From an uncultured Bacteroidia bacterium (lineage in GTDB: Bacteria > Bacteroidota > Bacteroidia > Bacteroidales > UBA932), in NCBI GenBank assembly GCA_902801885.1, contig CADCJX010000006.1:1-64000 (forward strand): 64,000 nt of DNA, read 5' to 3'. A program made the translations under genes and the position numbers. Shown piece by piece: positions 1 through 64,000 of this stretch (the stretch's first letter is position 1; every line of letters starts with the position of its first letter). Below the pieces are notes generated by a model that was given only the letters and a program-made list of their open reading frames with translations, was not told where the DNA came from and made no database searches.

Positions 1-257
1 ACCAGGTTGGGAACGGCAAACGCAGTCTCATTGTCGACGCCGCTTCTATAGTCTGCCCAGTCGCTAAGGACATTGCCTGCGGAATGCAGGAGGACGACGC
101 CCAGCAAGGAAAGCAGCAGGATTGCCCAAGGCTTAAATCCACCGGGTAACATCCCCATGCTGAAAAGGTAGGCGAAAGTGGCGACGACAGGCATTGTCGA
201 AACGGGGAAGGACCAGTACCTGGTCACGACGAACCATTCTTTCAGGCTATGCTTCAT
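1..257 (-). CDS. UbiA-family prenyltransferase, MenA-like (partial, N-terminal end)
   Basis: The minus strand is open from an ATG at 257 to the window edge, giving the first 85 residues. They show a cytosolic start, a hydrophobic segment at about residues 19-35, a second at about 43-60, and the motif NVLSDWADYRSGVD at about 62-75. That motif matches the first Asp-rich, Mg-prenyl-diphosphate-binding site of UbiA-type membrane prenyltransferases (N-x3-D-x2-D here). The 'RYWSFPVSTMPV' start is also typical of the family. MenA (1,4-dihydroxy-2-naphthoate prenyltransferase, menaquinone synthesis) is the most likely member in Bacteroidales, but the second Asp motif lies outside the window, so another UbiA enzyme is possible. 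It follows the lipoprotein gene at 275-712 by 17 bases and may be co-transcribed with it. Confidence 0.72.
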   Translation of the reverse strand, partial: MKHSLKEWFVVTRYWSFPVSTMPVVATFAYLFSMGMLPGGFKPWAILLLSLLGVVLLHSAGNVLSDWADYRSGVDNETAFAVPNL

Positions 258-274
258 ACATTTGGATTTATCAG

Positions 275-712
275 CTATTTATACCTACGGAATGAATAGG
301 TGGTCGTGAATCCCATGGATTCTTTCTGGATGACCAGTTTCCTGCGAGTCATTTCAAGAACTTGATAAGTCCCTGACAAGCGCATTTCGTAGCGGAGACC
401 CTGCGTGAGCCAGAGCGTCTTGGTGAAACTGATCTGCCTCCTGGATGCACTGTAAGAAAACTGGGAACCGTCAACATCCACATCCTTGAGGTCAAATTGC
501 GTAAAACTGCCTTTCTTGGCAAGGGCGATGCGTGGTTCACTCAAGGAAAGGTAGAAATGAACACCGGAATAATCGACTTGATTCTTGGACTCCAGAGCCC
601 ATACGCCGTAAATGGCGCCCGTGTAATCTCCGGTATGGCGAACATTAGAGACCCCGCAGGATGTAAAGATGGTCATGCAGGCGATAACAACTGCGAATAC
701 TAACTTTTTCAT
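275..712 (-). CDS. small lipoprotein, lipocalin-like, function unknown
   Basis: This is a 145-residue protein. I chose the ATG at 712 because it starts a clean lipoprotein signal (MKKL, hydrophobic core, IFTSC, lipidated Cys19). An upstream in-frame ATG at 763 would add 17 polar residues in front of the signal. The mature part has a 'GAIYGVWAL' stretch near the start and alternating hydrophobic strands, which resembles the GxW start of the small lipocalin-like lipoproteins common in Bacteroidetes; this is a weak fold-level guess. It probably sits in the cell envelope. It lies 66 bases after the GH89 gene and 17 bases before the UbiA-like gene on the same strand. No catalytic motif is visible. 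Confidence 0.6.
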   Translation of the reverse strand: MKKLVFAVVIACMTIFTSCGVSNVRHTGDYTGAIYGVWALESKNQVDYSGVHFYLSLSEPRIALAKKGSFTQFDLKDVDVDGSQFSYSASRRQISFTKTLWLTQGLRYEMRLSGTYQVLEMTRRKLVIQKESMGFTTTYSFRRYK

Positions 713-778
713 ATTGGGTTGTAACTTCTTTGCACGAAATTGCCAATGTGAAGATAGCAACATTCTGCCAAATCTCCA

Positions 779-2929
779 TCATTGAACGCTGGATTCCGTT
801 ATTCCAGCCCAGCGGCACTCAAAGTCCCAGATAGCTTCATCTAAGGCCATGCCTCGCAGGCAGGCTTCCTGCTCCGGGGTGCGTTTTCTCGGGGAGCGCA
901 TGTTTATGAAAGGTTCTCCTGCATCGAAGGCGTCCAGCACCGCGTTGAAGAACATCTCCCAACGTGGCTTGTAGAATGTCTCCACCAGGCCGTCCCAGTC
1001 CCGGTTGGCATAGTCTGAAAGGTAATAGGAGTCTCCCCAGACTGTAATGATGGTGCGGGCGTTCCGTTCGAAATATTCTTTTTCCTCAGGTGTCATGCCC
1101 CAAGTGCGGGCAGCTGAAATCCATTTTTCCAAAGAGAACTCCGGTCTAGTCTTGAGCACGGCCACAAGTGAGTCACAGATGGAAAGGAATTCATCCCTGG
1201 CGGCCGTCATACCCTCCCTGTCGCCGGCGTAATAGGCGGCGGTGAAGCGGTCACGCACGGGCTGGGCCCTGTCCACCAGCACCTGCCGACGGACGTTTGC
1301 AAGATCGAAACGGAAAGCATCAGAAGTCCCCTCTACCGTCTCCAGCATGGCCAGAGCGTCTTCCAGGTCAGTCGGATCATAGGCCCGCTTGATTTCCGTG
1401 GTCCAGTTCCAGATGCCCTCCAGGTTGGGATGAGCACAGACAATGTCTGAGGAGGAGGTGCTGGTGTGGGTGATGCTCACCTGGTTCACGATTTTATGCC
1501 AGAAGGCCCGGTAAGTGGAGTCCGGACGGCCCAGGCGGCGGTCGGCGATATTGTCTACATAGCTCTCGACCGGACGACGATTGCTCCACGCCTGGTCCAG
1601 CACCGCTTGGTAAATGGGTTCGTTGACGCCGAAGCCTTCCAGTGTGGAGCCTATGCCCACGAACCCCGGGCCTCCTTCGGCCCTTGTGGCGGCAATCCGT
1701 TCAGCATTCAGGTGATAATCGCCCTCGATGCAGGTCATCCCACCGAAGTTGCCCAGGTAACACCAGATGAAGTTGTGTCCGTAGAACCTCTCCGTCTTGC
1801 GCCAGATCTCTACATAGTCACCTTCGTAGTCCAAAAGGATGAGCCGCCCCAGGGGCACGGATCCCAGATAGGCCTTGACGCGCTCCGGCGTCCAGCTTTT
1901 GCTCAGGAACAGCCAGCCCATCTGCAGCCAAACGGCATCTTGGTCTACTGAAGCGAGGGATTCATAGATGCCCTTGGACAGCATGGCCAGAGTGTCCGGC
2001 TCCCATGAAGGAGGCGCCACCTCGTTGAAGGAGTCCAAGCCGTAGATATGCGAAGTGCCGTACATACGGGTCTGCTCCTCCAGGAAATCCTTCTGGATGC
2101 GGCTGAACATGGGATCCATGGGACTTAGGAATGTACAACGGCGCTCCTGGGAGAAATTCCCCCAGCGGGCCACCTGGGAGGTGTCCAGTGGTTGGTCTAC
2201 CACTCCGGCGAGCTCACGCGGGATGTGGCCGGAAAAGGCCGGTAAAACCGGCTTCATGTTCAGCTCGCGTTCCCGTTTCAAAATACGTTTTTGCAGCTCT
2301 GCCTGGCCGTCTATCCAACTCTGTGGAAGCGGTCCCTGCCAGCGGTCAACATTACACATCCGCTGCCAGGGCAGATGCGCAGGCCCTGTGAAGAACGCTC
2401 GAATCTGTTCGTCAGTAAGGCAGTATTTGCGCCAGACTTTCTGCCACACGGCTTCCTCGCCTGTTATAGCCAGAGGCATGTTCACCCCGTTCAAGGCCAT
2501 CCAGTCAATGAAGCGTTCCCACTCTTCCCACTGCCACCAAGGCATGGTGTAACCCAGTGTGCAGTAGTTCAGGAAAAAGCGGATTGGAATCTCAGCCTTG
2601 CCTGTCACCGGTTCCGGCACGGGAGGCAGTACGGAAGGCAGTTCCACCGGATTGTAATGGTACCAGCTCACATCAGCTAGGCAATACTCCTGAATATAGC
2701 GGTTCAGGCCAACGGCCATGGAATTGGCGTTGTTCCCCCGGATGAGGATTTTGTTTCCTTTCTGGCGTAGCTCGTAGCAGTCTTCGGAGGCCGATACTTG
2801 CTCAAAGGCAATTCCACGGGCTTGAGGTCCCATTACGCGACGAGCCAGCGCCCCGACAGCTTTCTCATCGTCACTCTTACATGCGGAAAACGCCAGCAAA
2901 AGCAGGATAAACAGATATATCTTTTTCAT
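779..2929 (-). CDS. alpha-N-acetylglucosaminidase, GH89 (NAGLU-like) lipoprotein
   Basis: The 716-residue product matches the NAGLU/GH89 family over its length: N-terminal small domain, then a (beta/alpha)8 domain with 'WWQWEEWERFIDWMALNGVN', 'PAFSGHIPREL' and the two expected catalytic glutamates, E303 in SFNEVAPP and E437 in GFGVNEPIY, followed by the alpha-helical C-terminal domain. It hydrolyses terminal alpha-linked GlcNAc, as in mucin O-glycans or heparan-type chains. The start at 2929 gives a lipoprotein signal ending in FSAC (Cys17). The following K-S-D-D-E resembles the acidic surface-export signal of Bacteroidetes lipoproteins, so it may face outside. An ATG at 2956 would add nine residues and would lie inside the terminator of the initiator tRNA, so it is unlikely. 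Confidence 0.92.
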   Translation of the reverse strand: MKKIYLFILLLLAFSACKSDDEKAVGALARRVMGPQARGIAFEQVSASEDCYELRQKGNKILIRGNNANSMAVGLNRYIQEYCLADVSWYHYNPVELPSVLPPVPEPVTGKAEIPIRFFLNYCTLGYTMPWWQWEEWERFIDWMALNGVNMPLAITGEEAVWQKVWRKYCLTDEQIRAFFTGPAHLPWQRMCNVDRWQGPLPQSWIDGQAELQKRILKRERELNMKPVLPAFSGHIPRELAGVVDQPLDTSQVARWGNFSQERRCTFLSPMDPMFSRIQKDFLEEQTRMYGTSHIYGLDSFNEVAPPSWEPDTLAMLSKGIYESLASVDQDAVWLQMGWLFLSKSWTPERVKAYLGSVPLGRLILLDYEGDYVEIWRKTERFYGHNFIWCYLGNFGGMTCIEGDYHLNAERIAATRAEGGPGFVGIGSTLEGFGVNEPIYQAVLDQAWSNRRPVESYVDNIADRRLGRPDSTYRAFWHKIVNQVSITHTSTSSSDIVCAHPNLEGIWNWTTEIKRAYDPTDLEDALAMLETVEGTSDAFRFDLANVRRQVLVDRAQPVRDRFTAAYYAGDREGMTAARDEFLSICDSLVAVLKTRPEFSLEKWISAARTWGMTPEEKEYFERNARTIITVWGDSYYLSDYANRDWDGLVETFYKPRWEMFFNAVLDAFDAGEPFINMRSPRKRTPEQEACLRGMALDEAIWDFECRWAGITESSVQ

Positions 2930-2932
2930 ACA

Positions 2933-2940
2933 CAAAGATA
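2933..2940 (-). promoter_or_regulatory. candidate -7 box for the GH89 gene
   Basis: Read on the minus strand this is TATCTTTG, a perfect TAnnTTTG box. It ends only three bases before the chosen ATG at 2929, so the transcript would be leaderless or nearly so. I see no TTTG at the usual distance upstream, and the box abuts the T-run of the tRNA terminator, so it may be weak. Confidence 0.4.
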
Positions 2941-2977
2941 TAAAAAAACAGGACAAATCTTGCGACTTGTCCTGTTT
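2941..2977 (-). terminator. intrinsic terminator of the initiator tRNA
   Basis: On the minus strand, an 11-bp perfect stem (AAACAGGACAA paired with TTGTCCTGTTT) with a 10-base loop is followed by a T-run at 2948-2942. It begins three bases after the tRNA body. Confidence 0.85.
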
Positions 2978-2979
2978 AG

Positions 2980-3052
<73 letters not shown>

Positions 3053-3068
3053 GTGTTATTTGGGACTG

Positions 3069-3099
3069 CAAAGGTAGCAATATTTCCGAAAAATGCAAA
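3069..3099 (-). promoter_or_regulatory. promoter of the initiator tRNA gene
   Basis: On the minus strand: -33 box TTTG at 3099-3096, a 19-base spacer, and -7 box TACCTTTG at 3076-3069. This is a full match to the Bacteroides consensus. Transcription would start about 10-13 bases before the mature tRNA 5' end. Confidence 0.8.
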
Positions 3100-3109
3100 A
3101 TAAATTTGC

Positions 3110-4519
3110 CTAGGCTTTGCCGAGGAAGGCTGCTATCGCGTCAATATCACACTTCGAAAAAGCCTCCTGCTCCCCTGAAACGAGGTTCTTGACATTCACC
3201 TGACCGGCCTCGATCTCATTGCCTCCCGTGATGGAAAGAAACGGGATGCTCTTACGGTCGGCATAATCAAATTGTTTCTTGAGCTTCATGGAATCAGGAT
3301 AGACTTCGACTGCCACTCCCCTCTCGCGGAGAGCCTTGGCGACCGGAAGGATGTAGCGCATCTCTTCCGAGCCCATATTCGCGAAAAGGATGGTCGTACT
3401 GGACTTCAGGTCCTTGGGGAACTTGTCCAGGCCTTTAAGCACGTCGTAGATGCGGTCGGCACCGAAACTGATTCCGACTCCAGACATGTCGGGAAGGCCG
3501 AATATTCCGGTAAGATTGTCGTAACGTCCTCCTCCACAAATACTTCCTATAGCGAAATCCAAAGCTTTTACCTCGAAGATCGCTCCGGTGTAGTAGTTGA
3601 GGCCGCGGGCCAGGGAGAGGTCGATCTCAACAGGACTGGAGACACCGGCGGCTTCTATAAGGCCGAAGAGTTCTTCGAGCTCGTCGAGACCCTTAAGACC
3701 GGTCTCAGAGACAAGGCCGGAAGCGGATCCGCCGTTCATCAGGGAACGCATCGCCGCTATCTTCTCAGAGGTGGTTCCTGAGAGCTTAAGGATCTGCTCG
3801 ATCACGGCAATCGCGCCGTCTGTCAAGCCCTTAGCCCTCATCTCTTCCTCAACTGCATCGAGACCTATCTTGTCCAGTTTGTCGATCGCAACGGTGATGT
3901 CCACCACCTTATCGGGGAAGCCGCAGATCTCAGCGAATCCCGTCAGGACCTTGCGGTTGTTGATCTTGACAAGGACCCTCACGTCGAGCAGGCCGAAGAC
4001 CCTGTCCACGATCTGGACAAGTTCGAGCTCGTTGACCTGGGAGCGGGAACCGATCACGTCCACGTCGCACTGGTAAAACTCACGGTAGCGGCCTTTCTGG
4101 GGACGGTCAGCCCTCCAGACAGGCTGGATCTGGAACCTCTTGAACGGGAACGAAATCTCGTTCTGGTGCTGGACGACGTAGCGGGCGAAAGGCACGGTAA
4201 GGTCATACCTCAATCCTTTCTCGCAGACTTCCTTGGAGAGAGCGACTGAATTGACTGCACCCTCGGAGTCCCTGTAAGACTCGAAGTCCACCTTGCCGAA
4301 GGCATCCCCGGAATTCAGGATCCTGAAAAGGAGCTTGTCCCCTTCTTCGCCGTACTTGCCGAGCAGGGTGGACAGGTTCTCCATGGCAGGAGTGTCGATC
4401 TGGGAATATCCGAACGTACGGAATACGCTCTTGATGGTGTCGAAAATATAATTCCTTTCGGCCATTTCCTGCTGGCCGAAATCACGGGTTCCTTTGGGGA
4501 TCGAAGGTTTCTGGGACAT
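3110..4519 (-). CDS. hisS: histidyl-tRNA synthetase
   Basis: The 469-residue class II synthetase charges tRNA-His in the cytoplasm. Visible landmarks are the N-terminal 'PKGTRDF', class II motif 2 around '[21 protein letters not shown]', the His-binding 'ARGLNYYTG', the glycine-rich 'GGGRYDNL', motif 3 '[13 protein letters not shown]', and a C-terminal anticodon-binding domain from about residue 375. The length fits the Bacteroidetes form. The ATG at 4519 gives the expected '[14 protein letters not shown]' start. It is divergent from sppA; a -7-like box lies 30 bases upstream. Its stop is 57 bases before the initiator tRNA, which has its own promoter. Confidence 0.97.
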
Positions 4520-4548
4520 ATTGCCTTTTTATAAATCTGAACAGAATG

Positions 4549-4556
4549 CAAATATA
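4549..4556 (-). promoter_or_regulatory. candidate -7 box for hisS
   Basis: Minus-strand TATATTTG (TAnnTTTG). No clear TTTG is seen about 20 bases upstream. It faces away from the sppA box at 4581-4588. Confidence 0.45.
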
Positions 4557-4580
4557 CAACAGTTTTTCTGGTAAAATACT

Positions 4581-4588
4581 TAAATTTG
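4581..4588 (+). promoter_or_regulatory. candidate -7 box for sppA
   Basis: TAAATTTG, a perfect TAnnTTTG box 41 bases before the sppA ATG. The -33 box is not obvious. Confidence 0.45.
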
Positions 4589-4629
4589 TGACTGTTTAAC
4601 GACTAACATGACGACAAACAACTGGAAAT

Positions 4630-6465
4630 ATGAACACTAAAGAATTCGTCAAATGGGTACTGGCCGTGCTGTGCGGCCTGTTCGTATGGGGCATCGTAAA
4701 GGCGATCTTCTTCTTGATGATGATCGGCTCCTTTGCCACTTCAGCCTCATCAGTCAGCAGTTCTGCGCCCGTCCTTCCCAAGGAGGGAGTCCTCGTGATG
4801 GACATGGCCAACCTGGTGATCGCAGAGCAGAGTTCCGAAAGCATGCCTTCACTCTCCCTTACTTCACTTAGTTCCCTGGGTAGCACCATGACTCAGACGA
4901 TCGGCATCTATGATGCTGTCAGGGCCATCCACAAGGCCGCAGAAGATCCTGGAGTCAAGCTCATTCTCCTCAAGACCGACAATGTCGCAACAGACATTGC
5001 AAACCTCAGCGAGATCCGCCGCACCCTCACAGACTTCCGCAAGAGCGGAAAGGCTGTGGTCGCTTATGGCGAGGCCTTCACATCTGGAAGCTACTATATA
5101 GCATCAGTGGCCGACAAGATTTACACTACCAGCCACCACGGCGGTAATACCTTCATGCTCGGACTCAGCGGGAGGATGATATTCCTGAAGGACCTGCTGG
5201 ACAAACTCGGAGTCAATTACCAGCTTATCCGCCACGGCAAGTACAAGAGTGCAGGAGAAATGTACATAAAGAATGCTGCCAGCCCTGAGAATATGGAGCA
5301 GAACCAGGTCATGATCGACTCCATGTGGGAGACCATCGCCAAGGAGACTGCCGAAGCCAGGGGAATCAGCACCGACTCACTCAACTTCTTCATAGACAAT
5401 CTGTCGATCTCCTTCCCTGAAGACATGGTAAAACACAATCTGGCGGACGGAATCCTCTCCGTAGAGGAATACAAGGACAAGATGGCTTCCCTCGCCGGAA
5501 AGGACAAGTACAAGGATGTCAAGTTCTTCGGGCTCAAGGAATATGCCGACGCAAAGGTCAAGCCCAACACCAGCGCGAAGAAGAGGATCGCCGTGATCTA
5601 CGCCAATGGAAACATCGTTGAAGAGGATGATCCTTCCAACATCTCCGGAGACCGTTTCGCTTCCATCATATCCAAGGTACGCGCCGACTCCACAATAAAG
5701 GCCGTCGTCCTGAGGGTCAACTCTCCTGGAGGCACCGTCCTTGCTGCCAGCAAGATCAAGGAAGAAATCGACCTCACCCGCAAGGTTAAGCCAGTCGTAG
5801 CATCTTACGGAGGCTACGCAGCTTCCGGAGGTTATTGGATCTCCAACAGCTGCGACCACATTTTCTCTGACGCCACCACCCTCACCGGTTCGATCGGATG
5901 CTTCTCCGCCATCCCCGAATTCGGGAAGACCGTCAAGGACATCGCCCATGTCAATGTCACCCCCGTCAATTCGCACAAGCATTCAGACATGCTATCCCTG
6001 ATGCGTCCCTTTGACGCGGAAGAGACCGCCTGGATGCAGGAATATGTTGACGACATCTACACCAACTTCGTCAACATCGTTGCAGAAGGCCGTGACATGA
6101 CTTACGAGGCAGTCGACGAGATCGCCCAGGGCCGTGTCTGGACAGGTGCCGACGCCCTCAAGATCGGTCTTGTGGACGAACTCGGAACCCTCGAAGATGC
6201 AATTTCCTACGCAGCTTCCATGGGTGGCAACCCTGATGTTTCAGCTTGGAATGTGGAAGGTTATCCGAAACCTCTCACCATAGTCGAGCAGATACTCAAC
6301 CAGCTCGGTGGCAAGAACAGCACAGAAGAGGCTGTCGCCAACGTACTCGAAGGTACTCCTTTCGAGGGAATTGCAAAATCATTGCTGAGTTGGCAGAAGA
6401 CTTGGACAAAGGGGAACGGACAGCTCGTATTTGCAAGGCTGCCGTACGAGATTGAGATCAGATAA
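4630..6465 (+). CDS. sppA: signal peptide peptidase SppA (67K type, peptidase S49)
   Basis: This 611-residue membrane protease cleaves remnant signal peptides in the membrane. It has one N-terminal membrane segment (about residues 8-32) and two tandem S49 domains, as in the long E. coli-type SppA. The Ser-Lys dyad is present: Lys206 in GKYKSAGE (N-terminal domain) and Ser399 in YAASGGYWIS (C-terminal domain), matching the K209/S409 pair of E. coli. The start is the first ATG after the divergent promoter region. The 3' end overlaps the convergent tilS gene by eight bases. Confidence 0.95.
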   Translation: MNTKEFVKWVLAVLCGLFVWGIVKAIFFLMMIGSFATSASSVSSSAPVLPKEGVLVMDMANLVIAEQSSESMPSLSLTSLSSLGSTMTQTIGIYDAVRAIHKAAEDPGVKLILLKTDNVATDIANLSEIRRTLTDFRKSGKAVVAYGEAFTSGSYYIASVADKIYTTSHHGGNTFMLGLSGRMIFLKDLLDKLGVNYQLIRHGKYKSAGEMYIKNAASPENMEQNQVMIDSMWETIAKETAEARGISTDSLNFFIDNLSISFPEDMVKHNLADGILSVEEYKDKMASLAGKDKYKDVKFFGLKEYADAKVKPNTSAKKRIAVIYANGNIVEEDDPSNISGDRFASIISKVRADSTIKAVVLRVNSPGGTVLAASKIKEEIDLTRKVKPVVASYGGYAASGGYWISNSCDHIFSDATTLTGSIGCFSAIPEFGKTVKDIAHVNVTPVNSHKHSDMLSLMRPFDAEETAWMQEYVDDIYTNFVNIVAEGRDMTYEAVDEIAQGRVWTGADALKIGLVDELGTLEDAISYAASMGGNPDVSAWNVEGYPKPLTIVEQILNQLGGKNSTEEAVANVLEGTPFEGIAKSLLSWQKTWTKGNGQLVFARLPYEIEIR

Positions 6466-7828
6466 GTCGGATCCTTATCGCCGGCACAGTAGCCTGATAT
6501 TGTACCTGAAGGGCGACAGACTCGTCGACACGATACCCTATCAAGGCAAGGACATGGGAGCCTTCGTCAGCGATGACGAGGGCTCTTTCTTTTTGACCGG
6601 CTGACAGCTTCAGGTCGACGAACATGTCGCTGAGCTTCTTGCGGCGGCCGTTCATGCCGAGTGGACGCATCCAGTCACCGGACTGCCAGCGGCGGACGGT
6701 GAAGGGGAAACGCAGATTGACAACGGTCGTACCCACCGGCTGCTTCGGATCTACGATTTCAACTTGATCCACGGTGAACCTGATTCCTTCCAATGAATAC
6801 TCTCCTGCACCCTGCACTTCGCATCCTGACCGGGTAAATGGTCGGCGAGGGTAATGCCGATCTTCGATAGGAAGGACCTCGATTGCATCGCGGGAGGTGA
6901 GGGCCACATATTCATTGGAGAAGAAGCGGCGGCCGCTGAAAGTAGAGCCGGAATCAATGAGCCTTATTAGGTCTTCAAGGACGGATTCGTTGAAGCCATA
7001 AGGTTCAAGAAGCCGGTAGAGAAGATATTCCCAATGTGGCGTCTCGGAGAGCTTGAGAGGATCGATTACCAGGCCGGATCGTTCCCTCCTGGCCACCTTT
7101 GGTGCGTGAACGGCAACGAAATCGTCGGTTATCGTTCCCGCTTGGTCGAAACGGGAAATGTCGGCGGTTATCGTCTCCAGAAAGGATGGATTGATCTTCT
7201 CGAACAGGGGGAACACCTCATTCCTTATCAGGTTTCGCTTATAAACCGTGTCTGAATTGCTGCTGTCCTCCCTCCAGGACAATCCATGGCTGGTTGCATA
7301 TTCAAGGATGACCCTCCTCGGGAAAGAAAGCATCGGGCGAAGCAGCAGAGCGGTGTCGGAGCCGTTGATGTACGAGGACTCCTTCATTCCGCGGATCCCT
7401 TTCAGCCCGGTACCACGAAGAAGATTCAGGAATAAGGTCTCGGCATTGTCGTTGGCATTGTGGGCAACGGCGACTGCTTTGAATCCTTCCCCGGTACAAA
7501 GCGAGGCGAACCAGCCGTAGCGAAACTCACGTGCAGCCATCTCAATGCTTACTCCATGGGTTTCAGCATATTCCTTGGTGTCGAAATCAATTTTCCGGAA
7601 TGGCATCCCATGAGCGGAAGCCCACTCCCTTACAAAGGCTTCGTCGCCATCGCTCTCTTTTCCTCGAAGGTGGAAATTGCAATGCGCAACTTCGAAAGTG
7701 CAGGCAGAGGAAGAGTTCACGGCCAGGTCGGCCATGACAATGGAATCGATCCCGCCGCTTACAGCCAGCAGGACCGCTCCGCCACCGGGAAGCAGTCCGT
7801 CAAGACAAGAGTCGAAACGGGCCTGCAT
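6458..7828 (-). CDS. tilS: tRNA(Ile)-lysidine synthetase
   Basis: The 456-residue enzyme converts C34 of tRNA-Ile(CAU) to lysidine using ATP and lysine, so that it reads AUA. The N-type ATP pyrophosphatase P-loop SGGIDS is at residues 24-29, followed by 'NANDNAETLFLNLLRGTGLKG'-type family motifs around residue 130, and a C-terminal TilS substrate-binding domain ending near 'WMRPLGMNGRRKKLSDMF'. The length is usual for the full-length form. It lies 12 bases after the DUF3078 gene on the same strand and overlaps the 3' end of sppA. proS, the DUF3078 gene and tilS probably form one transcript. Confidence 0.95.
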   Translation of the reverse strand: MQARFDSCLDGLLPGGGAVLLAVSGGIDSIVMADLAVNSSSACTFEVAHCNFHLRGKESDGDEAFVREWASAHGMPFRKIDFDTKEYAETHGVSIEMAAREFRYGWFASLCTGEGFKAVAVAHNANDNAETLFLNLLRGTGLKGIRGMKESSYINGSDTALLLRPMLSFPRRVILEYATSHGLSWREDSSNSDTVYKRNLIRNEVFPLFEKINPSFLETITADISRFDQAGTITDDFVAVHAPKVARRERSGLVIDPLKLSETPHWEYLLYRLLEPYGFNESVLEDLIRLIDSGSTFSGRRFFSNEYVALTSRDAIEVLPIEDRHYPRRPFTRSGCEVQGAGEYSLEGIRFTVDQVEIVDPKQPVGTTVVNLRFPFTVRRWQSGDWMRPLGMNGRRKKLSDMFVDLKLSAGQKERALVIADEGSHVLALIGYRVDESVALQVQYQATVPAIRIRLI

Positions 7829-7840
7829 GATCCGGGAAAC

Positions 7841-8941
7841 TTATTTCTTGTTCGAGAAGGTGTAGGTGAATCCGAAGTTGAGATACTCCTTCAGCTGGAC
7901 CGCCTTATGCCCGTTGGGGAAATCATCATCCAGAATGAGCACGGTGTCATCGTAGATCAGGTTGGTGATGATGTTGAGGGAGAAGAACTTGTTGAGTTTC
8001 CAGAGGAAGGTGTTGTCCCAGTTGACCCTGAAGTTCTGGGGATTATGAAGGTAATTCGAGAACAGGATCAACTTGCTTGCTATGTCGAAGTTGTTGTTGA
8101 TCTTGAACTTGACATCAGCTGTCATCTGGGCTCCAAGGGAGAAACGTGCGGGCTTGTAATACTTTCCGGTGATGAAGTACTTGCCGGCCTCATCCTTTTC
8201 ATCCGGATAGAGGGCGGTGTCTTCGAACTTTTCCTTCCTGGCCATACCATAGTTCTTCCTAAGCCTCTCGTTATTCACGACCTTGACGCTTCCGGTCAAG
8301 GGCGAAAGGTTCACCGTCAACCACTTGTTAGGAATCCAGTCAATACCGATACCGATAGTCACGTCTGCAGGAGAAAGCAGGTCGGACCTTAGGATCCTGG
8401 CATCCTTCCACTGCTTGGCGGTAGGTTCTTCTCCCTCTTCTACGGAAGGGGTCGCATATGTCCAACCGCTGGTAAGCTGGCTCAGATAGGTGAACTTGGC
8501 AGTGTAGCTGAGGGTGTTGGTGGCCTTATAGCCCCAGGTGCTTTCCAGCCACATACGGTCGGCGTTGTTCTGGATGATGGGTTTATCCTGGGAATAGATG
8601 AAGCCGTAGTTGACCTGCATCCCGTTGTTCCAGTACATCTTGTCCTTGGCCCACTTTGCCTCCCCCTTGATGAGGGTACTCAGGCTGTAGTTGTTGAAAC
8701 CTCCGGCCGCCCAGCTCGTAAAGCTGTTCTGGATGAAGTTCAGGGTGGTCGTAAGGTTGTTGGTCCAGTAGACCGGCTTGGGAGGAGCGACTACGGTCTC
8801 AGGAGTCTCGGCGAGCATCTTGGCAGCCTCGGCAGCAGCAGCCTGGGCATCTTTCTTGGTCTTGTCGTCCTGGGCGAAAGAAGTGCTGCAGACGAGGATG
8901 AAAGCAAGAGCCGTCAGTGAATAACTCAAAATCCGTTTCAT
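7841..8941 (-). CDS. DUF3078 family protein, probable outer-membrane beta-barrel
   Basis: A 366-residue exported protein. Residues 1-23 form a Sec signal peptide ending in SFAQ, followed by an Ala/Lys-rich linker (about 24-55) and then many alternating aromatic strands ('WTNNLTTTLNFIQNSF', 'SWAAGGFNNYSLS'), ending in 'YLNFGFTYTFSNKK'. This is the typical layout of the Bacteroidetes DUF3078 family, whose biochemical role I do not know. The C-terminal 'FGFTYTF' resembles a final beta-barrel strand. It lies between proS (27-base gap) and tilS (12-base gap) on the same strand. Confidence 0.85.
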   Translation of the reverse strand: MKRILSYSLTALAFILVCSTSFAQDDKTKKDAQAAAAEAAKMLAETPETVVAPPKPVYWTNNLTTTLNFIQNSFTSWAAGGFNNYSLSTLIKGEAKWAKDKMYWNNGMQVNYGFIYSQDKPIIQNNADRMWLESTWGYKATNTLSYTAKFTYLSQLTSGWTYATPSVEEGEEPTAKQWKDARILRSDLLSPADVTIGIGIDWIPNKWLTVNLSPLTGSVKVVNNERLRKNYGMARKEKFEDTALYPDEKDEAGKYFITGKYYKPARFSLGAQMTADVKFKINNNFDIASKLILFSNYLHNPQNFRVNWDNTFLWKLNKFFSLNIITNLIYDDTVLILDDDFPNGHKAVQLKEYLNFGFTYTFSNKK

Positions 8942-8968
8942 GAAGTTCTTTTAATAGTTGTTGCAATA

Positions 8969-10447
8969 CTAGTAGGAGATGGCAAATACCACCCTCTGCT
9001 TCGAAGGTTTGCCGGAGAAGATGTCCTTACCCTCTTCTTCGCAAACGAAACTGTCCACGGGGATGCACCTGATAGTAGCCTTGGTAGCATCCTTGATGGC
9101 CTGTTCGGTCTCGGCAGTACCATCCCAATGGCAGAGAAGGAACTTGCCGGTGCCGATCTTTTCCTTGAACTCATCCCAGCTGTCGCACTTCTCCACATTG
9201 GCCTGGCGGAAGTCGAAGGCCTTCTTGTAGATGTTGGCCTGGATGTCGTCCAAAAGGGAAGCGATACTCTTGTCAAGGCCCTCGAGGGCGACAGTCTGCT
9301 TCTCAAGGGTGTCCCTGCGGTGTACCTCGACGGTTCCGTTGTCAAGGTCGCGCGGGCCCATGGCCAAGCGCACGGGAACTCCCTTGAGCTCCCACTCTGC
9401 AAATTTAAAGCCCGGACGGAGGTTGTCCCGGTCGTCGATCTTGACGGTATGGCCTTCCGCTTCGAGAGCTTTCTTCAGTTCGTTCATCTTCTCCAGGATC
9501 CTGGACTGTTCTTCTTCAGTCTTGAATATCGGAACCATCACGACCTGGATCGGTGCAAGCTTCGGAGGCAGCACGAGACCGTTGTCGTCGCCGTGGGCCA
9601 TGACGAGGGCACCCATCAGACGGGTGGAAACACCCCATGAAGTTGCCCATACGTACTGCATCTGGCCTTCCTTGTCGGTGTACTGCACGTCGAAGGACTT
9701 TGCGAAATTCTGGCCGAGGAAGTGGGATGTACCAGCCTGAAGGGCTTTGCCGTCCTGCATCATACCTTCGATCGTGAGGGTGTCAAGGGCTCCGGCGAAA
9801 CGCTCGTTGGGGCTCTTGTGCCCAACGATAACTGGCAGGGCCATATATTCACGGGCGAACTTGGCATAGACCTGGACCATCCTCTCGGCCTCTTCCATTG
9901 CCTCCTGGGCTGTGGCGTGGGCGGTGTGGCCTTCCTGCCAGAGGAACTCGGCCGTGCGGAGGAAAAGCCTCGTGCGCATTTCCCAACGGACAACGTTAGC
10001 CCACTGGTTGCACATGATGGGAAGGTCTCTCCAGGACTTGATCCAATTCTTGTACGTACTCCAGATGATGGTCTCGGAAGTGGGCCTGACAATCAGTTCT
10101 TCCTCGAGCTTGGCCTCGGGATCCACGACGACGCCCTTGCCGTCAGGATCATTCATCAGACGGTGATGGGTCACGACTGCGCACTCCTTGGCAAATCCTG
10201 CCACATGCTCGGCCTCACGGCTGAAGAATGACTTCGGGATGAAGAGAGGAAAATAGGCGTTCACCGCACCGGTCTCCTTGAACATGTCATCCAGTGCACG
10301 CTGCATTTTCTCCCAGATCGCGTAGCCGTAGGGCTTGATGACCATGCATCCCCTGACCGGCGACTGCTCCGCCAGATCCGCCTTAACTACCAAGTCATTA
10401 TACCACTGAGAATAGTTCTCAGACCTCTTCGTTACTTCCTTTGCCAT
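8969..10447 (-). CDS. proS: prolyl-tRNA synthetase, archaeal/eukaryotic-like type
   Basis: The 492-residue enzyme charges tRNA-Pro. It starts '[23 protein letters not shown]', carries '[17 protein letters not shown]' and class II motif 2 with 'RPTSETIIW', and ends in a Zn-domain-like tail with C-terminal tyrosine (FAISY). It lacks the editing insertion of the long bacterial (E. coli) form. This short ProRS type is the normal one in Bacteroidetes. The ATG at 10447 is the only sensible start. It is the first gene of a likely proS-DUF3078-tilS transcript. The 160 bases between it and the divergent Trp/Tyr-rich gene are AT-rich, but I could not pick a convincing promoter. Confidence 0.95.
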
Positions 10448-10607
10448 GTCAGAATATTAGTTTGCTGTTCTTGTCAATTATTGTTAATATTGTGCAATTT
10501 TACATTCGGCACGGATATTGTTTATTGAATAACATTAATAAAACGTACCGCATTAAAAAGTGGTAGCGAAGTTACGAATTTATTGTCAAATTATAGGAGA
10601 TTCAAAA

Positions 10608-11870
10608 ATGAAAACACGCACAATCCTTTTCTTCTCGGCGCTTCTGGCACTGACATCGTGCGGTTCAGCAGCGCAGTACGCTAAAGATACTTCCGGACAG
10701 AAGTATCAGGACGGAATCTACTATACTCCTGACACCATGACAGGAGAAGTCGCAATCTCTGCTGAAGATCAGCAGGAAACCGATCTTCTTGTGGCCAAGA
10801 CGAAGAGCTCACCGATCTTCATGAAGAGCGGCGAGAAAGTCGACACCCTGTTCATCCCGAATGACAAGGTGGCCAAGATAGATTTCAACAAGAACGAGAA
10901 CACTACATCCGTCTATCTCTACGATAACGGATGGGACACATGGGCAGCTTACCAGCCTTGGTACGCTTCCTCATGGTACTCATGGCACCGTCCTTTCTAT
11001 TCCTCCATCTACTGGGGCATGAATCCCTGGTACTATGGCGGATGGTACGATCCCTGGTTCTATCGTCCTTACTATCATCACTATGCATGGTACGGCGGAT
11101 GGTACGACCCTTGGTTCTACGATCCTTGGTACTTTGATCCCTGGTACTATGGCGGATGGTACGGTGGTTGGGGATGGTATGATCCCTGGTACTACAGCGG
11201 ATGGTACGGCGGTTACGGCTGGCACTATCACGGCTGGGGCCATGTCAACCACTGGGGCAACATCGGATTCGGCGGAGGCGACAGGGTCTACAGGCCCAGG
11301 GTAGCCACCACTGGTTCCACCACCAGAAGCGGCATAGGCTCAGTTTCCAGAAGTGCTGGAACCAGGAGTTCTTCCATGACCAGATCAAGGGCAGGAGCGA
11401 CCACCAGGTCATCCACAGCTACAAGGTCTTCCGGTACAGCTGCAGGCACGAGGTCTTCGATCTCTTCCGTCAGCAGGGCCCCCAGGACCAGCGGAGCAGC
11501 CGTAAGGTCTTCCTCAGGAGTCGCTTCCGGCAACACCAGGTCTTCCTCCTCCGGCTACAGCCGTTCATCTTCATCCCGTTCCTCGACCTACAGCAGGCCG
11601 TCGACTACAACTTACAGCAGGCCGTCGACATCCTCTTCCAGCACCAGGTCCTCCAGCTCCAGCAGTGGCAGCTACAGGTCCTCCAGCAACCGCTCTTACA
11701 GCACTTCCGGCAGCTACTCTTCCGGCAGCTCCTCCAGGAGTTCAGGCGGCTACAGTGGCGGCGGCGGATATAGCGGCGGCGGTGGCTACAGCGGCGGCGG
11801 TTCCAGCAGCGGTGGCGGTTCCAGCAGCGGTGGCGGCGGAAGAAGCAGCGGCGGAGGCGGCAGAAGGTAA
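10608..11870 (+). CDS. Trp/Tyr-rich, Ser/Arg- and Gly-rich low-complexity lipoprotein, unknown function
   Basis: I do not recognise this 420-residue protein. The ATG at 10608 is preceded by AGGAGA and starts a lipoprotein signal ending in LTSC (Cys18); the upstream ATG at 10560 would bury that signal. Three regions follow: a folded-looking part (about 19-105) with 'KSGEKVDTLFIPNDKVAKIDF'-like strands; an extremely aromatic part (about 106-235) built from variants of GGWYDPWY; and a long disordered tail (about 240-420), first Ser/Arg/Thr-rich and then Gly/Ser-rich with repeats such as YSGGGG. The composition suggests an envelope-anchored structural or adhesive protein; this is inference only. 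The FadL-like gene follows after 59 bases and is probably co-transcribed. Confidence 0.75.
   Translation: MKTRTILFFSALLALTSCGSAAQYAKDTSGQKYQDGIYYTPDTMTGEVAISAEDQQETDLLVAKTKSSPIFMKSGEKVDTLFIPNDKVAKIDFNKNENTTSVYLYDNGWDTWAAYQPWYASSWYSWHRPFYSSIYWGMNPWYYGGWYDPWFYRPYYHHYAWYGGWYDPWFYDPWYFDPWYYGGWYGGWGWYDPWYYSGWYGGYGWHYHGWGHVNHWGNIGFGGGDRVYRPRVATTGSTTRSGIGSVSRSAGTRSSSMTRSRAGATTRSSTATRSSGTAAGTRSSISSVSRAPRTSGAAVRSSSGVASGNTRSSSSGYSRSSSSRSSTYSRPSTTTYSRPSTSSSSTRSSSSSSGSYRSSSNRSYSTSGSYSSGSSSRSSGGYSGGGGYSGGGGYSGGGSSSGGGSSSGGGGRSSGGGGRR
11010..11230 (+). repeat. Trp/Tyr codon repeat block
   Basis: Inside the lipoprotein gene, units close to GGCGGATGGTACGATCCCTG recur, each coding GGWYDPW or a variant such as FYDPWYF. 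They are imperfect and in frame, which points to expansion of a coding repeat rather than a non-coding array. Confidence 0.7.
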
Positions 11871-11929
11871 TCTCCTTCCCTTTCACTCAAAACCGTAATC
11901 CTGATTTAAACTATTAATACCTTATCCAA

Positions 11930-13618
11930 ATGAAAAAGACCTTTATCGCAATAACCCTGATGCTGTCTGCGATTGCCGCAGGAGCTCAGACGATGTACGA
12001 CGGACTGACTTTCAGCCAGAACAACTACTTTGGCACCGCAAGGTCCATAGGTATGGGCAACGCCATGACAGCTGTCGGCGGAGATCTCGGCTCCATAGGT
12101 CTCAATCCCGCCGGATCGGCAGTGTACAACTTCTCGCAGTTCACCTTCACGCCCAACGTGTCGATAAGCTCGATGAAGTCGTCCTGGAGCGCCTATCCTG
12201 TCAATGGGACAGACACCTATTCCAATGAGATCGGGAAGAACCTTTCCAAGTTCACCGTACCGAATATCGGAGTGACCATCAACATGCCTACCGGCAACAG
12301 AAGCGGTCTTGTTGCAATGACCTACGGATTCGTAGTCAACGCTACAAACAACTTCGCCGGACAGATGATGGGTGGCGGGCAGAATGACAGGACAAGCTAC
12401 CAGAGCTCGATGGCAGTTGACGCCGACGGCTATGACATTGACTTCCTCAACGGCTACCGCGATGCCAAGGGAAGTGAAATCGATGACTGGAGCCACGCCT
12501 ATCACAATGCCGACGACAGGGGTCTTTACGCTCCCTGGAACGTGATCGCCAATGCCCAGGCCGGTGCCATCTCCAACTACGGAGACATCAACGATCCTGA
12601 CTATTATTACCGCTACATTGCCGCAACTGAAGGTTTCTCCAACACCGGCGAGCGCGACGAGTACGGCAATTACATCTATGACATCTTCATGGGTGGTCCG
12701 CTCAACCAGTCTTATGGCCGCAAGGTCACCGGTGGCAAGTACGACGCCCTGGTCAATGTCGGATTCAATTTCAACAACAGGTTCTTCCTCGGACTGAACC
12801 TCGGAATCACGACTCTCGACTACAACTACGACGAGTATTTCAAGGAGGCAGCCGTCGATCCTTCTGACTTCCAGATCGATTACGACGATGCAACCACCTA
12901 CTTCACTGACTACCGTTCACGCTATTCCTATTCTGCTGACGGAGCCGGCGTCTATGGCAAGATCGGATTCATAGCCCTTCCTGCCGAAGGACTCCGCCTG
13001 GGTGCTGCCATCCAGACTCCGACTACCCTGTTCGTGGATGAAATCTGGCGTCAGTCAGTCGATGTCCATTACCAGAACTCAGCTTACGACGGAGAGGCTA
13101 CCTCTCCCGAAGGCAACTTCTCCTACAGGCTCCGTACTCCTTACAGGATCAACGCCGGACTGGCCTACACCTTCATGGGCATGGCCTTGCTGAGCGCAGA
13201 CTACGAGATGACGGACTACAGTTCGATGAAGTTCATGGAAAGGGACAACAACTGGAGCAATTCCTTCGACGACCTCAACAGGGACATCAAGAATTGCATG
13301 GGAATATCCCACATGGTAAGGCTGGGCGCCGAGTTCAAGCCGGTTCCCGAGATGGCCATCAGGGCTGGTTACAATTTCACGACCATTCCTGAATATAGCG
13401 GAATGACCACCCTCCACGACAATATCAATGCCTTCTCCGTAGGACTCGGATATTCTTCGAAGGGATCCTTCTTCGCCGACCTCGCTGCAAGGCTTACCAC
13501 TTTCGCGGATGAGTACATCTCCCCTTACGCCGATTACCTGAGCGACTACGCATCGCCCATGATCCTCAACAAGAGGGAGCGCTACGATATCACTGCCACC
13601 ATCGGATGGAGGTTCTAG
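11930..13618 (+). CDS. FadL/OmpP1-family outer-membrane transport protein
   Basis: A 562-residue outer-membrane protein with a Sec signal peptide (about 1-20, ending AAGAQ). The N-terminal plug-like segment with 'GTARSIGMGNAMTAVGGDLGSIGLNPAG' chemistry is the hallmark of the FadL/TodX/OmpP1 family in Bacteroidetes. It is followed by many amphipathic strands and a C-terminal 'DITATIGWRF' ending in Phe, as expected for a beta-barrel. Family members take up hydrophobic compounds; the substrate here is unknown. It follows the Trp/Tyr-rich lipoprotein gene by 59 bases and ends at a strong bidirectional terminator. Confidence 0.85.
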   Translation: MKKTFIAITLMLSAIAAGAQTMYDGLTFSQNNYFGTARSIGMGNAMTAVGGDLGSIGLNPAGSAVYNFSQFTFTPNVSISSMKSSWSAYPVNGTDTYSNEIGKNLSKFTVPNIGVTINMPTGNRSGLVAMTYGFVVNATNNFAGQMMGGGQNDRTSYQSSMAVDADGYDIDFLNGYRDAKGSEIDDWSHAYHNADDRGLYAPWNVIANAQAGAISNYGDINDPDYYYRYIAATEGFSNTGERDEYGNYIYDIFMGGPLNQSYGRKVTGGKYDALVNVGFNFNNRFFLGLNLGITTLDYNYDEYFKEAAVDPSDFQIDYDDATTYFTDYRSRYSYSADGAGVYGKIGFIALPAEGLRLGAAIQTPTTLFVDEIWRQSVDVHYQNSAYDGEATSPEGNFSYRLRTPYRINAGLAYTFMGMALLSADYEMTDYSSMKFMERDNNWSNSFDDLNRDIKNCMGISHMVRLGAEFKPVPEMAIRAGYNFTTIPEYSGMTTLHDNINAFSVGLGYSSKGSFFADLAARLTTFADEYISPYADYLSDYASPMILNKRERYDITATIGWRF

Positions 13619-13632
13619 AAGAATGTTTGAAT

Positions 13633-13665
13633 AAAAAGAGGGTGCCGACGCACCCTCTTTTTTTT
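13633..13665. terminator. bidirectional intrinsic terminator
   Basis: AAAAAGAGGGTGC, loop CGAC, then the complementary GCACCCTC and an eight-base T-run. The A-run on the other arm gives a T-run on the minus strand too. It closes the FadL-like gene (plus) and the GH78 gene at 13664 (minus), whose stop codon overlaps its edge. Confidence 0.9.
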
Positions 13666-16600
13666 ATTTAATCTTGACAGCGTCGCCCACGACGAATTCC
13701 CAAGTTCCGGATTCAACCTCGTACCGGGCAGTTCGCAAACCGTTATGGGTTGTCACTTCCGAAAATGCAGCACCTTCCACGGACTCGAAAGCCGTTATTC
13801 CATCCGGAACAGGAAGGAATACGGTAGCAGAGGTATTGGCAGGAATGGTGGCCTTGAAAGAGGTCATCCTACCCTTATCAGCCTTCCAGGCGCTTTTGAT
13901 AGTGCCATAGTTGGATTCGTATGATCCTTCAAGAGACGTGTAGATTCCGGCGGCACTGGGCTGGAGGACAAAATGCTGGTAACCGGCACAGCCTCTGGCA
14001 TGGTCGGTAGTGATACCGAGCTGGAACTCGTACATCCACTGCCCGACTGCGCCAAGGGCGAAATGGTTGAAAGAATTCATGCTGTTGGACGAAGGGTCGG
14101 AGAAAGCATTGTCATAGGAGTTCCAACGCTCCCAGACAGTAGTCGCCCCTTCAGTAACAGGATACAACCATGACGCGAATTCAGTACAGCTTATCATCCT
14201 GAAAGCCTCTTCAGCATATCCAGCCCTCGAGAGTGCAGGAAGGATGTTCGGAGTCCCTGAGAATCCTGTGGTTATGGTCCATGGCTTGAAATTCTCTTTT
14301 GCGGGAGACGGGCCGCTTGCATTCGGGTCAGCGACCAGGGCAGCGAGGTGAGCTTCAGCCTTTGCCTTATTCTCGTCGCTGAAACAATTGAAGTTGAGAG
14401 GCGTGGCATAAGATGCCTGGGTGTGGATGATCCCGCCGTCCAGTCTTCTGGTCTTACCGGTGGCCGGATCTACATAGGCTCTGTTCCAGTCAGCCTTTGC
14501 CTTCTCATGGCGGTCCCTTAGGATGGAGGCATAGTCATCACGGCCGATGGCATCAGCCATTATTGCAGTGACCTCCATCATGTGGATATAGATCGCATTG
14601 TTGACGATGTCCGAAGGAGTACGTCTGTCAAGAGCCAGCCAGTCAGCCAGGCCGGCAGCCTTGGAAGACAGGTACGGGTACTCGTCACTGGTCTTGTAGA
14701 AAGCCATCCCGTTGAGCCAGTCCATCATTGTCTCAATGTTCTCTTCTATGATCTGCTTGTCCCCATATTGGATGTACATCTGCCAGGGTACCTGACAGAC
14801 AGCTGCAGACCAGGTAGTACCGGTTGCGAATGACGGATCGTCGGTCCGGTTGTAGGTTGGGACGGTAGAACCGATACCTCCGGGGACCTCCCTGTCATTG
14901 CCCACACCCTGGTCGGCTCGCAGGGCTACCATCCATTGACGATAGAAATTCTGGGTGTCGGCATTGTAGATGCCGGTACGGGTGTAAGCCTGTGCATCAC
15001 CGGTCCATCCCATACGCTCATTCCTCTGCGGGCAGTCAGTAGGGATGGTAAAGAAGTTCCCCAACTGGCTTCGCTGGATGTTCTTGAACAGCTGGTTAAC
15101 AAGAGTTCCAGTCCTGCCATCCGATGTCGATGCGACATACCGGCCAGTAGGAATCTCGGATGAAGAAAGCACAAGTCCCTTTACATTTTCGAGAGGCAAT
15201 GGTCCAGTGTGGGACGGAAGAGTGATCTGGACATACTGGTAGCCCCGATAGGTGGCTTCTGGACAGATAGTGACCTCTTCAGGACCGTCCGCTATGTAGA
15301 CATCAAGGTTCATTGCTGCCCTGTTTGTTTCGAAAAGGATCTGTCCGGCAACGTCCCTTCCCTTCCTGCCAAAGCGGTTGACATATTCCTTATCATCCCC
15401 TTTAAGGCCAGGATAGACCTGTTCACCATAGGCAAGGATGACCTTGTCTCCCTTCCTGAGCCATCCAGCCGGGATAGTGACTGACGGGACACCCACCATG
15501 TTTACTCCCATATTGTAGATATAGGTATGGCCATCTTTGCTGTGCGTAGGCATAACCTTGACGGCAGAAAGGGCCTCGCGAAGGCGGACCACCTCATCGT
15601 ACCGGGCCACTATGTCGAAATCTATCCACTCGCGTTTCTCGATCTTCTCGGCAGGCTGCCATGAAGAATCGTCGAACCCCACTTCCTTCCATCCTTTGAC
15701 GGCCTCCTCCTTGGATGCGTCATACCGTACTCCTTGGAAAAAGCTTCCGCTGCGGACAGGGCCGTCCTTGAATGCTTTCCAATTCTCAGGACTTGAGATA
15801 AGGACTTCCTTGCTGCCATCCTCGAAAGTGACGACAAGCCTGGATAAAAGAGCCTCATAATCCCCGAAAAAGTTGTAGTTGGAGACGGTGAAAGTCATGT
15901 AACCTGTGTACCAGCCGGGCGCAAGTTCTGCCCCAAAGGCATTGCGGCCAGGCTTCAACTGGTCTGTCACGTCATACGCAAGATAGCAGATGGTCTCGCG
16001 GTACTGGCTGTCGCCAGGAGCAAACCAGTCTTCCCCGACCTTGCTGCCGTTGAGGAAGAGGTTGTAAACTCCCATGGCCGAGGCATAGAGTTTTGCCGAC
16101 TTAATCTTCCTGTCACCTAAGTCAAATTCAGTCCTGAGCATGGTTTCAGCGCCATAGCTTGGGTCGGCATAGGCAAGTGTCTCCTTGGGACCATGGTTGG
16201 CTACGATTATTCTTCCTCCGTCCACAGTGACTCCGGGTTTCCCTGAGAAGATCGCATATCCAGGTCCTCGTTCCGAAGAAAAGACAACCTTATCCACACT
16301 CTGTCCTCCGTTGAGGATGCGATAGCCGGTGTAGACGACCCGGGTACCGGTTCCCGCCGCAAAACCGACGGAATTCAGGTTCGGGAAGGAAGGATAATTG
16401 CCACCGCTGCCGAGCTTGTTCAAAGTGAAATTGGAAGCCATTCTCCTGCTGCCGCCCATCATGCCGACCGAAAAATCCCCTCCTCCAGGGACACGTCTTC
16501 CTCGGGACGGAGCATTGATGACATCCTTTCCGTCCAGGATGAAACTTATGTTCCCTGCTTCCACTTTAATATTCAGGCTATGTTCAGAGTCTTTTGGACG

Positions 16601-17329
16601 CGCCGAGAAGACATCGGCCAGATTTGATTCCGGGAAAGATGCTGAGTTCACTGTAATGAACGGGACGGTTCCTTTGTCTTCTTTATAATAACCGACCCTC
16701 CAGATGCGGATCTCCTGCCTGCCATAGTCAAAGTCTACCTTTATGTAGTTTTCAGCAGACTCTGTTCCGAAATCATTGAGGAAACTGTTCTTCAGGCGCA
16801 GGTCATCAGCACCCAAGATAAGGGAAGCCACATCCCCTTCCAGGAACCTGAAACTGGTTTCTATCTCGAAGAGGACTTGTGAGGCGGCATCAAGTTTCAG
16901 TTGTTTCAAGCCTATCCACTCAGCACCATTCCACGCTGAGATACGGGGATTCATGAGACCTGTTTCAAAGCGTGTCGAAGCCTTAAGCTGAGCGCCATCC
17001 CTGTCCCAGACCGAAAGGTTGACAGTATAGCCTTTTTCAGCCTGAAGGGCAACTCCCTGATAAACGATGTCAACCGACTTGTCGCTCTCGACCCTGCCGG
17101 TGTTCCAGATCTCACTTCCATCTACCTCGCGGATCACGGATATCTGATAAGCGGTCTGTTTCTGTCCCCGTACATCGGAGTCCATCTTCCAGCTGAAAAC
17201 AGGATGACGGTCCTCGACCGAAATTGGGCTGTACGCATGCTGGACGCGGAGATCCTTGATGGTTGTGAATGCAGAAGCCATCCCGCAGGCCAGGACAAGA
17301 GCCAGGCCTGAAACAAGTGTCCGTTTCAT
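13664..17329 (-). CDS. alpha-L-rhamnosidase, GH78, exported
   Basis: The 1221-residue enzyme releases terminal alpha-L-rhamnose from glycans or pectin side chains. It has a Sec signal peptide (about 1-20, ending ASAF), an N-terminal fibronectin-like domain, a long insert that looks like an extra carbohydrate-binding or concanavalin-like domain (about 140-330), beta-sandwich domains, the (alpha/alpha)6 catalytic domain and a C-terminal beta domain. Catalytic landmarks are TDCPQRNERMGWTGDAQ, with the general acid E771, and TTVWERWNSY near the end. The usual Asp in 'RDER' is Asn here. It starts 11 bases after the GH3 gene and ends at a terminator; it is the last gene of the string that begins with rimP. 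Confidence 0.93.
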   Translation of the reverse strand: MKRTLVSGLALVLACGMASAFTTIKDLRVQHAYSPISVEDRHPVFSWKMDSDVRGQKQTAYQISVIREVDGSEIWNTGRVESDKSVDIVYQGVALQAEKGYTVNLSVWDRDGAQLKASTRFETGLMNPRISAWNGAEWIGLKQLKLDAASQVLFEIETSFRFLEGDVASLILGADDLRLKNSFLNDFGTESAENYIKVDFDYGRQEIRIWRVGYYKEDKGTVPFITVNSASFPESNLADVFSARPKDSEHSLNIKVEAGNISFILDGKDVINAPSRGRRVPGGGDFSVGMMGGSRRMASNFTLNKLGSGGNYPSFPNLNSVGFAAGTGTRVVYTGYRILNGGQSVDKVVFSSERGPGYAIFSGKPGVTVDGGRIIVANHGPKETLAYADPSYGAETMLRTEFDLGDRKIKSAKLYASAMGVYNLFLNGSKVGEDWFAPGDSQYRETICYLAYDVTDQLKPGRNAFGAELAPGWYTGYMTFTVSNYNFFGDYEALLSRLVVTFEDGSKEVLISSPENWKAFKDGPVRSGSFFQGVRYDASKEEAVKGWKEVGFDDSSWQPAEKIEKREWIDFDIVARYDEVVRLREALSAVKVMPTHSKDGHTYIYNMGVNMVGVPSVTIPAGWLRKGDKVILAYGEQVYPGLKGDDKEYVNRFGRKGRDVAGQILFETNRAAMNLDVYIADGPEEVTICPEATYRGYQYVQITLPSHTGPLPLENVKGLVLSSSEIPTGRYVASTSDGRTGTLVNQLFKNIQRSQLGNFFTIPTDCPQRNERMGWTGDAQAYTRTGIYNADTQNFYRQWMVALRADQGVGNDREVPGGIGSTVPTYNRTDDPSFATGTTWSAAVCQVPWQMYIQYGDKQIIEENIETMMDWLNGMAFYKTSDEYPYLSSKAAGLADWLALDRRTPSDIVNNAIYIHMMEVTAIMADAIGRDDYASILRDRHEKAKADWNRAYVDPATGKTRRLDGGIIHTQASYATPLNFNCFSDENKAKAEAHLAALVADPNASGPSPAKENFKPWTITTGFSGTPNILPALSRAGYAEEAFRMISCTEFASWLYPVTEGATTVWERWNSYDNAFSDPSSNSMNSFNHFALGAVGQWMYEFQLGITTDHARGCAGYQHFVLQPSAAGIYTSLEGSYESNYGTIKSAWKADKGRMTSFKATIPANTSATVFLPVPDGITAFESVEGAAFSEVTTHNGLRTARYEVESGTWEFVVGDAVKIK

Positions 17330-17340
17330 TGTGTGAGGTA

Positions 17341-19593
17341 TTATCTGTATTTCTTGACCCTGGCGTCGTCGATGACTCCTGCCCAGTTCATTCCAAAAGC
17401 GAAGTCATACTTGTGACCATCTGCATCGACATGGCACTCCATGTCGCGCGGAACATCCTCGAACTGCTCTTCAACGGTCTTCATACCGGAAGGGAGCTGC
17501 ATAGGCAGCAAACCGGAAGGCTCTGAAGCTCCGCTGACAGTCTCAAGGATGGCTTGGTTCTGTACTCCGAAAGAGAGAAGGATGGCATCGGAATATCCTT
17601 CTATCTCACTCATGACCATAGGCCTGGAGATGCTTATGACAGTGATGACCGGTTTGTCACCCATGGCCTTGCGAGTGTCACGCACAAGCTGCATGTGGGA
17701 CTTGTTGGGAGTAGAAACTGTCTTCCCCTTGTAGGAGCGGTTGGTAAAAGCCTCGAGAGGATCACCTCCTGCAATGCTGGTTTCACGAGCGTATTCGGCT
17801 GTGTAATCTTCGTACTGGAGACTGATCGGGACGTAGCCGTTGCCACCCTTTTCACGGTCAGCCACACTGTAACCGCTGCCGGAAGCCGGAGCATTGATGA
17901 AAACTATCGCGAAATCAGCCTCCCTGGGATTATCTACCTTCTCATAATACTTGTCCACCATTGCATCCGCAACCGGATCGACCCAGCGTCCCTGGGCGGC
18001 CTGACCGCCGAACATGCCTCGACGGGCTTCCTCGTAGTACTTGGGAATATATACCTTGAGCCTGTTCTTCTGCGGCAGGACGTTACCATGGTTCTTCAGC
18101 ATTACAATGGACTTGAGCTGAGCCTGGTAACCGGCAGCCATGAATTCAGGGTTCCCTACGACCTTCTCAGTCTCGGCGGGATCCAGGTATGGATTCTCAA
18201 ACAGGCCGGTGCGGAAACTGTTGAGGAGAAGACGTACGGCCGATGTCTCGAAACGCTCACGGGCACTGGCCTCTCCATATTTCTCGACCCACATATTGTA
18301 AGCGTCGAGGACAGGGCCCTTCTCATTGTTGCCTCCGAACTGGTCGACTCCGGCCTCGATGACTTTGAAGTGACGCTCGGACTCGGTGAGGGTCTCCATC
18401 CCCCAGCACTTCCCCTCAAAGCCCTCGACATGTGCATAATCCTTGGTTATGTTCCAGTCTGTGCAGACTACCCCTTCGAAGCCATAAGTGTCACGGAGAA
18501 GATCGGTGATTATGTATTTGTTGTAGCTGTTTCCTGCATTGGCTCCCGAAGGATCCTGGTTCCAGGAAATGGTGTAGTAAGGCATGACGGCTGAAGCCAT
18601 GCCAGTCTTGCCTGCGAGTTTCAAGGCACCCTCGGTGAAAGGACGGATCTGCGTGGCAAAATTATTCCCTGGATAGACTGCGTACTTTCCATAGCTGTAG
18701 TGAGCATCGCGCCCACCTTCTTCCGGTCCTCCTGATGGCCAATGCTTTATCATTGCATTGACTGATTCATACCCCCATCCTCCACCGATTTCGGCTTCTC
18801 CTTCCGAGGTCTGGAAGCCGTCTACATATGCCCGAGCCATGTCGATGTCAAGCTCTGGATCCTCTCCAAAAGTACCGTTGAAGCGGCTCCAACGCGGCTC
18901 CGTCGCGAGGTCGATCTGAGGGGAAAGGGCTGTGGCGATGCCTAGGGCACGATATTCCTTGGAAGCTATACGACCGAATTCTTCGACCAGGCCGGGATCG
19001 AAGGTTGCAGCCATTCCAAGGCTCGAAGGCCACATGGAAATGGAGCCGCCATTGCCTGCATCGAATTCTGCAGTCGCCCTGGCACCATGTCTTGGATCGG
19101 AAGAATTGTTTGCCGGGATTCCATGACCTAAAGCTTCGACGAAAGCCTGGACGTTATTGTTCCATCTGGCTGCATCTGCAGAAGATGAGACCCGTGTCAT
19201 CAGTACCGCACGCAAGTTGTCTTCCTTGAGGAATTTGCGCTGGGCATCGGTGATTTCAGGTCCATTTATCGTCTGATGGCCACTGTAAAGCATCATGCCG
19301 GCAATCTCCTCAATGGAGAGCTTGGAAGCCAGATCCTTGGCACGGACAACCGGGTCCTTGCGCCAGTCTTCGTAGACATCCAGTTTGCCGTTACGATTCA
19401 GGTCCTTGAAGGCATAGCCACCTTTGGTGATGATGGTCACACCTGAAGCTGGACTGTAGCCAAGGGACTGCCCGCTTTTCTGCGTAACGAGATTGTACCC
19501 GTCCTTTGCTTCTTCCTGCCACTTCTGAGTGCAAGAAACGGCAACCGAACCTATGGTCAGGATGGTTGCCGTCAATTTGAGGAATGTATTCAT
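17341..19593 (-). CDS. GH3 beta-glucosidase-type glycosidase, lipoprotein
   Basis: The 750-residue product has a lipoprotein-like signal (Cys21 in VAVSC) and an EF-hand-like DLNRNGKLDVYEDW loop near residues 64-77, typical of one branch of exported Bacteroidetes GH3 enzymes. The (beta/alpha)8 and alpha/beta sandwich domains follow. The nucleophile is Asp379 in GVVCTDWN. Substrate cannot be read from sequence; beta-glucosidase or beta-xylosidase are the usual activities. It begins 11 bases after the infB stop and ends 11 bases before the GH78 start, so it should be translated from the same transcript as the translation-factor genes. Confidence 0.9.
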   Translation of the reverse strand: MNTFLKLTATILTIGSVAVSCTQKWQEEAKDGYNLVTQKSGQSLGYSPASGVTIITKGGYAFKDLNRNGKLDVYEDWRKDPVVRAKDLASKLSIEEIAGMMLYSGHQTINGPEITDAQRKFLKEDNLRAVLMTRVSSSADAARWNNNVQAFVEALGHGIPANNSSDPRHGARATAEFDAGNGGSISMWPSSLGMAATFDPGLVEEFGRIASKEYRALGIATALSPQIDLATEPRWSRFNGTFGEDPELDIDMARAYVDGFQTSEGEAEIGGGWGYESVNAMIKHWPSGGPEEGGRDAHYSYGKYAVYPGNNFATQIRPFTEGALKLAGKTGMASAVMPYYTISWNQDPSGANAGNSYNKYIITDLLRDTYGFEGVVCTDWNITKDYAHVEGFEGKCWGMETLTESERHFKVIEAGVDQFGGNNEKGPVLDAYNMWVEKYGEASARERFETSAVRLLLNSFRTGLFENPYLDPAETEKVVGNPEFMAAGYQAQLKSIVMLKNHGNVLPQKNRLKVYIPKYYEEARRGMFGGQAAQGRWVDPVADAMVDKYYEKVDNPREADFAIVFINAPASGSGYSVADREKGGNGYVPISLQYEDYTAEYARETSIAGGDPLEAFTNRSYKGKTVSTPNKSHMQLVRDTRKAMGDKPVITVISISRPMVMSEIEGYSDAILLSFGVQNQAILETVSGASEPSGLLPMQLPSGMKTVEEQFEDVPRDMECHVDADGHKYDFAFGMNWAGVIDDARVKKYR

Positions 19594-19604
19594 ATGATTG
19601 TTTG

Positions 19605-22406
19605 CTAATCGAGCGTCTGCTTGATCTCGGTTATTACGAAGGCCTCGATCATGTCACCGACCTTGATGTCGTTGAACTTCTCGATTCCGATACCGCACTC
19701 CATTCCGGCAGAAACTTCCTTGGCGTCGTCCTTGTTCCTCTTGAGGGATGCGATGTCACCGGTGTAGACCACGATACCGTCACGGATAAGGCGGCACTGG
19801 GACGTCTTGGCGATCTTTCCGTCACGTACGAGGCAACCGGCGATCGTTCCTACCTTGGAAATCTTGAAGGTCTGCTTGACCTCTGCGGTTCCGGTGATCT
19901 CCTCCTTCTTGATAGGCTCGAGCATACCTTCGATACCGTCCTTGACATCGTTGATCGCATCATAGATGACTGAATAAAGACGGATCTCGATACCTTGCTC
20001 GTCAGCAGTCTTCCTGGCGTCGGTGGAAGGACGGACCTGGAAACCGATGATAACGGCATCCGAGGCCTCTGCAAGGATCACATCAGACTCGGAAATGGCT
20101 CCGACAGCCTTGTGGATAACATTGACCCTGACCTGTTCGGTCGAGAGCTTGATGAGGGAATCGGAGAGGGCCTCGACGGAACCGTCCACGTCTCCCTTGA
20201 CGATGACGTTGAGTTCCTTGAAGTTGCCGATAGCGATACGGCGTCCGATCTCCTCAAGGGTCATGTGCTTCTGGGTCTTGATGCCCTGGATACGGATCAG
20301 CTGTTCACGCTTGTTGGCTATGCTCTTGGCCTCCTTTTCGTCAGCCATGACATTGAACTTGTCGCCAGCGCTCGGAGCACCGTTGAGGCCGAGGATCGAC
20401 ACCGGAGTTGAAGGGCCTGCCTCCTTGACCTTCTGGCCGCGTTCGTTGAACATGGCTTTGATACGTCCGTAGTAGCAGCCACTCAGGACCATGTCACCAG
20501 TCTTGAGGGTTCCGTCCTGGACAAGCACGGTGGCAAGGTAGCCACGCCCCTTGTCAAGGGAAGACTCGATGACAGCTCCCACTCCCCTCTTGTTGGGGTT
20601 GGCCTTGAGGTCGAGCAGGTCCGTTTCGAGGAGGACCTTCTCGAGGAGTTTGTCAACGTTGAGTCCCTTCTTGGCCGAAATCTCCTGGCTCTGGTACTTT
20701 CCACCCCATGCCTCGGTGAGGATGTTCATCTGTGAAAGTTGCTGGTATATCTTCTCCGGCATTGCTCCCGGCTTATCTATCTTGTTGATAGCAAAGACCA
20801 TGGGAACGCCTGCCGCCTGGGCGTGGTTGATAGCCTCGACTGTCTGGGGCATCACGGCGTCGTCTGCGGCGATGATGATGATGGCAAGGTCGGTGAGTTG
20901 GGCTCCACGGGCACGCATTGCCGTAAAGGCTTCATGTCCAGGAGTGTCCAGGAAGGTGATCCTGCGTCCGTCGGGAAGTTTCACGTTATATGCACCGATG
21001 TGCTGGGTGATACCTCCGGCCTCACCGGCGATGACGTTGGATTTACGGATATAGTCCAGCAAGGATGTCTTACCATGGTCGACATGACCCATAACCGTGA
21101 TCACCGGCGGGCGGGACACGAGGTCTTCTTCCCTGTCTTCCTGGCCGCCCATTTCTTCGATTTCCTCAGTCAGGTCAGCTGTGACGAACTCGACCTTGTA
21201 ACCGAACTGCTCGGCAACGAGAACAAGGGCCTCGGCGTCGAGTCTCTGGTTGATGGAAACCATGAGTCCAAGTTCCATGCAGGCCTTGATGACCTCATTG
21301 ACAGGGGTGTTGTTCATCAGGGTGGCGAGATCGTTCACGGTCACGAATTCGGTGACCTTAAGGACGGTCTTCTCGGCCATCACCTGAGCCATCTCCTCCT
21401 GGGTCCTGGCCGCAGCCTGTTCCCTCTTCTCCTTACGATATTTGGCTCCGAAGTTGTTCTTCTTGTTATCGTTCATCCTGGCGTAGGTCTCCTTGACCTG
21501 CTTCTGGATTTCCTTCTGCATCGCCTCCTGCTCTTCCTCGGTCATGGCCGGCTTGAAACGGTCGTTACCGCGACCACGCTTCCTGCCACCCTTGCCCTGG
21601 TCCTGGGCAGGACGGTTGTCCTTCTTCTTGGCATCCTTCCGGGAGTTGTTGTCAGCCTGTTTGCCTTCCTTTGCCACATCAACCTTCTGGCTGCCCTTGG
21701 CGATCCTCTCCCTCTTCTTACCGCTCTTCTTCTCGAACTGGGAAAGATCGATCTTACCGAGAACCTTGAAACCGGGGGCATCGGCAGGGACCGCTTCAGC
21801 CTGCTGCTCTTCTTCCGGACGCACACCAGTCTCCTCCGCAGGGGTTGTAGCGGGGATCTCCACGGGTGCTTCCGTTTTCACTTCAGGGGCCGGTTCTACA
21901 GGTGCAGGTGCAGGTTCAGGGACCGGTTCCGGAAGCGGCTCGGGCTCTGGCTCAGACACAGGTTCAGGTTCCGGAAGCGGTTCAGGCTCCGGCTCCGGGA
22001 TGGGTTCCGGTTCAGGCTCCGGGATTGGTTCCGGTTTGGGCTCCGGCTTGGGTTCAGGTTTCGGCTCCGGCTTGGGTTCCGGTTTAGGCTCGACCGGTGT
22101 GAACACATTGCTCTTGATGACGGTTTCCCTTACAGGTTCGTCAAATTCTTCTTCACGAGCAGTCTCCTGCTGTTTCCTTGAAGTCTTCTCAAGGATTTCC
22201 GTGAGCTTGATGTCCACCTTTTCGGAAGCCTTCTTCATCTCAAGGTCCTTTCCGAACTGCTTCTCAATGGCGCCGAGATGCTCATCCGAAATCTTGGCAT
22301 TCGGATTGGCATCAACCTCGACACCCTGACTCACCAGAAAGTCCACAAGGTTCTGAAGCCCGATATTGTAAGTACGAATGATTTTATTCAGTCTGATTTC
22401 TCCCAT
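19605..22406 (-). CDS. infB: translation initiation factor IF-2
   Basis: The 933-residue GTPase brings initiator tRNA to the 30S subunit. I chose the ATG at 22406 because it starts the IF2N domain ([16 protein letters not shown]); an in-frame ATG at 22454 lies before the end of nusA and only adds linker residues. Order: IF2N, a long Pro/Glu/Lys repeat linker, a basic linker, a second IF2N-like domain, then the G domain with [17 protein letters not shown] and NKIDKP, followed by domains II-IV. It is downstream of nusA by 37 bases, in the classic rimP-nusA-infB order. Two glycosidase genes follow at 11-base spacing. Confidence 0.97.
21885..22091 (-). repeat. Pro-Glu/Lys coding repeat in infB
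   Basis: About 69 codons of alternating proline with Glu, Lys, Ile or Leu ([11 protein letters not shown] changing to [11 protein letters not shown]) form a stiff, charged linker between IF2N and the rest of IF-2. At DNA level it is a degenerate 6- and 12-base tandem repeat prone to length variation. Confidence 0.85.
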
Positions 22407-22443
22407 ATTCAACCCCTTTAAATTAATATTTGTCCGGTCCGGA

Positions 22444-23709
22444 CTAGTCTTCAAATTCTGCCTTCAAGATCCTGAACACCTCGGCTACGGTCTCGTCCTC
22501 GAGATCGGCCCTCTTTGCGATGTCTTCAGGAGAGAATGCAAGCACACTCTTGGCCGTGTCGCAACCGATCGCCTCAAGACGGTCGATGACCCACTGGTCA
22601 ATCTCATTGTCGAACTCGCTGAGGAGGACATCTTCCTCTTCCTGCATCTCTTCCTTGGAAAGCTCCCTCCAGACTTCGATCTCTCGCCCGACGAGCATTC
22701 CCGCAAGCTTGATGTTGCAGCCGCCGCGGCCGATTCCCTTCTTGACTTCGTCAGGCTGCATGTAGACCTTGATCTTGTCCTTGTCAGAAGAGCCCAGGTC
22801 GATGGAAGAGACCCTGGCCGGGTTCAGAGCCCTTTGGATAAGGAGCTGTGTGTTGGAGGTCCACTGGAGCACGTCTATGTTCTCGTTACGGAGCTCACGG
22901 ACTATTCCAAGGATCCTGGATCCCTTGACACCGATGCAGGCGCCGATAGGGTCTATCCTTTCGTCGTAGGACTCGACAGCCACCTTGGCACGCTCACCAG
23001 GGACGCGGACGACCTTCTTGATCGTGATGAGTCCGTCGAATATCTCGGGCACCTCAAGCTCGAAAAGCTTCTCGAGGAACTCGTTGGAAGTCCTTGAAAG
23101 AGTGATGTATGGCGTGGTGTTGTTCTTCATCTCCACACTCTTGATAATGGCGCGGATCGTGTCACCCTTCTTGAACCTTTCCCCGGGAATCTGCTCGTTC
23201 TTCGGGAGATGCAGCTCATTGCTGTCCTCGTCGAGGATGATGACTTCCTTGGACCATGTCTGGTAGATCTCTCCAGTGAATATCTCGCCGACCTTGTCGG
23301 AATACTCCTTGAAGACATTTGCCTTGTCGATGTCCATGATCCTGCCCTGGAGGTTCTGGCGGATGTTCAGTATACCCCTCCTGCCGAAAGATGCGAGGGA
23401 GAGTTTCTTGGTGTAGACATCACCTATCTCGTAATCGTCGTCACCAGTCTCCTCCTTGATCTGCTCAAGGGTGATCTGGGTGTTGGGATTCTCCACTTCC
23501 TCGACTATGTCGAAGTTCTGGTAGATCTCGCAGTCTCCCTTGTCGACGTTGATGATCACATCGAAATTGTCGGAGGAGCCATAGGTCTTGGCGATCTGGG
23601 TGAGGAACACGTCCTTGAGCACACCCATCATGACAGGCCTGTCAATGTTCTTCTCTTCCTTGAAATCCTTGAAGGCATCAATCAGAGTAATTTCGTCTTT
23701 CTTTTCCAT
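22444..23709 (-). CDS. nusA: transcription termination/antitermination factor NusA
   Basis: The 421-residue RNA polymerase-binding factor has an N-terminal polymerase-binding domain (about 1-125), an S1 domain (about 130-200, '[19 protein letters not shown]'), and two KH domains, with '[14 protein letters not shown]' in the first and '[20 protein letters not shown]' in the second. A short acidic C-terminal helix region follows instead of the two long E. coli repeats; this short form is usual outside Proteobacteria. It lies nine bases after rimP and 37 bases before the chosen infB start, on one transcript. Confidence 0.96.
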
Positions 23710-23718
23710 TATCAGTTA

Positions 23719-24195
23719 TTATTTCTTGAATTCTACATGCGGTTTCACGGAATTGATCTCAGAGAAGAGGAACCTGTCCTCATGCTCCACGGTCACTTTT
23801 TTCTTCTTCCCCTCAACGGTTTCCTTTCTGGAATAGCGAAGGGAGATTCCTTCATCGTCGGCGGCGGTAAGGACTCCGGTGAGTTTTGCCCCGCCCTTAA
23901 GCAGGGCTACTACAGGTGACCCCACGGCCTTCCTGTACTGGCCGGCCACCTTGAACGGCTGGTCGAGGCCAGCGGAAGAGACGGTTAGTGAATAGTCTTC
24001 CACGTCCTTGTCGAAGGCTGCGAGGAAGGCATCGTTGACAGCGACACAGTCATCCAGCTCAACGTCTCCGACCTCTTTCTCTATGGAGATGACCACGTCG
24101 TTATCCTTGCTCAGGGTAATGTCAACAAGGAAACAGCCTCGCTGTTCCACCGCTGCCCTGATGGTTTTTTCTATCAATTCCTTTTCCATTGTCAT
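23719..24195 (-). CDS. rimP: ribosome maturation factor RimP
   Basis: The 158-residue protein helps 30S subunit assembly. It shows the N-terminal alpha/beta domain ('GCFLVDITLSKDNDVVISIEK') and the family signature around 'YSLTVSSAGLDQPFK', then a C-terminal SH3-like domain with 'LTGVLTAADDEGISL'. Two starts are possible, 24195 and 24189 (MTM); I kept the first. It is the first gene of the rimP-nusA-infB string. A -7-like box lies about 50 bases upstream. Confidence 0.92.
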   Translation of the reverse strand: MTMEKELIEKTIRAAVEQRGCFLVDITLSKDNDVVISIEKEVGDVELDDCVAVNDAFLAAFDKDVEDYSLTVSSAGLDQPFKVAGQYRKAVGSPVVALLKGGAKLTGVLTAADDEGISLRYSRKETVEGKKKKVTVEHEDRFLFSEINSVKPHVEFKK

Positions 24196-24244
24196 AAAAC
24201 AAAAGATAGGAGACGCTCATCGTCACCTATCTCTCTCAACATTG

Positions 24245-24252
24245 CAAAGGTA
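24245..24252 (-). promoter_or_regulatory. candidate -7 box for the rimP-nusA-infB transcript
   Basis: Minus-strand TACCTTTG (TAnnTTTG), about 50 bases before the rimP ATG. A TTTG lies only 12 bases upstream, too close for a standard -33 box, so the call is moderate. Confidence 0.45.
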
Positions 24253-24323
24253 ATGATTATTTGGCAAAAATGAAAATTAATTGCTTTCTTTGTGGACTAT
24301 TTGAAGTTTTTGAAACAACCGAG

Positions 24324-25313
24324 ATGGAATTTACCGCGAAGCAACTCGCTCAAGTTTTAAAAGGAACGGTGGAGGGAGACCCTCAGGTCAAAGTCACTTC
24401 GTTCGCCAAGATTGAGCACGGAAAACCTGGACAACTATGTTTCTACGCCAACCCTAAGTACGAAAAATACGTCTACACTTGCAAGGCCAGCGCCCTGCTG
24501 GTCAACAATGATTTCCAGCCCAGGGAAGCCGTGACGCCGACTCTGATCAGGGTTGAAGATGCCTACAAGGCTCTTGCTGACCTTCTCAAGTACGCAGCCA
24601 CCCAAAAACGCACGGACCGTCGCCACAGGGGATTCCGCTCATCATGGTTCCTCACGAGCAAGTTCGGCAAGAAAGTGTATCTCGGCAGCCATTCCTATGT
24701 CGGTCATCACGCAAGGATCGGGGACTACACGAAAATCTACGAGAATGTCTATGTCGGCGACAACACCGTCATCGGCAAACATTGCATAATCTATCCGGGA
24801 GTCGTCATCTACCCTGGTATGGTAATAGGCGATAACGTGATAATCCATGCCAATGCAGTGATCGGATCCGACGGCTTCGGCAACGCACCTCTCCCGGACG
24901 GCACCTGGGAAAAGATCGAGCATCTCGGCAACGTGATCATCGGAGATAATGTCGAGATCGGAGCCGGCACTACCATCGACCGCTCCGAGATGGAATCCAC
25001 CATCATCGGCAAGGGTGTCAAGATCGACAACCTCTGCCAGATCGCCCATAATGTCCAGATCGGGGAGAACACCGTCATGGCGGCCCAGTGCGGAATAGCC
25101 GGTTCTACGAAGATTGGGAAGAACTGCATCCTCGCCGGCCAGGTCGGTATCGCGGGACATCTCGAAATTGCAGACAACACCACTCTTGGTGCTCAGGCCG
25201 GTGTCATCGGTAACATCAAGGAGCCAGGACAAACCCTTCTCGGTTCACCTTGCATCCCCATCAGGAACTATCTCCGCAGCTACGCCGTGTTCAAGAAACA
25301 GGGAGGCCAGTAA
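24324..25313 (+). CDS. lpxD: UDP-3-O-(3-hydroxyacyl)glucosamine N-acyltransferase
   Basis: The 329-residue acyltransferase adds the N-linked hydroxyacyl chain in lipid A synthesis. I chose the ATG at 24324 because it begins the family N-terminus ([20 protein letters not shown]); the earlier ATG at 24261 adds 21 unrelated residues. An N-terminal uridine-binding domain is followed by a left-handed beta-helix of hexapeptide repeats from about residue 110, with the catalytic His in [10 protein letters not shown]. It precedes lpxC, lpxA and the WbqC-like gene on the same strand; lpxC also has its own promoter. Confidence 0.95.
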
Positions 25314-25318
25314 CAATC

Positions 25319-25350
25319 TTTGTCATTTCGGAATAACCTTCTTATCTTTG
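25319..25350 (+). promoter_or_regulatory. promoter of lpxC
   Basis: -33 box TTTG at 25319-25322, 20-base spacer, -7 box TATCTTTG at 25343-25350. This is a full consensus match. It lets lpxC-lpxA-wbqC be made apart from lpxD. Confidence 0.8.
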
Positions 25351-25378
25351 CGGACTGTTTTTTGCAGTAAACAGTCCG
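25351..25378 (+). promoter_or_regulatory. perfect 10-bp inverted repeat at the lpxC transcript start
   Basis: CGGACTGTTT at 25351-25360 and its exact reverse complement at 25369-25378, separated by eight bases. It begins right after the -7 box and ends 11 bases before the lpxC ATG. It could be an operator for a dimeric regulator or a 5' leader hairpin that controls lpxC translation. Confidence 0.6.
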
Positions 25379-25389
25379 ACAAGATAATT

Positions 25390-26319
25390 ATGACCATCAA
25401 AAAGCAGAAGACACTCAACCAGGAATACGTTTTCAGCGGCAAGGGCCTTCACACGGGCCAGGTCGCCAAAATGGTACTCAAGCCTGCAGGCGTAAACACA
25501 GGTGTTGTTTTCCACCGTACTGATCTCGGAGACGAGGCTTTCGTGGAAGCAATTGCCGAGAACGTCTCTTCTACTGCCAGAAGCACTACAATTGCCAAAG
25601 GAGAGGCATCGGTCTCTACAATCGAACACTTGATGTCAGCACTGGCCGGAATGGGAGTCGACAATGTCATCATCGAGATCGACAATGTCGAAGTACCCAT
25701 CCTCGACGGCAGCGCCCGTTACTATGTCGAGGCCTTCAAGAAAGACGGGCTGAAAGAGCAAGACACAGCCAAGGAGTATATCACGCTGCCTGGTGAAATC
25801 GAAATCGCCGACGAGAAGACAGGCTCTTACATTAAAGTCATCCCTTCAGAAACTCCTTCCATCGATCTTACGGTTGACTTCGGCTCCAAGGTTCTCGGCG
25901 TCCAGAAGGCCCATTGGGACTGCGGTACCGACTATTCTTACGAAATCGCTCCTTGCCGGACATTCGTGTTCTTCCATGAGATCGAGTACCTTTTCCAGAA
26001 CAATCTGGTGAAAGGCGGTGATGTCGAAAATGCGATAGTAATAGTTGAACATCCCGTAACCAAGGAGCAGGTCGACAGGCTGGCCGGACTGTTCAATGTG
26101 CCATCCCTTGAGATCGACAGCAACGGCTATCTAAACAATCTGCAGTTGCATTTCCCTGACGAATGCGGCCGGCACAAGCTGCTGGATCTCATCGGTGACC
26201 TCTCGCTGGCTGGAGGATTGGTCAATGCCAGGGTTGAAGCCTTCAAACCCGGTCATTCGATCAACACCAGGATGGCCAAGGCCATAAGGGAAGTTCTCTC
26301 TAAACTAAACAATAAATAG
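25390..26319 (+). CDS. lpxC: UDP-3-O-acyl-N-acetylglucosamine deacetylase (stand-alone LpxC)
   Basis: The 309-residue Zn enzyme performs the committed step of lipid A synthesis. Metal ligands and catalytic residues are seen in 'STIEHLMSALAGMGVDN' (first His) and 'ECGRHKLLDLIGD' (second His and Asp). The start MTIKKQKTLNQEYVFSGKGLHTG is right for the family. Unlike many Bacteroidetes, where LpxC is fused to a FabZ dehydratase (about 460 residues), this protein stops at the normal E. coli-like length. lpxA follows four bases after the stop. Expression is probably set by the promoter and inverted repeat just upstream. Confidence 0.96.
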   Translation: MTIKKQKTLNQEYVFSGKGLHTGQVAKMVLKPAGVNTGVVFHRTDLGDEAFVEAIAENVSSTARSTTIAKGEASVSTIEHLMSALAGMGVDNVIIEIDNVEVPILDGSARYYVEAFKKDGLKEQDTAKEYITLPGEIEIADEKTGSYIKVIPSETPSIDLTVDFGSKVLGVQKAHWDCGTDYSYEIAPCRTFVFFHEIEYLFQNNLVKGGDVENAIVIVEHPVTKEQVDRLAGLFNVPSLEIDSNGYLNNLQLHFPDECGRHKLLDLIGDLSLAGGLVNARVEAFKPGHSINTRMAKAIREVLSKLNNK

Positions 26320-26323
26320 AATC

Positions 26324-27136
26324 ATGAATATTATTTCTCCTCTTGCATCTGTAAGTTCCAAAGCCATTCTCGGTGACAACATCGAGATCGGTCCCTTTGC
26401 CTTCGTCGACGATGATGTCGAGATCGGTGACGGATGCAAGATATTCCCTCACGCTACGGTTTTCCAGTACGTGAAGATGGGAAAGAACTGCCAGATCTAT
26501 CCCGGTGCTGTAGTCGGGGCTGTCCCACAGGATCTCAAGTTCGATGGTGAAGTCACTTCCGTCGAGCTGGGAGACAACGTTACCGTACGCGAATGCGCGA
26601 CAATCAACCGCGGAACCAAGGCCAGCGGCAAGTATGTTACCAAAATCGGCAACGACACCCTGATAATGTCTTATTCCCATGTAGCCCACGACTGCGTGAT
26701 CGGAGACCATTGCATCCTCGTCAGCTATGTCGGCCTGGCAGGAGAGACCCAGATCGATGACTGGGCTATCATCGGAGGCGGTGCCAAAGCCCACCAGTTT
26801 ACCAAGGTCGGCTGTCACGCAATGGTCGGAGGCATGTCCAAGATCAACAAGGACGTCCCGCCTTACGTCCTCTGCGGAAGGGAGCCTATCAGTTATGCCG
26901 GAGTCAACATTGTAGGCCTGCGCAGGAGAGGATTCTCTCCGGATGTCATCCGCAACATAAAGGACATCTACGAGACAATCTACTACGCCGGATACAACAT
27001 CTCTGACGGATGCGCAAAGGTCGAAGCCGGATTCCCACAGAGCGAAGAAAGAGACGCCATCCTCGATTTCATAAAGAGCTCCAAGCGCGGAATCATCCGT
27101 GCTAGCGACATGCACGAGAAGGGCCAGTTCGAATAG
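26324..27136 (+). CDS. lpxA: UDP-N-acetylglucosamine acyltransferase
   Basis: The 270-residue enzyme adds the first hydroxyacyl chain of lipid A. It is built of hexapeptide repeats from residue 5 to about 190 forming a beta-helix, with the catalytic His in SYSHVAHDC, the 'GLRRRGFS' region at about 205, and a C-terminal helical domain. The length fits the family. It lies four bases after lpxC and six bases before the WbqC-like gene, so the three are co-translated. Lipid A synthesis genes lpxD, lpxC and lpxA are thus together, with FabZ absent. Confidence 0.97.
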   Translation: MNIISPLASVSSKAILGDNIEIGPFAFVDDDVEIGDGCKIFPHATVFQYVKMGKNCQIYPGAVVGAVPQDLKFDGEVTSVELGDNVTVRECATINRGTKASGKYVTKIGNDTLIMSYSHVAHDCVIGDHCILVSYVGLAGETQIDDWAIIGGGAKAHQFTKVGCHAMVGGMSKINKDVPPYVLCGREPISYAGVNIVGLRRRGFSPDVIRNIKDIYETIYYAGYNISDGCAKVEAGFPQSEERDAILDFIKSSKRGIIRASDMHEKGQFE

Positions 27137-27142
27137 TAGGCC

Positions 27143-27784
27143 ATGCTCCTGAGCATAGCTTATTTCCCGCCAATCAGTTATTTCGCCTTGATCGCGAAAT
27201 ATCGCGACGTCTGCATCGAAGCCTGCGAAAACTACCAGAAACAAAGTTGGAGAAACCGCTGCCGCTATTATGCAGCGGATGGTCCCCAGTACCTCAACTT
27301 CCCGATAGTACACGAAGGTACCCATGAGCTGCCGATAAGCCGGATCAAAGTCGACTACTCCACGCCATGGGTGCTGAAGACCAAGAGGGCCATTGCATCA
27401 GCCTATGATTCTTCAGCCTGCTTCGAGTACTACAAGGACGAACTTTTCTCAATCCTGGACTCGCACCCGGAGACTCTTTTCGACCTGGACATGCAGATAA
27501 TCAAGTTTTTCCTGAGAAAGACAGGGATTGAAGCAAACATCCGCCTGACCGAGGAATATGTCGCCCCTGATCCTGTCGAAGGAGCCGAAGGACGTTACGG
27601 CCGTGACTACAGGGAAATCCTGCATCCCAAAAGGCCGGACACCGTCCTGAAGGATCTGGGCCTTGAAAAACCGTACTTCCAGGTTTTCGCCAGGAAATAC
27701 GGATTCATTCCAAACCTTTCGATAATGGACCTCCTCTTCAATGAAGGTCCCGACTCGATCATGTATCTTATGTCCCTGCGTTAA
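27143..27784 (+). CDS. WbqC-like family protein
   Basis: The 213-residue protein matches the WbqC-like family by its start ('LLSIAYFPPISYFALIAKY'), 'NYQKQSWRNRCRY', 'LNFPIVH' and the later 'ILHPKRPD'. Members are often linked to O-antigen or lipopolysaccharide genes, but the enzymatic role is not well defined. Its position six bases after lpxA supports an envelope-polysaccharide link. The 3' end overlaps the convergent folP gene by 17 bases, which is more than usual for this window but both frames look intact. Confidence 0.85.
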   Translation: MLLSIAYFPPISYFALIAKYRDVCIEACENYQKQSWRNRCRYYAADGPQYLNFPIVHEGTHELPISRIKVDYSTPWVLKTKRAIASAYDSSACFEYYKDELFSILDSHPETLFDLDMQIIKFFLRKTGIEANIRLTEEYVAPDPVEGAEGRYGRDYREILHPKRPDTVLKDLGLEKPYFQVFARKYGFIPNLSIMDLLFNEGPDSIMYLMSLR

Positions 27785-28577
27785 TGAAGACCTCTACGGT
27801 CTGTCTCGCAGCAGCCACGTCGTGGACACGAAGGATCCCTGCCCCGTTCTGGAGAGCAAGGAGGTTGGCGGCACAGGTGGCCGGAAGGGCTTCAGCAGGG
27901 GTGATCCCAAGCGGTTTGTAAAGGAAACTCTTGCGTGACAGGCCAGCAAGGATGGGGCGACCGAATTCTTTGAAAACCGACATTCCGTTAAGCAGCTGCC
28001 AGTTCTGTTCCACGGTCTTGGCAAATCCGAAACCGGGGTCAAGGATCCATTCCTTGACTCCATGGGCATCAGCCGCAGAGGAGATATTCACAAAGAAGGA
28101 ACGCACTTCCGAGATGAGGTCATCGTAATCTGTGCGAGTCTGCATGTCCTTCGGGGTTCCGCGTGTGTGCATTGCGACATAGACAAGTCCCAGTTCCGCG
28201 ACCAAGGACCACATATCTTCTGAGCCGCCACTCACGTCATTGACGATGAAAGGGCCGGCTAGGTCGAAGACCCTGGAGACTATTCCTGGGCGGAAAGTGT
28301 CTATGGAGAGGCGTACTCCCGGGCGTTCGGTGACCAGCAGGTTAAGAGCAGGAGCGAGCCTGTCCCACTCTTCGTTCTCAGACACGGAATCGGAACCAGG
28401 TCTGGTAGAGCATGCTCCAAAATCGAGAATGTCAGCCCCCTCCGATACCATGGCATCAATCTTCTCCAGAAGTGCAGTGGCTCCGGCTCCCAGAAGACGG
28501 CTTCCTTCAAAGAAGGAATCGTCTGTGAGATTGACGATTCCCATCACTTCGGGAATTCTTATGCGCTTGCTTTCCAT
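27768..28577 (-). CDS. folP: dihydropteroate synthase
   Basis: The 269-residue TIM-barrel enzyme joins pterin and p-aminobenzoate in folate synthesis. The start at 28577 (MESKRIRIPEVMGIVNLT) is preferred; the frame opens further upstream but reads through the promoter region. Key blocks are MGIVNLTDDSFF near residue 12, 'DFGACSTRPGS' near 56, 'VNDVSGG', and WILDPGFGFAKT with the conserved Lys-containing loop. The canonical N-x-TPDSF motif reads N-L-T-D-D-S-F-F. It is divergent from tmk. Its predicted -7 box is only six bases from the ATG. Confidence 0.94.
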   Translation of the reverse strand: MESKRIRIPEVMGIVNLTDDSFFEGSRLLGAGATALLEKIDAMVSEGADILDFGACSTRPGSDSVSENEEWDRLAPALNLLVTERPGVRLSIDTFRPGIVSRVFDLAGPFIVNDVSGGSEDMWSLVAELGLVYVAMHTRGTPKDMQTRTDYDDLISEVRSFFVNISSAADAHGVKEWILDPGFGFAKTVEQNWQLLNGMSVFKEFGRPILAGLSRKSFLYKPLGITPAEALPATCAANLLALQNGAGILRVHDVAAARQTVEVFINAGT

Positions 28578-28583
28578 TTTGGA

Positions 28584-28591
28584 CAAAAATA
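28584..28591 (-). promoter_or_regulatory. candidate -7 box for folP
   Basis: Minus-strand TATTTTTG (TAnnTTTG), six bases before the folP ATG, implying a leader of almost no length. No clear -33 box. Confidence 0.4.
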
Positions 28592-28604
28592 GCCAAAAAA
28601 TCAA

Positions 28605-28612
28605 TATCTTTG
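28605..28612 (+). promoter_or_regulatory. candidate -7 box for tmk
   Basis: TATCTTTG (TAnnTTTG). A TTTG lies at 28578-28581, 23 bases upstream, slightly farther than usual. The tmk ATG is 23 bases downstream. Confidence 0.5.
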
Positions 28613-28635
28613 TTGAATAATTATAATCTGTCGAA

Positions 28636-29322
28636 ATGCTGATAGTACTTGAAGGTCTGGATGGAGCGGGCAAGTCCACTCAGGTAAGGAAATTGAGGTC
28701 TTACCTTGAAGGTATCTGCCCGGAACTGGAATATATCCACTTCCCCAGATATGATGCCCCCGTCTACGGGGACCTGATCAGCCGCTTTCTCCGTGGCGAC
28801 TTCGGTTCCAACGAGGCCGTTCACCCGCAGCTTGTCGCCCTTCTGTTCGCAGAGGACAGGCACGGGGCAGCACCCATCATGAAAAAGACTCTTTCCGAAG
28901 GAGGACTCGTACTACTGGACAGGTACGTCTATTCAAACATAGCCTACCAGTGTGCGAAACTGGCCAATCCTGACGAAAGCGAGAACCTCAGGGAATGGAT
29001 ACTGAACACTGAATTCGGGACATTCAACCTTCCCAGGCCAGATCTCAACATCTTCCTCGACGTCCCTATCGACTTCGTGGAAAGCAGCCTGGAGAAGAAC
29101 AGGAAAGGGGCAGACAGGGACTATCTCCACGGGGCATCGGACATCCATGAAGCCAGCATCGAGTTCCAGAAGAAGGTCAGGAACATCTACCTCCGCCAGG
29201 CTTCCCTCGATCCGGACTTCATCAGAGTCGACTGCTCCGGTGAAGACGGCAGGATGCTTCCTCCCGACGATATTTTCGCCAAGGTGAAAGCTGTGACAGA
29301 TGAACATCTAACGGGCAAATGA
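28636..29322 (+). CDS. tmk: thymidylate kinase
   Basis: The 228-residue enzyme phosphorylates dTMP to dTDP. The P-loop GLDGAGKST is at residues 7-15, followed by 'FPRYDAPVYGDLI' near 36-48, the 'DRYVYSNIAYQ' motif (DRY) near 95-105 and a LID-like region with 'KNRKGADRDYL'. The start is the only ATG ahead of the P-loop. Its stop overlaps the start of the DoxX-like gene by four bases (ATGA), so the two are translationally coupled. Confidence 0.96.
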   Translation: MLIVLEGLDGAGKSTQVRKLRSYLEGICPELEYIHFPRYDAPVYGDLISRFLRGDFGSNEAVHPQLVALLFAEDRHGAAPIMKKTLSEGGLVLLDRYVYSNIAYQCAKLANPDESENLREWILNTEFGTFNLPRPDLNIFLDVPIDFVESSLEKNRKGADRDYLHGASDIHEASIEFQKKVRNIYLRQASLDPDFIRVDCSGEDGRMLPPDDIFAKVKAVTDEHLTGK

Positions 29323-30548
29323 ACACGAAATTATTTCACTACAGGATAAGAAGGCTCTGCGCCTTCATCATAGGTCTGGTCTTCCTCCTGGCAGGCATAT
29401 TCAAACTGCTTGATCCGGTCGGGGCAGGACTGGTCGTCGAAGAGTACTACCGTTTCCTGCATCTGGGCTTCCTGATGCCGACCGCCAAAGCGGTGGGAGT
29501 GCTGCTTGCCTTGTCCGAAGCCCTGTTGGGAGCCGCACTGATCAGCGGTATATTCCGTAAGACCGTTGCTTTCCTCACCTCGGTGATGATTGTGTTCTTC
29601 ACCCTGGTCACCCTACTGCTGGTGATCTTCAATCCAAAGATGGAATGCGGCTGTTTCGGAGAGGTCATCCACCTTAGCAACCTGCAGACATTCATCAAGA
29701 ACATCGTACTTCTGCTGCTAGCCTCAATCGCCTTCATCCCCTTCAACGATGCAGGTGAATGCAAGAAGAGGAAATACATCTCCTTCGGGACTGTCGCGGT
29801 CTCCCTCCTCCTGTTCACATGGTATTCACTCAGTTCCATTCCTCTGGTAGACTACACGTCTTTCACCCCCGGCAGTGAACTGTACTCTGTAAAAGAAGCT
29901 GCTGAGGGAGGCACAAACGAGGACTACATGTCCACCTTCATCTACGAGAAGAACGGACAGGAGGGCGCTTTCACCCTGGACAAGCTTCCTGATTCCACAT
30001 GGACTTTCGTACGTACGGAAACCATCAAGATCAACGGCCCCGAAGTCAAGGACAACTCTCCTATGCTTTCTTTCACGGATTCTACAGGATCCTACATGGA
30101 TGAGATGGCAACCGAGGGAAACGTGTTAGTGATGTCGGTTTACGATGCTCCCGGCCTGAAGGGTGAAGCATGGACAAAACTTGCACGTACCGTCAAAGGA
30201 GCTGATGCAGCCGGATTCACTCCCCTCCTCCTTGTCTCAGGTACCCCAAGCTTGATGGACAGCATCAAGGTTATCATTCCTGAAGCCAGGAGGGAACTTA
30301 TGCCATCGACTTTCTTCTCGGACAGGAGGACACTCCTCAGCCTCAACAGGTCAAATGGCGGAGCAACCTGGTTCAACGACGGAGAACTGATCCAGAAGTT
30401 CCCCCTGTCGAAACTGCCTTCAGACGACGAGATCATCGCCATGACAGGCTATGATCCCACGGAAACCATGCTCAGGACCAGCAGCCGCGGAGGTCTCCGG
30501 TTCCAGGGATTCCTGCTCTACGCTATCGCTCTCCTGCTCCTCATTTAG
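29319..30548 (+). CDS. DoxX/MauE-like membrane protein, BT_3928-like
   Basis: The 409-residue protein begins with four membrane segments of the DoxX/MauE type (about 12-30, 56-76, 83-104 and 120-138), with a conserved ECGCFGE loop carrying Cys110 and Cys112 before the fourth. After a further membrane segment at about 154-170 comes a periplasmic domain (about 175-385) resembling a thioredoxin-like fold but without a CxxC pair, then a hydrophobic C-terminal anchor. This layout matches the BT_3928-type family of Bacteroidetes; its substrate is unknown, though the Cys pair suggests a redox role. It overlaps tmk by four bases. Confidence 0.75.
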   Translation: MNTKLFHYRIRRLCAFIIGLVFLLAGIFKLLDPVGAGLVVEEYYRFLHLGFLMPTAKAVGVLLALSEALLGAALISGIFRKTVAFLTSVMIVFFTLVTLLLVIFNPKMECGCFGEVIHLSNLQTFIKNIVLLLLASIAFIPFNDAGECKKRKYISFGTVAVSLLLFTWYSLSSIPLVDYTSFTPGSELYSVKEAAEGGTNEDYMSTFIYEKNGQEGAFTLDKLPDSTWTFVRTETIKINGPEVKDNSPMLSFTDSTGSYMDEMATEGNVLVMSVYDAPGLKGEAWTKLARTVKGADAAGFTPLLLVSGTPSLMDSIKVIIPEARRELMPSTFFSDRRTLLSLNRSNGGATWFNDGELIQKFPLSKLPSDDEIIAMTGYDPTETMLRTSSRGGLRFQGFLLYAIALLLLI

Positions 30549-30549
30549 T

Positions 30550-30581
30550 GTTGCATATTCCCGGCCAAAAGGGTATCTTTG
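30550..30581 (+). promoter_or_regulatory. promoter of purB
   Basis: -33 box GTTG at 30550-30553, 20-base spacer, -7 box TATCTTTG at 30574-30581. The ATG used is at 30588, so the transcript would be leaderless or carry only a few bases. Confidence 0.65.
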
Positions 30582-30587
30582 TGTGTT

Positions 30588-31952
30588 ATGGCAGATTTGA
30601 ATTCCCTTATGGCCGTGTCGCCGATAGACGGCCGCTATGCTTCTAAGACAGCATCCCTGAAGGATTATTTCAGTGAATTCGCTTTCATCCGCAACAGGGT
30701 GAGGGTGGAAGTAGAGTACTACATCGCACTGTGCAGGATTCCCCTGCCCCAGCTGGAAAGCTTCGGGGAGGGTACCGGCAAGAGCAGGGAAGAACTCTTT
30801 GCCGGGCTCCGCAGCCTCTACTTGGATATGACTCCCGAAGACGCTGTCAAAGTCAAGGACATCGAAAAAGTCACCAACCACGACGTCAAGGCTGTGGAAT
30901 ACTACCTCAAAGAGAGATTCGATGCGATGGGACTCTCCGCATGGAAGGAATTCATCCATTTCGGCCTCACCTCGCAGGACATCAACAACACCTCCCAGCC
31001 CCTTATGCTCAAGGAAGCTCTCGAGAATGAATATATTCCTGCGCTCAAGGAGATAGTTGGCATCCTGGAAGCCGACTCAGAGGAATGGAAGGATGTTGCC
31101 ATGCTGGCAAAGACCCATGGCCAGCCGGCCACACCGACCCGGCTTGGGAAGGAAATCAAGGTTTTCGTCTCACGCCTGGAGGAGCAGCTCCGCCAGCTGG
31201 ACGGCCTGGCCTATCCTGCCAAGTTCGGAGGCGCGACCGGCAACATGAATGCCCACAAGGTAGCTTACCCGGACATCGACTGGAAGACATTCGCTGACAA
31301 TTTCGTAACCTCCCTAGGTCTGAGGCGTTCATTCCCGACCACCCAGATCGACCACTACGACAACCTGGCCGCCATATTCGACTGCCTCCGCAGGATCAAC
31401 ACTATCCTCATCGACCTCTGCAGGGACATCTGGACTTATATCTCGATGGAGTACTTCCGCCAGAGAGTCGTGAAAGGAGAGGTAGGCTCTTCCGCCATGC
31501 CCCACAAGGTCAATCCTATCGATTTCGAAAACGCAGAGGGCAATCTCGGGATGGCCAATGCAGTCCTGACCTTCCTTTCCTTGAAGCTTCCCATTTCCAG
31601 GCTTCAGAGGGATCTCACTGACTCAACAGTCCAGCGTAACATAGGAGTACCGGTGGCTCACGGAATGATAGCCTTCGCTTCCTTGAAGAAAGGCCTTGGA
31701 AAACTCATCCTCAACAAGGAGGCCCTGGACGCCGACCTGCACCGCAACTGGGCGGTAGTGGCCGAAGCCCTTCAGACGATACTGCGCAGGGAGGGCTATC
31801 CCAATCCATATGAAACCCTCAAGGCATTGACCAGGACCGGGGCTGCGATAGACGAGAAGACAATCGCCGACTTCATCGACACCCTCGAAGTGAGCGAGAG
31901 CGTCAAGGCAGAGATGAGGGCGATATCCCCCTGGACTTACACCGGATTCTAA
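30588..31952 (+). CDS. purB: adenylosuccinate lyase
   Basis: The 454-residue enzyme of the fumarase/aspartase superfamily acts twice in purine synthesis (SAICAR and adenylosuccinate cleavage). It starts MADLNSLMAVSPIDGRYASKT, has 'FIHFGLTSQDINNT' (catalytic region 1), 'KTHGQPATPT' with the catalytic His, and the superfamily signature GSSAMPHKVNPIDFEN. The frame opens at 30579, but that ATG lies within the -7 box, so 30588 is preferred. Its 3' end overlaps the convergent DivIC-like gene by four bases. Confidence 0.96.
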   Translation: MADLNSLMAVSPIDGRYASKTASLKDYFSEFAFIRNRVRVEVEYYIALCRIPLPQLESFGEGTGKSREELFAGLRSLYLDMTPEDAVKVKDIEKVTNHDVKAVEYYLKERFDAMGLSAWKEFIHFGLTSQDINNTSQPLMLKEALENEYIPALKEIVGILEADSEEWKDVAMLAKTHGQPATPTRLGKEIKVFVSRLEEQLRQLDGLAYPAKFGGATGNMNAHKVAYPDIDWKTFADNFVTSLGLRRSFPTTQIDHYDNLAAIFDCLRRINTILIDLCRDIWTYISMEYFRQRVVKGEVGSSAMPHKVNPIDFENAEGNLGMANAVLTFLSLKLPISRLQRDLTDSTVQRNIGVPVAHGMIAFASLKKGLGKLILNKEALDADLHRNWAVVAEALQTILRREGYPNPYETLKALTRTGAAIDEKTIADFIDTLEVSESVKAEMRAISPWTYTGF

Positions 31953-32272
31953 TCCACACGGTAGACATCGTCGCCGGGTTCGGCGAAACCGAAGTTCTCA
32001 CGGGCATACTGCTCGAGAGAATCTTTGTTTGATGTCAGTCCGTGGATCTGGTCGTCCATCTCCTTGATCTCATTGCGATACTTCTCGATCAGGCGGTCCT
32101 GCCGGCGGATCTCCGCCCCGGCCCTGACCCAACGGACGATGTTGTTCTGGTTAAGGAAACCTACAAGCAGGATGAAGATGGCGGTGGCCACGATGGCGTA
32201 ACGGAAGAAAGAACGCTTCTCCGCATTCTTGCCGTCATTGTCCCTGTTCCAGATGTCCCTGAACTTTCCCAT
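31949..32272 (-). CDS. septum formation initiator family protein (DivIC/FtsB-like)
   Basis: The 107-residue bitopic membrane protein has a short basic N-terminal tail, one membrane segment at about 24-44, and a coiled coil at about 50-85 ('RQDRLIEKYRNEIKEMDDQIHGL'-type heptads), followed by 'YARENFGFAEPGDDVYRVD', the usual FtsB/DivIC ending. Such proteins link FtsL and FtsQ in the divisome. It is convergent with purB and divergent from the nucleotidyltransferase gene. Confidence 0.88.
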   Translation of the reverse strand: MGKFRDIWNRDNDGKNAEKRSFFRYAIVATAIFILLVGFLNQNNIVRWVRAGAEIRRQDRLIEKYRNEIKEMDDQIHGLTSNKDSLEQYARENFGFAEPGDDVYRVD

Positions 32273-32294
32273 GTGGCCTTCGAGGTTATTAATG

Positions 32295-32312
32295 CAAAAA
32301 TAGTTATTTTTG
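32295..32312. promoter_or_regulatory. back-to-back -7 boxes (divergent promoters)
   Basis: CAAAAATA at 32295-32302 is a minus-strand TATTTTTG box 22 bases before the DivIC-like ATG. TATTTTTG at 32305-32312 is a plus-strand box 47 bases before the nucleotidyltransferase ATG. Only two bases separate them and the whole block is an inverted repeat. No clear -33 boxes. Confidence 0.45.
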
Positions 32313-32359
32313 TAGAATAAGACCGCATTGGAATTATCAAATTAAAATATTCAGTACAA

Positions 32360-33298
32360 ATGAAACCAACACTTCTTGTCCTCGCAGCAGGAATGGGCAG
32401 CCGCTACGGCGGGCTCAAGCAGATGGACGGACTCGGCCCCAGCGGCGAAACCATCATCGACTATTCAATCTATGACGCAGTAAACGCCGGCTTCGGTAAG
32501 GTCGTCTACATCGTCAGGGAGTATTTCCTCGAGCAGTTCAAGGAGACCGTCAAGGAAAAATATTCAGGCATTCTATGCCCGGACGGCACTCCCCTAGAAT
32601 TCGATTTCGTAATCCAGGAGCTTGACAAGATTCCCGCAAGGTTCACCCTCAATCCCGAGAGGCAGAAGCCTTGGGGCACCGCACATGCCGTGCTTATGGC
32701 AAAAGACGTGATCAACGAGCCCTTTGCCGTGATCAACGGTGACGACTACTACGGCAAGGATTCCTTCAGGATCCTCGGCGACTGGCTCCGCGCCCATGAA
32801 GGCAAGACCGGAGTCTGCAGCATCGTAGGTTTCGAGCTTGACAACACTCTCTCCGAGAACGGAAAGGTCTCCCGCGGCATCTGCTATTATGACGAGGAGA
32901 AGCACCTTACCGGCGTCGCCGAGCATGTAAACGTCGGCAAGGAAGAGGACGGCAAGGTCTATGGTGACAACACCGTAACCGGCGAGACCCATCTCGAGGT
33001 CGACGGCAAGGCTCTGTGTTCCATGAATATGTGGGGCTTCACTCCCGACTATTTCTCGCTCAGCGAAGTAATCTTCGAGAAGTTCCTTGAGGAGAACATC
33101 AATGAACTCAAGAAGGAATACTACATCCCTTACGCCGTTGACAACATGATAAAGGAAAACGGTTACAAGTGCGAAGTGCTCTCCACCGACTCCCGCTGGT
33201 TCGGAGTGACCTACAAGGAAGACCGTCCCGGTGTCGTGGCCAAGTTCCAGGAACTTGCTGACAAGGGCGTCTATCCAACCCCTCTCTGGAAAAAATAG
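32360..33298 (+). CDS. nucleotidyltransferase family protein (sugar-1-phosphate type)
   Basis: The 312-residue protein has the NTP-transferase Rossmann start LLVLAAGMGSRYGGLKQ, with the nucleotide-binding G-x-G-S-R-Y-G-G loop, then 'GTAHAVLMAK' (about 113-122) and 'VINGDDYYGKDSF', the metal-binding Asp region. These place it with GlmU/GalU-like sugar nucleotidyltransferases. The substrate is not known. The C-terminal part lacks hexapeptide repeats. The CPBP protease gene begins 15 bases downstream and is probably co-transcribed. Confidence 0.85.
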   Translation: MKPTLLVLAAGMGSRYGGLKQMDGLGPSGETIIDYSIYDAVNAGFGKVVYIVREYFLEQFKETVKEKYSGILCPDGTPLEFDFVIQELDKIPARFTLNPERQKPWGTAHAVLMAKDVINEPFAVINGDDYYGKDSFRILGDWLRAHEGKTGVCSIVGFELDNTLSENGKVSRGICYYDEEKHLTGVAEHVNVGKEEDGKVYGDNTVTGETHLEVDGKALCSMNMWGFTPDYFSLSEVIFEKFLEENINELKKEYYIPYAVDNMIKENGYKCEVLSTDSRWFGVTYKEDRPGVVAKFQELADKGVYPTPLWKK

Positions 33299-33313
33299 AT
33301 CCTCCGTCGCCAG

Positions 33314-34255
33314 ATGTCCTTCTTCAAGCCTCGCAAAGTCGAGAAGAACTACGATCTTCTCTCCTCCTGTTCCTGGTACACCCCGGACGTAGGAGGCCTG
33401 TTCGCCGTTCTGGGGTGGTTCCTCGTGGGAATGATCCTGGCATCCATCGTGGTGATGCCGATCATGTTCTCAGGATCGATCCCGATGTACTACGTGATGC
33501 TGATCATGTACCCGCTTCAGTTCGTGGCAGTGTTCATGTTCGTCAGGATCAAGAGTTCCCGCAACATGGCCTTCGAAAAAGGCTATGCCCTTGACAGCAG
33601 CCACTTCGGACATTGGGGCGGGGCCGTACTGGCAGCCGCAGTGGTAATCGGAGTCATCGCTGCAGGAATGATACTCGAACTGGCAAACCATTTCCTTCCC
33701 GACACAAAGGGCACGGTCATGGAGCAGATGGAACAGATGATGGAGGGCCCGCTATGGGTCAATCTCATCACCATGTGCATAATGGCTCCTGTCATGGAAG
33801 AATGGCTCTGCAGGGGCGTGATCCTTAGAGGACTCCTCAACTACGAACACAAGAGTCCTGTCAAGACTGAAGGCGAAAGAGAAAGGGGCATGAGCCCGGC
33901 ATTGGCAATAGTAATCTCGGCGATTTTCTTCGCAGCGATCCACGGCAACGTCTGGCAGGGAGTGACGGCCTTCGCTATCGGCTGCCTCTTCGGCTATGTC
34001 TACTACAGGACCGGTTCCCTCAAGCTTACGATGCTGATGCACTGCGCCAACAACACTTTGGCCGTGCTTATCGGCAAGTTCGGTTCAGAGTCGATGACTG
34101 ATGCCAAGAGCCTGGTGGACATCATTCCGACATGGGAATATGCCATCATATTCGTAGTCAGCGCCGCCATCCTGTGGTTCCTTATTGATTATCTACGGAA
34201 GATTTCCTTACAGGACCCACAAGGCAACTGCGACGTGATCCCAACTTCCGAATAG
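33314..34255 (+). CDS. CPBP family intramembrane glutamic protease
   Basis: The 313-residue membrane protein has about seven membrane segments and the three CPBP (Abi/CAAX-protease) motifs: EE at residues 162-163 in MEEWLCRGVILRG (with Arg167), His210 in FFAAIHGN, and His243 with Asn246/247 in MHCANNT. Bacterial members often act in envelope maturation or small-peptide immunity; the target here is unknown. It ends just before a bidirectional terminator shared with pnp. Confidence 0.9.
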   Translation: MSFFKPRKVEKNYDLLSSCSWYTPDVGGLFAVLGWFLVGMILASIVVMPIMFSGSIPMYYVMLIMYPLQFVAVFMFVRIKSSRNMAFEKGYALDSSHFGHWGGAVLAAAVVIGVIAAGMILELANHFLPDTKGTVMEQMEQMMEGPLWVNLITMCIMAPVMEEWLCRGVILRGLLNYEHKSPVKTEGERERGMSPALAIVISAIFFAAIHGNVWQGVTAFAIGCLFGYVYYRTGSLKLTMLMHCANNTLAVLIGKFGSESMTDAKSLVDIIPTWEYAIIFVVSAAILWFLIDYLRKISLQDPQGNCDVIPTSE

Positions 34256-34259
34256 CATT

Positions 34260-34292
34260 AAAAAAAGCTGACCTTCAAGGCCAGCTTTTTTT
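34260..34292. terminator. bidirectional intrinsic terminator
   Basis: Seven A's plus GCTG pair with CAGC plus seven T's (11 bp), with a short inner CC/GG stem. It lies between the convergent CPBP gene (plus) and pnp (minus) and has T-runs in both directions. Confidence 0.88.
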
Positions 34293-34310
34293 ATCTATTC
34301 AGTTCTTCTG

Positions 34311-36695
34311 TTAGAAGTACTCTTCGGTATTGTTGTCGAAGGAAGGCTCGGCAGGGCGCTCCTTGGGAGCATTGTTCCTCTGGCCGAAGCTGCGGCGCTC
34401 ACCGCCGTTGCGACGGTCGTTGCCACCATTCCTGTGTTCTCCGCCATTGTGACGCTCACCGTTGCCATGGCGGTCATTGCCATGACCATTGCCTCCACGG
34501 CGCTCGCCACCGTTGTTACCTCCGTTGCCATTGCCACGGGGACGGCGGGTAGGCTCCACATAGCCTTCCGGCTTGGGCTGGAGGGCTCTCATCGAAAGCC
34601 TCATCTTGCCGGTCTTCTGGTCGATTTCAAGCAGCTTGACGTCGACTTCCTGTCCGACTGAAAGGACATCCTCTACATTCTCGGTCTTGTTCCAGGCGAT
34701 TTCAGAGACATGGAGAAGGCCTTCCTTGCCAGGAAGGATCTCGACGAAAGCTCCGAACTCGAGGATGGAAACGATCTTGCCATGATAAGTCTGTCCGACC
34801 TCGGGGACGGCACAGATACCCATGATCCAGTCGTAAGCCTTCTGCATGGCCTCTGCGTCGTTGGTGGCGATGTCCACGATACCCTTTCCGTCGACCTCGT
34901 CGATGTTGACGACAGCACCGGTCTCAGCCTGGATCTTCTGGATGGTCTCTCCACCCTTTCCGATGACGGCACCGATGAATTCCTTGGCGATCTCGAAGGA
35001 CTTGATCCTGGGAACGAAGGGCTTGTAGTCCTCGCGAGGCTGGTCGATGCACTTCATCATCTCACCCATGATGTGCATCCTGCCTTCGTGGGCCTGCTTG
35101 AGGGCCTTGGCAAGTACTTCATAGGAAAGTCCGTCGACCTTGATGTCCATCTGGGTAGCGGTGATACCGTCCTTTGTTCCAGCCACCTTGAAGTCCATGT
35201 CACCGAGATGGTCCTCGTCACCGAGGATGTCGGTCAGGATGGCATAGCGGCCGTTAGGATCCTTTTCGTCAGTGATGAGACCCATTGCCACACCGGCGAC
35301 GGGCTTGCTGATCTTGACACCGGCGTCCATCAGGGCGAGGCAACCGCCACAGATTGAAGCCTGGGAAGACGAACCGTTGGACTCAAGGATATCGGAAACG
35401 ACGCGGACTGCGTAAGGGAATTCGGGAGCCTGGGGCATGACGGCCTTGAGGGCCCTGTAAGCCAGGTTACCATGACCGATCTCGCGGCGTCCTACGCTGC
35501 GCTGGGGCTTCGCCTCACCGGTAGCGAAAGGAGGGAAATTATAGTGGAGCATGAACTGCTGGTCACCCTGGATGAGGACCTCGTCCATTTCCTTCATGTC
35601 AAGCTTGGTACCGAGGGTGACGGAGGCAAGGGCCTGGGTCTCACCGCGGGTGAATATTGCCGAACCGTGGGCGCAAGGCAGATAATCGACCTCGCACCAG
35701 ATAGGACGGACCTCGGTAGTGTGACGGCCGTCGACGCGGAGACCCTCGTCAAGGACCAGGTTGCGGAGGGCTTCCCTCTGCTCGTGGCCGAAATAACGGT
35801 CGATCATCATCTTCTTCTCCTCGGCTTCCTCTTCGGTAAGTCCGAGAGACTCTATGCATTCTGCCTTGATAGCCTCGAAACCGTCCTCACGCTCATGCTT
35901 GGGCTTTGCGGACTTGGCAAGGGCATAGCACTTGTCGTATGCGAACTCGTGGACCTTCTTGCGGATCTCCTCGTCTTCCTCATCATGAGGATAGTCACGC
36001 TTGTTCACGTCAGTTCCAAGCTCTGCCATGAGTTCCTTCTGGACGCGGCAGTGCTTCTTGATCTCTTCGTGGGCAAACTTGATGGCGTCGAGCATCACAT
36101 CCTCGGGGACTTCCTTCATCTCTCCCTCGACCATCATGATGTTCTCCTCGGTAGCGGCGACCATGAGCTCAAGGTCGGCTTTCTCCATCTCGGAGAAGGT
36201 GGGGTTGATCACGAAATTGCCATCGATGCGGCACACCCTGACCTCAGAAATAGGACCACCGAAAGGAAGGTCGGAGGTAGCGAGGGCGCAAGAGGCTGCG
36301 AGTCCGGCGAGAGCATCCGGCTGGATGTCCTTCTCGGCGGAAATAAGGTTCACATTGACAAAAACTTCCAGATGGAAATCATCCGGCCAGAGAGGGCGGA
36401 TGGGGCGGTCCACCAGGCGGGAGATGAGCACCTCGTAGTCAGAGGGACGGCTCTCGCGCTTGAGGAAACCTCCGGGGAAACGTCCAGCGGAGTAGTATTT
36501 TTCCCTGTAATCAACGGTGAGGGGCATGAAATCGGTCCCCTCCTTCACTTCTTTGGCGCAGGTAACGGTGGCGAGGAGCATGGTGCCTCCCATCTTGACA
36601 ACTGCGGAACCGGCTGCCTGCTTGGCGAGTTTTCCGGTCTCGATCTCGATTATCCGGCCGTCGGACAACTCGATCTTCTTTGTAACAACGTTCAT
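34311..36695 (-). CDS. pnp: polyribonucleotide nucleotidyltransferase (PNPase)
   Basis: The 794-residue phosphorolytic 3'-5' exoribonuclease has two RNase PH domains (the second around '[16 protein letters not shown]' type motifs, near residues 315-560), a helical linker, a KH domain ('[16 protein letters not shown]') and an S1 domain ('[18 protein letters not shown]'). The start at 36695 ([14 protein letters not shown]) fits the family; a further upstream ATG adds 16 unrelated residues. After the S1 domain is a roughly 75-residue tail rich in Gly, Asn, Arg and His. It follows rpsO after a terminator-like hairpin, in the same rpsO-pnp order as in E. coli. Confidence 0.96.
34315..34560 (-). 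repeat. Gly/Asn/Arg/His low-complexity tail of PNPase
   Basis: The coding end of pnp carries irregular repeats such as [19 protein letters not shown]. It resembles an RGG-type RNA-binding, disordered segment and is not part of the conserved enzyme. Confidence 0.8.
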
Positions 36696-36720
36696 TTGAC
36701 TGCTTTTACCGCTTATTCTA

Positions 36721-36767
36721 AAAAAAGAAAGGGTTGGCCGCAACAGGTGCGCGCCAATCCCTTTTTC
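36721..36767 (-). terminator. intrinsic terminator downstream of rpsO
   Basis: On the minus strand, AAAGGGATTGGC pairs with GCCAACCCTTT (one bulged A), closing a 14-base loop, followed by CTTTTTTT. It lies between rpsO and pnp, so pnp would depend on read-through or an unseen promoter; a processing site is also possible. Confidence 0.8.
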
Positions 36768-36783
36768 TGTTCCTATCGTACGA

Positions 36784-37059
36784 TTATCGACGGAGACCGA
36801 GCTCCTTGATGATCTTTCTGTATCTTTCGATGTCCGTCTTCTGGAGATAATCCAGCATCTGACGTCTCTTACCTACGAGGCGGAGAAGGGAACGGCGTGT
36901 AACAACGTCCTTCTTGTTATTCTTCACATGCTCAGTGAGGTGATTGATACGGTAGGAAAATAAAGCAACTTGACTCTCAGGTGAGCCGGTGTCTGTATTA
37001 GACTTCCCGTACTTTGCGAAAATCTCTTGCTTCTTGTCGGCTTCTAAATACTCTGCCAT
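36784..37059 (-). CDS. rpsO: 30S ribosomal protein S15
   Basis: The 91-residue protein has the S15 signature '[28 protein letters not shown]' region and ends GLRR. It binds the central domain of 16S rRNA. The start '[20 protein letters not shown]' is two residues longer than the E. coli protein, which is normal. A consensus promoter lies at 37118-37148, and the 55-base leader starts with a strong hairpin, a good candidate for S15 autoregulation. A terminator hairpin separates it from pnp. Confidence 0.97.
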
Positions 37060-37087
37060 TTCGCAAAAAATTGATTAAAAATAAACT

Positions 37088-37118
37088 GCAAGCTTTCCGC
37101 ACCGCGCGAAAAGCCTGC
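37088..37118 (-). promoter_or_regulatory. leader hairpin of rpsO, possible S15-binding site
   Basis: On the minus strand GCAGGCTTTTCGC pairs with GCGGAAAGCTTGC (13 pairs, two G-U) around a five-base loop GCGGT. It starts at the predicted transcript start and ends 28 bases before the rpsO ATG. Confidence 0.65.
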
Positions 37119-37148
37119 AAATATACCCATAATTTTCAGAGATTCAAA
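37118..37148 (-). promoter_or_regulatory. promoter of rpsO
   Basis: Minus strand: -33 TTTG at 37148-37145, 19-base spacer, -7 TATATTTG at 37125-37118. This is a full consensus match. Confidence 0.8.
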
Positions 37149-37701
37149 AAATTCTATACTTTCTTAACTCTTTTTCTTTCTTCCGGTGGTCCGGGCAGAC
37201 ACTTTCCAACAAGGCATGGAAGGCTTCCCCATGGTTAGGATGTTTGAGGTGACACAATTCATGGAGGATCACGTAATCCTTCAGGTCATCCGGAAGGCGC
37301 ACAAGATTTAGGTTAAGGTTGATATTACCTTTCCGGGAGCAACTCCCCCAGTTGGAGACATTGTGCTTGATGCGCACCTGGTTATAGGTAAAGGAATATT
37401 TTTCAGCGAGTTCGGCGAGCCTGGCCGGAAGTGTCCTCTTCGCAGCCATCCTCATGGCTTCTATCTCCTCCGGTCCAGGCTGGGGCTGGTCTGCCATCTT
37501 TCTCTTAAGGATCTCCAGTTTTTCCTTCACCCAAGGCTTCCTGGAAATGAACAGGTCAAGCCCTGCACTATACGGCACAAGGTAAGGCATGGTCACGGAA
37601 ACACCTCGCCGCGGACTCACCCGCAGGGTGATCCTCCTTGCCCGCAAGACCTTTCGAAGCACGACCGGGCCCACGTCTGGATCTATGTATGTTTTGTCCA
37701 T
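37144..37701 (-). CDS. YgjP-like zinc metallopeptidase domain protein
   Basis: The 185-residue protein belongs to the YgjP/M48-like family (DUF45). The zinc motif HELCHLKHPNHGEAF near the C-terminus supplies HExxH and a downstream His; 'SNWGSCSRKGNINLNLNLV' before it is the other family hallmark. The start at 37701 (MDKTYIDPD) is preferred over the ATG at 37722, which lies within the promoter region. Cellular targets are not known. It is divergent from the GH78 operon; the stop lies next to the rpsO promoter. Confidence 0.9.
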   Translation of the reverse strand: MDKTYIDPDVGPVVLRKVLRARRITLRVSPRRGVSVTMPYLVPYSAGLDLFISRKPWVKEKLEILKRKMADQPQPGPEEIEAMRMAAKRTLPARLAELAEKYSFTYNQVRIKHNVSNWGSCSRKGNINLNLNLVRLPDDLKDYVILHELCHLKHPNHGEAFHALLESVCPDHRKKEKELRKYRIF

Positions 37702-37719
37702 ATTGCTTCTTATGTTCAA

Positions 37720-37737
37720 CAAAAATAATTAAATTTG
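37720..37737. promoter_or_regulatory. back-to-back -7 boxes (divergent promoters)
   Basis: CAAAAATA at 37720-37727 is a minus-strand TATTTTTG box for the YgjP-like gene. TAAATTTG at 37730-37737 is a plus-strand box 37 bases before the GH78 ATG. They are two bases apart, the same layout as at 32295-32312. Confidence 0.45.
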
Positions 37738-37773
37738 TAATACACCCGAAAACACTAATCAATCAATAACACA

Positions 37774-40377
37774 ATGAAAGCAATGAGATTTTTCCTGATG
37801 AGTTCTGCCGTCGCGGTCATGACTTTCATGGCCGCCTCCTGCAGTACAACTCCTGTAGGTGAGGTCGGGACAAAGATTCCCGCCCTTGATGATTCCGCAT
37901 GGAACGCCTCCAAGTGGATTTCAGTCGCCGACGCCCCGGTGATCACCGGCAAGATTGAAAACGGGAACCGCCGTGCAGCCGACGGAGCCAATTGGTTCAT
38001 GACCACTGTAAAGAATGACAAAAAGGTGACTTCCGCAAAGTGGATGACCGCCGGACTCGGCACCTATGACCTTTACGTCAACGGCAACCTTATCGGCAAG
38101 GAGTTCCTGAAACCGGGATTCACCCACTACGCCAAGACCAAACGTTCTTACACCTACGACATCACGGATGCATTCAAGACATCAGCCGGCGGACAGAATG
38201 TGCTTTCCGCACAAGTGACCCCCGGATGGTGGGCTGACAAGATAGTCACCCCCGGAGGGAACGACGGAATGATCGGAAAGAAATGCGCTTTCAGGGGCGT
38301 ACTCGAACTCACTTTCACCGACGGGACAAAGAAACTCTACGGGACAGACCTTGAAAACTGGAAAGCTGGAATAGCAGGCCCTATCAAGCATGCAGCCATC
38401 TTCGACGGTGAAGAGTATGATGCAAGGATTCCCCAGGGATTCGAGACTCCCGAAAAGTTCTCCGCTCCTGAGGAGAACTCTGAATTCCAGGGAGACATCC
38501 TTCCTTCTGAAGGAGCTGAGATCTACATGCGCGAGGATATCGCCCTCTCGCCCGTCAAGGCCTACGTTTGGAAAGACATAGAGGGAGCCAGCGAAGAAGA
38601 ATACGGCAAAGTCGTGATAACCAAGGAGTTTGCTCCTGGAGAGGAAATGGTCATCCACCAGGGTGAGACTCTGGTAATCGACTTCGGACAGAACGCAGCT
38701 GCCGTGCCATCATTCGTGTTCAAGGCCAAGGAAGGAACGGTGCTCACCTGCCTGCCTTCAGAGCTCCTGAACGACGGTAACGGTGCCAAGAGCCGCGGTA
38801 TGGACGGCCCCGAAGGAAGCTGCCACAGGACAAATCTCCGCATCGCAGACTGGGGAATCAGGCTTGACTACACCTTTGCAGACTCAAAGGATTTTGTCTG
38901 CTACAGGCCGACCCACACCTTCTTCGGCTACAGGCTGATCTCGGTCACCGCCACTGACGAAGTCACCATCAAGTCAGTAGAATCCATTCCTGTGACTTCG
39001 ATTGCCGAAGAGATCGAGACCGGAAAGATCACGACCGGCAACGACCTTATCAACAAACTGATTTCCAACACTGTCTGGGGACAACGTTCCAACTATCTTT
39101 CAGTCCCCACCGACTGCCCTCAGAGGGACGAGCGTCTCGGATGGACAGCCGACACCCAGGTCTTCACTGAGACCGGAACCTTCTTCGCCAACACCGACAA
39201 CTTCTTCCACAAGTGGATGCGTGACATGCGCGACACCCAGAACGAATTCGGTGCCTTCCCCGGAGTCGCCCCTCTTGCCCAGTACGGAGCCGAGAAGACT
39301 TCAATGATGAGGCTCGGATGGGCTGATGCCGGAATCATCGTTCCCTGGACTGTCTGGAAGCAGTTCGGTGACAAATCTATCATCGATGAGAACTGGGAGG
39401 CGATCGACCGCTTCATGAACCACATCAACGACACCAAGTACGACCATAAGACCCTGAGCGCCGAGAACGGAAACTACCAGTGGGCTGACTGGCTAAGCTA
39501 CGAACCCCTCGAGAGCAACGGAGGCGGAGCCTTCACAAGGGATAAGGACGGCAAGAGGATTCCTCTTCCTGACACCTATGTCTACTGGAACTACCTCAGC
39601 GCCTCCTACTGGGCCATCGATGCAGGAATGATGCGCGACATGGCTGCTGCCACAGGACGCGACGCTGCCAAGTACCAGGCTATGGAAGATGCCGCAAGGG
39701 CCTACCTCAAGGCTACATTCCTCGATGGGAAGGGCGGATTCAAGACCCCGATCCTCAACACCATGCAGACTCCTGCCCTCTTCGCCCTCAAGAACCACCT
39801 CGTAGAGGGTGCTGCAAAGGATAACCTGATCGCACGTCTGCGCCAGAATTTCGTCGACCACGGCAACTGCCTGCAGACCGGATTCCTCGGCACTTCCATC
39901 CTGATGGGTACCCTGACCGACAATGGCATGGTGGACATCGCCTACGAGCTCCTCTTCCAGAGGAAGAACCCCAGCTGGCTGTACTCAATCGACAATGGCG
40001 CCACCACCATCTGGGAGCGCTGGAACAGCTACACGCTCGAGTCCGGCATGGGTCCCAAGGGTATGAACAGTTTCAACCACTATGCCTATGGAGCTGTCTG
40101 CGCCTGGATCTGGGAGACCGTGGCCGGCATCGCAGCCGACACAGCACAGCCCGGTTTCAAGCACATCATCATGAAGCCCGTCCCCGACAAGAGACTCGGC
40201 AATGTCGACGCAGAATTCAAGTCAGCGGCCGGCCTGATCAAGAGTGCCTGGAAGTACGAAGGCGACAAGTGGATCTGGGAATTCACAGTTCCCGAAGGTG
40301 CCACCGCCACCGTCACCCTCCCCGGTGAGACCGAGTCAAAGGACTACACTGCCGGAACCTACAAAATTGAAAAGTAA
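37774..40377 (+). CDS. alpha-L-rhamnosidase, GH78, lipoprotein
   Basis: The 867-residue enzyme has a lipoprotein signal (Cys23 in MAASC; the start could also be the ATG three codons later), N-terminal beta domains including an alpha-L-rhamnosidase N region ('YDLYVNGNLIGKEFLKPGFTHY'), the (alpha/alpha)6 catalytic domain with TDCPQRDERLGW (general acid E453) and TTIWERWNSY (E748), and a C-terminal beta domain. 'GWTAD' replaces the usual 'GWTGD' but keeps the Asp. It is shorter than the GH78 at 13664-17329 and lacks its large insert. It is the first gene of the GH78-GH3-GH29 operon; the GH3 gene starts 12 bases after it. Confidence 0.93.
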   Translation: MKAMRFFLMSSAVAVMTFMAASCSTTPVGEVGTKIPALDDSAWNASKWISVADAPVITGKIENGNRRAADGANWFMTTVKNDKKVTSAKWMTAGLGTYDLYVNGNLIGKEFLKPGFTHYAKTKRSYTYDITDAFKTSAGGQNVLSAQVTPGWWADKIVTPGGNDGMIGKKCAFRGVLELTFTDGTKKLYGTDLENWKAGIAGPIKHAAIFDGEEYDARIPQGFETPEKFSAPEENSEFQGDILPSEGAEIYMREDIALSPVKAYVWKDIEGASEEEYGKVVITKEFAPGEEMVIHQGETLVIDFGQNAAAVPSFVFKAKEGTVLTCLPSELLNDGNGAKSRGMDGPEGSCHRTNLRIADWGIRLDYTFADSKDFVCYRPTHTFFGYRLISVTATDEVTIKSVESIPVTSIAEEIETGKITTGNDLINKLISNTVWGQRSNYLSVPTDCPQRDERLGWTADTQVFTETGTFFANTDNFFHKWMRDMRDTQNEFGAFPGVAPLAQYGAEKTSMMRLGWADAGIIVPWTVWKQFGDKSIIDENWEAIDRFMNHINDTKYDHKTLSAENGNYQWADWLSYEPLESNGGGAFTRDKDGKRIPLPDTYVYWNYLSASYWAIDAGMMRDMAAATGRDAAKYQAMEDAARAYLKATFLDGKGGFKTPILNTMQTPALFALKNHLVEGAAKDNLIARLRQNFVDHGNCLQTGFLGTSILMGTLTDNGMVDIAYELLFQRKNPSWLYSIDNGATTIWERWNSYTLESGMGPKGMNSFNHYAYGAVCAWIWETVAGIAADTAQPGFKHIIMKPVPDKRLGNVDAEFKSAAGLIKSAWKYEGDKWIWEFTVPEGATATVTLPGETESKDYTAGTYKIEK

Positions 40378-40389
40378 ACCGCACCTGCA

Positions 40390-42516
40390 ATGCGCAAGGC
40401 TCTCCTTTTAACAGCGGCTTTATTTGTCTGCGCCATATCCTTGGCGCAGACTTATCCTTTCCAAGACAAGAGCCTGAGTCCTGAGGAGCGTGCAGAGGAC
40501 CTGATTTCCCGACTTACAATCGAAGAGAAGACCGGCCTTACGATCAATGCGTCACAGGCCGTTCCTCGCCTTGGTATCAAGGATTATAACTGGTGGAACG
40601 AGGCATTGCACGGAGTAGGAAGGAACGGTTCAGCCACCACCTTCCCGATGCCGATCGGCATGGCAGCCTCCTTTGACGATGAACTGCTTGAGGACGTCTT
40701 CACCGCAGTCAGCGACGAGGCAAGGGTCAAGCACAGGATCGCAGACCAGGAAGGCTCGCACGGCATCTATCAAGGCCTGACTTTCTGGACCCCGAACATC
40801 AACATATTCCGTGACCCTCGGTGGGGGCGCGGGATGGAGACTTATGGGGAAGATCCATACCTGATGGGAAGGATGGGCATGGCGGTTGTCCGCGGCCTCC
40901 AAGGTCCTGATGACAGTCCCGTGCGCAAGCTCCAGGCATGTGCCAAGCATTTTGCAGTCCATTCAGGTCCGGAACCGGAACGTCACCGTTTCGATGCCAG
41001 GCCCGCGAGGCGCGACCTTTATGAGACCTATCTCCCTGCATTCAAGGATCTTGTCACCAAGGCAGGAGTCGAAGAAGTCATGACTGCCTACAACAGCTTC
41101 GAGGGCCAGCCATGCGGAGCCAGCGACTACCTTATTGACACCGTGCTGTACGGGAAATGGGGCTACAAGGGAGTGATCATCTCCGATGCCTGGGCAGTGG
41201 CCGACTTCTTCATGGAAGGCAGGCATGAATATGTAGAAGACCAGGCTACCGCTGCTGCCGTCGCAGTTAAGCATGGTGTGGATGTTGAATGTGGCCATGC
41301 CTATCAGGCAATTCCGGAGGCCATTGAGCGTGGACTTCTTACCGAAGCCGAGCTCGACCGCAACCTGAAAAGAATCATCGTTTCCCGCATCCGCCTCGGA
41401 GAAATCGATGGCCTTGATCCTTGGTCTTCACTGCCAGAAAGCATCGTAGAAGGTCCTGAACACCGGGCTCTTGCACTCAAGATGGCCAGGGAGACAATGG
41501 TGCTTCTTCAGAACCGCGGAGGCATACTTCCCCTTGACCCTGGCGTGAAAGTTGCCCTGGTCGGGCCTAATGCCGACGATGCTGCCATGCAATGGGGGAA
41601 CTACAATCCTATTCCTAAAGAGACCGTAACCCTGCTCGACGCCCTGAAGACCAGACTCGGAGACGTCAAGTACGTAAAGGGCTGCAGCCATCTTGAAGAA
41701 GAAACCCCAACAGAAGAGGTTCTCAAGGAGCTTGAAGGAATCGAAACCGTCATCTTCGCTTCCGGCATATCCTCAACTTACGAAGGAGAGATGGGAGACG
41801 CTGGTGGCTTTCCTGGATTCATGGGCGGGGACCGTACGAGCATCGAACTTCCCGCTGTCCAACGCGAGCTGATCAAATCATTGAAGGAAGCTGGCAAGAA
41901 GATAATCCTGGTCAACTTCAGCGGCTCAGCAATGGCTCTTGTTCCTGAGACCGGAAACTGCGAAGCCATACTCCAGGCCTGGTATCCGGGTCAGGAAGGT
42001 GGGACAGCCATCACCGACGTGCTGTTCGGTGACTACAATCCTTCAGGGAAACTTCCTGTCACGGTCTACAAGGATGACTCCCAGCTGCCTCCTTTCGTAG
42101 ACTACAGCATGAAGGGACGTACCTACCGTTTCTTCACGGATGCCCCCCTCTACCGGTTCGGCTACGGCCTTAGCTACACGTCATTCAAGGTAAGGCGGAT
42201 GCGCATCCGCGACGGGAAGGTGGTCGTCAAGGTCAAGAACACCGGGAAGAGGGACGGAGACGAGGTCATCCAGCTCTATTTGACCAGGCCTGACGACAAG
42301 GAAGGCCCCATCAGGACTCTCCGCGGCTTCAAGAGGGTAAGCATCCCTGCTGGGAAAAAGGTTAAGGTCGAAATCCCCATTTCGGACGAAACCTTCCTCT
42401 GGTGGGATGAGGCCTCTCAGGACATGGTCCCACAGCCCGGGAATTATGTCCTCCAGGTCGGCACTAGTTCCGCCCCGGAAGACCTGCTCAGGCGAAAATT
42501 CCGTTTCACGACTTAA
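40390..42516 (+). CDS. GH3 beta-glycosidase (xylosidase/glucosidase type), exported
   Basis: The 708-residue enzyme has a Sec signal peptide (about 1-19, ending SLAQ), then the GH3 catalytic domain with NWWNEALHGVG, which is frequent in beta-xylosidase/beta-glucosidase GH3 enzymes, 'DPRWGRGMETYGEDP', the nucleophile Asp266 in GVIISDAW, the alpha/beta sandwich domain, and a C-terminal fibronectin III-like domain from about 595. The exact sugar is not readable. It is only distantly like the GH3 at 17341-19593. It sits 12 bases after GH78 and 17 bases before GH29. Confidence 0.93.
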   Translation: MRKALLLTAALFVCAISLAQTYPFQDKSLSPEERAEDLISRLTIEEKTGLTINASQAVPRLGIKDYNWWNEALHGVGRNGSATTFPMPIGMAASFDDELLEDVFTAVSDEARVKHRIADQEGSHGIYQGLTFWTPNINIFRDPRWGRGMETYGEDPYLMGRMGMAVVRGLQGPDDSPVRKLQACAKHFAVHSGPEPERHRFDARPARRDLYETYLPAFKDLVTKAGVEEVMTAYNSFEGQPCGASDYLIDTVLYGKWGYKGVIISDAWAVADFFMEGRHEYVEDQATAAAVAVKHGVDVECGHAYQAIPEAIERGLLTEAELDRNLKRIIVSRIRLGEIDGLDPWSSLPESIVEGPEHRALALKMARETMVLLQNRGGILPLDPGVKVALVGPNADDAAMQWGNYNPIPKETVTLLDALKTRLGDVKYVKGCSHLEEETPTEEVLKELEGIETVIFASGISSTYEGEMGDAGGFPGFMGGDRTSIELPAVQRELIKSLKEAGKKIILVNFSGSAMALVPETGNCEAILQAWYPGQEGGTAITDVLFGDYNPSGKLPVTVYKDDSQLPPFVDYSMKGRTYRFFTDAPLYRFGYGLSYTSFKVRRMRIRDGKVVVKVKNTGKRDGDEVIQLYLTRPDDKEGPIRTLRGFKRVSIPAGKKVKVEIPISDETFLWWDEASQDMVPQPGNYVLQVGTSSAPEDLLRRKFRFTT

Positions 42517-42533
42517 ATAATCATTATCATAAC

Positions 42534-43862
42534 ATGAAAGCACTCAGAACCCTACTTGCAGTAACAGTCATGCTGGCAGCTTCTGCTGCAGCATATTCAC
42601 AGACTTACACCCCCTCGGAGGGGAACCTCCAGGCCAGGAAGGATTTCGTCAACGAACGTTTCGGAATATTCCTGCATTGGGGAATCTATGCATCCTATGC
42701 CCAGGGCGAATGGTACCTGAATAACGGCAAACTCAACAAGGATGAATACGCCAAGGCGGCCAGCGGCTTCTATCCGGCCAGGTACAATGCCGAAGAATGG
42801 GTGAAGGCGTTCAAGGATGCCGGAGCAGGTTATGTCACAATCACCTCCCGCCATCATGACGGCTTCTCCATGTTCGACACCAAGGCCTCGGACTACAACA
42901 TAGTCAAGGCAACTCCCTATGCCCACGATGTCATCAAGGATCTTGACGAGGCCTGCCTGAAGGAAGGTTTGAAACTCCAGTTCTACTATTCAATCCTTGA
43001 CTGGGAACGCGAGGACTACCCTATCGGCAATTCCGGAAAGTTTTCCGGAAGGAAAGGTGACCAGCAGGACTACAACCATTATTTCAATTTCATGAAGGCC
43101 CAGGTCAAGGAACTCCTTACTCAGTACCATACCCGCGCTCTCTGGTTCGACGGCTACTGGGACCATAGGAAGGACGAAGTTCCCTTCGACTGGAGGATGC
43201 CCGAGTTCTACGATTACATCCACTCCATCAACCCTGACTGCCTTATCTGCAACAACCATCACATCGCGCCGATAGACGGTGAGGACTACCAGACCTTCGA
43301 GAGGGATCTGCCCGGAAGGAACACCGCAGGCTTTTCCGAAGGACAGGAAGTAAGTGAGATCATACCTATCGAGATGTGCCAGACCATGAACCATTCATGG
43401 GGGTATTCAGTAGCCGACCAGGACTACAAGTCAGTCGGGACACTCATCCGCTTGCTGGCCCAGTGTGCCTCAATGAACAGCAACCTCCTCCTGAACATAG
43501 GTCCCCAGGCCAACGGAGAGCTTCCGGCTGCAGCTTTGGAGCGCCTCAAGGGCATGGGAGAATGGATGAGGGTCAACGGCGAATCCATCAGGGGATGCGG
43601 CCCCGGTCCTCTTGGCGAGCAGGAGTGGGGAGTCACTACTGCCCCTGTCGAGGGTGGAAAGACCTTCTACCTGCATCTCTTCAAGGATCCCGGCGCTGTC
43701 ATAGAAATACCTGTAGCCAAGAAAGCAAAGGTACTTAGCGTGACTGCACTTGACGGAGGCAAGGCGATCACCACAAAGAAAGTCGGCGAAAAGCTCTTTG
43801 TTACCGTTCCCGGTGAACTTCCCGCCGATTCTGACTATGTCATCAAGGTGACGCTCAAGTAG
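42534..43862 (+). CDS. alpha-L-fucosidase, GH29, exported
   Basis: The 442-residue enzyme cleaves alpha-linked L-fucose. It has a Sec signal peptide (about 1-22), the family motif SRHHDGFSMF, and the nucleophile Asp206 in ALWFDGYWD. The catalytic domain begins 'FGIFLHWGIYASYAQGEWY', and a beta-sandwich C-terminal domain follows from about residue 355. The branch (GH29-A or B) is not clear to me. It is the last gene of the plus-strand glycosidase operon and is convergent with the uronate operon, 19 bases away. No clear terminator is seen between them. Confidence 0.93.
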   Translation: MKALRTLLAVTVMLAASAAAYSQTYTPSEGNLQARKDFVNERFGIFLHWGIYASYAQGEWYLNNGKLNKDEYAKAASGFYPARYNAEEWVKAFKDAGAGYVTITSRHHDGFSMFDTKASDYNIVKATPYAHDVIKDLDEACLKEGLKLQFYYSILDWEREDYPIGNSGKFSGRKGDQQDYNHYFNFMKAQVKELLTQYHTRALWFDGYWDHRKDEVPFDWRMPEFYDYIHSINPDCLICNNHHIAPIDGEDYQTFERDLPGRNTAGFSEGQEVSEIIPIEMCQTMNHSWGYSVADQDYKSVGTLIRLLAQCASMNSNLLLNIGPQANGELPAAALERLKGMGEWMRVNGESIRGCGPGPLGEQEWGVTTAPVEGGKTFYLHLFKDPGAVIEIPVAKKAKVLSVTALDGGKAITTKKVGEKLFVTVPGELPADSDYVIKVTLK

Positions 43863-43881
43863 CTGTCCGAAGAAAGCTCTT

Positions 43882-44721
43882 CTAGACCCCGCCGAAGGCG
43901 CTGTAGCCGCCATCGACGGGGATTATTACACCCGTAACGAATGACGAGATGTCGCTCAGCAGGTAAAGCATGGTGCCTACCAGGTCCTCTGGCTCACCGA
44001 ACTTGTGGGTCGGGGTATTCGCAATGATCTTCTCTCCCCTTGGTTTGAGGGCTCCTGTAGCTTCATCAGTAAGCAAGAAGCGGTTCTGGTCTGTAAGGAA
44101 GAACCCCGGAGCTATGGCATTGCATCTGATACCCATCTGGGCCACATGGACTGCGAACCACTGGGTGAAATTGTTGATGGCACCCTTGGCTGCTGAATAT
44201 GCAGGGATCTTGGTAAGGGGGCGGATTGAGTTCATCGAGGAGATGTTCAGCACGTTCCCCTTTCCGGCTTCGAGCATGTCCTGGGTAAAGACCATGGTTG
44301 CAAGCAAAGTGCCTTTGAAATTGAGGTCGAAGACTTGGTCGAAGCCTCCGAGGTCGAGGCCGTAGAATGTGCTGCCAAGATCGATTCCGGGTTCCATCTG
44401 CTCAGCAGCGCAGGTTGCCTTCGGAGAGTTACCTCCTGCACAGTTGATCAGTATATCAATCTTGCCGAGCTTTTCATGGATAAGATCCCGTGCAGCCTCC
44501 AGGCCAGCTTTGTCAAGCGTACTGGCAGAGATGCCGATGCACTTTACTCCGAATTCTGCAGCGATTGCCTCTCCCTTTGCGGGATTGTCTGCGCTGCGGC
44601 TGATAACGGCCAGGTTGACTCCGGCCTGCGCCAGTCCCCTCGTCAGGGCCATGCCTATCACACCGAATCCGCCGGTGATCACACAATTACGACCTTTCAG
44701 GTCATCAAATGAATATTTCAT
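43882..44721 (-). CDS. D-fructuronate reductase (mannonate oxidoreductase), UxuB/YjmF-type SDR
   Basis: The 279-residue NAD(P)-dependent SDR has the cofactor loop TGGFGVIG (16-23), NCAGG near 93, Ser161/162, and Tyr175/Lys179 in PAYSAAKGAINNF. The stretch from there through NAIAPGFFLTDQN to the C-terminal 'VDGGYSAFGGV' is close, from memory, to B. subtilis YjmF, the SDR-type fructuronate reductase. The reaction is D-mannonate to and from D-fructuronate. The frame opens to 44958, but 44721 starts the SDR fold and the upstream part is hairpin-containing leader. It is the last gene of the operon after gnd (61-base gap with a hairpin). Confidence 0.82.
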   Translation of the reverse strand: MKYSFDDLKGRNCVITGGFGVIGMALTRGLAQAGVNLAVISRSADNPAKGEAIAAEFGVKCIGISASTLDKAGLEAARDLIHEKLGKIDILINCAGGNSPKATCAAEQMEPGIDLGSTFYGLDLGGFDQVFDLNFKGTLLATMVFTQDMLEAGKGNVLNISSMNSIRPLTKIPAYSAAKGAINNFTQWFAVHVAQMGIRCNAIAPGFFLTDQNRFLLTDEATGALKPRGEKIIANTPTHKFGEPEDLVGTMLYLLSDISSFVTGVIIPVDGGYSAFGGV

Positions 44722-44753
44722 ACCGTATCTCACTTTGGTTTCATCTTTTTCTG

Positions 44754-44776
44754 GCTGGAAGGAGGTCTCTTCCAGC
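44754..44776 (-). promoter_or_regulatory. hairpin between gnd and the SDR gene
   Basis: GCTGGAAG and CTTCCAGC (8 bp, 7-base loop) in the 61-base gap. There is no T-run after it on the minus strand, so it looks more like an mRNA processing or stability element than a terminator. Confidence 0.5.
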
Positions 44777-44782
44777 TCAATA

Positions 44783-46240
44783 CTAAACCGTATAAGTGCC
44801 GGAGACGGTGTCGCCGCCGTGGCCAGTCCAGTTTGTATGGAAGAATTCACCGCGCTGGCGGTCGGTCCTCTCGTATGTATGGGCACCGAAATAGTCTCTC
44901 TGCGCCTGGAGCAGGTTGGCCGGGAGCCTCTCGGTACGGTAGCCGTCATAATATTCAAGGGCGGCGGTCATGCAAGGAGCAGGTACGCCGTTGACGACGG
45001 CCTGGGCAATGACATTCCTCCATCCCTTCTGGGCATCCGAGAGTTTCTCCTTGAAATAGGGATCCAGCAGGATATTGGCAATCATCGGATTATTGTCAAA
45101 GGCCTCCTTGATCTTGCCGAGGAAGACACTCCTGATGATGCAGCCGCCTCTCCAGAGAAGTGCTATGCCGCCATAATTAAGGTCCCAGCCATATTCCTTG
45201 GCTGCGGCCCTCATCAAGGAATAACCTTGAGCATATGAGACCACCTTGGAAGCGAAAAGAGCGCGCCTGAGGTCTTCCAGGAAGGCTTCCCGGTCACCGG
45301 TAAACTTCACGGGACGAGGTCCATCGAGGATCTTAGATGCCTCTACTCTTTCCTCCTTCAATGCCGACAGGCAGCGGGCATAGACGGACTCACTTATCAA
45401 GGTCAGTGGTTCACCGAGGTCGAGTGCGGAAATAGCTGTCCATTTGCCAGTACCCTTCTGGCCGGCTGTGTCAAGAATATAATCCAACACATACTTTCCA
45501 TCCTCATCCTTCTTGGCAAGGATGTCGCGGGTAATTTCGATCAGATAGCTGTCAAGGTCGCCCTTGTTCCATTCGGCAAAGGTCTGGTGCATTTCCTCGT
45601 TTGTCATTCCGAGAATGTCCTTCATGATCTGGTAGCACTCACAGATGAGCTGGATGTCACCGTATTCGATACCGTTATGGACCATCTTCACGAAATGGCC
45701 GGCCCCACCCTGGCCTACCCAGTCACAGCATGGTGTGCCGTCTGCTACCTTGGCGCTTATGCCCTGGAAGATTGGCTTGACATAGGGCCACGCAGCCGGC
45801 GAGCCGCCTGGCATCATTGACGGGCCCTTGAGGGCACCTTCTTCGCCACCGGAGACTCCTGTGCCGATGTAGAGGAGACCTTTGCTCTCGACATATTCCG
45901 TCCTGCGGGCGGTGTCGGGGAAATGGGTGTTGCCACCGTCTATGATTATGTCTCCCTTGTCCAGGAGCGGAATAAGTTTCTCGATGAAATCATCGACGGG
46001 TTTTCCAGCCTTAACCATCAGGAAGACCTTCCTGGGGCTTTTGAGGGACTCTACGAAATCCTCAAGGGAATGGGCTCCATAGAAATTGAGGCCCTTGCCC
46101 CGCCCTTCCATGAAATGGTCGACTTTCTCGACCGTACGGTTGTAGACACTGACATGGAACCCTTTGCTCTCCATGTTGAGGGCCAGGTTCTCACCCATAA
46201 CCGCCAGACCTACAAGTCCGATGTCTGATACTGCTTTCAT
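44783..46240 (-). CDS. gnd: 6-phosphogluconate dehydrogenase, decarboxylating
   Basis: The 485-residue enzyme converts 6-phosphogluconate to ribulose-5-phosphate with CO2 release. The NADP-binding [12 protein letters not shown] is at 10-21; [17 protein letters not shown] and [13 protein letters not shown] provide substrate-binding and catalytic Lys residues; the C-terminal helical domain ends with '[11 protein letters not shown]'. The length is typical of the long form. It lies between the LarA-like gene (46-base gap with a perfect palindrome) and the SDR gene. In this setting it would consume 6-phosphogluconate made from uronate-derived gluconate as well as from glucose-6-phosphate. Confidence 0.96.
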
Positions 46241-46261
46241 TCTTTTTTTCCTTTATTTCCT

Positions 46262-46281
46262 TGTCAAGGGGCCCCTTGACA
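46262..46281. promoter_or_regulatory. perfect 20-bp palindrome between the LarA-like gene and gnd
   Basis: TGTCAAGGGG joined directly to CCCCTTGACA. A second 10-bp palindrome ATAACGTTAT lies at 46281-46290 and includes the stop of the LarA-like gene. As RNA it would form an 8-bp hairpin with loop GGCC; as DNA it is a strong candidate operator. Confidence 0.6.
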
Positions 46282-46286
46282 TAACG

Positions 46287-47564
46287 TTATACAAATCTGG
46301 AAGGATGGGCCCAGAGGCCTAGGGCAGGATTGGAAATGTAGTAGACCTCCTCTCCGTCAGGCATGATGTTCCACCCGTCTTTCATCCGGTCCGCCGGATA
46401 GCGCTTCATGATCGCGGCAAGGTCGCCATAGGCAAATCCTACATTCTCGATTTCCTCCTTGCCCATTGCCGGACCTGGACAGTAGGTGATCTTGAACCTA
46501 CCCTCCGAAGACCCATGAATAAGATGGGCAGAGGCGCTCAGGTTATCCTGGAGATCCTTGTTAGCTTCAGTAGCTTCCAGGGTGTGAGGAGTACCCTTGT
46601 AACCATATTTCCTGATGAGAGCATCTATCGTCGGGTCCTCACCGAACTCCTTGAGGGCAGGAGCCATGATGATCAGGTCAGCTCCGTCAGCGAGTGCCAT
46701 CCTGGTGCGGTAAACCGCCTTGTTGCCAAGCCAGGTGCTCTTGAACTCAGCAGGATCAAGATAGACAAGGCATTTGCGGATCTCGTGGTCGACCATTATG
46801 AAATTTGTTTCGAGCGACAGCTTGGAAGCCTTCTCGAAGCACTCGAAATCATCTCCGATGAACAGGCCGCGGGTCACGATCCCACCAGTCGCCTCATCTT
46901 TTGCCCTGACAGTAAGGATGTACACTATAGGCAGGTCCGGAATGAAATGTACCCTGGCATATTCAAGTACATCACGGACAGGAGTCCTGGCCCTTCCCAT
47001 TATCCGCTCCATCCCATAGGAGGCACCAAGGAAGTGGCTCTTGTTTATTCCTTCCGCACCACCGACACCTACGAATATGTTCTTGGTGTAATTGGCCATG
47101 CCGATGACCTCATGAGGCACCACCTGTCCGACAGACAGGATAAGGTCGAACGAAGTGTCTAGGAGCAACTTGTTTACCTGGGCAGGCCATGAATAGTTGA
47201 CACGGCCCTCAGAGACCTTGCTGAGATACTCCGCTGGAACTTCGCCTACAGTGACAACGTCGTTGCGCCAGTCATGGACGCGGAACTTTCCTGCAGGCAC
47301 ACCTGCGTACATTGTCCCGATCTGTTCCTCCGTCATTGGAGTATGGGTGCCGAGAGCTGGCATGACGTCAGTCAGGGCATCTCCGAAATAGTCGTTTACC
47401 ATCCTGGTGATCGGACCGGCATGCGAATTCAACCTGGTGAAATCGGGAGGAATGGCAAGGACCCTCCTCCGAGGGCCCATGCTGTCAAAAACTTCCCTAA
47501 GGATGTCGTTCAGTTCTGGATCAGATATGATGTCTGTCTTAGAACCTCTTGCGAAATAGAGCAT
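46287..47564 (-). CDS. LarA-superfamily nickel-pincer racemase/epimerase, candidate D-gluconate 2-epimerase
   Basis: The 425-residue protein has the lactate racemase (DUF2088) fold. The catalytic set of LarA can be placed: DFTR (Asp41, Arg44), His74 in LGTHTPM, His151 in VPHEVIG, the cofactor-binding Lys161 exactly ten residues later, and His177 sixteen after that. All match LarA (D72/R75, H108, H174, K184, H200) by motif and mostly by spacing. So it should use the nickel-pincer nucleotide cofactor. Members act on 2-hydroxyacids; one group is known, from memory, as D-gluconate 2-epimerase. The gene context (mannonate-forming SDR, gnd, sugar kinase) fits mannonate to gluconate. LarB, LarC and LarE are not in this window. 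Confidence 0.8.
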   Translation of the reverse strand: MLYFARGSKTDIISDPELNDILREVFDSMGPRRRVLAIPPDFTRLNSHAGPITRMVNDYFGDALTDVMPALGTHTPMTEEQIGTMYAGVPAGKFRVHDWRNDVVTVGEVPAEYLSKVSEGRVNYSWPAQVNKLLLDTSFDLILSVGQVVPHEVIGMANYTKNIFVGVGGAEGINKSHFLGASYGMERIMGRARTPVRDVLEYARVHFIPDLPIVYILTVRAKDEATGGIVTRGLFIGDDFECFEKASKLSLETNFIMVDHEIRKCLVYLDPAEFKSTWLGNKAVYRTRMALADGADLIIMAPALKEFGEDPTIDALIRKYGYKGTPHTLEATEANKDLQDNLSASAHLIHGSSEGRFKITYCPGPAMGKEEIENVGFAYGDLAAIMKRYPADRMKDGWNIMPDGEEVYYISNPALGLWAHPSRFV

Positions 47565-47567
47565 GGC

Positions 47568-48644
47568 TTAGCGTTTTACTCTTGCATTACCGTTCCAGAT
47601 ACTCCAGACCTGGTCTTCATCAGCAGGCTGGGCATAATCGGTAAGGAAAGTCGTAGCGAGAGCTCCGCAGGCCCAGCCGAACTGGATCCACTTCTCAGGC
47701 TCCCAACCCTTCAGTATTGCATAGAGAAGACCTCCTACAAAACCGTCGCCTCCACCGATCCTGTCCAGGACATGGATAGGCCTGGGTTCGACGACATGCC
47801 AGGTCTCACCTTCGAGCATTATAGCTCCCCAGTTGTGGCTATTCGCATCATTGACCTGGCGCAGGGTAGTGGCAAAGACCTTGGCTGAAGGATATTCAGC
47901 CTTCACCCTGCGGATCATTTCCTTGAAGCCATCGATCTTAGAAGAAATGTCCTTGCCTCCGGCTTCCGGGCCCTGGATTCCAAGACAAAGCTGGAAATCC
48001 TCTTCATTACCGATCAGGATGTCGGCCAGGGAGCAAATCTCGCTGAATATGGCCCGGAGCTCCTCTTCCCTTCCGGCCCAGAAAGACGCCCGGTAGTTGA
48101 GGTCGAAACTGATCATCGTTCCGTACTCCTTGGCCTTCCTTGCGATTTCCAGGCAGAACTTTCCCGTGTCCGGACTGAGTGCAGAGATAAGTCCAGAGAG
48201 ATGAACGATCCTGACGCCTTCCTGCCCGAAGATCCTGTCAAGGTCGAAGTCCTTGACATTCAAAGTCCTTCCAACTTCTCCCGCACGGTCGTTCCAGACC
48301 CTTGGGCCGCGGGATCCATAGCCGCTGTCCGCCACATTGATCTGGTGACGGTAGCCCCATGGACCGCCTTGAGGCACGTCCGGGCCCTCGAAGTCCATTC
48401 CGCGCGAACGGAGATTGGACTTGATGAAGGCTGCAAAAGGACTGTCCTTCACGAATGCTGTGAGAACCTTGACCGGCAGTCCGAGATAGGAGGAGATGCT
48501 GGCCACGTTGGTCTCGGCACTGGTGGCCTGAAGACGGAACATGTCACTCGAATGGACAGGCTGGCCGTTTTCAGGTGTAACACGCAGGCCCATGCTGGTC
48601 GGAACCAGCATGGCGTACCTGCAGTTATTCTTGCTGTTATCCAT
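47568..48644 (-). CDS. PfkB-family sugar kinase (gluconate or 2-keto-3-deoxygluconate kinase)
   Basis: The 358-residue ribokinase-fold enzyme has the catalytic motif DRIGGGDGF (base Asp300), the 'TSAETNVA' substrate region, and FDLNYRASFW at 180-189, a motif common in KDG kinases. Automatic naming would be 2-dehydro-3-deoxygluconokinase. But no dehydratase that makes KDG is near, whereas its neighbours would make and use gluconate and 6-phosphogluconate, so gluconate kinase is an equally good reading. The LarA-like gene starts three bases after its stop; the GH2 gene ends 18 bases before its start. Confidence 0.82.
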   Translation of the reverse strand: MDNSKNNCRYAMLVPTSMGLRVTPENGQPVHSSDMFRLQATSAETNVASISSYLGLPVKVLTAFVKDSPFAAFIKSNLRSRGMDFEGPDVPQGGPWGYRHQINVADSGYGSRGPRVWNDRAGEVGRTLNVKDFDLDRIFGQEGVRIVHLSGLISALSPDTGKFCLEIARKAKEYGTMISFDLNYRASFWAGREEELRAIFSEICSLADILIGNEEDFQLCLGIQGPEAGGKDISSKIDGFKEMIRRVKAEYPSAKVFATTLRQVNDANSHNWGAIMLEGETWHVVEPRPIHVLDRIGGGDGFVGGLLYAILKGWEPEKWIQFGWACGALATTFLTDYAQPADEDQVWSIWNGNARVKR

Positions 48645-48662
48645 GATACGGATTATGGATGA

Positions 48663-50549
48663 CTATTTAGTAGGCATGGACTTGATAACTCCGACGTTGA
48701 CATCATGGAGTTTCTTCTCATCCATCTTGATGACCTTGCGGTCGTAAGTCATGATTCCGTTGACCTCGATCTCCACGTCGGTCGTCTGGGTGTAGACGGC
48801 TGCGCAGCAACCCTGCTTGATGAGCTGCTTGAGCTGCTCGGCGAAGGAGGCGTACTCGGCAAGGACTTCGTCACCGTTCTTGTACTGGACATAGCCCCAG
48901 TTCTTGTCTGCCTGCCAGAGATGGCCCTCTACAGGGAAACCTATACCGCCGTACTCGCCCAGGACGTTGATCATGTTCTTGTCCCACATCCTCATTGCAG
49001 GATAAGGATAATGGTGGTTGTCGAGGATGTCACCGACACCTTCCTCCCAGTTGCCGCCTGAAGACTGGTTGACGAGCCTGGTCGGATCGAGTTTCTTGGT
49101 GTAAGCCACGACTTCCTTGGTGTCGAACTGGCTCCAAGCCTCGTTGAAAGGAACCCATACGACGATACACTGGAATTTCTTGACCTGGTTCATGATCTCA
49201 GTCCACTCCTTGTAGTAGTTGGCCTTTGCCTCGGGTGTAGCGGGGAAATCCTCGCCCTCGCCGTAGTAGTACATGCCCCACTTGCCCTTCCTGTTGTCGG
49301 AGAAGGAAGGCATGTCCTGCCAGACAAGCATTCCGAGCTGGTCGCAGTAGTAGAACCAGCGGTCGGGCTCGACCTTGATGTGCTTGCGGATCATATTGAA
49401 GCCGAAGTCCTTGGTCTTCTGGATATCGAACTTGAGAGCCTCGTCGGTAGGGGCGGTGTAGAGTCCGTCAGGCCACCAGCCCTGGTCGAGAGGACCGAAC
49501 TGGAAGAGAGCCTCGCCGTTGAGTCCCATCAGTTTTGTGTTGCTGTTCTTCTGGTAGACGGAAATCTCGCGCATGGCAGTGTAGGCAGCTACCCTGTCGA
49601 CGATCTTGCCGGCCCTGAGGATCTGGATGTCCAATCCGTAGAGATAAGGAGAGTCTGGAGACCAGAGCTTGGGACTCGGGACATTGAGGGTCACGCTTCC
49701 GCCGGGAGCCGCCATTCCGGAAGCAAGGACTGCATACTGGCCGTCCTTTGCCGCCTTGGCTGCATTGACAGTCTCGGTTGAATAGCCTATGCCTCCATCG
49801 AGAAGGAATACCTTCACGACATCGCCCTCCTGGACACCTGCAGCATCCACGGTGACATCGATGGATTTGCTCTTGAGGCAGGAGACTACGTTGTAGTCTG
49901 TGATATGGGTGGGAGCGACAGGCTCAATCCACACGCTCTGCCAGATTCCGGAAACCGGAGTGTACCAGATTCCGCGGGGGTTGGCGACCTGCTTTCCGCG
50001 AGGCTGGAAATCATCGTCAGTAGCATCCTCTACCCTCACCACCAGGTTGTTGGCTCCGCTCTTGAGATAAGGTGTGACATCGAATGAGAAATGAGTGTAA
50101 CCGCCTGTGTGGGTACCGACTTTTACATCATTCACGAAAACTTCCGCCTTCCAGTCAACTGCATCGAAGTTGAGCATGAGACGTCTTCCCTTCCATGCTG
50201 AAGGCACGGTGAACTCCGTCCTGTACCAAAGGGCATCGTCAGCAGTCACGGTACGTCCTACTCCTGAAAGAGCAGATTCAACTGCAAAGGGGACAAGGAT
50301 CTTGCCGTCAAAGGTCGAAGGCTTCGCCTGTGACTTGGGAGTTATTGAATAATCCCAAAGTCCGTTGAGCGATTTCCAATCGGTGCGGACCATCTGGGGA
50401 CGTGGATACTCAGGATGTGCATTCGAAGGAGAAACTTCCTCTGCCCATTTTGTCTTGATCCTGTCTCCCGCGGGAGCCCACTGCTGTGCTGAGGCGCTGC
50501 CGACAAATGCAAGGGCGGCAGCAACCATAGTGATAAATCTGGATTTCAT
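48663..50549 (-). CDS. GH2 beta-glycosidase (galactosidase/glucuronidase-like), exported
   Basis: The 628-residue enzyme has a Sec signal peptide (about 1-21), a sugar-binding jelly-roll domain ('LWYRTEFTVPSAW', 'WKAEVFVNDVKVGTHTGGY'), an immunoglobulin-like domain (about 215-325) and a TIM barrel with the acid/base E470 in VWVPFNEAW and nucleophile E532 in NVLGEYGG. The N-x-K motif that marks classic beta-glucuronidases is not present; the region reads 'EVNGIMTYDRK'. The activity may thus be beta-galactosidase or another beta-glycoside of an acidic sugar. It is the first gene of the operon that ends with the SDR. A -7-like box is at 50589-50596. Confidence 0.9.
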   Translation of the reverse strand: MKSRFITMVAAALAFVGSASAQQWAPAGDRIKTKWAEEVSPSNAHPEYPRPQMVRTDWKSLNGLWDYSITPKSQAKPSTFDGKILVPFAVESALSGVGRTVTADDALWYRTEFTVPSAWKGRRLMLNFDAVDWKAEVFVNDVKVGTHTGGYTHFSFDVTPYLKSGANNLVVRVEDATDDDFQPRGKQVANPRGIWYTPVSGIWQSVWIEPVAPTHITDYNVVSCLKSKSIDVTVDAAGVQEGDVVKVFLLDGGIGYSTETVNAAKAAKDGQYAVLASGMAAPGGSVTLNVPSPKLWSPDSPYLYGLDIQILRAGKIVDRVAAYTAMREISVYQKNSNTKLMGLNGEALFQFGPLDQGWWPDGLYTAPTDEALKFDIQKTKDFGFNMIRKHIKVEPDRWFYYCDQLGMLVWQDMPSFSDNRKGKWGMYYYGEGEDFPATPEAKANYYKEWTEIMNQVKKFQCIVVWVPFNEAWSQFDTKEVVAYTKKLDPTRLVNQSSGGNWEEGVGDILDNHHYPYPAMRMWDKNMINVLGEYGGIGFPVEGHLWQADKNWGYVQYKNGDEVLAEYASFAEQLKQLIKQGCCAAVYTQTTDVEIEVNGIMTYDRKVIKMDEKKLHDVNVGVIKSMPTK

Positions 50550-50588
50550 TATTAGAATAAGTGTTTTAAAATGTCGAGTTCAATATTA

Positions 50589-50616
50589 CAAATATACTCA
50601 TTATTTATTAATTTTG
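50589..50616. promoter_or_regulatory. divergent -7 boxes for the GH2 operon and cstA
   Basis: CAAATATA at 50589-50596 is a minus-strand TATATTTG box, 40 bases before the GH2 ATG. TAATTTTG at 50609-50616 is a plus-strand box 27 bases before the cstA ATG. -33 boxes are not convincing. Confidence 0.4.
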
Positions 50617-50643
50617 TATAATGCCCTTTATAGGAAGATTGCC

Positions 50644-52113
50644 ATGTTTTCACTCATCCTCAGCCTCATCGCCCTAATCCTGGGCTACATGCTTTACGGG
50701 AAATTCGTAGAGAGGGTTTTCGGACCGGATAAAAGCCGCACGACCCCCGCAATCGACAAAGCGGACGGCGTAGACTTCGTCCCGCTCCCCACTTGGAAGG
50801 TGTTCATGATCCAGTTCCTGAACATTGCCGGAACCGGACCGATCTTCGGGGCCATCATGGGTGCCAAATTCGGGCCTTCCGCCTATCTCTGGATCGTGCT
50901 GGGATGTATCTTCGCGGGAGCGGTCCATGACTACCTTTCCGGGATGCTTTCAGTAAGGCACGGAGGAGCGGGACTCCCTGAGATCATCGGCACCTACCTT
51001 GGCAACGGCACCAAGAAGGTAGTCCTGGTCTTCACGGTCGTGATGCTGACCCTTGTTGCTGCAGTATTCGTCTACAGTCCTGCTATCATCCTCGGCGACA
51101 TCGCCGGAGACGGGACAGCCAAGGCGATCATGATCTGGGTCGGAGTTATATTCATCTACTATTTCATCGCCACCATGCTTCCGATCGACAAAGTGATCGG
51201 AAGGTTCTACCCTATCTTCGCATTCGCATTGATCTTCATGGCGGTCGCCCTCCTGGCTGGCCTTCTGGTCAAATGGCCCTCCATCCCCGAGCTTTGGGAC
51301 GGCCTTGCCAACCGCGGTCCTTCGGTCGGAGTCAACGGACAGCCCATATTCCCCTGCCTCTTCATAACCATTGCCTGCGGAGCCATAAGCGGCTTCCACG
51401 CAACCCAGAGTCCGCTGATGGCACGATGCCTCAAGAATGAAAAGCTAGGACGGCCGGTGTTCTATGGCTCGATGATCACCGAAGGACTCGTGGCCCTGGT
51501 CTGGGCGGCGGTATCATCCTACTTCTTCTTCGACGGAGGAGCAGCGGAGTGCGGATCGGACCTCACGGCTGCAGCCCCTACGGTGGTCACCGCCGTCTCT
51601 AAATCATGGTTGGGAATCCTTGGAGGCATTCTTGCCATCCTCGGCGTTGTAGCAGCCCCCATAACCAGCGGCGACACTGCCCTCAGAAGTTCCAGGCTTA
51701 TCATCGCCGATTTCATCAAGCTTGACCAGAAACCTATCCGCAACAGGCTGCTCATCAGCATCCCCCTGTTCATAGCCACCGGTATCCTGCTCTGGTTCAA
51801 CATCGCTGACTCCAACGGCTTCAACACCATCTGGAGATACTTCGGCTGGTCGAACCAAACCCTTGCCGTGTTCACCCTCTGGGCCATCACTGTCTACCTG
51901 CTAAGGGACAAGAAAGGAATGCAGTATCTTATCAGCGGCATCCCGGCGGCGTTCATGACAGCCGTGAGCATTACATTCATCCTCGTAGACAAGGTCGGAT
52001 TCGGGGTCAATGCGGCAATTGCACCGTGGATCGGACTTGCAACTTTCACAATTGCGGGAGCCATCCTGTCGGGCTTGAAGATGCATCATGACAACCAAAT
52101 GAAAGACAATTAA
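50644..52113 (+). CDS. cstA: carbon starvation protein A, peptide/pyruvate transporter-like
   Basis: The 489-residue membrane protein begins MFSLILSLIALILGYMLYGKF and has about 12-14 membrane segments. The family hallmarks 'VLGCIFAGAVHDYLSGM' and 'GAISGFHATQSPLMARC' are present. CstA family proteins take up peptides or pyruvate and respond to carbon limitation in E. coli. The frame opens to 50365, but those residues lie in the opposite gene and promoter region; 50644 gives the true N-terminus. It is the short form usual in Bacteroidetes. The HerA-like ATPase gene starts 14 bases downstream. Confidence 0.93.
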   Translation: MFSLILSLIALILGYMLYGKFVERVFGPDKSRTTPAIDKADGVDFVPLPTWKVFMIQFLNIAGTGPIFGAIMGAKFGPSAYLWIVLGCIFAGAVHDYLSGMLSVRHGGAGLPEIIGTYLGNGTKKVVLVFTVVMLTLVAAVFVYSPAIILGDIAGDGTAKAIMIWVGVIFIYYFIATMLPIDKVIGRFYPIFAFALIFMAVALLAGLLVKWPSIPELWDGLANRGPSVGVNGQPIFPCLFITIACGAISGFHATQSPLMARCLKNEKLGRPVFYGSMITEGLVALVWAAVSSYFFFDGGAAECGSDLTAAAPTVVTAVSKSWLGILGGILAILGVVAAPITSGDTALRSSRLIIADFIKLDQKPIRNRLLISIPLFIATGILLWFNIADSNGFNTIWRYFGWSNQTLAVFTLWAITVYLLRDKKGMQYLISGIPAAFMTAVSITFILVDKVGFGVNAAIAPWIGLATFTIAGAILSGLKMHHDNQMKDN

Positions 52114-52127
52114 TATCATTCAAGAAT

Positions 52128-53717
52128 ATGTACGACTCCAACAACGGGCTTTGGATAGCCCACTGCGACAAAGGTCCTCTCTCGATAGTCGGGAAGATGG
52201 CCAACAGGCACGGACTCGTGGCCGGAGCCACCGGTACAGGAAAGACCGTCACCCTACAGGTCATGGCAGAAAGTTTCTGCCAGGCCGGTGTTCCCTGCTT
52301 CATGGCCGACATGAAGGGAGACCTTTCAGGAATCTCGCAGGCCGGAAAGACCAGCGGATTCATAGAGAAAAGGATGCCGGAGTTCGGAATCGAAGATCCA
52401 AAGTTCCAGAGTTGCCCTGTCCGCTTCTATGACGTTTTCGGGGAGCAGGGCCACCCGATGAGGTGTACCATCTCACAGATGGGCCCGCAGCTCCTGACCA
52501 GGATACTCGGGCTGAACGACACCCAGGAGGGAGTGCTGAACATCCTTTTCAGGATCGCTGACGAAAGGGGGCTGCTGCTGGACGACATCAAGGATCTCAG
52601 GTCATGCCTCAATTTCATCTCAGAGCATGCTTCTGAATATTCACAGATCTACGGTAACATCGCTCCCGCATCTGTCGGAGCTATACAAAGATCGCTTCTG
52701 ACCCTCGAGAACGAAGGCGCTGACAAATTCTTTGGACAGCCTTCTTTCGACATCTACGACCTTCTCGCCACTGAAGGCGGCAAGGGAGTCATGAGCGTCC
52801 TGGCGGCCGACAAGCTGATGCTCAAGCCTAAGCTCTACTCAACCTTCCTGCTCTGGCTGCTTTCCGAGCTTTATGTCACCCTGCCGGAAGTTGGAGACAT
52901 GGACCTCCCTAAACTGATATTCTTCTTCGACGAGGCACACATGCTGTTCGACGGTACTTCCAAGGCCCTTGTCGACAAGATCGAGCAGGTGGTCCGCCTC
53001 ATCCGAAGCAAGGGTGTCGGGGTCTATTTCGTGACGCAGAGCCCGACCGATATCCCTGACAACATCCTCGGTCAGCTTGGCAACCGTGTGCAGCATGCCC
53101 TCCGCGCTTTCACTCCCAGAGACCAGAAGGCCGTCCAGGTCGCTGCTGACACTTTCAGGACAAATCCTGAATTCAACACCTATGAGGCTATAACGAGCCT
53201 GGGCACCGGCGAGGCCCTGGTTTCATTCCTCGATGAAAAGGGAGCTCCGAGCATGGTCCAGAAGGCCAAGATACTCTTCCCGCTGAGCCAGATCGGAGCC
53301 ATCGATGAGAGCCAGAGAAGCCAGCTGATCAAGCAGTCCAAGATCTACGGCAAATACGACAAACTGGTCGAGAGGGAGAGTGCCTTCGAGGTCCTGATGG
53401 CCGAAAGGGAAGCTCAGCTCAAAGAGGCCCAGGAAGAGAAAGAAGAAAAGGGTGGTAAATCATCAAAGGCCGCCAAGGTACCCGAAACCAAGAAGAACGG
53501 AGTCTTCGGCAAGGTTGCAAAGGCTGTCATCACTGCGGTGACAGCAACTCTGGCCACAGCCGTAGGCAACGAGGTCTCCAGCCGCGTCACCGGCAAGAAG
53601 AAAACCGGTTCGGCCAAGGAGAGTGCAGGGAAGGTGGTGAAGAACGCCACCAGCGCCGCTACACGTACCATAACCCGCGAGATCACCCGCTCGATCCTGG
53701 GCAACCTCGGGAAATAG
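52128..53717 (+). CDS. HerA-like ATPase, DUF853/YjgR family
   Basis: The 529-residue protein has a RecA-like motor domain with Walker A GATGTGKT at about 30-40 ('HGLVAGATGTGKTVTLQ'), Walker B 'KLIFFFDEAHMLF' at about 258-270 and an arginine-finger region near 'QSPTDIPDNILGQLGNRVQHALRA'. It matches the DUF853/YjgR family of FtsK/HerA-like ATPases, of unknown role. The tail (about 425-529) is Lys/Ala/Thr-rich and disordered. It lies 14 bases after cstA and is convergent with rsmD, 20 bases apart. Confidence 0.88.
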   Translation: MYDSNNGLWIAHCDKGPLSIVGKMANRHGLVAGATGTGKTVTLQVMAESFCQAGVPCFMADMKGDLSGISQAGKTSGFIEKRMPEFGIEDPKFQSCPVRFYDVFGEQGHPMRCTISQMGPQLLTRILGLNDTQEGVLNILFRIADERGLLLDDIKDLRSCLNFISEHASEYSQIYGNIAPASVGAIQRSLLTLENEGADKFFGQPSFDIYDLLATEGGKGVMSVLAADKLMLKPKLYSTFLLWLLSELYVTLPEVGDMDLPKLIFFFDEAHMLFDGTSKALVDKIEQVVRLIRSKGVGVYFVTQSPTDIPDNILGQLGNRVQHALRAFTPRDQKAVQVAADTFRTNPEFNTYEAITSLGTGEALVSFLDEKGAPSMVQKAKILFPLSQIGAIDESQRSQLIKQSKIYGKYDKLVERESAFEVLMAEREAQLKEAQEEKEEKGGKSSKAAKVPETKKNGVFGKVAKAVITAVTATLATAVGNEVSSRVTGKKKTGSAKESAGKVVKNATSAATRTITREITRSILGNLGK

Positions 53718-53737
53718 GGATTCCGTCCGACGGACAA

Positions 53738-54268
53738 TTATTCAAAGAAAGAGAAGTGCACGCGACCGTAGCGCTTCTCTTTTTTGAAGCGTGGATGGCC
53801 GGTGAATGAATGTTCGTCGCCGTGCTCGAGGATGAAATAACAACCTGGGTGCAGGATGTCCTGGGCGAAGACCTTGTCAGGCAGGGTTTCAAGCCCTTCC
53901 AGAGCATAGGGTGGGTCAGCGAACACTATGTCGAACTTTTCGTGACAGATGGGCAGAAAATCGAAGACATTGTCCCTTACCATGGTCACATTGTCGAGGC
54001 CCAGCCGCCTGGCCTCGGTTTTGATGAAGGACGCATTCTCCCTGGCCATCTCAACGGAATATACCCTGGCGGCTCCACGGGAAGCAAACTCGAAGGCTAC
54101 GGCTCCGGTGCCGCCGAAAAGGTCAAGCACCTTCAGGTCTTCGAACTCATATTCATTGCCAAGGATGTTGAAAAGACCTTCCCGGGCGAAATCGGTCGTA
54201 GGCCTTGCCTTGTAACCGGCAGGTGGGTTGATAGTCTTGCCTTTCAGGCGTCCTCCAATGATCCTCAT
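53738..54268 (-). CDS. rsmD: 16S rRNA (guanine966-N2)-methyltransferase
   Basis: The 176-residue SAM-dependent methyltransferase has the start 'MRIIGGRLKGKTINPP', a glycine-rich SAM motif 'LDLFGGTGAVAFEFASRGA' near 49-66 and the catalytic NIVFADPPYAL (N-terminal [ND]PPY, here DPPY) near 113-123. It modifies G966 of 16S rRNA during 30S assembly. The gene overlaps the DUF3822 gene by four bases, a pairing often seen in Bacteroidetes. Confidence 0.94.
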   Translation of the reverse strand: MRIIGGRLKGKTINPPAGYKARPTTDFAREGLFNILGNEYEFEDLKVLDLFGGTGAVAFEFASRGAARVYSVEMARENASFIKTEARRLGLDNVTMVRDNVFDFLPICHEKFDIVFADPPYALEGLETLPDKVFAQDILHPGCYFILEHGDEHSFTGHPRFKKEKRYGRVHFSFFE

Positions 54269-54786
54269 CGTTGTTCAACGGACTTGAAGTAGCGGTACAG
54301 GGACATCTCCTCCTCGTCAGAGAGGGCTGTCAGGAAATGGACAGTGGACACTTCCGGATTGAGCTGGAGCTTGCGCACGGCCATGAACAGGAAATACTCG
54401 GCCGTTGTGAAATCTGCAGCCTGGAAGACATTGGCAAGGAGGAGGTTCTCGCCTTGGGCTATTGCCAGGGAGAGGACTCCATCGCCATAGGAAGCCACGA
54501 TTTTGTTATGCTCACTGATCCCGGAAACGGCCTTCAGGACATTGTAGAGCTCGGGAAGACGATCCTTCGGTTCATCCTGATCCTTCGCATCGCTCGGGAG
54601 GGCAGGGTCCGTGGCAGGATTATCAGAAAGAGAATACACCAGCTGCGCGGAAAACTCCGGCAAGCTAATGTATTCTACTTTGTCATCTTTGTCCAGAAGG
54701 ACTGTCCTTGACAAGATTTCTCTTGCTGACCCCGCATCGAAAAACTCAGACGGGACAAGGGCGGCCTTTGGGGTGTGACGTGACAT
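54265..54786 (-). CDS. DUF3822 family protein, short
   Basis: A 173-residue protein overlapping rsmD by an ATGA-type four-base overlap. Its content ('SEHNKIVASYGDGVLSLAIAQGENLLLANVF', 'TAEYFLFMAVRKLQLNPE') resembles the actin/ASKHA-like core of the Bacteroidetes DUF3822 family that usually neighbours rsmD. Family members are often longer (around 250 residues), so this one may be a compact or shortened form. No catalytic residues can be named. It follows the membrane-anchored protein gene by eight bases. Confidence 0.65.
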   Translation of the reverse strand: MSRHTPKAALVPSEFFDAGSAREILSRTVLLDKDDKVEYISLPEFSAQLVYSLSDNPATDPALPSDAKDQDEPKDRLPELYNVLKAVSGISEHNKIVASYGDGVLSLAIAQGENLLLANVFQAADFTTAEYFLFMAVRKLQLNPEVSTVHFLTALSDEEEMSLYRYFKSVEQR

Positions 54787-54794
54787 GCACAGTC

Positions 54795-55511
54795 CTACTC
54801 CCAGTTACCCGCGTTATTGTTCGGGGCAGTAATGCTTCCTACCTGGAGACCTTCGTACTGGCCGAGGTCCTCGCGCTCAGCGACCAGGTTGACGATGAGC
54901 TGATGGTCAAGACCATTGAGGAGGGACTTGTAAGGCATCTTGGCCTCGAAGAGAGGAACATCGACACCGGAGACCTTCTTCACGATGGCATCCATCTCTA
55001 CGTTCTGGACAGGGGCTGCACCATATTCACCGACGGCGAAAGGAATCTTGTCGATGTTGTCGATGTTGAAGTCCGTCCTGCTGTGGAACAGGGTGTCCCT
55101 GACGGGAATTTTGTTCTGGATGGCAAAGACGAGGTTCTTGTCTCCCTGCTGATAGAGCTTGTAGAGATCAGCGTCTGTGAGCTTGCCCTTTGCGGCTTTC
55201 TTAACCTCGTTGGTGTGGGCGACTGCGAGGGAGTCATCCTTAGAGCCGACCTGCATCAGGACGACCATCTCGCCAGTCTTGTAGAACTGCTTGAGAGTGT
55301 CGAAAGATGCGGTGAACTTGTCGTTGACGCTCTTGTAGGCGACCTGGAGGTCACGGATGTCCTTGAGCTGCTGGATAGCCACCTTCTTCCTGGCGTTGAC
55401 GTCCTTTTCAAACCTTACAGGCTGCATGACTCCGTCGTAGATCTTGTACACGAGGAATACGCATACGAGTGCAAGCACGAGGCTGAGAATCGTTTTCAGT
55501 GTCTTGTTCAT
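54795..55511 (-). CDS. conserved membrane-anchored protein, unknown function
   Basis: The 238-residue protein has an N-terminal signal-anchor (about 5-27, 'LSLVLALVCVFLVYKIY') and a mostly helical region (about 35-75), then a soluble part without a motif I recognise. The fixed place in front of DUF3822 and rsmD suggests a conserved Bacteroidetes gene, perhaps in envelope or gliding-type functions; no function is assigned. A consensus promoter with a 20-base spacer lies at 55569-55599, about 55 bases upstream. The three minus-strand genes here look like one transcript. Confidence 0.7.
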   Translation of the reverse strand: MNKTLKTILSLVLALVCVFLVYKIYDGVMQPVRFEKDVNARKKVAIQQLKDIRDLQVAYKSVNDKFTASFDTLKQFYKTGEMVVLMQVGSKDDSLAVAHTNEVKKAAKGKLTDADLYKLYQQGDKNLVFAIQNKIPVRDTLFHSRTDFNIDNIDKIPFAVGEYGAAPVQNVEMDAIVKKVSGVDVPLFEAKMPYKSLLNGLDHQLIVNLVAEREDLGQYEGLQVGSITAPNNNAGNWE

Positions 55512-55568
55512 TATCCTTAGAATTTTATGATTTGCAATCAGGTGTATAGACTAAGCGTCAATTCTGGA

Positions 55569-55599
55569 CAAAGTTAGAAAATTGATTTATGAAATGCAA
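55569..55599 (-). promoter_or_regulatory. promoter of the 54795-55511 gene and rsmD operon
   Basis: Minus strand: -33 box ATTG at 55600-55597 (TTG core), 20-base spacer, -7 box TAACTTTG at 55576-55569. Confidence 0.6.
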
Positions 55600-55610
55600 T
55601 ATAATATTTG

Positions 55611-55618
55611 TAATTTTG
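55611..55618 (+). promoter_or_regulatory. candidate -7 box for the DHH phosphoesterase operon
   Basis: TAATTTTG, nine bases before the ATG at 55628. A TTG lies 26 bases upstream, which is too far for the consensus; a shorter-leader or leaderless transcript is implied. Confidence 0.4.
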
Positions 55619-55627
55619 CTGCTGCAA

Positions 55628-56662
55628 ATGGACAACATCACTGCATTGGACTCCCTTATAAGGGATGCTAAACGCATCTCGGCATCCGTTCACATCCACC
55701 CTGACGGGGATGCGCTCGGATGTGGTCTGGCACTTGTGAGCTACCTCAAAGAGTGCCGGGGGAAAGATGCTGTGCTGATGGTTCCCGATCCGGTTCCGGA
55801 TTCATTGTCATTCATGCTGAACGGTTTCGACAGGCAGGATGTCATCACCGGAAGTGATCCGTCCGGCCTCAGAAGGAGAATCGATGGGAGCGACCTTCTG
55901 TTCTGCCTGGACTGCAGTTCTTGGAGCAGATCCGGAGAGATGATGGAACCCTGGCTCAGGAATTCGCAGGCCAGGAAGGTCATCATCGACCACCATCTCG
56001 ATCCTGAGAAGAGTGCCTTCGGTCTGGTCTTTTCAGAGACAGAGATCTCGTCAGCAAGCGAACTCCTCTACTTCATCCTCAAGGAAATGCCAGGGATCGA
56101 CGGGCATCCCGGGAGCTTGCCCATGGCATGCCGGAGATCCCTGCTCACGGGCATGACCACTGACACGAACAATTTCGCCAACTCGGTCTTCCCTTCCACC
56201 TTGAAAATGGCTTCGGAACTGATTGCCTCAGGCGTGGACAGGGACTGGATACTCAACGAACTGTACGATTCCTACAGGGAAAACAGGCTCAGGTTGATGG
56301 GATACCTTCTATATCAAAACATGGAGATCACCCCTGAAGGACTAGCCTTCATGATCCTGGACCAGGAGACTCAGGACAGCTTCGATTTCAGACAGGGAGA
56401 AAGCGAAGGTTTCGTCAACCTCCCGCTTGCCATCAAAAATGTACGGATGAGCATGCTGCTGACTGAGGAAAAGGACCGTTTCCGTGTGTCCATAAGGTCC
56501 AAGAAAGGAACTTCAGCCAACAAGTGCGCCATGCACTATTTTGGTGGCGGCGGACATGAGCAGGCCGCAGGAGGAAAATTGATTTTTACCGAAGATATTC
56601 ATTCATCTTCGGACGCTAAGGCATACATATTGAAAGTATCAGAAGAGTTTTTTAAAGGATGA
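55628..56662 (+). CDS. DHH-family phosphoesterase (NrnA/oligoribonuclease type)
   Basis: The 344-residue protein has the DHH phosphoesterase motifs: VHIHPDGDALG (I), the Asp of 'LLFCLDCSS' (II), VIIDHHLDPE (III, the DHH) and 'TGMTTDTNNF' (IV), then a C-terminal DHHA1 domain with GGGGHEQAAGG. Members of the NrnA type degrade short RNA or pAp. The ATG at 55628 starts the family N-terminus (MDNITALDSLI); the frame opens at 55589, adding 13 hydrophobic residues. Its stop overlaps the next gene (ATGA), opening a tightly packed six-gene run that ends at 61609. Confidence 0.9.
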   Translation: MDNITALDSLIRDAKRISASVHIHPDGDALGCGLALVSYLKECRGKDAVLMVPDPVPDSLSFMLNGFDRQDVITGSDPSGLRRRIDGSDLLFCLDCSSWSRSGEMMEPWLRNSQARKVIIDHHLDPEKSAFGLVFSETEISSASELLYFILKEMPGIDGHPGSLPMACRRSLLTGMTTDTNNFANSVFPSTLKMASELIASGVDRDWILNELYDSYRENRLRLMGYLLYQNMEITPEGLAFMILDQETQDSFDFRQGESEGFVNLPLAIKNVRMSMLLTEEKDRFRVSIRSKKGTSANKCAMHYFGGGGHEQAAGGKLIFTEDIHSSSDAKAYILKVSEEFFKG

Positions 56663-57207
56663 GAAGGTCGGTTGAAATAATCGCGGCTGCTGCTATTCTG
56701 CTTTTTGCTGTTTCATGCACCAAAAAGGAGGATACTACTTATGACAGGCAGGAGTCCAACATCGAGGCCATCGTCGCTTCCCTTGAAAAATCCAATCCTG
56801 ACGCTACCACAGAGTACAACAACGGTTCGGTAAAGGTAACGGTGGTCCACGGTGACGGAGAAGCTTTGCAAGAAGGCGGGGCTGTTTCGTTCTACTATGC
56901 AGGATTCCACATAAGTTCGTCCAGGCTGAGCAACAGCAACTTGTTCGCCACGAACTACGATACTTTCGCCAATTCGGCCGGATGGGCCCTTTCCGATAGT
57001 ACCGTCTTCACGATCAGCACCATCAAGCTAGGTGAAGACAAGATAGTCGAAGGCTTGAGGAACGGTCTGATCGGAGTGAAGGGTGGCGATGAGTGCTATG
57101 TGCTCTTCAGCGGGAAGCATGGTTTCGGCAAACGGTCGATGGCCGGCATCCCGTCCAACTCAGCGCTGGCCTACCATTTGTGGATCAAAAGCGTGAGCAA
57201 CAATTAA
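56659..57207 (+). CDS. FKBP-like lipoprotein (peptidyl-prolyl isomerase fold)
   Basis: The 182-residue protein has a lipoprotein signal (Cys20 in FAVSC). Residues 60-180 look like an FKBP domain: 'GDGEALQEGGAVSFYYAGF', 'IVEGLRNGLIGVKGGDECYVLFSGKHGFGKRSMAGIPSN' and a final beta-strand; the 'VEGL..GL..V..G' block is the usual active-site core. It overlaps the DHH gene by four bases and is followed one base after its stop by the next FKBP-like gene, so the pair is co-translated. It is likely envelope-anchored and may assist folding of exported proteins. Confidence 0.8.
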   Translation: MRRSVEIIAAAAILLFAVSCTKKEDTTYDRQESNIEAIVASLEKSNPDATTEYNNGSVKVTVVHGDGEALQEGGAVSFYYAGFHISSSRLSNSNLFATNYDTFANSAGWALSDSTVFTISTIKLGEDKIVEGLRNGLIGVKGGDECYVLFSGKHGFGKRSMAGIPSNSALAYHLWIKSVSNN

Positions 57208-57223
57208 AATGAATTCAACTGTC

Positions 57224-58267
57224 ATGAACATATTTACAAAAAGGATTTTGACCGCAGCCGGCATCGTTGCCATTGCTGCCTTCTTCGGAAGTTGTGCCAA
57301 GGAGACGTCAGTCAATACAGTAAACACGTCAAAGGAATTTTTTGATGCTTGGATGAGTGTGAACCATCCTGGGATAAGCCCTACAGGACTCGGAGTCTAC
57401 ATCACAGAAGACATCCCCGGCACGGGAGCTGCGCTTACTGACGACGACATCGTGTTGTTCGCGGAATACACCATCACCGACCTCGAGGGCAGCATCACCA
57501 GTACAACGCAGGAAAGCCTTGCCAAGCAACTGGGAACCTATTCCCTGGCGAATTACTACGGAACGGACATCCTGATCAACGACCGTGGTTACACCGAGAC
57601 CGGAGTCCTCGAAATGGTCAAGGGCATGAAGGTCGGCGGTAAAAGGACGGCAATCATTCCAAGCTGGCTCTATACCATTGCCGACTATGACACCGAGGAG
57701 AAATACATCAAGGCCAACGGAGGAAGCAACGCAATCTGCACCGTCAGCCTGAAAGGCAAGACGACTGACATTGAGAAATGGGAGATCGACACTCTCCGGA
57801 GATATGTCGCCCTTCACATGGACGGAGTTGATTCCACAAAGTTCGGCTACTACAGCAAGACCCTGGTCGAACCGACGGACACTGCGACCTTCTCTTCCGA
57901 CACTAGTTTCTACATCAACTACACCGGACGCCTGTTGAACGGGAAAGTGTTTGACACGACCATTGAAGACACCGCCAAAGTTTACGGAATCTACTCATCT
58001 GACAAGACTTACGGTCCAATGTATGTAACCATGGCTCCTGAATACGCGAACATAACGATAAGTGCAAGTTCAGCTGAAACCGGCAACACGACTATCGATG
58101 GTTTCGCGTTCTGCCTTTCCAGGATGCATCCGATGGAAAAAGTAAGGTGCGCGTTCTACTCGACTCTCGGCTATGGGATGAACGGAGAAGGTTCATCAAT
58201 CCCTAAATTCGCACCGCTGGTGTTCGAGGTGGAAGCAGTCGCATCACCGGAAGAAGATTTACTGTAA
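57224..58267 (+). CDS. FKBP-like lipoprotein with two FKBP-type repeats
   Basis: The 347-residue lipoprotein (start at 57224; the ATG at 57209 adds five residues) has Cys24 in FFGSC. Two FKBP-like units can be seen: about 60-185, with 'TDDDIVLFAEYTITDLEG' and 'VLEMVKGMKVGGKRTAIIPSWLY'; and about 220-345, with 'SFYINYTGRLLNGKVFDTT' and the typical 'TLGYGMNGEGSSIPKFAPLVFEV' end. The second is closer to the canonical enzyme. Partner genes are the FKBP-like lipoprotein upstream and the MATE exporter 19 bases downstream. Confidence 0.8.
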   Translation: MNIFTKRILTAAGIVAIAAFFGSCAKETSVNTVNTSKEFFDAWMSVNHPGISPTGLGVYITEDIPGTGAALTDDDIVLFAEYTITDLEGSITSTTQESLAKQLGTYSLANYYGTDILINDRGYTETGVLEMVKGMKVGGKRTAIIPSWLYTIADYDTEEKYIKANGGSNAICTVSLKGKTTDIEKWEIDTLRRYVALHMDGVDSTKFGYYSKTLVEPTDTATFSSDTSFYINYTGRLLNGKVFDTTIEDTAKVYGIYSSDKTYGPMYVTMAPEYANITISASSAETGNTTIDGFAFCLSRMHPMEKVRCAFYSTLGYGMNGEGSSIPKFAPLVFEVEAVASPEEDLL

Positions 58268-58286
58268 CCTGCAGGGAGGAACAAGG

Positions 58287-59687
58287 ATGGCCATCGGGCG
58301 GACAGCTCCTACAGAACTCGGCACCGAGAGTGTCGGAAAGCTACTAAAGAAATACGCGGTCCCAGGTATAATTGCCATGACCGCGTCTTCTTTGTACAAC
58401 ATGGTCGACAGCATATTCATCGGGCACATCCCCGGTGTCGGTTCACTCGCCCTCTCAGGCCTGGCTGTCACCTTCCCCCTTATGAACCTGAGTTCTGCAC
58501 TCGGCACCCTGGTAGGAGTGGGAGCAGCCACCTTGATCTCTGTCCTCCTCGGGCAGAAGAATTACAAGGTAGCGAACAAGGTCCTGGCCAACGATATAAG
58601 CCTCAACTGCATAACCGGAGTCATCTTCGCAGTTCTCTGCCTCCTGTTCATCAATCCCATCCTGTATTTCTTCGGGGCAAGCGACAACACCATAAGGTTT
58701 GCTAGGGAGTACATGGAAGTAATCCTGGTCGGCAACGTGATCACCCACCTCTATTTCGGACTCAACGCCTTGCTGCGTTCTTCCGGAAACCCGAAGCTTG
58801 CGATGACCCTGACACTGTTCACGGTGATCTCCAACACGATCATGGATCCGATCTTCATCTTCGTCCTCAACATGGGGATCCGTGGGGCAGCAATTGCCAC
58901 AGTCCTGTGCCAGGCCATGGCACTCTCCTACTCCCTGCGCTATTTCATGCGGAAGGACAACATGCTGAGGCTTCCAAAGCGTGTCTTCGAACTCGACTGG
59001 AGAATCGCAAAGGATTCCCTCTCGATAGGCTTGGGACCCTTCCTCATGAATTCTGCGTCCTGCATTGTGACGATGTTCATCAACCAGCAGCTCCTCAAGT
59101 ACGGAGGTGACCTCGCCATCGGTGCCTACGGCATCGTCAACAGGATTAACTTCATGTTCATCATGATCGTGATGGGGTTCAATCAGGGAATGCAACCCAT
59201 CGCCGGTTACAATTTCGGTGCCCTCAAATATTCAAGGGTAAGGAAAGTCTTCAGACTGACGGCCATGTGGGCCAGCATAGTCTGCCTGTTCTGGTTCGTC
59301 GCTTCGGAATTCTTCCCGCAACTCATGGTCGGAATATTCACAAGTGATCCTGAACTCAAGGAAATGGCCGACAAAGGACTGAGGGTAATGAACCCGATAG
59401 TCCCTCTCGTGGGCTGGCAGATGGTTTCTACGAATTTCTTCCAAAGCCTCGGAATGGTACGGAAGTCGATTTTCCTGTCCCTGAGCAGACAACTCCTGTA
59501 TCTGGTTCCCCTGATCTACATCTTCCCGGCATTCCTGGGCATCAAGGGAGTGTTCATGGCATTCCCTTGCTCGGACATACTGGCATTCATCACCACATTC
59601 ATTCTGATACACAGCCTGTTCCGCAAGTTTGACAGACTTCAGGACGGGGATTCTCCTGCAATACTGGGCAGTAACATCAAACAATGA
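58287..59687 (+). CDS. MATE family efflux transporter
   Basis: The 466-residue protein has 12 membrane segments and the MATE signature at its N-terminus ('KKYAVPGIIAMTASSLYNMVDSIFIGHI') with the repeat half starting near 'GLGPFLMNSASCIVTMFINQQ'. MATE proteins export drugs or metabolites using Na+ or H+; the substrate is unknown. It lies 19 bases after the second FKBP-like gene. Its stop overlaps the start of the cytidylate kinase-like gene by four bases (ATGA), suggesting co-translation. Confidence 0.93.
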   Translation: MAIGRTAPTELGTESVGKLLKKYAVPGIIAMTASSLYNMVDSIFIGHIPGVGSLALSGLAVTFPLMNLSSALGTLVGVGAATLISVLLGQKNYKVANKVLANDISLNCITGVIFAVLCLLFINPILYFFGASDNTIRFAREYMEVILVGNVITHLYFGLNALLRSSGNPKLAMTLTLFTVISNTIMDPIFIFVLNMGIRGAAIATVLCQAMALSYSLRYFMRKDNMLRLPKRVFELDWRIAKDSLSIGLGPFLMNSASCIVTMFINQQLLKYGGDLAIGAYGIVNRINFMFIMIVMGFNQGMQPIAGYNFGALKYSRVRKVFRLTAMWASIVCLFWFVASEFFPQLMVGIFTSDPELKEMADKGLRVMNPIVPLVGWQMVSTNFFQSLGMVRKSIFLSLSRQLLYLVPLIYIFPAFLGIKGVFMAFPCSDILAFITTFILIHSLFRKFDRLQDGDSPAILGSNIKQ

Positions 59688-60307
59688 CCACAATGAACGA
59701 CAACCCCACAATCATCAACATCGGCAGGGAGTTCGGCAGCGGAGGGAAGGAAATCGCCCTCCGGATCGGAGAAAAGCTTGGAATAGAAGTCTATGACAAT
59801 GAACTGATCTCCAAGGCAGCTGAACAAAGCGGCTTCAGCAAGGAACTGTTTGAAAGGAGCGACGAGAGGCGAAGCCTCTTCAGCTTCTCATCATTCTTCG
59901 GCGCAGAGCGTTTCGGCAGCGCCAGGAACTACGTTGGAGACAACGAACTGTTCAAGATCCAGAGCGAAGTGATACGTGGAATAGCCCAGAAGGGTCCGGC
60001 CATCTTCGTAGGCAGATGTTCAAACTACATTCTCAGGGACATGAAGTGCCTGGACGTCTTTATCTCATCACCCATGGAAGAAAGGATAAAGAGGGTGACC
60101 GAACGACTCGGGTTGGACAATGAGAGTGCCACTTCAAGGATCGAGCGCCAGGACCATACCAGGCGGACCTATTACAATTTCTTCACATTCGGGAACTGGG
60201 GAGCCGCATCTGACTACGATCTCTGCATCGACTCTTCCATTCTTGGAATAGAAGGTACAGCGGAATTCATAATGGATTTCGGCAGGAAGGCAGGTCTAAT
60301 CGTGTAA
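59684..60307 (+). CDS. cytidylate kinase-like family protein
   Basis: The 207-residue protein has an adenylate/cytidylate-kinase P-loop variant 'INIGREFGSGGKEIALRI' near residues 10-28, where the GREFGSGG form is typical of the Cytidylate_kin2 family rather than the canonical Cmk 'GPSGSGKST'. 'AIFVGRCSNYIL' and 'RDHTRR'-type residues later in the sequence fit nucleotide kinases. The substrate is not established. The start may be 59684 or 59693 (MNDN). It overlaps the MATE gene by four bases and precedes the serine hydrolase gene by 12. Confidence 0.85.
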   Translation: MTTMNDNPTIINIGREFGSGGKEIALRIGEKLGIEVYDNELISKAAEQSGFSKELFERSDERRSLFSFSSFFGAERFGSARNYVGDNELFKIQSEVIRGIAQKGPAIFVGRCSNYILRDMKCLDVFISSPMEERIKRVTERLGLDNESATSRIERQDHTRRTYYNFFTFGNWGAASDYDLCIDSSILGIEGTAEFIMDFGRKAGLIV

Positions 60308-60319
60308 AACGTAAAGTAC

Positions 60320-61609
60320 ATGGGAATCTCAAGGAAAGGAAAGATAGCTCTCGCTGCCCTCGCCGTGGCAGCGATGGCCATAGTGGCAATTGCATCCGGT
60401 TCCCGCAGGAAGACCGGTGAAGAAATCAGGAAGGTTCCCGTCAACCTGAACGAGACTCTCACAAACGAGATGTCCGACACTTCCGCCCTCGCTGGCTTCG
60501 ATGACAGGGTCATCAATTACATGACTCAGTGGGGGCTGAAAGGGGTATCCCTCTCAGTCATGAGGAACGACTCACTCCTATACGCTAAAGGCTACGGAAT
60601 GGCTGACACCAAACAGCCCATGCAACCAGGGAACATACTCAGGATGGCATCCGTCTCCAAACTTGTCACGGCAGTGGGTATAATGGTCCTTGAAGAGAAG
60701 GGGCTCCTCTCGCTTGACGAGAAGGTGTTCGGCCCGGAGGGCATACTTAACGATTCCCTGTACAATGCGGCCATCAGCGACACGCTTTACTATAAGATCA
60801 CGGTCGAAGACCTCCTCCGCCACAAGGCAGGCTTCTCCAAGAAAGGAGGCGATCCTATGTTTTCTACAAGGTGGATCATGATGCAGAACCGCTGGAATAC
60901 CGTCCCGACCAAAGAGCAGCTGATGGTCTTACAGCTTAAGCGTCCCCTCGCCTTCGAGCCCGGAACATGGCAGGATTATTCCAATTTCGGCTACCTCGCC
61001 CTGTCGATGGTCATCGAGAAGGTCAGCGGTATGTCATATGAGGATTTCATGCAGGAGAAAGTCCTGCACCCGGCCGGATGTACAGGCTTCAGGCTCGGAG
61101 GAAACTACTACGCTGACAAGTATCCGGAAGAGGTTCGCTATTATGTACAGAAAGACGACGAACCTGCAGAGGAATTCAACAACAGCGGCCGCAAGGTACC
61201 GCGTTGCTATGGAGGCAACAACATCGAAGGTCTCCTGGGGGCAGGAGGCTGGGTGGGATCCACTCCGGAACTTGCGCTGTTCGTTGCATCCATCGACGGA
61301 AAGTCCGAAGTTCCCGACATCATCACCAAGGAGAGCGTGGATGCCATGACTGAATATTTTGACCCGGATACCTTCTCTCTCGGATGGAACGACACCAAGC
61401 CCACAGGAGAATGGACACGCACCGGCACCTTTGCAGGTACCAGTGCGCTGGTAAAATACTTTCCGGACGGTGAATGCTGGGTCTTCATCTCCAACACCAG
61501 CACCTACAAAGGGCCTGGACTGGCCAAACACACAACCGAACTTTTCGAGGCCCTTCGCGCCCGTTATTCCTCCAGATTCCCTCTCAGGAATATGTTCTAC
61601 TCCTATTAG
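60320..61609 (+). CDS. serine hydrolase, beta-lactamase class C-like
   Basis: The 429-residue protein has an N-terminal signal-anchor (about 8-27) and the class C/ PBP-like catalytic residues: SVSK at 111-114 (nucleophile Ser111, Lys114) and YSN at 221-223. Its later 'GTFAGTSALVKYFPDG' may be the KTG-like third motif region, but the Lys-Thr-Gly is not clear. It acts in the periplasm or outer face and could be an esterase, peptidase or DD-peptidase-like enzyme; a resistance role cannot be claimed. It ends the six-gene run and is convergent with the phosphate acyltransferase gene, seven bases away. Confidence 0.88.
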   Translation: MGISRKGKIALAALAVAAMAIVAIASGSRRKTGEEIRKVPVNLNETLTNEMSDTSALAGFDDRVINYMTQWGLKGVSLSVMRNDSLLYAKGYGMADTKQPMQPGNILRMASVSKLVTAVGIMVLEEKGLLSLDEKVFGPEGILNDSLYNAAISDTLYYKITVEDLLRHKAGFSKKGGDPMFSTRWIMMQNRWNTVPTKEQLMVLQLKRPLAFEPGTWQDYSNFGYLALSMVIEKVSGMSYEDFMQEKVLHPAGCTGFRLGGNYYADKYPEEVRYYVQKDDEPAEEFNNSGRKVPRCYGGNNIEGLLGAGGWVGSTPELALFVASIDGKSEVPDIITKESVDAMTEYFDPDTFSLGWNDTKPTGEWTRTGTFAGTSALVKYFPDGECWVFISNTSTYKGPGLAKHTTELFEALRARYSSRFPLRNMFYSY

Positions 61610-61615
61610 CGATTG

Positions 61616-62527
61616 CTATTTATTGACGAACATCACTGCCTCAGCGATGGAGTTCAGCTTGGTGTCGACACTGTCGGCGCGGCTGGCAAGCACGCAAGGG
61701 GCGGTGGTTCCTACAAGCATTCCGGCTTGACGGACTCCGTTGGCAAGTTTGGAATTGGTCTTCCAGAAAACATTGGCAGACTCGATGTTCGGGAACTGGA
61801 GGCAGTCGGCATCTCCGGCAACCGGGCTGACGAGCTTCTTGATCTCCACGGATTCCTGATCGATTGCAACATCAAGGGCAAGAGGGCCGTCGGCAACGCA
61901 ACCCTTGATCTGACCGCGGTCGCACATCTTTGCAAGCTGAGCAGCCTCGACACAGGCGGGCATGGAATCAAGCATCTGCTCGGAAGCAGCAATGAAGGCA
62001 AGTTTCGGCTTAGCGATTCCGAATGACTTGGCAACCCCCACGAGATAGCCGGCGATCTTAACTTTCTGACGGAAGTCAGGAAGAGGAATGACGGCCATGT
62101 CAGAGATGAACATGAGCTTGTGGTAGTTGGGGTTCTCGATGACGCCAACATGGCTCAGGACACCCTTAGGAGGAAGAAGTCCGGTCTCCTTGTTGAGAAT
62201 GGCACGCAGGAACTTGTCGGTAGAGCAGAGGCCCTTCATGAGGACGTCACCGTCACCGTCATGGACCATCTGGACTGCCTTGGCAACCGCCTTGAGTTCG
62301 ACAGGCTCATTGACTACATCGAACTGCTCGACGTCAATTCCGAGCTTGGTGCAAGTCTCAGCGATGAGGTTCTTGTCTCCTACGAGAGTAACCTTGACGA
62401 AACCCATCTCGGAAGCCTTGGCGCAAGCCTCGATAGTGTGCTCATCCACGGCCCATGCCGCGACCATTTTCTTGCAAATACCCTTCTCCTTGAGTTCTGC
62501 AAAGACATCTGCGAATTTGGTAATCAT
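61616..62527 (-). CDS. phosphate butyryl/acetyltransferase (Ptb-like)
   Basis: The 303-residue enzyme belongs to the phosphate acetyl/butyryltransferase family, with 'GDGDVLMKGLCSTDKFLRAIL' (phosphate and CoA region) and a 'AIAEA' ending. It lacks the extra N-terminal domain of long Pta proteins and is near the Ptb length. The start at 62527 (MITKFADVF) is preferred; the frame opens to 62584, inside ackA. It starts 19 bases after the ackA stop and is surely co-transcribed. It would interconvert acyl-CoA and acyl-phosphate for the kinase. Confidence 0.88.
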   Translation of the reverse strand: MITKFADVFAELKEKGICKKMVAAWAVDEHTIEACAKASEMGFVKVTLVGDKNLIAETCTKLGIDVEQFDVVNEPVELKAVAKAVQMVHDGDGDVLMKGLCSTDKFLRAILNKETGLLPPKGVLSHVGVIENPNYHKLMFISDMAVIPLPDFRQKVKIAGYLVGVAKSFGIAKPKLAFIAASEQMLDSMPACVEAAQLAKMCDRGQIKGCVADGPLALDVAIDQESVEIKKLVSPVAGDADCLQFPNIESANVFWKTNSKLANGVRQAGMLVGTTAPCVLASRADSVDTKLNSIAEAVMFVNK

Positions 62528-62546
62528 AGTGTTATGTAATTTTGAA

Positions 62547-63761
62547 TTATTCGTCAATGTTCTGTACAAGATGCATGGTATCACGTGCGATCACGAGTTC
62601 TTCGTCAGTAGTGACCAATGCGACTTTGACCTTGGACTCAGGGAGGGAGATGACGGTGTCCTCACCCCAGGCAGTGTTGGCCTCATAGTCGAAAGCAAGT
62701 CCGAGATAGGTGAAGTTTTCGCACACCCTGCGACGCAGACGGCTGTTGTGTTCGCCGATGCCTCCGGTGAAGAAGATCGCGTCCACACCGTTCATCTCGG
62801 CGACATACGCTCCGATGTACTTTATCATCTGGTAGGTCAGCATCTTGAGGGTGAGCTTTGCCTTGAACTCTCCACTGTTGGCAAGTTCGTCCATCTCACG
62901 GGCATCGGAAGTCTTCTGTGAAACTCCGAGGAAGCCGCTCTTCTTGTTGACGAGCTCGTACATCTGGTCGGGATCGAGGTTCTCCTTCTTCATGATGTAG
63001 AGGATGGCGTTGGGATCGACATCGCCGCACCTGGTCCCCATGATCAGGCCCTCAAGCGGAGTGAGACCCATAGAAGTGTCTATAGACTTGCCGTTCTGGA
63101 CTGCAGTTATGGAACTACCATTACCGATGTGGCAGGTTATGATCTTTGAATTGTTGATATCTATGCCTACCATCTTGGCACCCTTGTGAGCCACAAACTG
63201 ATGGCTGGTACCATGGGCACCGTAACGGCGGATGTGGTACTTCTCGTAGTACTCATAAGGAAGGCCATACATGTATGCCTGAGGCGGCATCGTCTGATGG
63301 AAAGCCGTGTCGAAGGTGACTACCTGGGGAACATTGGGAAGGACTTCCTGGCAGGCCCTGATACCAAGCAGGTGCGCAGGGTTATGCAGTGGTGCGAAAT
63401 CACAGCAGAAATCTATCTTTGAGAGGACATCCTCGTCAACGATTGCGCTGCCGGAGAAGAAATCGGCGCCCTGGACGATCCTGTGGCCTACGGCCTCAAT
63501 ATCCTCGAAAGATTTAAGGACTCCGTGCTCACGGTCGACAAGAGCATCCAGAACTAGCTGCATGCCGACAGTATGGTCCGGAATGGGGAGATCTTTCACG
63601 ACCTTGTCCTTTCCGGCAGGCTTGTGCTGAAGCCTTCCACTTTCGAGCCCTATCTTTTCGACTATGCCTTTGGCCAGGAGGTCGTAGACGTCATCGTTCC
63701 TCATGTCAAGCAGCTGGTACTTGATGGACGAACTTCCACAATTGATAACGAGAATAATCAT
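62547..63761 (-). CDS. ackA: acetate kinase
   Basis: The 404-residue ASKHA-fold kinase converts acetyl-phosphate and ADP to acetate and ATP. It has INCGSSSIKYQLLD at the N-terminus, 'APLHNPAHLLGIRACQ', 'HIGNGSSITAV', MGTRCGDVDPNAI and FTGGIGEH, all AckA landmarks. The start at 63761 (MIILVINCGSSS) is preferred to the ATG three codons upstream. A -7-like box is at 63791-63798. Paired with the Ptb-like gene it forms the terminal acid-forming pathway; the sequence matches AckA better than butyrate kinase. Confidence 0.95.
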   Translation of the reverse strand: MIILVINCGSSSIKYQLLDMRNDDVYDLLAKGIVEKIGLESGRLQHKPAGKDKVVKDLPIPDHTVGMQLVLDALVDREHGVLKSFEDIEAVGHRIVQGADFFSGSAIVDEDVLSKIDFCCDFAPLHNPAHLLGIRACQEVLPNVPQVVTFDTAFHQTMPPQAYMYGLPYEYYEKYHIRRYGAHGTSHQFVAHKGAKMVGIDINNSKIITCHIGNGSSITAVQNGKSIDTSMGLTPLEGLIMGTRCGDVDPNAILYIMKKENLDPDQMYELVNKKSGFLGVSQKTSDAREMDELANSGEFKAKLTLKMLTYQMIKYIGAYVAEMNGVDAIFFTGGIGEHNSRLRRRVCENFTYLGLAFDYEANTAWGEDTVISLPESKVKVALVTTDEELVIARDTMHLVQNIDE

Positions 63762-63790
63762 TACTTGCAATAATATTAATATCAGAACGA

Positions 63791-63798
63791 CAAAGATA
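63791..63798 (-). promoter_or_regulatory. candidate -7 box for ackA
   Basis: Minus-strand TATCTTTG, 29 bases before the ackA ATG. No clear TTTG about 20 bases upstream. Confidence 0.45.
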
Positions 63799-63840
63799 AG
63801 AAATTAATAACTATTTTTACGAAAATTAAAGGATATCGGA

Positions 63841-64000
63841 ATGGTGGAGGCGAAAGACATGAGGGTAGCCGGTATTCCGTTCACGGCAGGTGTCGCGGCG
63901 GGAGCCATCCTCGTTCCTACCTGCGGCCCCGCATTTCCACTGTTGCTACCGTCCAGCCTTGCTTTCATCCTCTTACTGTTTTCCGTAGCTCCGATCCGCC
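63841..64000 (+). CDS. membrane protein, possibly ComEC/Rec2-like (partial, N-terminal end)
   Basis: From the ATG at 63841 the frame is open to the edge (53 codons). The product has a short polar start, two hydrophobic segments and the sequence 'GIPFTAGVAAGAILV', which resembles the N-terminus of ComEC-type DNA-uptake channel proteins in Bacteroidetes. The fragment is too short for a firm assignment; a start at 63859 is also possible. It is divergent from ackA. Confidence 0.4.
   Translation, partial: MVEAKDMRVAGIPFTAGVAAGAILVPTCGPAFPLLLPSSLAFILLLFSVAPIR

Follow-up and report, generated by a model that had tools for sequence, protein, structure and literature searches.

The locus raises the question of whether a five-gene operon could carry the carbon of uronic acids into the pentose phosphate pathway, and by which steps. 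The source bacterium of the window (the whole stretch of DNA analysed, 64 kb) has its relatives among Bacteroidales of the rumen and gut. The operon is located on the minus strand and codes, in transcription order, for a GH2 glycoside hydrolase, a PfkB-family kinase (KinX in this work), a LarA homologue, 6-phosphogluconate dehydrogenase (Gnd) and an SDR, separated by 18, 3, 46 and 61 bases; the order, strand and gaps claimed in the original prediction agree exactly with our recomputed coordinates. Pfam matches above cut-off are GH2 domains, PfkB, Lar_N, 6PGD with NAD_binding_2, and adh_short, and no NCBIfam model exceeds its cut-off for GH2 or KinX. A perfect 18-base palindrome (46263..46280, minus strand) was noticed by eye in the gap between the LarA homologue and Gnd genes. 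The Bacteroidetes promoter consensus TTTG-N17-23-TAnnTTTG is matched in five places in the 64-kb window, none of them at the operon; by eye only, a single TATATTTG is located 39 bases upstream of the GH2 start.

We propose, with a probability of roughly 0.7, that the operon codes for the lower steps of a hexuronate route into the pentose phosphate pathway, leading from fructuronate through mannonate, gluconate and 6-phosphogluconate to ribulose-5-phosphate. UxaC, encoded elsewhere, would convert D-glucuronate to D-fructuronate, which the SDR would reduce to D-mannonate. The LarA homologue would invert C2 to give D-gluconate, KinX would phosphorylate it to 6-phosphogluconate, and Gnd would release ribulose-5-phosphate, CO2 and NADPH. 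We infer these substrates, the step order and the flux from the observed genes, families, residues, conservation, co-occurrence and absences.

The association of the five genes is not a chance one, because SDR, Gnd and kinase genes recur beside the epimerase in other loci. Conservation of the gene set in relatives, a point raised along with the original prediction, was evident both in a genome panel and in loci of named genomes. Same-strand neighbours of the epimerase include the SDR in all 21 other panel carriers, Gnd in 18 and a KinX-type kinase in 11; for 80 kept loci of named genomes the numbers are 50, 51 and 45 (SDR counted at any identity of at least about 29% and the kinase at no less than 55%, with many loci cut by contig ends).

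The operon gnd (44783..46240, minus strand, 485 aa; NCBIfam and Pfam) product scores 771.5 bits with the TIGR00873 equivalog (cut-off 426.7), and this copy is the only match found in its genome. Gnd of the operon type is present in all 22 panel carriers of the epimerase, one copy being a fragment of 60 residues where a contig ends (G074) and another lying in two pieces (G136), and in none of the 16 non-carriers (Fisher p 4.5e-11, phylogeny ignored). It was also found in all ten near relatives searched, in one of them (G163) in two pieces. Zwf was not found in eight of the 22 carriers, the source genome included, and the search of the ten near relatives gave no match above cut-off and two below. 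The other 14 carriers do have Zwf, therefore Gnd could serve the classical path there.

The SDR gene is located at 43882..44721 (minus strand; NCBIfam and Pfam) and codes for 279 aa when read from the internal ATG at 44721; the mechanical reading frame begins ahead of it, at TTG 44958. Its product is assigned to the UxuB/YjmF-like subfamily PRK08277, D-mannonate oxidoreductase (341.5 bits, cut-off 281), the SDR type of fructuronate reductase. UxaC, the step missing from the gene set in the window, was found elsewhere in the source genome, outside the operon; two of the 22 carriers gave no UxaC. No TIGR00695 (UxuA) match was obtained in the source genome at E 0.001, in keeping with the claimed independence from mannonate dehydratase. 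Since neither UxuA nor Zwf was found, the operon would provide both the sole exit from mannonate and the sole source of 6-phosphogluconate identified in this genome. UxuA occurs together with the epimerase in eight of the 22 carriers, and a genome of the same genus (G008) has UxuA and lacks the epimerase, Gnd and the KinX-type kinase. An SDR encoded in the C4 locus of the source genome scores above the NCBIfam cut-off for gluconate 5-dehydrogenase and is possibly another user of gluconate.

The LarA-superfamily group 18 homologue, LarAH18 (46287..47564, minus strand, 425 aa; NCBIfam, residues and fold search), matches NCBIfam NF052594, 'nickel-dependent putative hexonate epimerase', with 634.9 bits (cut-off 500). 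In the PDB sequence search 4nar was the sole match at the E 0.001 threshold (E 2.6e-29), and it ranked first in Foldseek (E 2.6e-25, TM 0.77; other LarA-family entries had TM of 0.45-0.69). This entry is the structure of Thermotoga maritima GntE2, an enzyme active on D-mannonate (PMC7583248). The nickel-pincer nucleotide (NPN) binding and catalytic residues are D41, R44, H74, H151, K161, H177 and K282, matched by motif to LarA D72, R75, H108, H174, K184, H200 and K298 (listed in PMC7583248), and all seven are invariant in 102 of 102 LarAH18 homologues. The substrate signature of GntE consists of E, V, A and H at LarA positions 175, 176, 358 and 359 (PMC11770544). LarAH18 bears it as E152-V153-A346-H347; across the family, E and V are present in 102/102 sequences, A in 99 (two S, one gap) and H in 101 (one gap). 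We propose LarAH18 to be a D-mannonate/D-gluconate 2-epimerase.

The operon could instead serve a different hexonate, such as a mannonate isomer, and Gnd would then act on the end product that both paths share. No enzymatic activity of a group 18 member was found in the literature consulted on the LarA superfamily, and PMC7583248 gives a hexonate as the group 18 substrate as a hypothesis only. The sugar source is also left unclear by GH2 (48663..50549, minus strand, 628 aa; Pfam and PDB sequence comparison), whose nearest solved relatives are 7sf2 (718 bits) and a beta-D-galactofuranosidase (485 bits), ahead of beta-glucuronidase 7xyr (250 bits). Nevertheless, the GntE signature of LarAH18, the assignment of the SDR to D-mannonate oxidoreductase and the presence of UxaC and UxaE among the recurrent members of carrier loci make a different hexonate quite improbable. 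LacI and hexuronate-type transporters also recur in these loci, in line with the proposed route. As for GH2 itself, a close homologue (70-87%) precedes the operon in three of the 26 nearest loci. By eye, the GH2 of the operon has an apparent signal peptide, and the NxK motif usual in GH2 beta-glucuronidases, a function considered for it, is not evident.

KinX (47568..48644, minus strand, 358 aa; Pfam and residue comparison with KdgK) has a KDG kinase, 2afb, as its nearest solved kinase by sequence and shares with KdgK the conserved R120, R185 and D300, the two arginines being presumably those that contact the carboxylate. Both points would suit a reading of KinX as a KDG kinase, in an operon that is a variant of the UxuA-KdgK-KdgA route with Gnd as a passenger. 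We give this reading hardly any weight: UxuA was not found in the source genome, the panel shows a strict link between Gnd and the epimerase, and the genome has a canonical KdgK at another locus, next to KdgA and KduI. This locus also corrects the original prediction, whose path does without KDG kinase and KDPG aldolase; of the expected lack of both UxuA and KdgA, only the UxuA part stood. With NF041633 KinX scores 176 bits and the canonical KdgK 500, both below the cut-off of 700. Comparison of 56 KinX with 14 KdgK sequences of the same genomes (each residue at least 95% conserved within its group) showed S42, A43, N103, N118 and L149 of KinX to replace G34, G35, Y89, Y104 and W133 of KdgK, which we take to line the KDG pocket. 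These replacements suggest that KinX is probably distinct from KDG kinase, and we propose it to be a gluconate (or mannonate) 6-kinase. The KinX clade is present in 17 of the 22 carriers and in none of the 16 non-carriers, and ranges over Bacteroidota and beyond. If the assignment is right, the clade would be a gluconate/mannonate kinase, an activity which no matched Pfam or NCBIfam model names.

The proposed route is not new in kind, as Thermotoga and Lactobacillus suebicus have versions of it. In the galacturonate route of L. suebicus, mannonate is phosphorylated first and then converted by a 6-phosphomannonate 2-epimerase, as shown in extracts, with the genes not identified (PMC6978723). 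The two routes would share the UxaC/UxuB start, the Gnd end and the bypass of UxuA, KdgK and KdgA; they would differ in phylum and in our placing epimerisation before phosphorylation. The same pathway could run in the L. suebicus order here, KinX acting on D-mannonate and LarAH18 on 6-phosphomannonate to give 6-phosphogluconate. The SDR-kinase-epimerase-Gnd gene order, which occurs in many loci, fits this sequence of steps, as does the high KM of GntEs on free acids: 17 and 120 mM for D-mannonate in known GntEs (PMC7583248), therefore the true substrate may differ. The KM of LarAH15 for D-mannonate is 9.4 mM. However, the pocket signature of LarAH18 is that of GntEs acting on free acids, and we consider the reversed order rather unlikely. 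The four-step route claimed originally has thus gained genomic support (UxaC, a single Gnd, a separate KdgK, no UxuA or Zwf found), but kinase and epimerase could also act in the order of L. suebicus, which phosphorylates first.

The pectin operon of T. maritima, aldH-pelB-gnd-uxaRED-gntEK (PMC3750489), likewise unites, in a single hexuronate operon, the genes of Gnd, of a sugar-acid kinase (the gluconate kinase GntK in T. maritima) and of a LarA-type mannonate/gluconate 2-epimerase, and mannonate carbon would enter the pentose phosphate route in both. The epimerases belong to different groups (20 in T. maritima, 18 for LarAH18) and are 21% identical in the fold alignment. UxaE accompanies the T. 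maritima gnd-gntE-gntK set, whereas no member of the UxaE cluster is present among the ORFs of window positions 36001-56000 or of loci L157 and L158 of the source genome. The kinase here is of the PfkB type, unlike T. maritima GntK, which we take to be FGGY-type. It shares the PfkB fold with KdgK (2afb, 1v19) and coexists with a canonical KdgK. The Ashwell route (UxaC-UxuB-UxuA-KdgK-KdgA) has UxaC and the fructuronate reductase step in common with the operon route; it takes mannonate to KDG, whereas here, where UxuA was not found, mannonate would go to gluconate. Passages of PMC5507952 that treat uronate loci, those of Algoriphagus among them, show no GntE. What is new relative to the known routes is the PfkB-type kinase clade and the missing cofactor genes.

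LarAH18 is a member of NF052594/LarA group 18 with its NPN-binding and catalytic residues kept, yet LarB, LarC and LarE were not detected in its genome. The profile search gave no match for LarC. The only LarB match is a 167-aa open frame, PurE-like by size, with 44 bits (cut-off 175), and the four LarE matches, all at most 40.1 bits (cut-off 150), fall into GMP synthase and argininosuccinate synthase genes (three) and a gene of the window that is TilS-like by eye (one). T. maritima, the positive control, matches the LarC, UxuA and G6PD profiles; the source genome matches none of the three. All three Lar genes are absent from nine of the 22 panel carriers (the source genome and eight of the 21 others), and LarC from all 26 nearest-relative genomes, completeness figures existing for the panel only. 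The nine carriers are 92-100% complete, so incompleteness of the assembled genomes is an unlikely cause in the panel. The nickel dependence claimed originally therefore keeps its residues but loses its usual genomic support, and it should not simply be assumed.

A test for relaxed selection following loss of the cofactor gave no sign of it. LarAH18 has dN/dS of about 0.05, and nine LarC-less pairs gave 0.034-0.076, rough values as dS exceeds 1 in five of the nine. The epimerase/kinase distance ratio is 1.45 in LarC-less pairs versus 1.42 in LarC pairs, and the epimerase/Gnd ratio is slightly higher without LarC (1.48 versus 1.36). ORF clustering of the 26 nearest loci, based on crude ORF picking with several clusters being antisense ORFs, revealed no further conserved transporter-like gene by the epimerase as an NPN transporter candidate, and among the papers listed by a loose literature search on nickel-pincer salvage, uptake and auxotrophy none contained the term 'nickel-pincer'. 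NPN for LarAH18 is scavenged, made by novel genes or replaced by another cofactor. We tentatively suggest, at somewhat below even odds, that NPN is a shared cofactor and that many Bacteroidales lacking the synthesis genes load the epimerase with NPN, or a late precursor, of their neighbours; otherwise a novel synthesis route or another cofactor would be involved.

The missing LarB, LarC and LarE make the origin of NPN directly testable, as the epimerase is kept under strong purifying selection without known synthesis genes. If the proposed route is right, uronic acids feed the oxidative branch of the pentose phosphate pathway in bacteria which possess Gnd but no detectable glucose-6-phosphate dehydrogenase, and NADPH and pentose phosphate would be gained from uronate-bearing glycans in the rumen and gut. 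Should NPN indeed be shared, the NADPH and pentose phosphate that carriers without Zwf obtain from uronates would hinge on a cofactor beyond their own known genes.

The five genes of the operon code, in transcription order, for a GH2 enzyme, a PfkB kinase, a LarA homologue, Gnd and an SDR (50549-43882, minus strand). The original prediction was right about this order, the shared strand and the gaps of 18, 3, 46 and 61 bases; its family names agree with Pfam, and the epimerase, Gnd and SDR also score over their NCBIfam cut-offs. A perfect palindrome of 18 bases lies in the epimerase-Gnd gap (46263-46280), with no T-run seen after it. On the plus strand, three adjoining genes that resemble those of glycoside hydrolases (37774-43862; rhamnosidase-, GH3- and fucosidase-like, as judged by eye) run toward the end of the operon. 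The source genome, to which the window belongs as contig C6, is 2.46 Mb long and 99.24% complete.

P0003, the operon epimerase, reaches 634.9 bits (cut-off 500) with NF052594, "nickel-dependent putative hexonate epimerase". The sole solved structure matching it by sequence at E 0.001 is 4nar, which also ranks first (TM 0.77) in a fold search with the predicted structure of P0003, a model at pLDDT 88.3 whose lowest values lie around the cofactor loop. According to one source, 4nar is T. maritima GntE2, shown to epimerise D-mannonate to D-gluconate; LarA-superfamily groups 18 (that of P0003), 19 and 20 are grouped there by signature, the group 18 substrate being a hypothesis (PMC7583248). The GntE signature, given as E, V, A and H (PMC11770544), corresponds to E152, V153, A346 and H347 in P0003. 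An alignment of 102 homologues shows no variation at E152, V153 or the seven residues for cofactor binding and catalysis; A346 is kept in 99 and H347 in 101. Among the matches listed, the closest relatives in named genomes belong to Bacteroidia/Bacteroidales assemblies (nearest 84-87% identity), which judging by their titles come mostly from rumen, other gut sites or faeces; the Ca. Cryptobacteroides merdipullorum epimerase is 76% identical. The source organism is probably a member of this group.

An epimerase search across 149 genomes of the order matched 23, with 22 over the cut-off, including the source genome. These 22 carriers were compared with 16 non-carriers at least 90% complete among those listed; the panel leaves out four listed genomes under 90%, G003 (a weak match) and 106 further non-carriers.

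P0002, the operon kinase, scores 176 bits with NF041633, against 500 for another kinase that this genome encodes on contig C4. The latter lies next to genes for KdgA, KduI, a LacI-type protein, a transporter and an SDR assigned by NCBIfam to gluconate 5-dehydrogenase (465.6 bits, cut-off 369). Both kinase types share one locus in other carriers, e.g., L030. In an alignment of 56 P0002 relatives (at least 65% identity) and 14 KdgKs, R120, R185 and D300 are common to both groups, while the groups differ, each with at least 95% conservation, at KdgK G34, G35, Y89, Y104 and W133, which we take to line the KDG pocket. The P0002 model is poorer than that of the epimerase (pLDDT 74; residues 93-126 under 50), and by fold it comes closest to a Listeria PfkB kinase whose substrate is not stated, and to the KDG kinase 2afb. 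The P0002 clade is present in 17/22 carriers and 0/16 non-carriers. Four of the five kinase-less carriers (G074, G038, G022 and G136; not G006) have instead, between the SDR and epimerase genes, a PPi-type phosphofructokinase-like gene (NF010675) and a HAD-like gene, the latter without an NCBIfam match and named by eye. This pair (L032 6677-8904; also L044, L048, L049, L143 and L146) is a possible non-orthologous replacement of the PfkB kinase.

GntE2 is described as probably allowing mannonate to enter the pentose phosphate pathway (PMC7583248, which cites Rodionova 2012), and the T. maritima aldH-pelB-gnd-uxaRED-gntEK genes as upregulated on pectin (PMC3750489). L. suebicus is reported to convert mannonate to 6-phosphogluconate with the kinase step first (PMC6978723). 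The same order, phosphorylation before epimerisation, is the main alternative for the operon studied here, and we consider it unlikely. The predicted route from fructuronate through mannonate, gluconate and 6-phosphogluconate to ribulose-5-phosphate is likely, at odds of roughly two to one. Since the T. maritima and L. suebicus routes are in print, the pathway kind is already known; the Bacteroidota variant differs from that of T. maritima in kinase family and epimerase group.

The gene set is conserved in relatives, with Gnd, SDR and the operon kinase recurring in both samples of loci. On the epimerase strand of 21 other loci from the order we counted SDR in 21, Gnd in 18, a PdxB-like gene in 15, LacI in 14, the operon kinase in 11 and UxaC in seven. 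The 80 named loci kept from at least 579 relatives contain Gnd (51), SDR (50), the operon kinase (45), PdxB-like (36), LacI (22), UxaE (17) and UxaC (11); SDR, LacI and UxaE were counted at any identity past the filter, so some of these matches are generic. Judged by record titles, the named loci span Bacteroidota, Ignavibacteria, Verrucomicrobia, Acidobacteria and one Spirochaetota genome. The PdxB-like gene, for a 4-phosphoerythronate dehydrogenase, often lies between those of the epimerase and Gnd (e.g., L032 10203-11342) and is absent from the window's operon.

The predicted nickel dependence is plausible from the epimerase residues but unsupported by the gene content of the source genome. 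LarB, LarC and LarE, the known enzymes of nickel-pincer nucleotide (NPN) synthesis, are all absent over cut-off from 9/22 carriers, this genome included, and all present in 13/22. A second LarA homologue occurs in only four of these 13. With second-LarA carriers removed, LarBCE are present in 9/18 carriers against 1/16 non-carriers (p 0.008), which suggests that, where present, they serve the P0003-type epimerase. The non-carrier G016 has all three, and no LarA homologue was found in it; LarB, LarC and LarE without LarA are reported for about 15% of genomes (PMC11796402). The reverse, a LarA-type enzyme without the three, was not found in the LarA/nickel-pincer literature searched, and we claim its absence from print no wider. 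A search with the LarC profile alone, covering 50 of the 80 named genomes, found LarC in 0/26 nearest-relative genomes (completeness not given) and 13/24 others. On a 72-row quick tree LarC presence requires at least nine changes, gains and losses not distinguished, five of them forced by starred branches. No clear decay of epimerase residues or selection was seen in LarC-less carriers. Marinilabiliaceae-type genomes, namely G143 (G143:C1:596618-598040) and those that contain L103, L106 and L112, have a shorter, divergent LarC (open frames of 268-284 aa, matched in two pieces with low scores); G143 also has a divergent LarB (186 bits). On contig C5 of the source genome (L170 6852-9465) a full-length GMP synthase gene has directly next to it a further GMP synthase-like gene, which covers the C-terminal part (327 aa). 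The epimerase may depend on an outside NPN supply or on synthesis genes not yet known.

Operon-type Gnd is present in 22/22 carriers and 0/16 non-carriers (Fisher p 4.5e-11, phylogeny ignored), although G074 shows only 60 of its residues, at the end of a contig, and G136 has it in two pieces; two non-carriers have short relatives of 34-40% identity. In the Zwf-bearing non-carriers (G004:C33:10335-12720 and G019:C71:7407-9901) a Gnd relative of about 300 aa and of another type adjoins Zwf. Carriers and non-carriers also compare as 20/22 and 7/16 for UxaC, 8/22 and 5/16 for UxuA over cut-off, 17/22 and 7/16 for KdgA, and 14/22 and 2/16 for Zwf. The source genome has UxaC, KdgK, KdgA and a single Gnd; UxuA and Zwf were not found in the genome search. 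Of the gene content originally expected, UxaC is present and UxuA was not found, but KdgA is not absent and lies with KdgK elsewhere, on C4.

UxuA, KdgK or KdgA also accompany the epimerase in some loci (e.g., L106, L034 and L040), and therefore the two mannonate exits, UxuA-KdgK-KdgA and epimerase-kinase-Gnd, can coexist. G008, of the same genus as the source genome, has UxaC, UxuA, KdgK and KdgA and lacks the epimerase, Gnd and the operon kinase. Since the source genome shows the reverse, with these three and without UxuA, the mannonate exits appear to have replaced each other within one genus.
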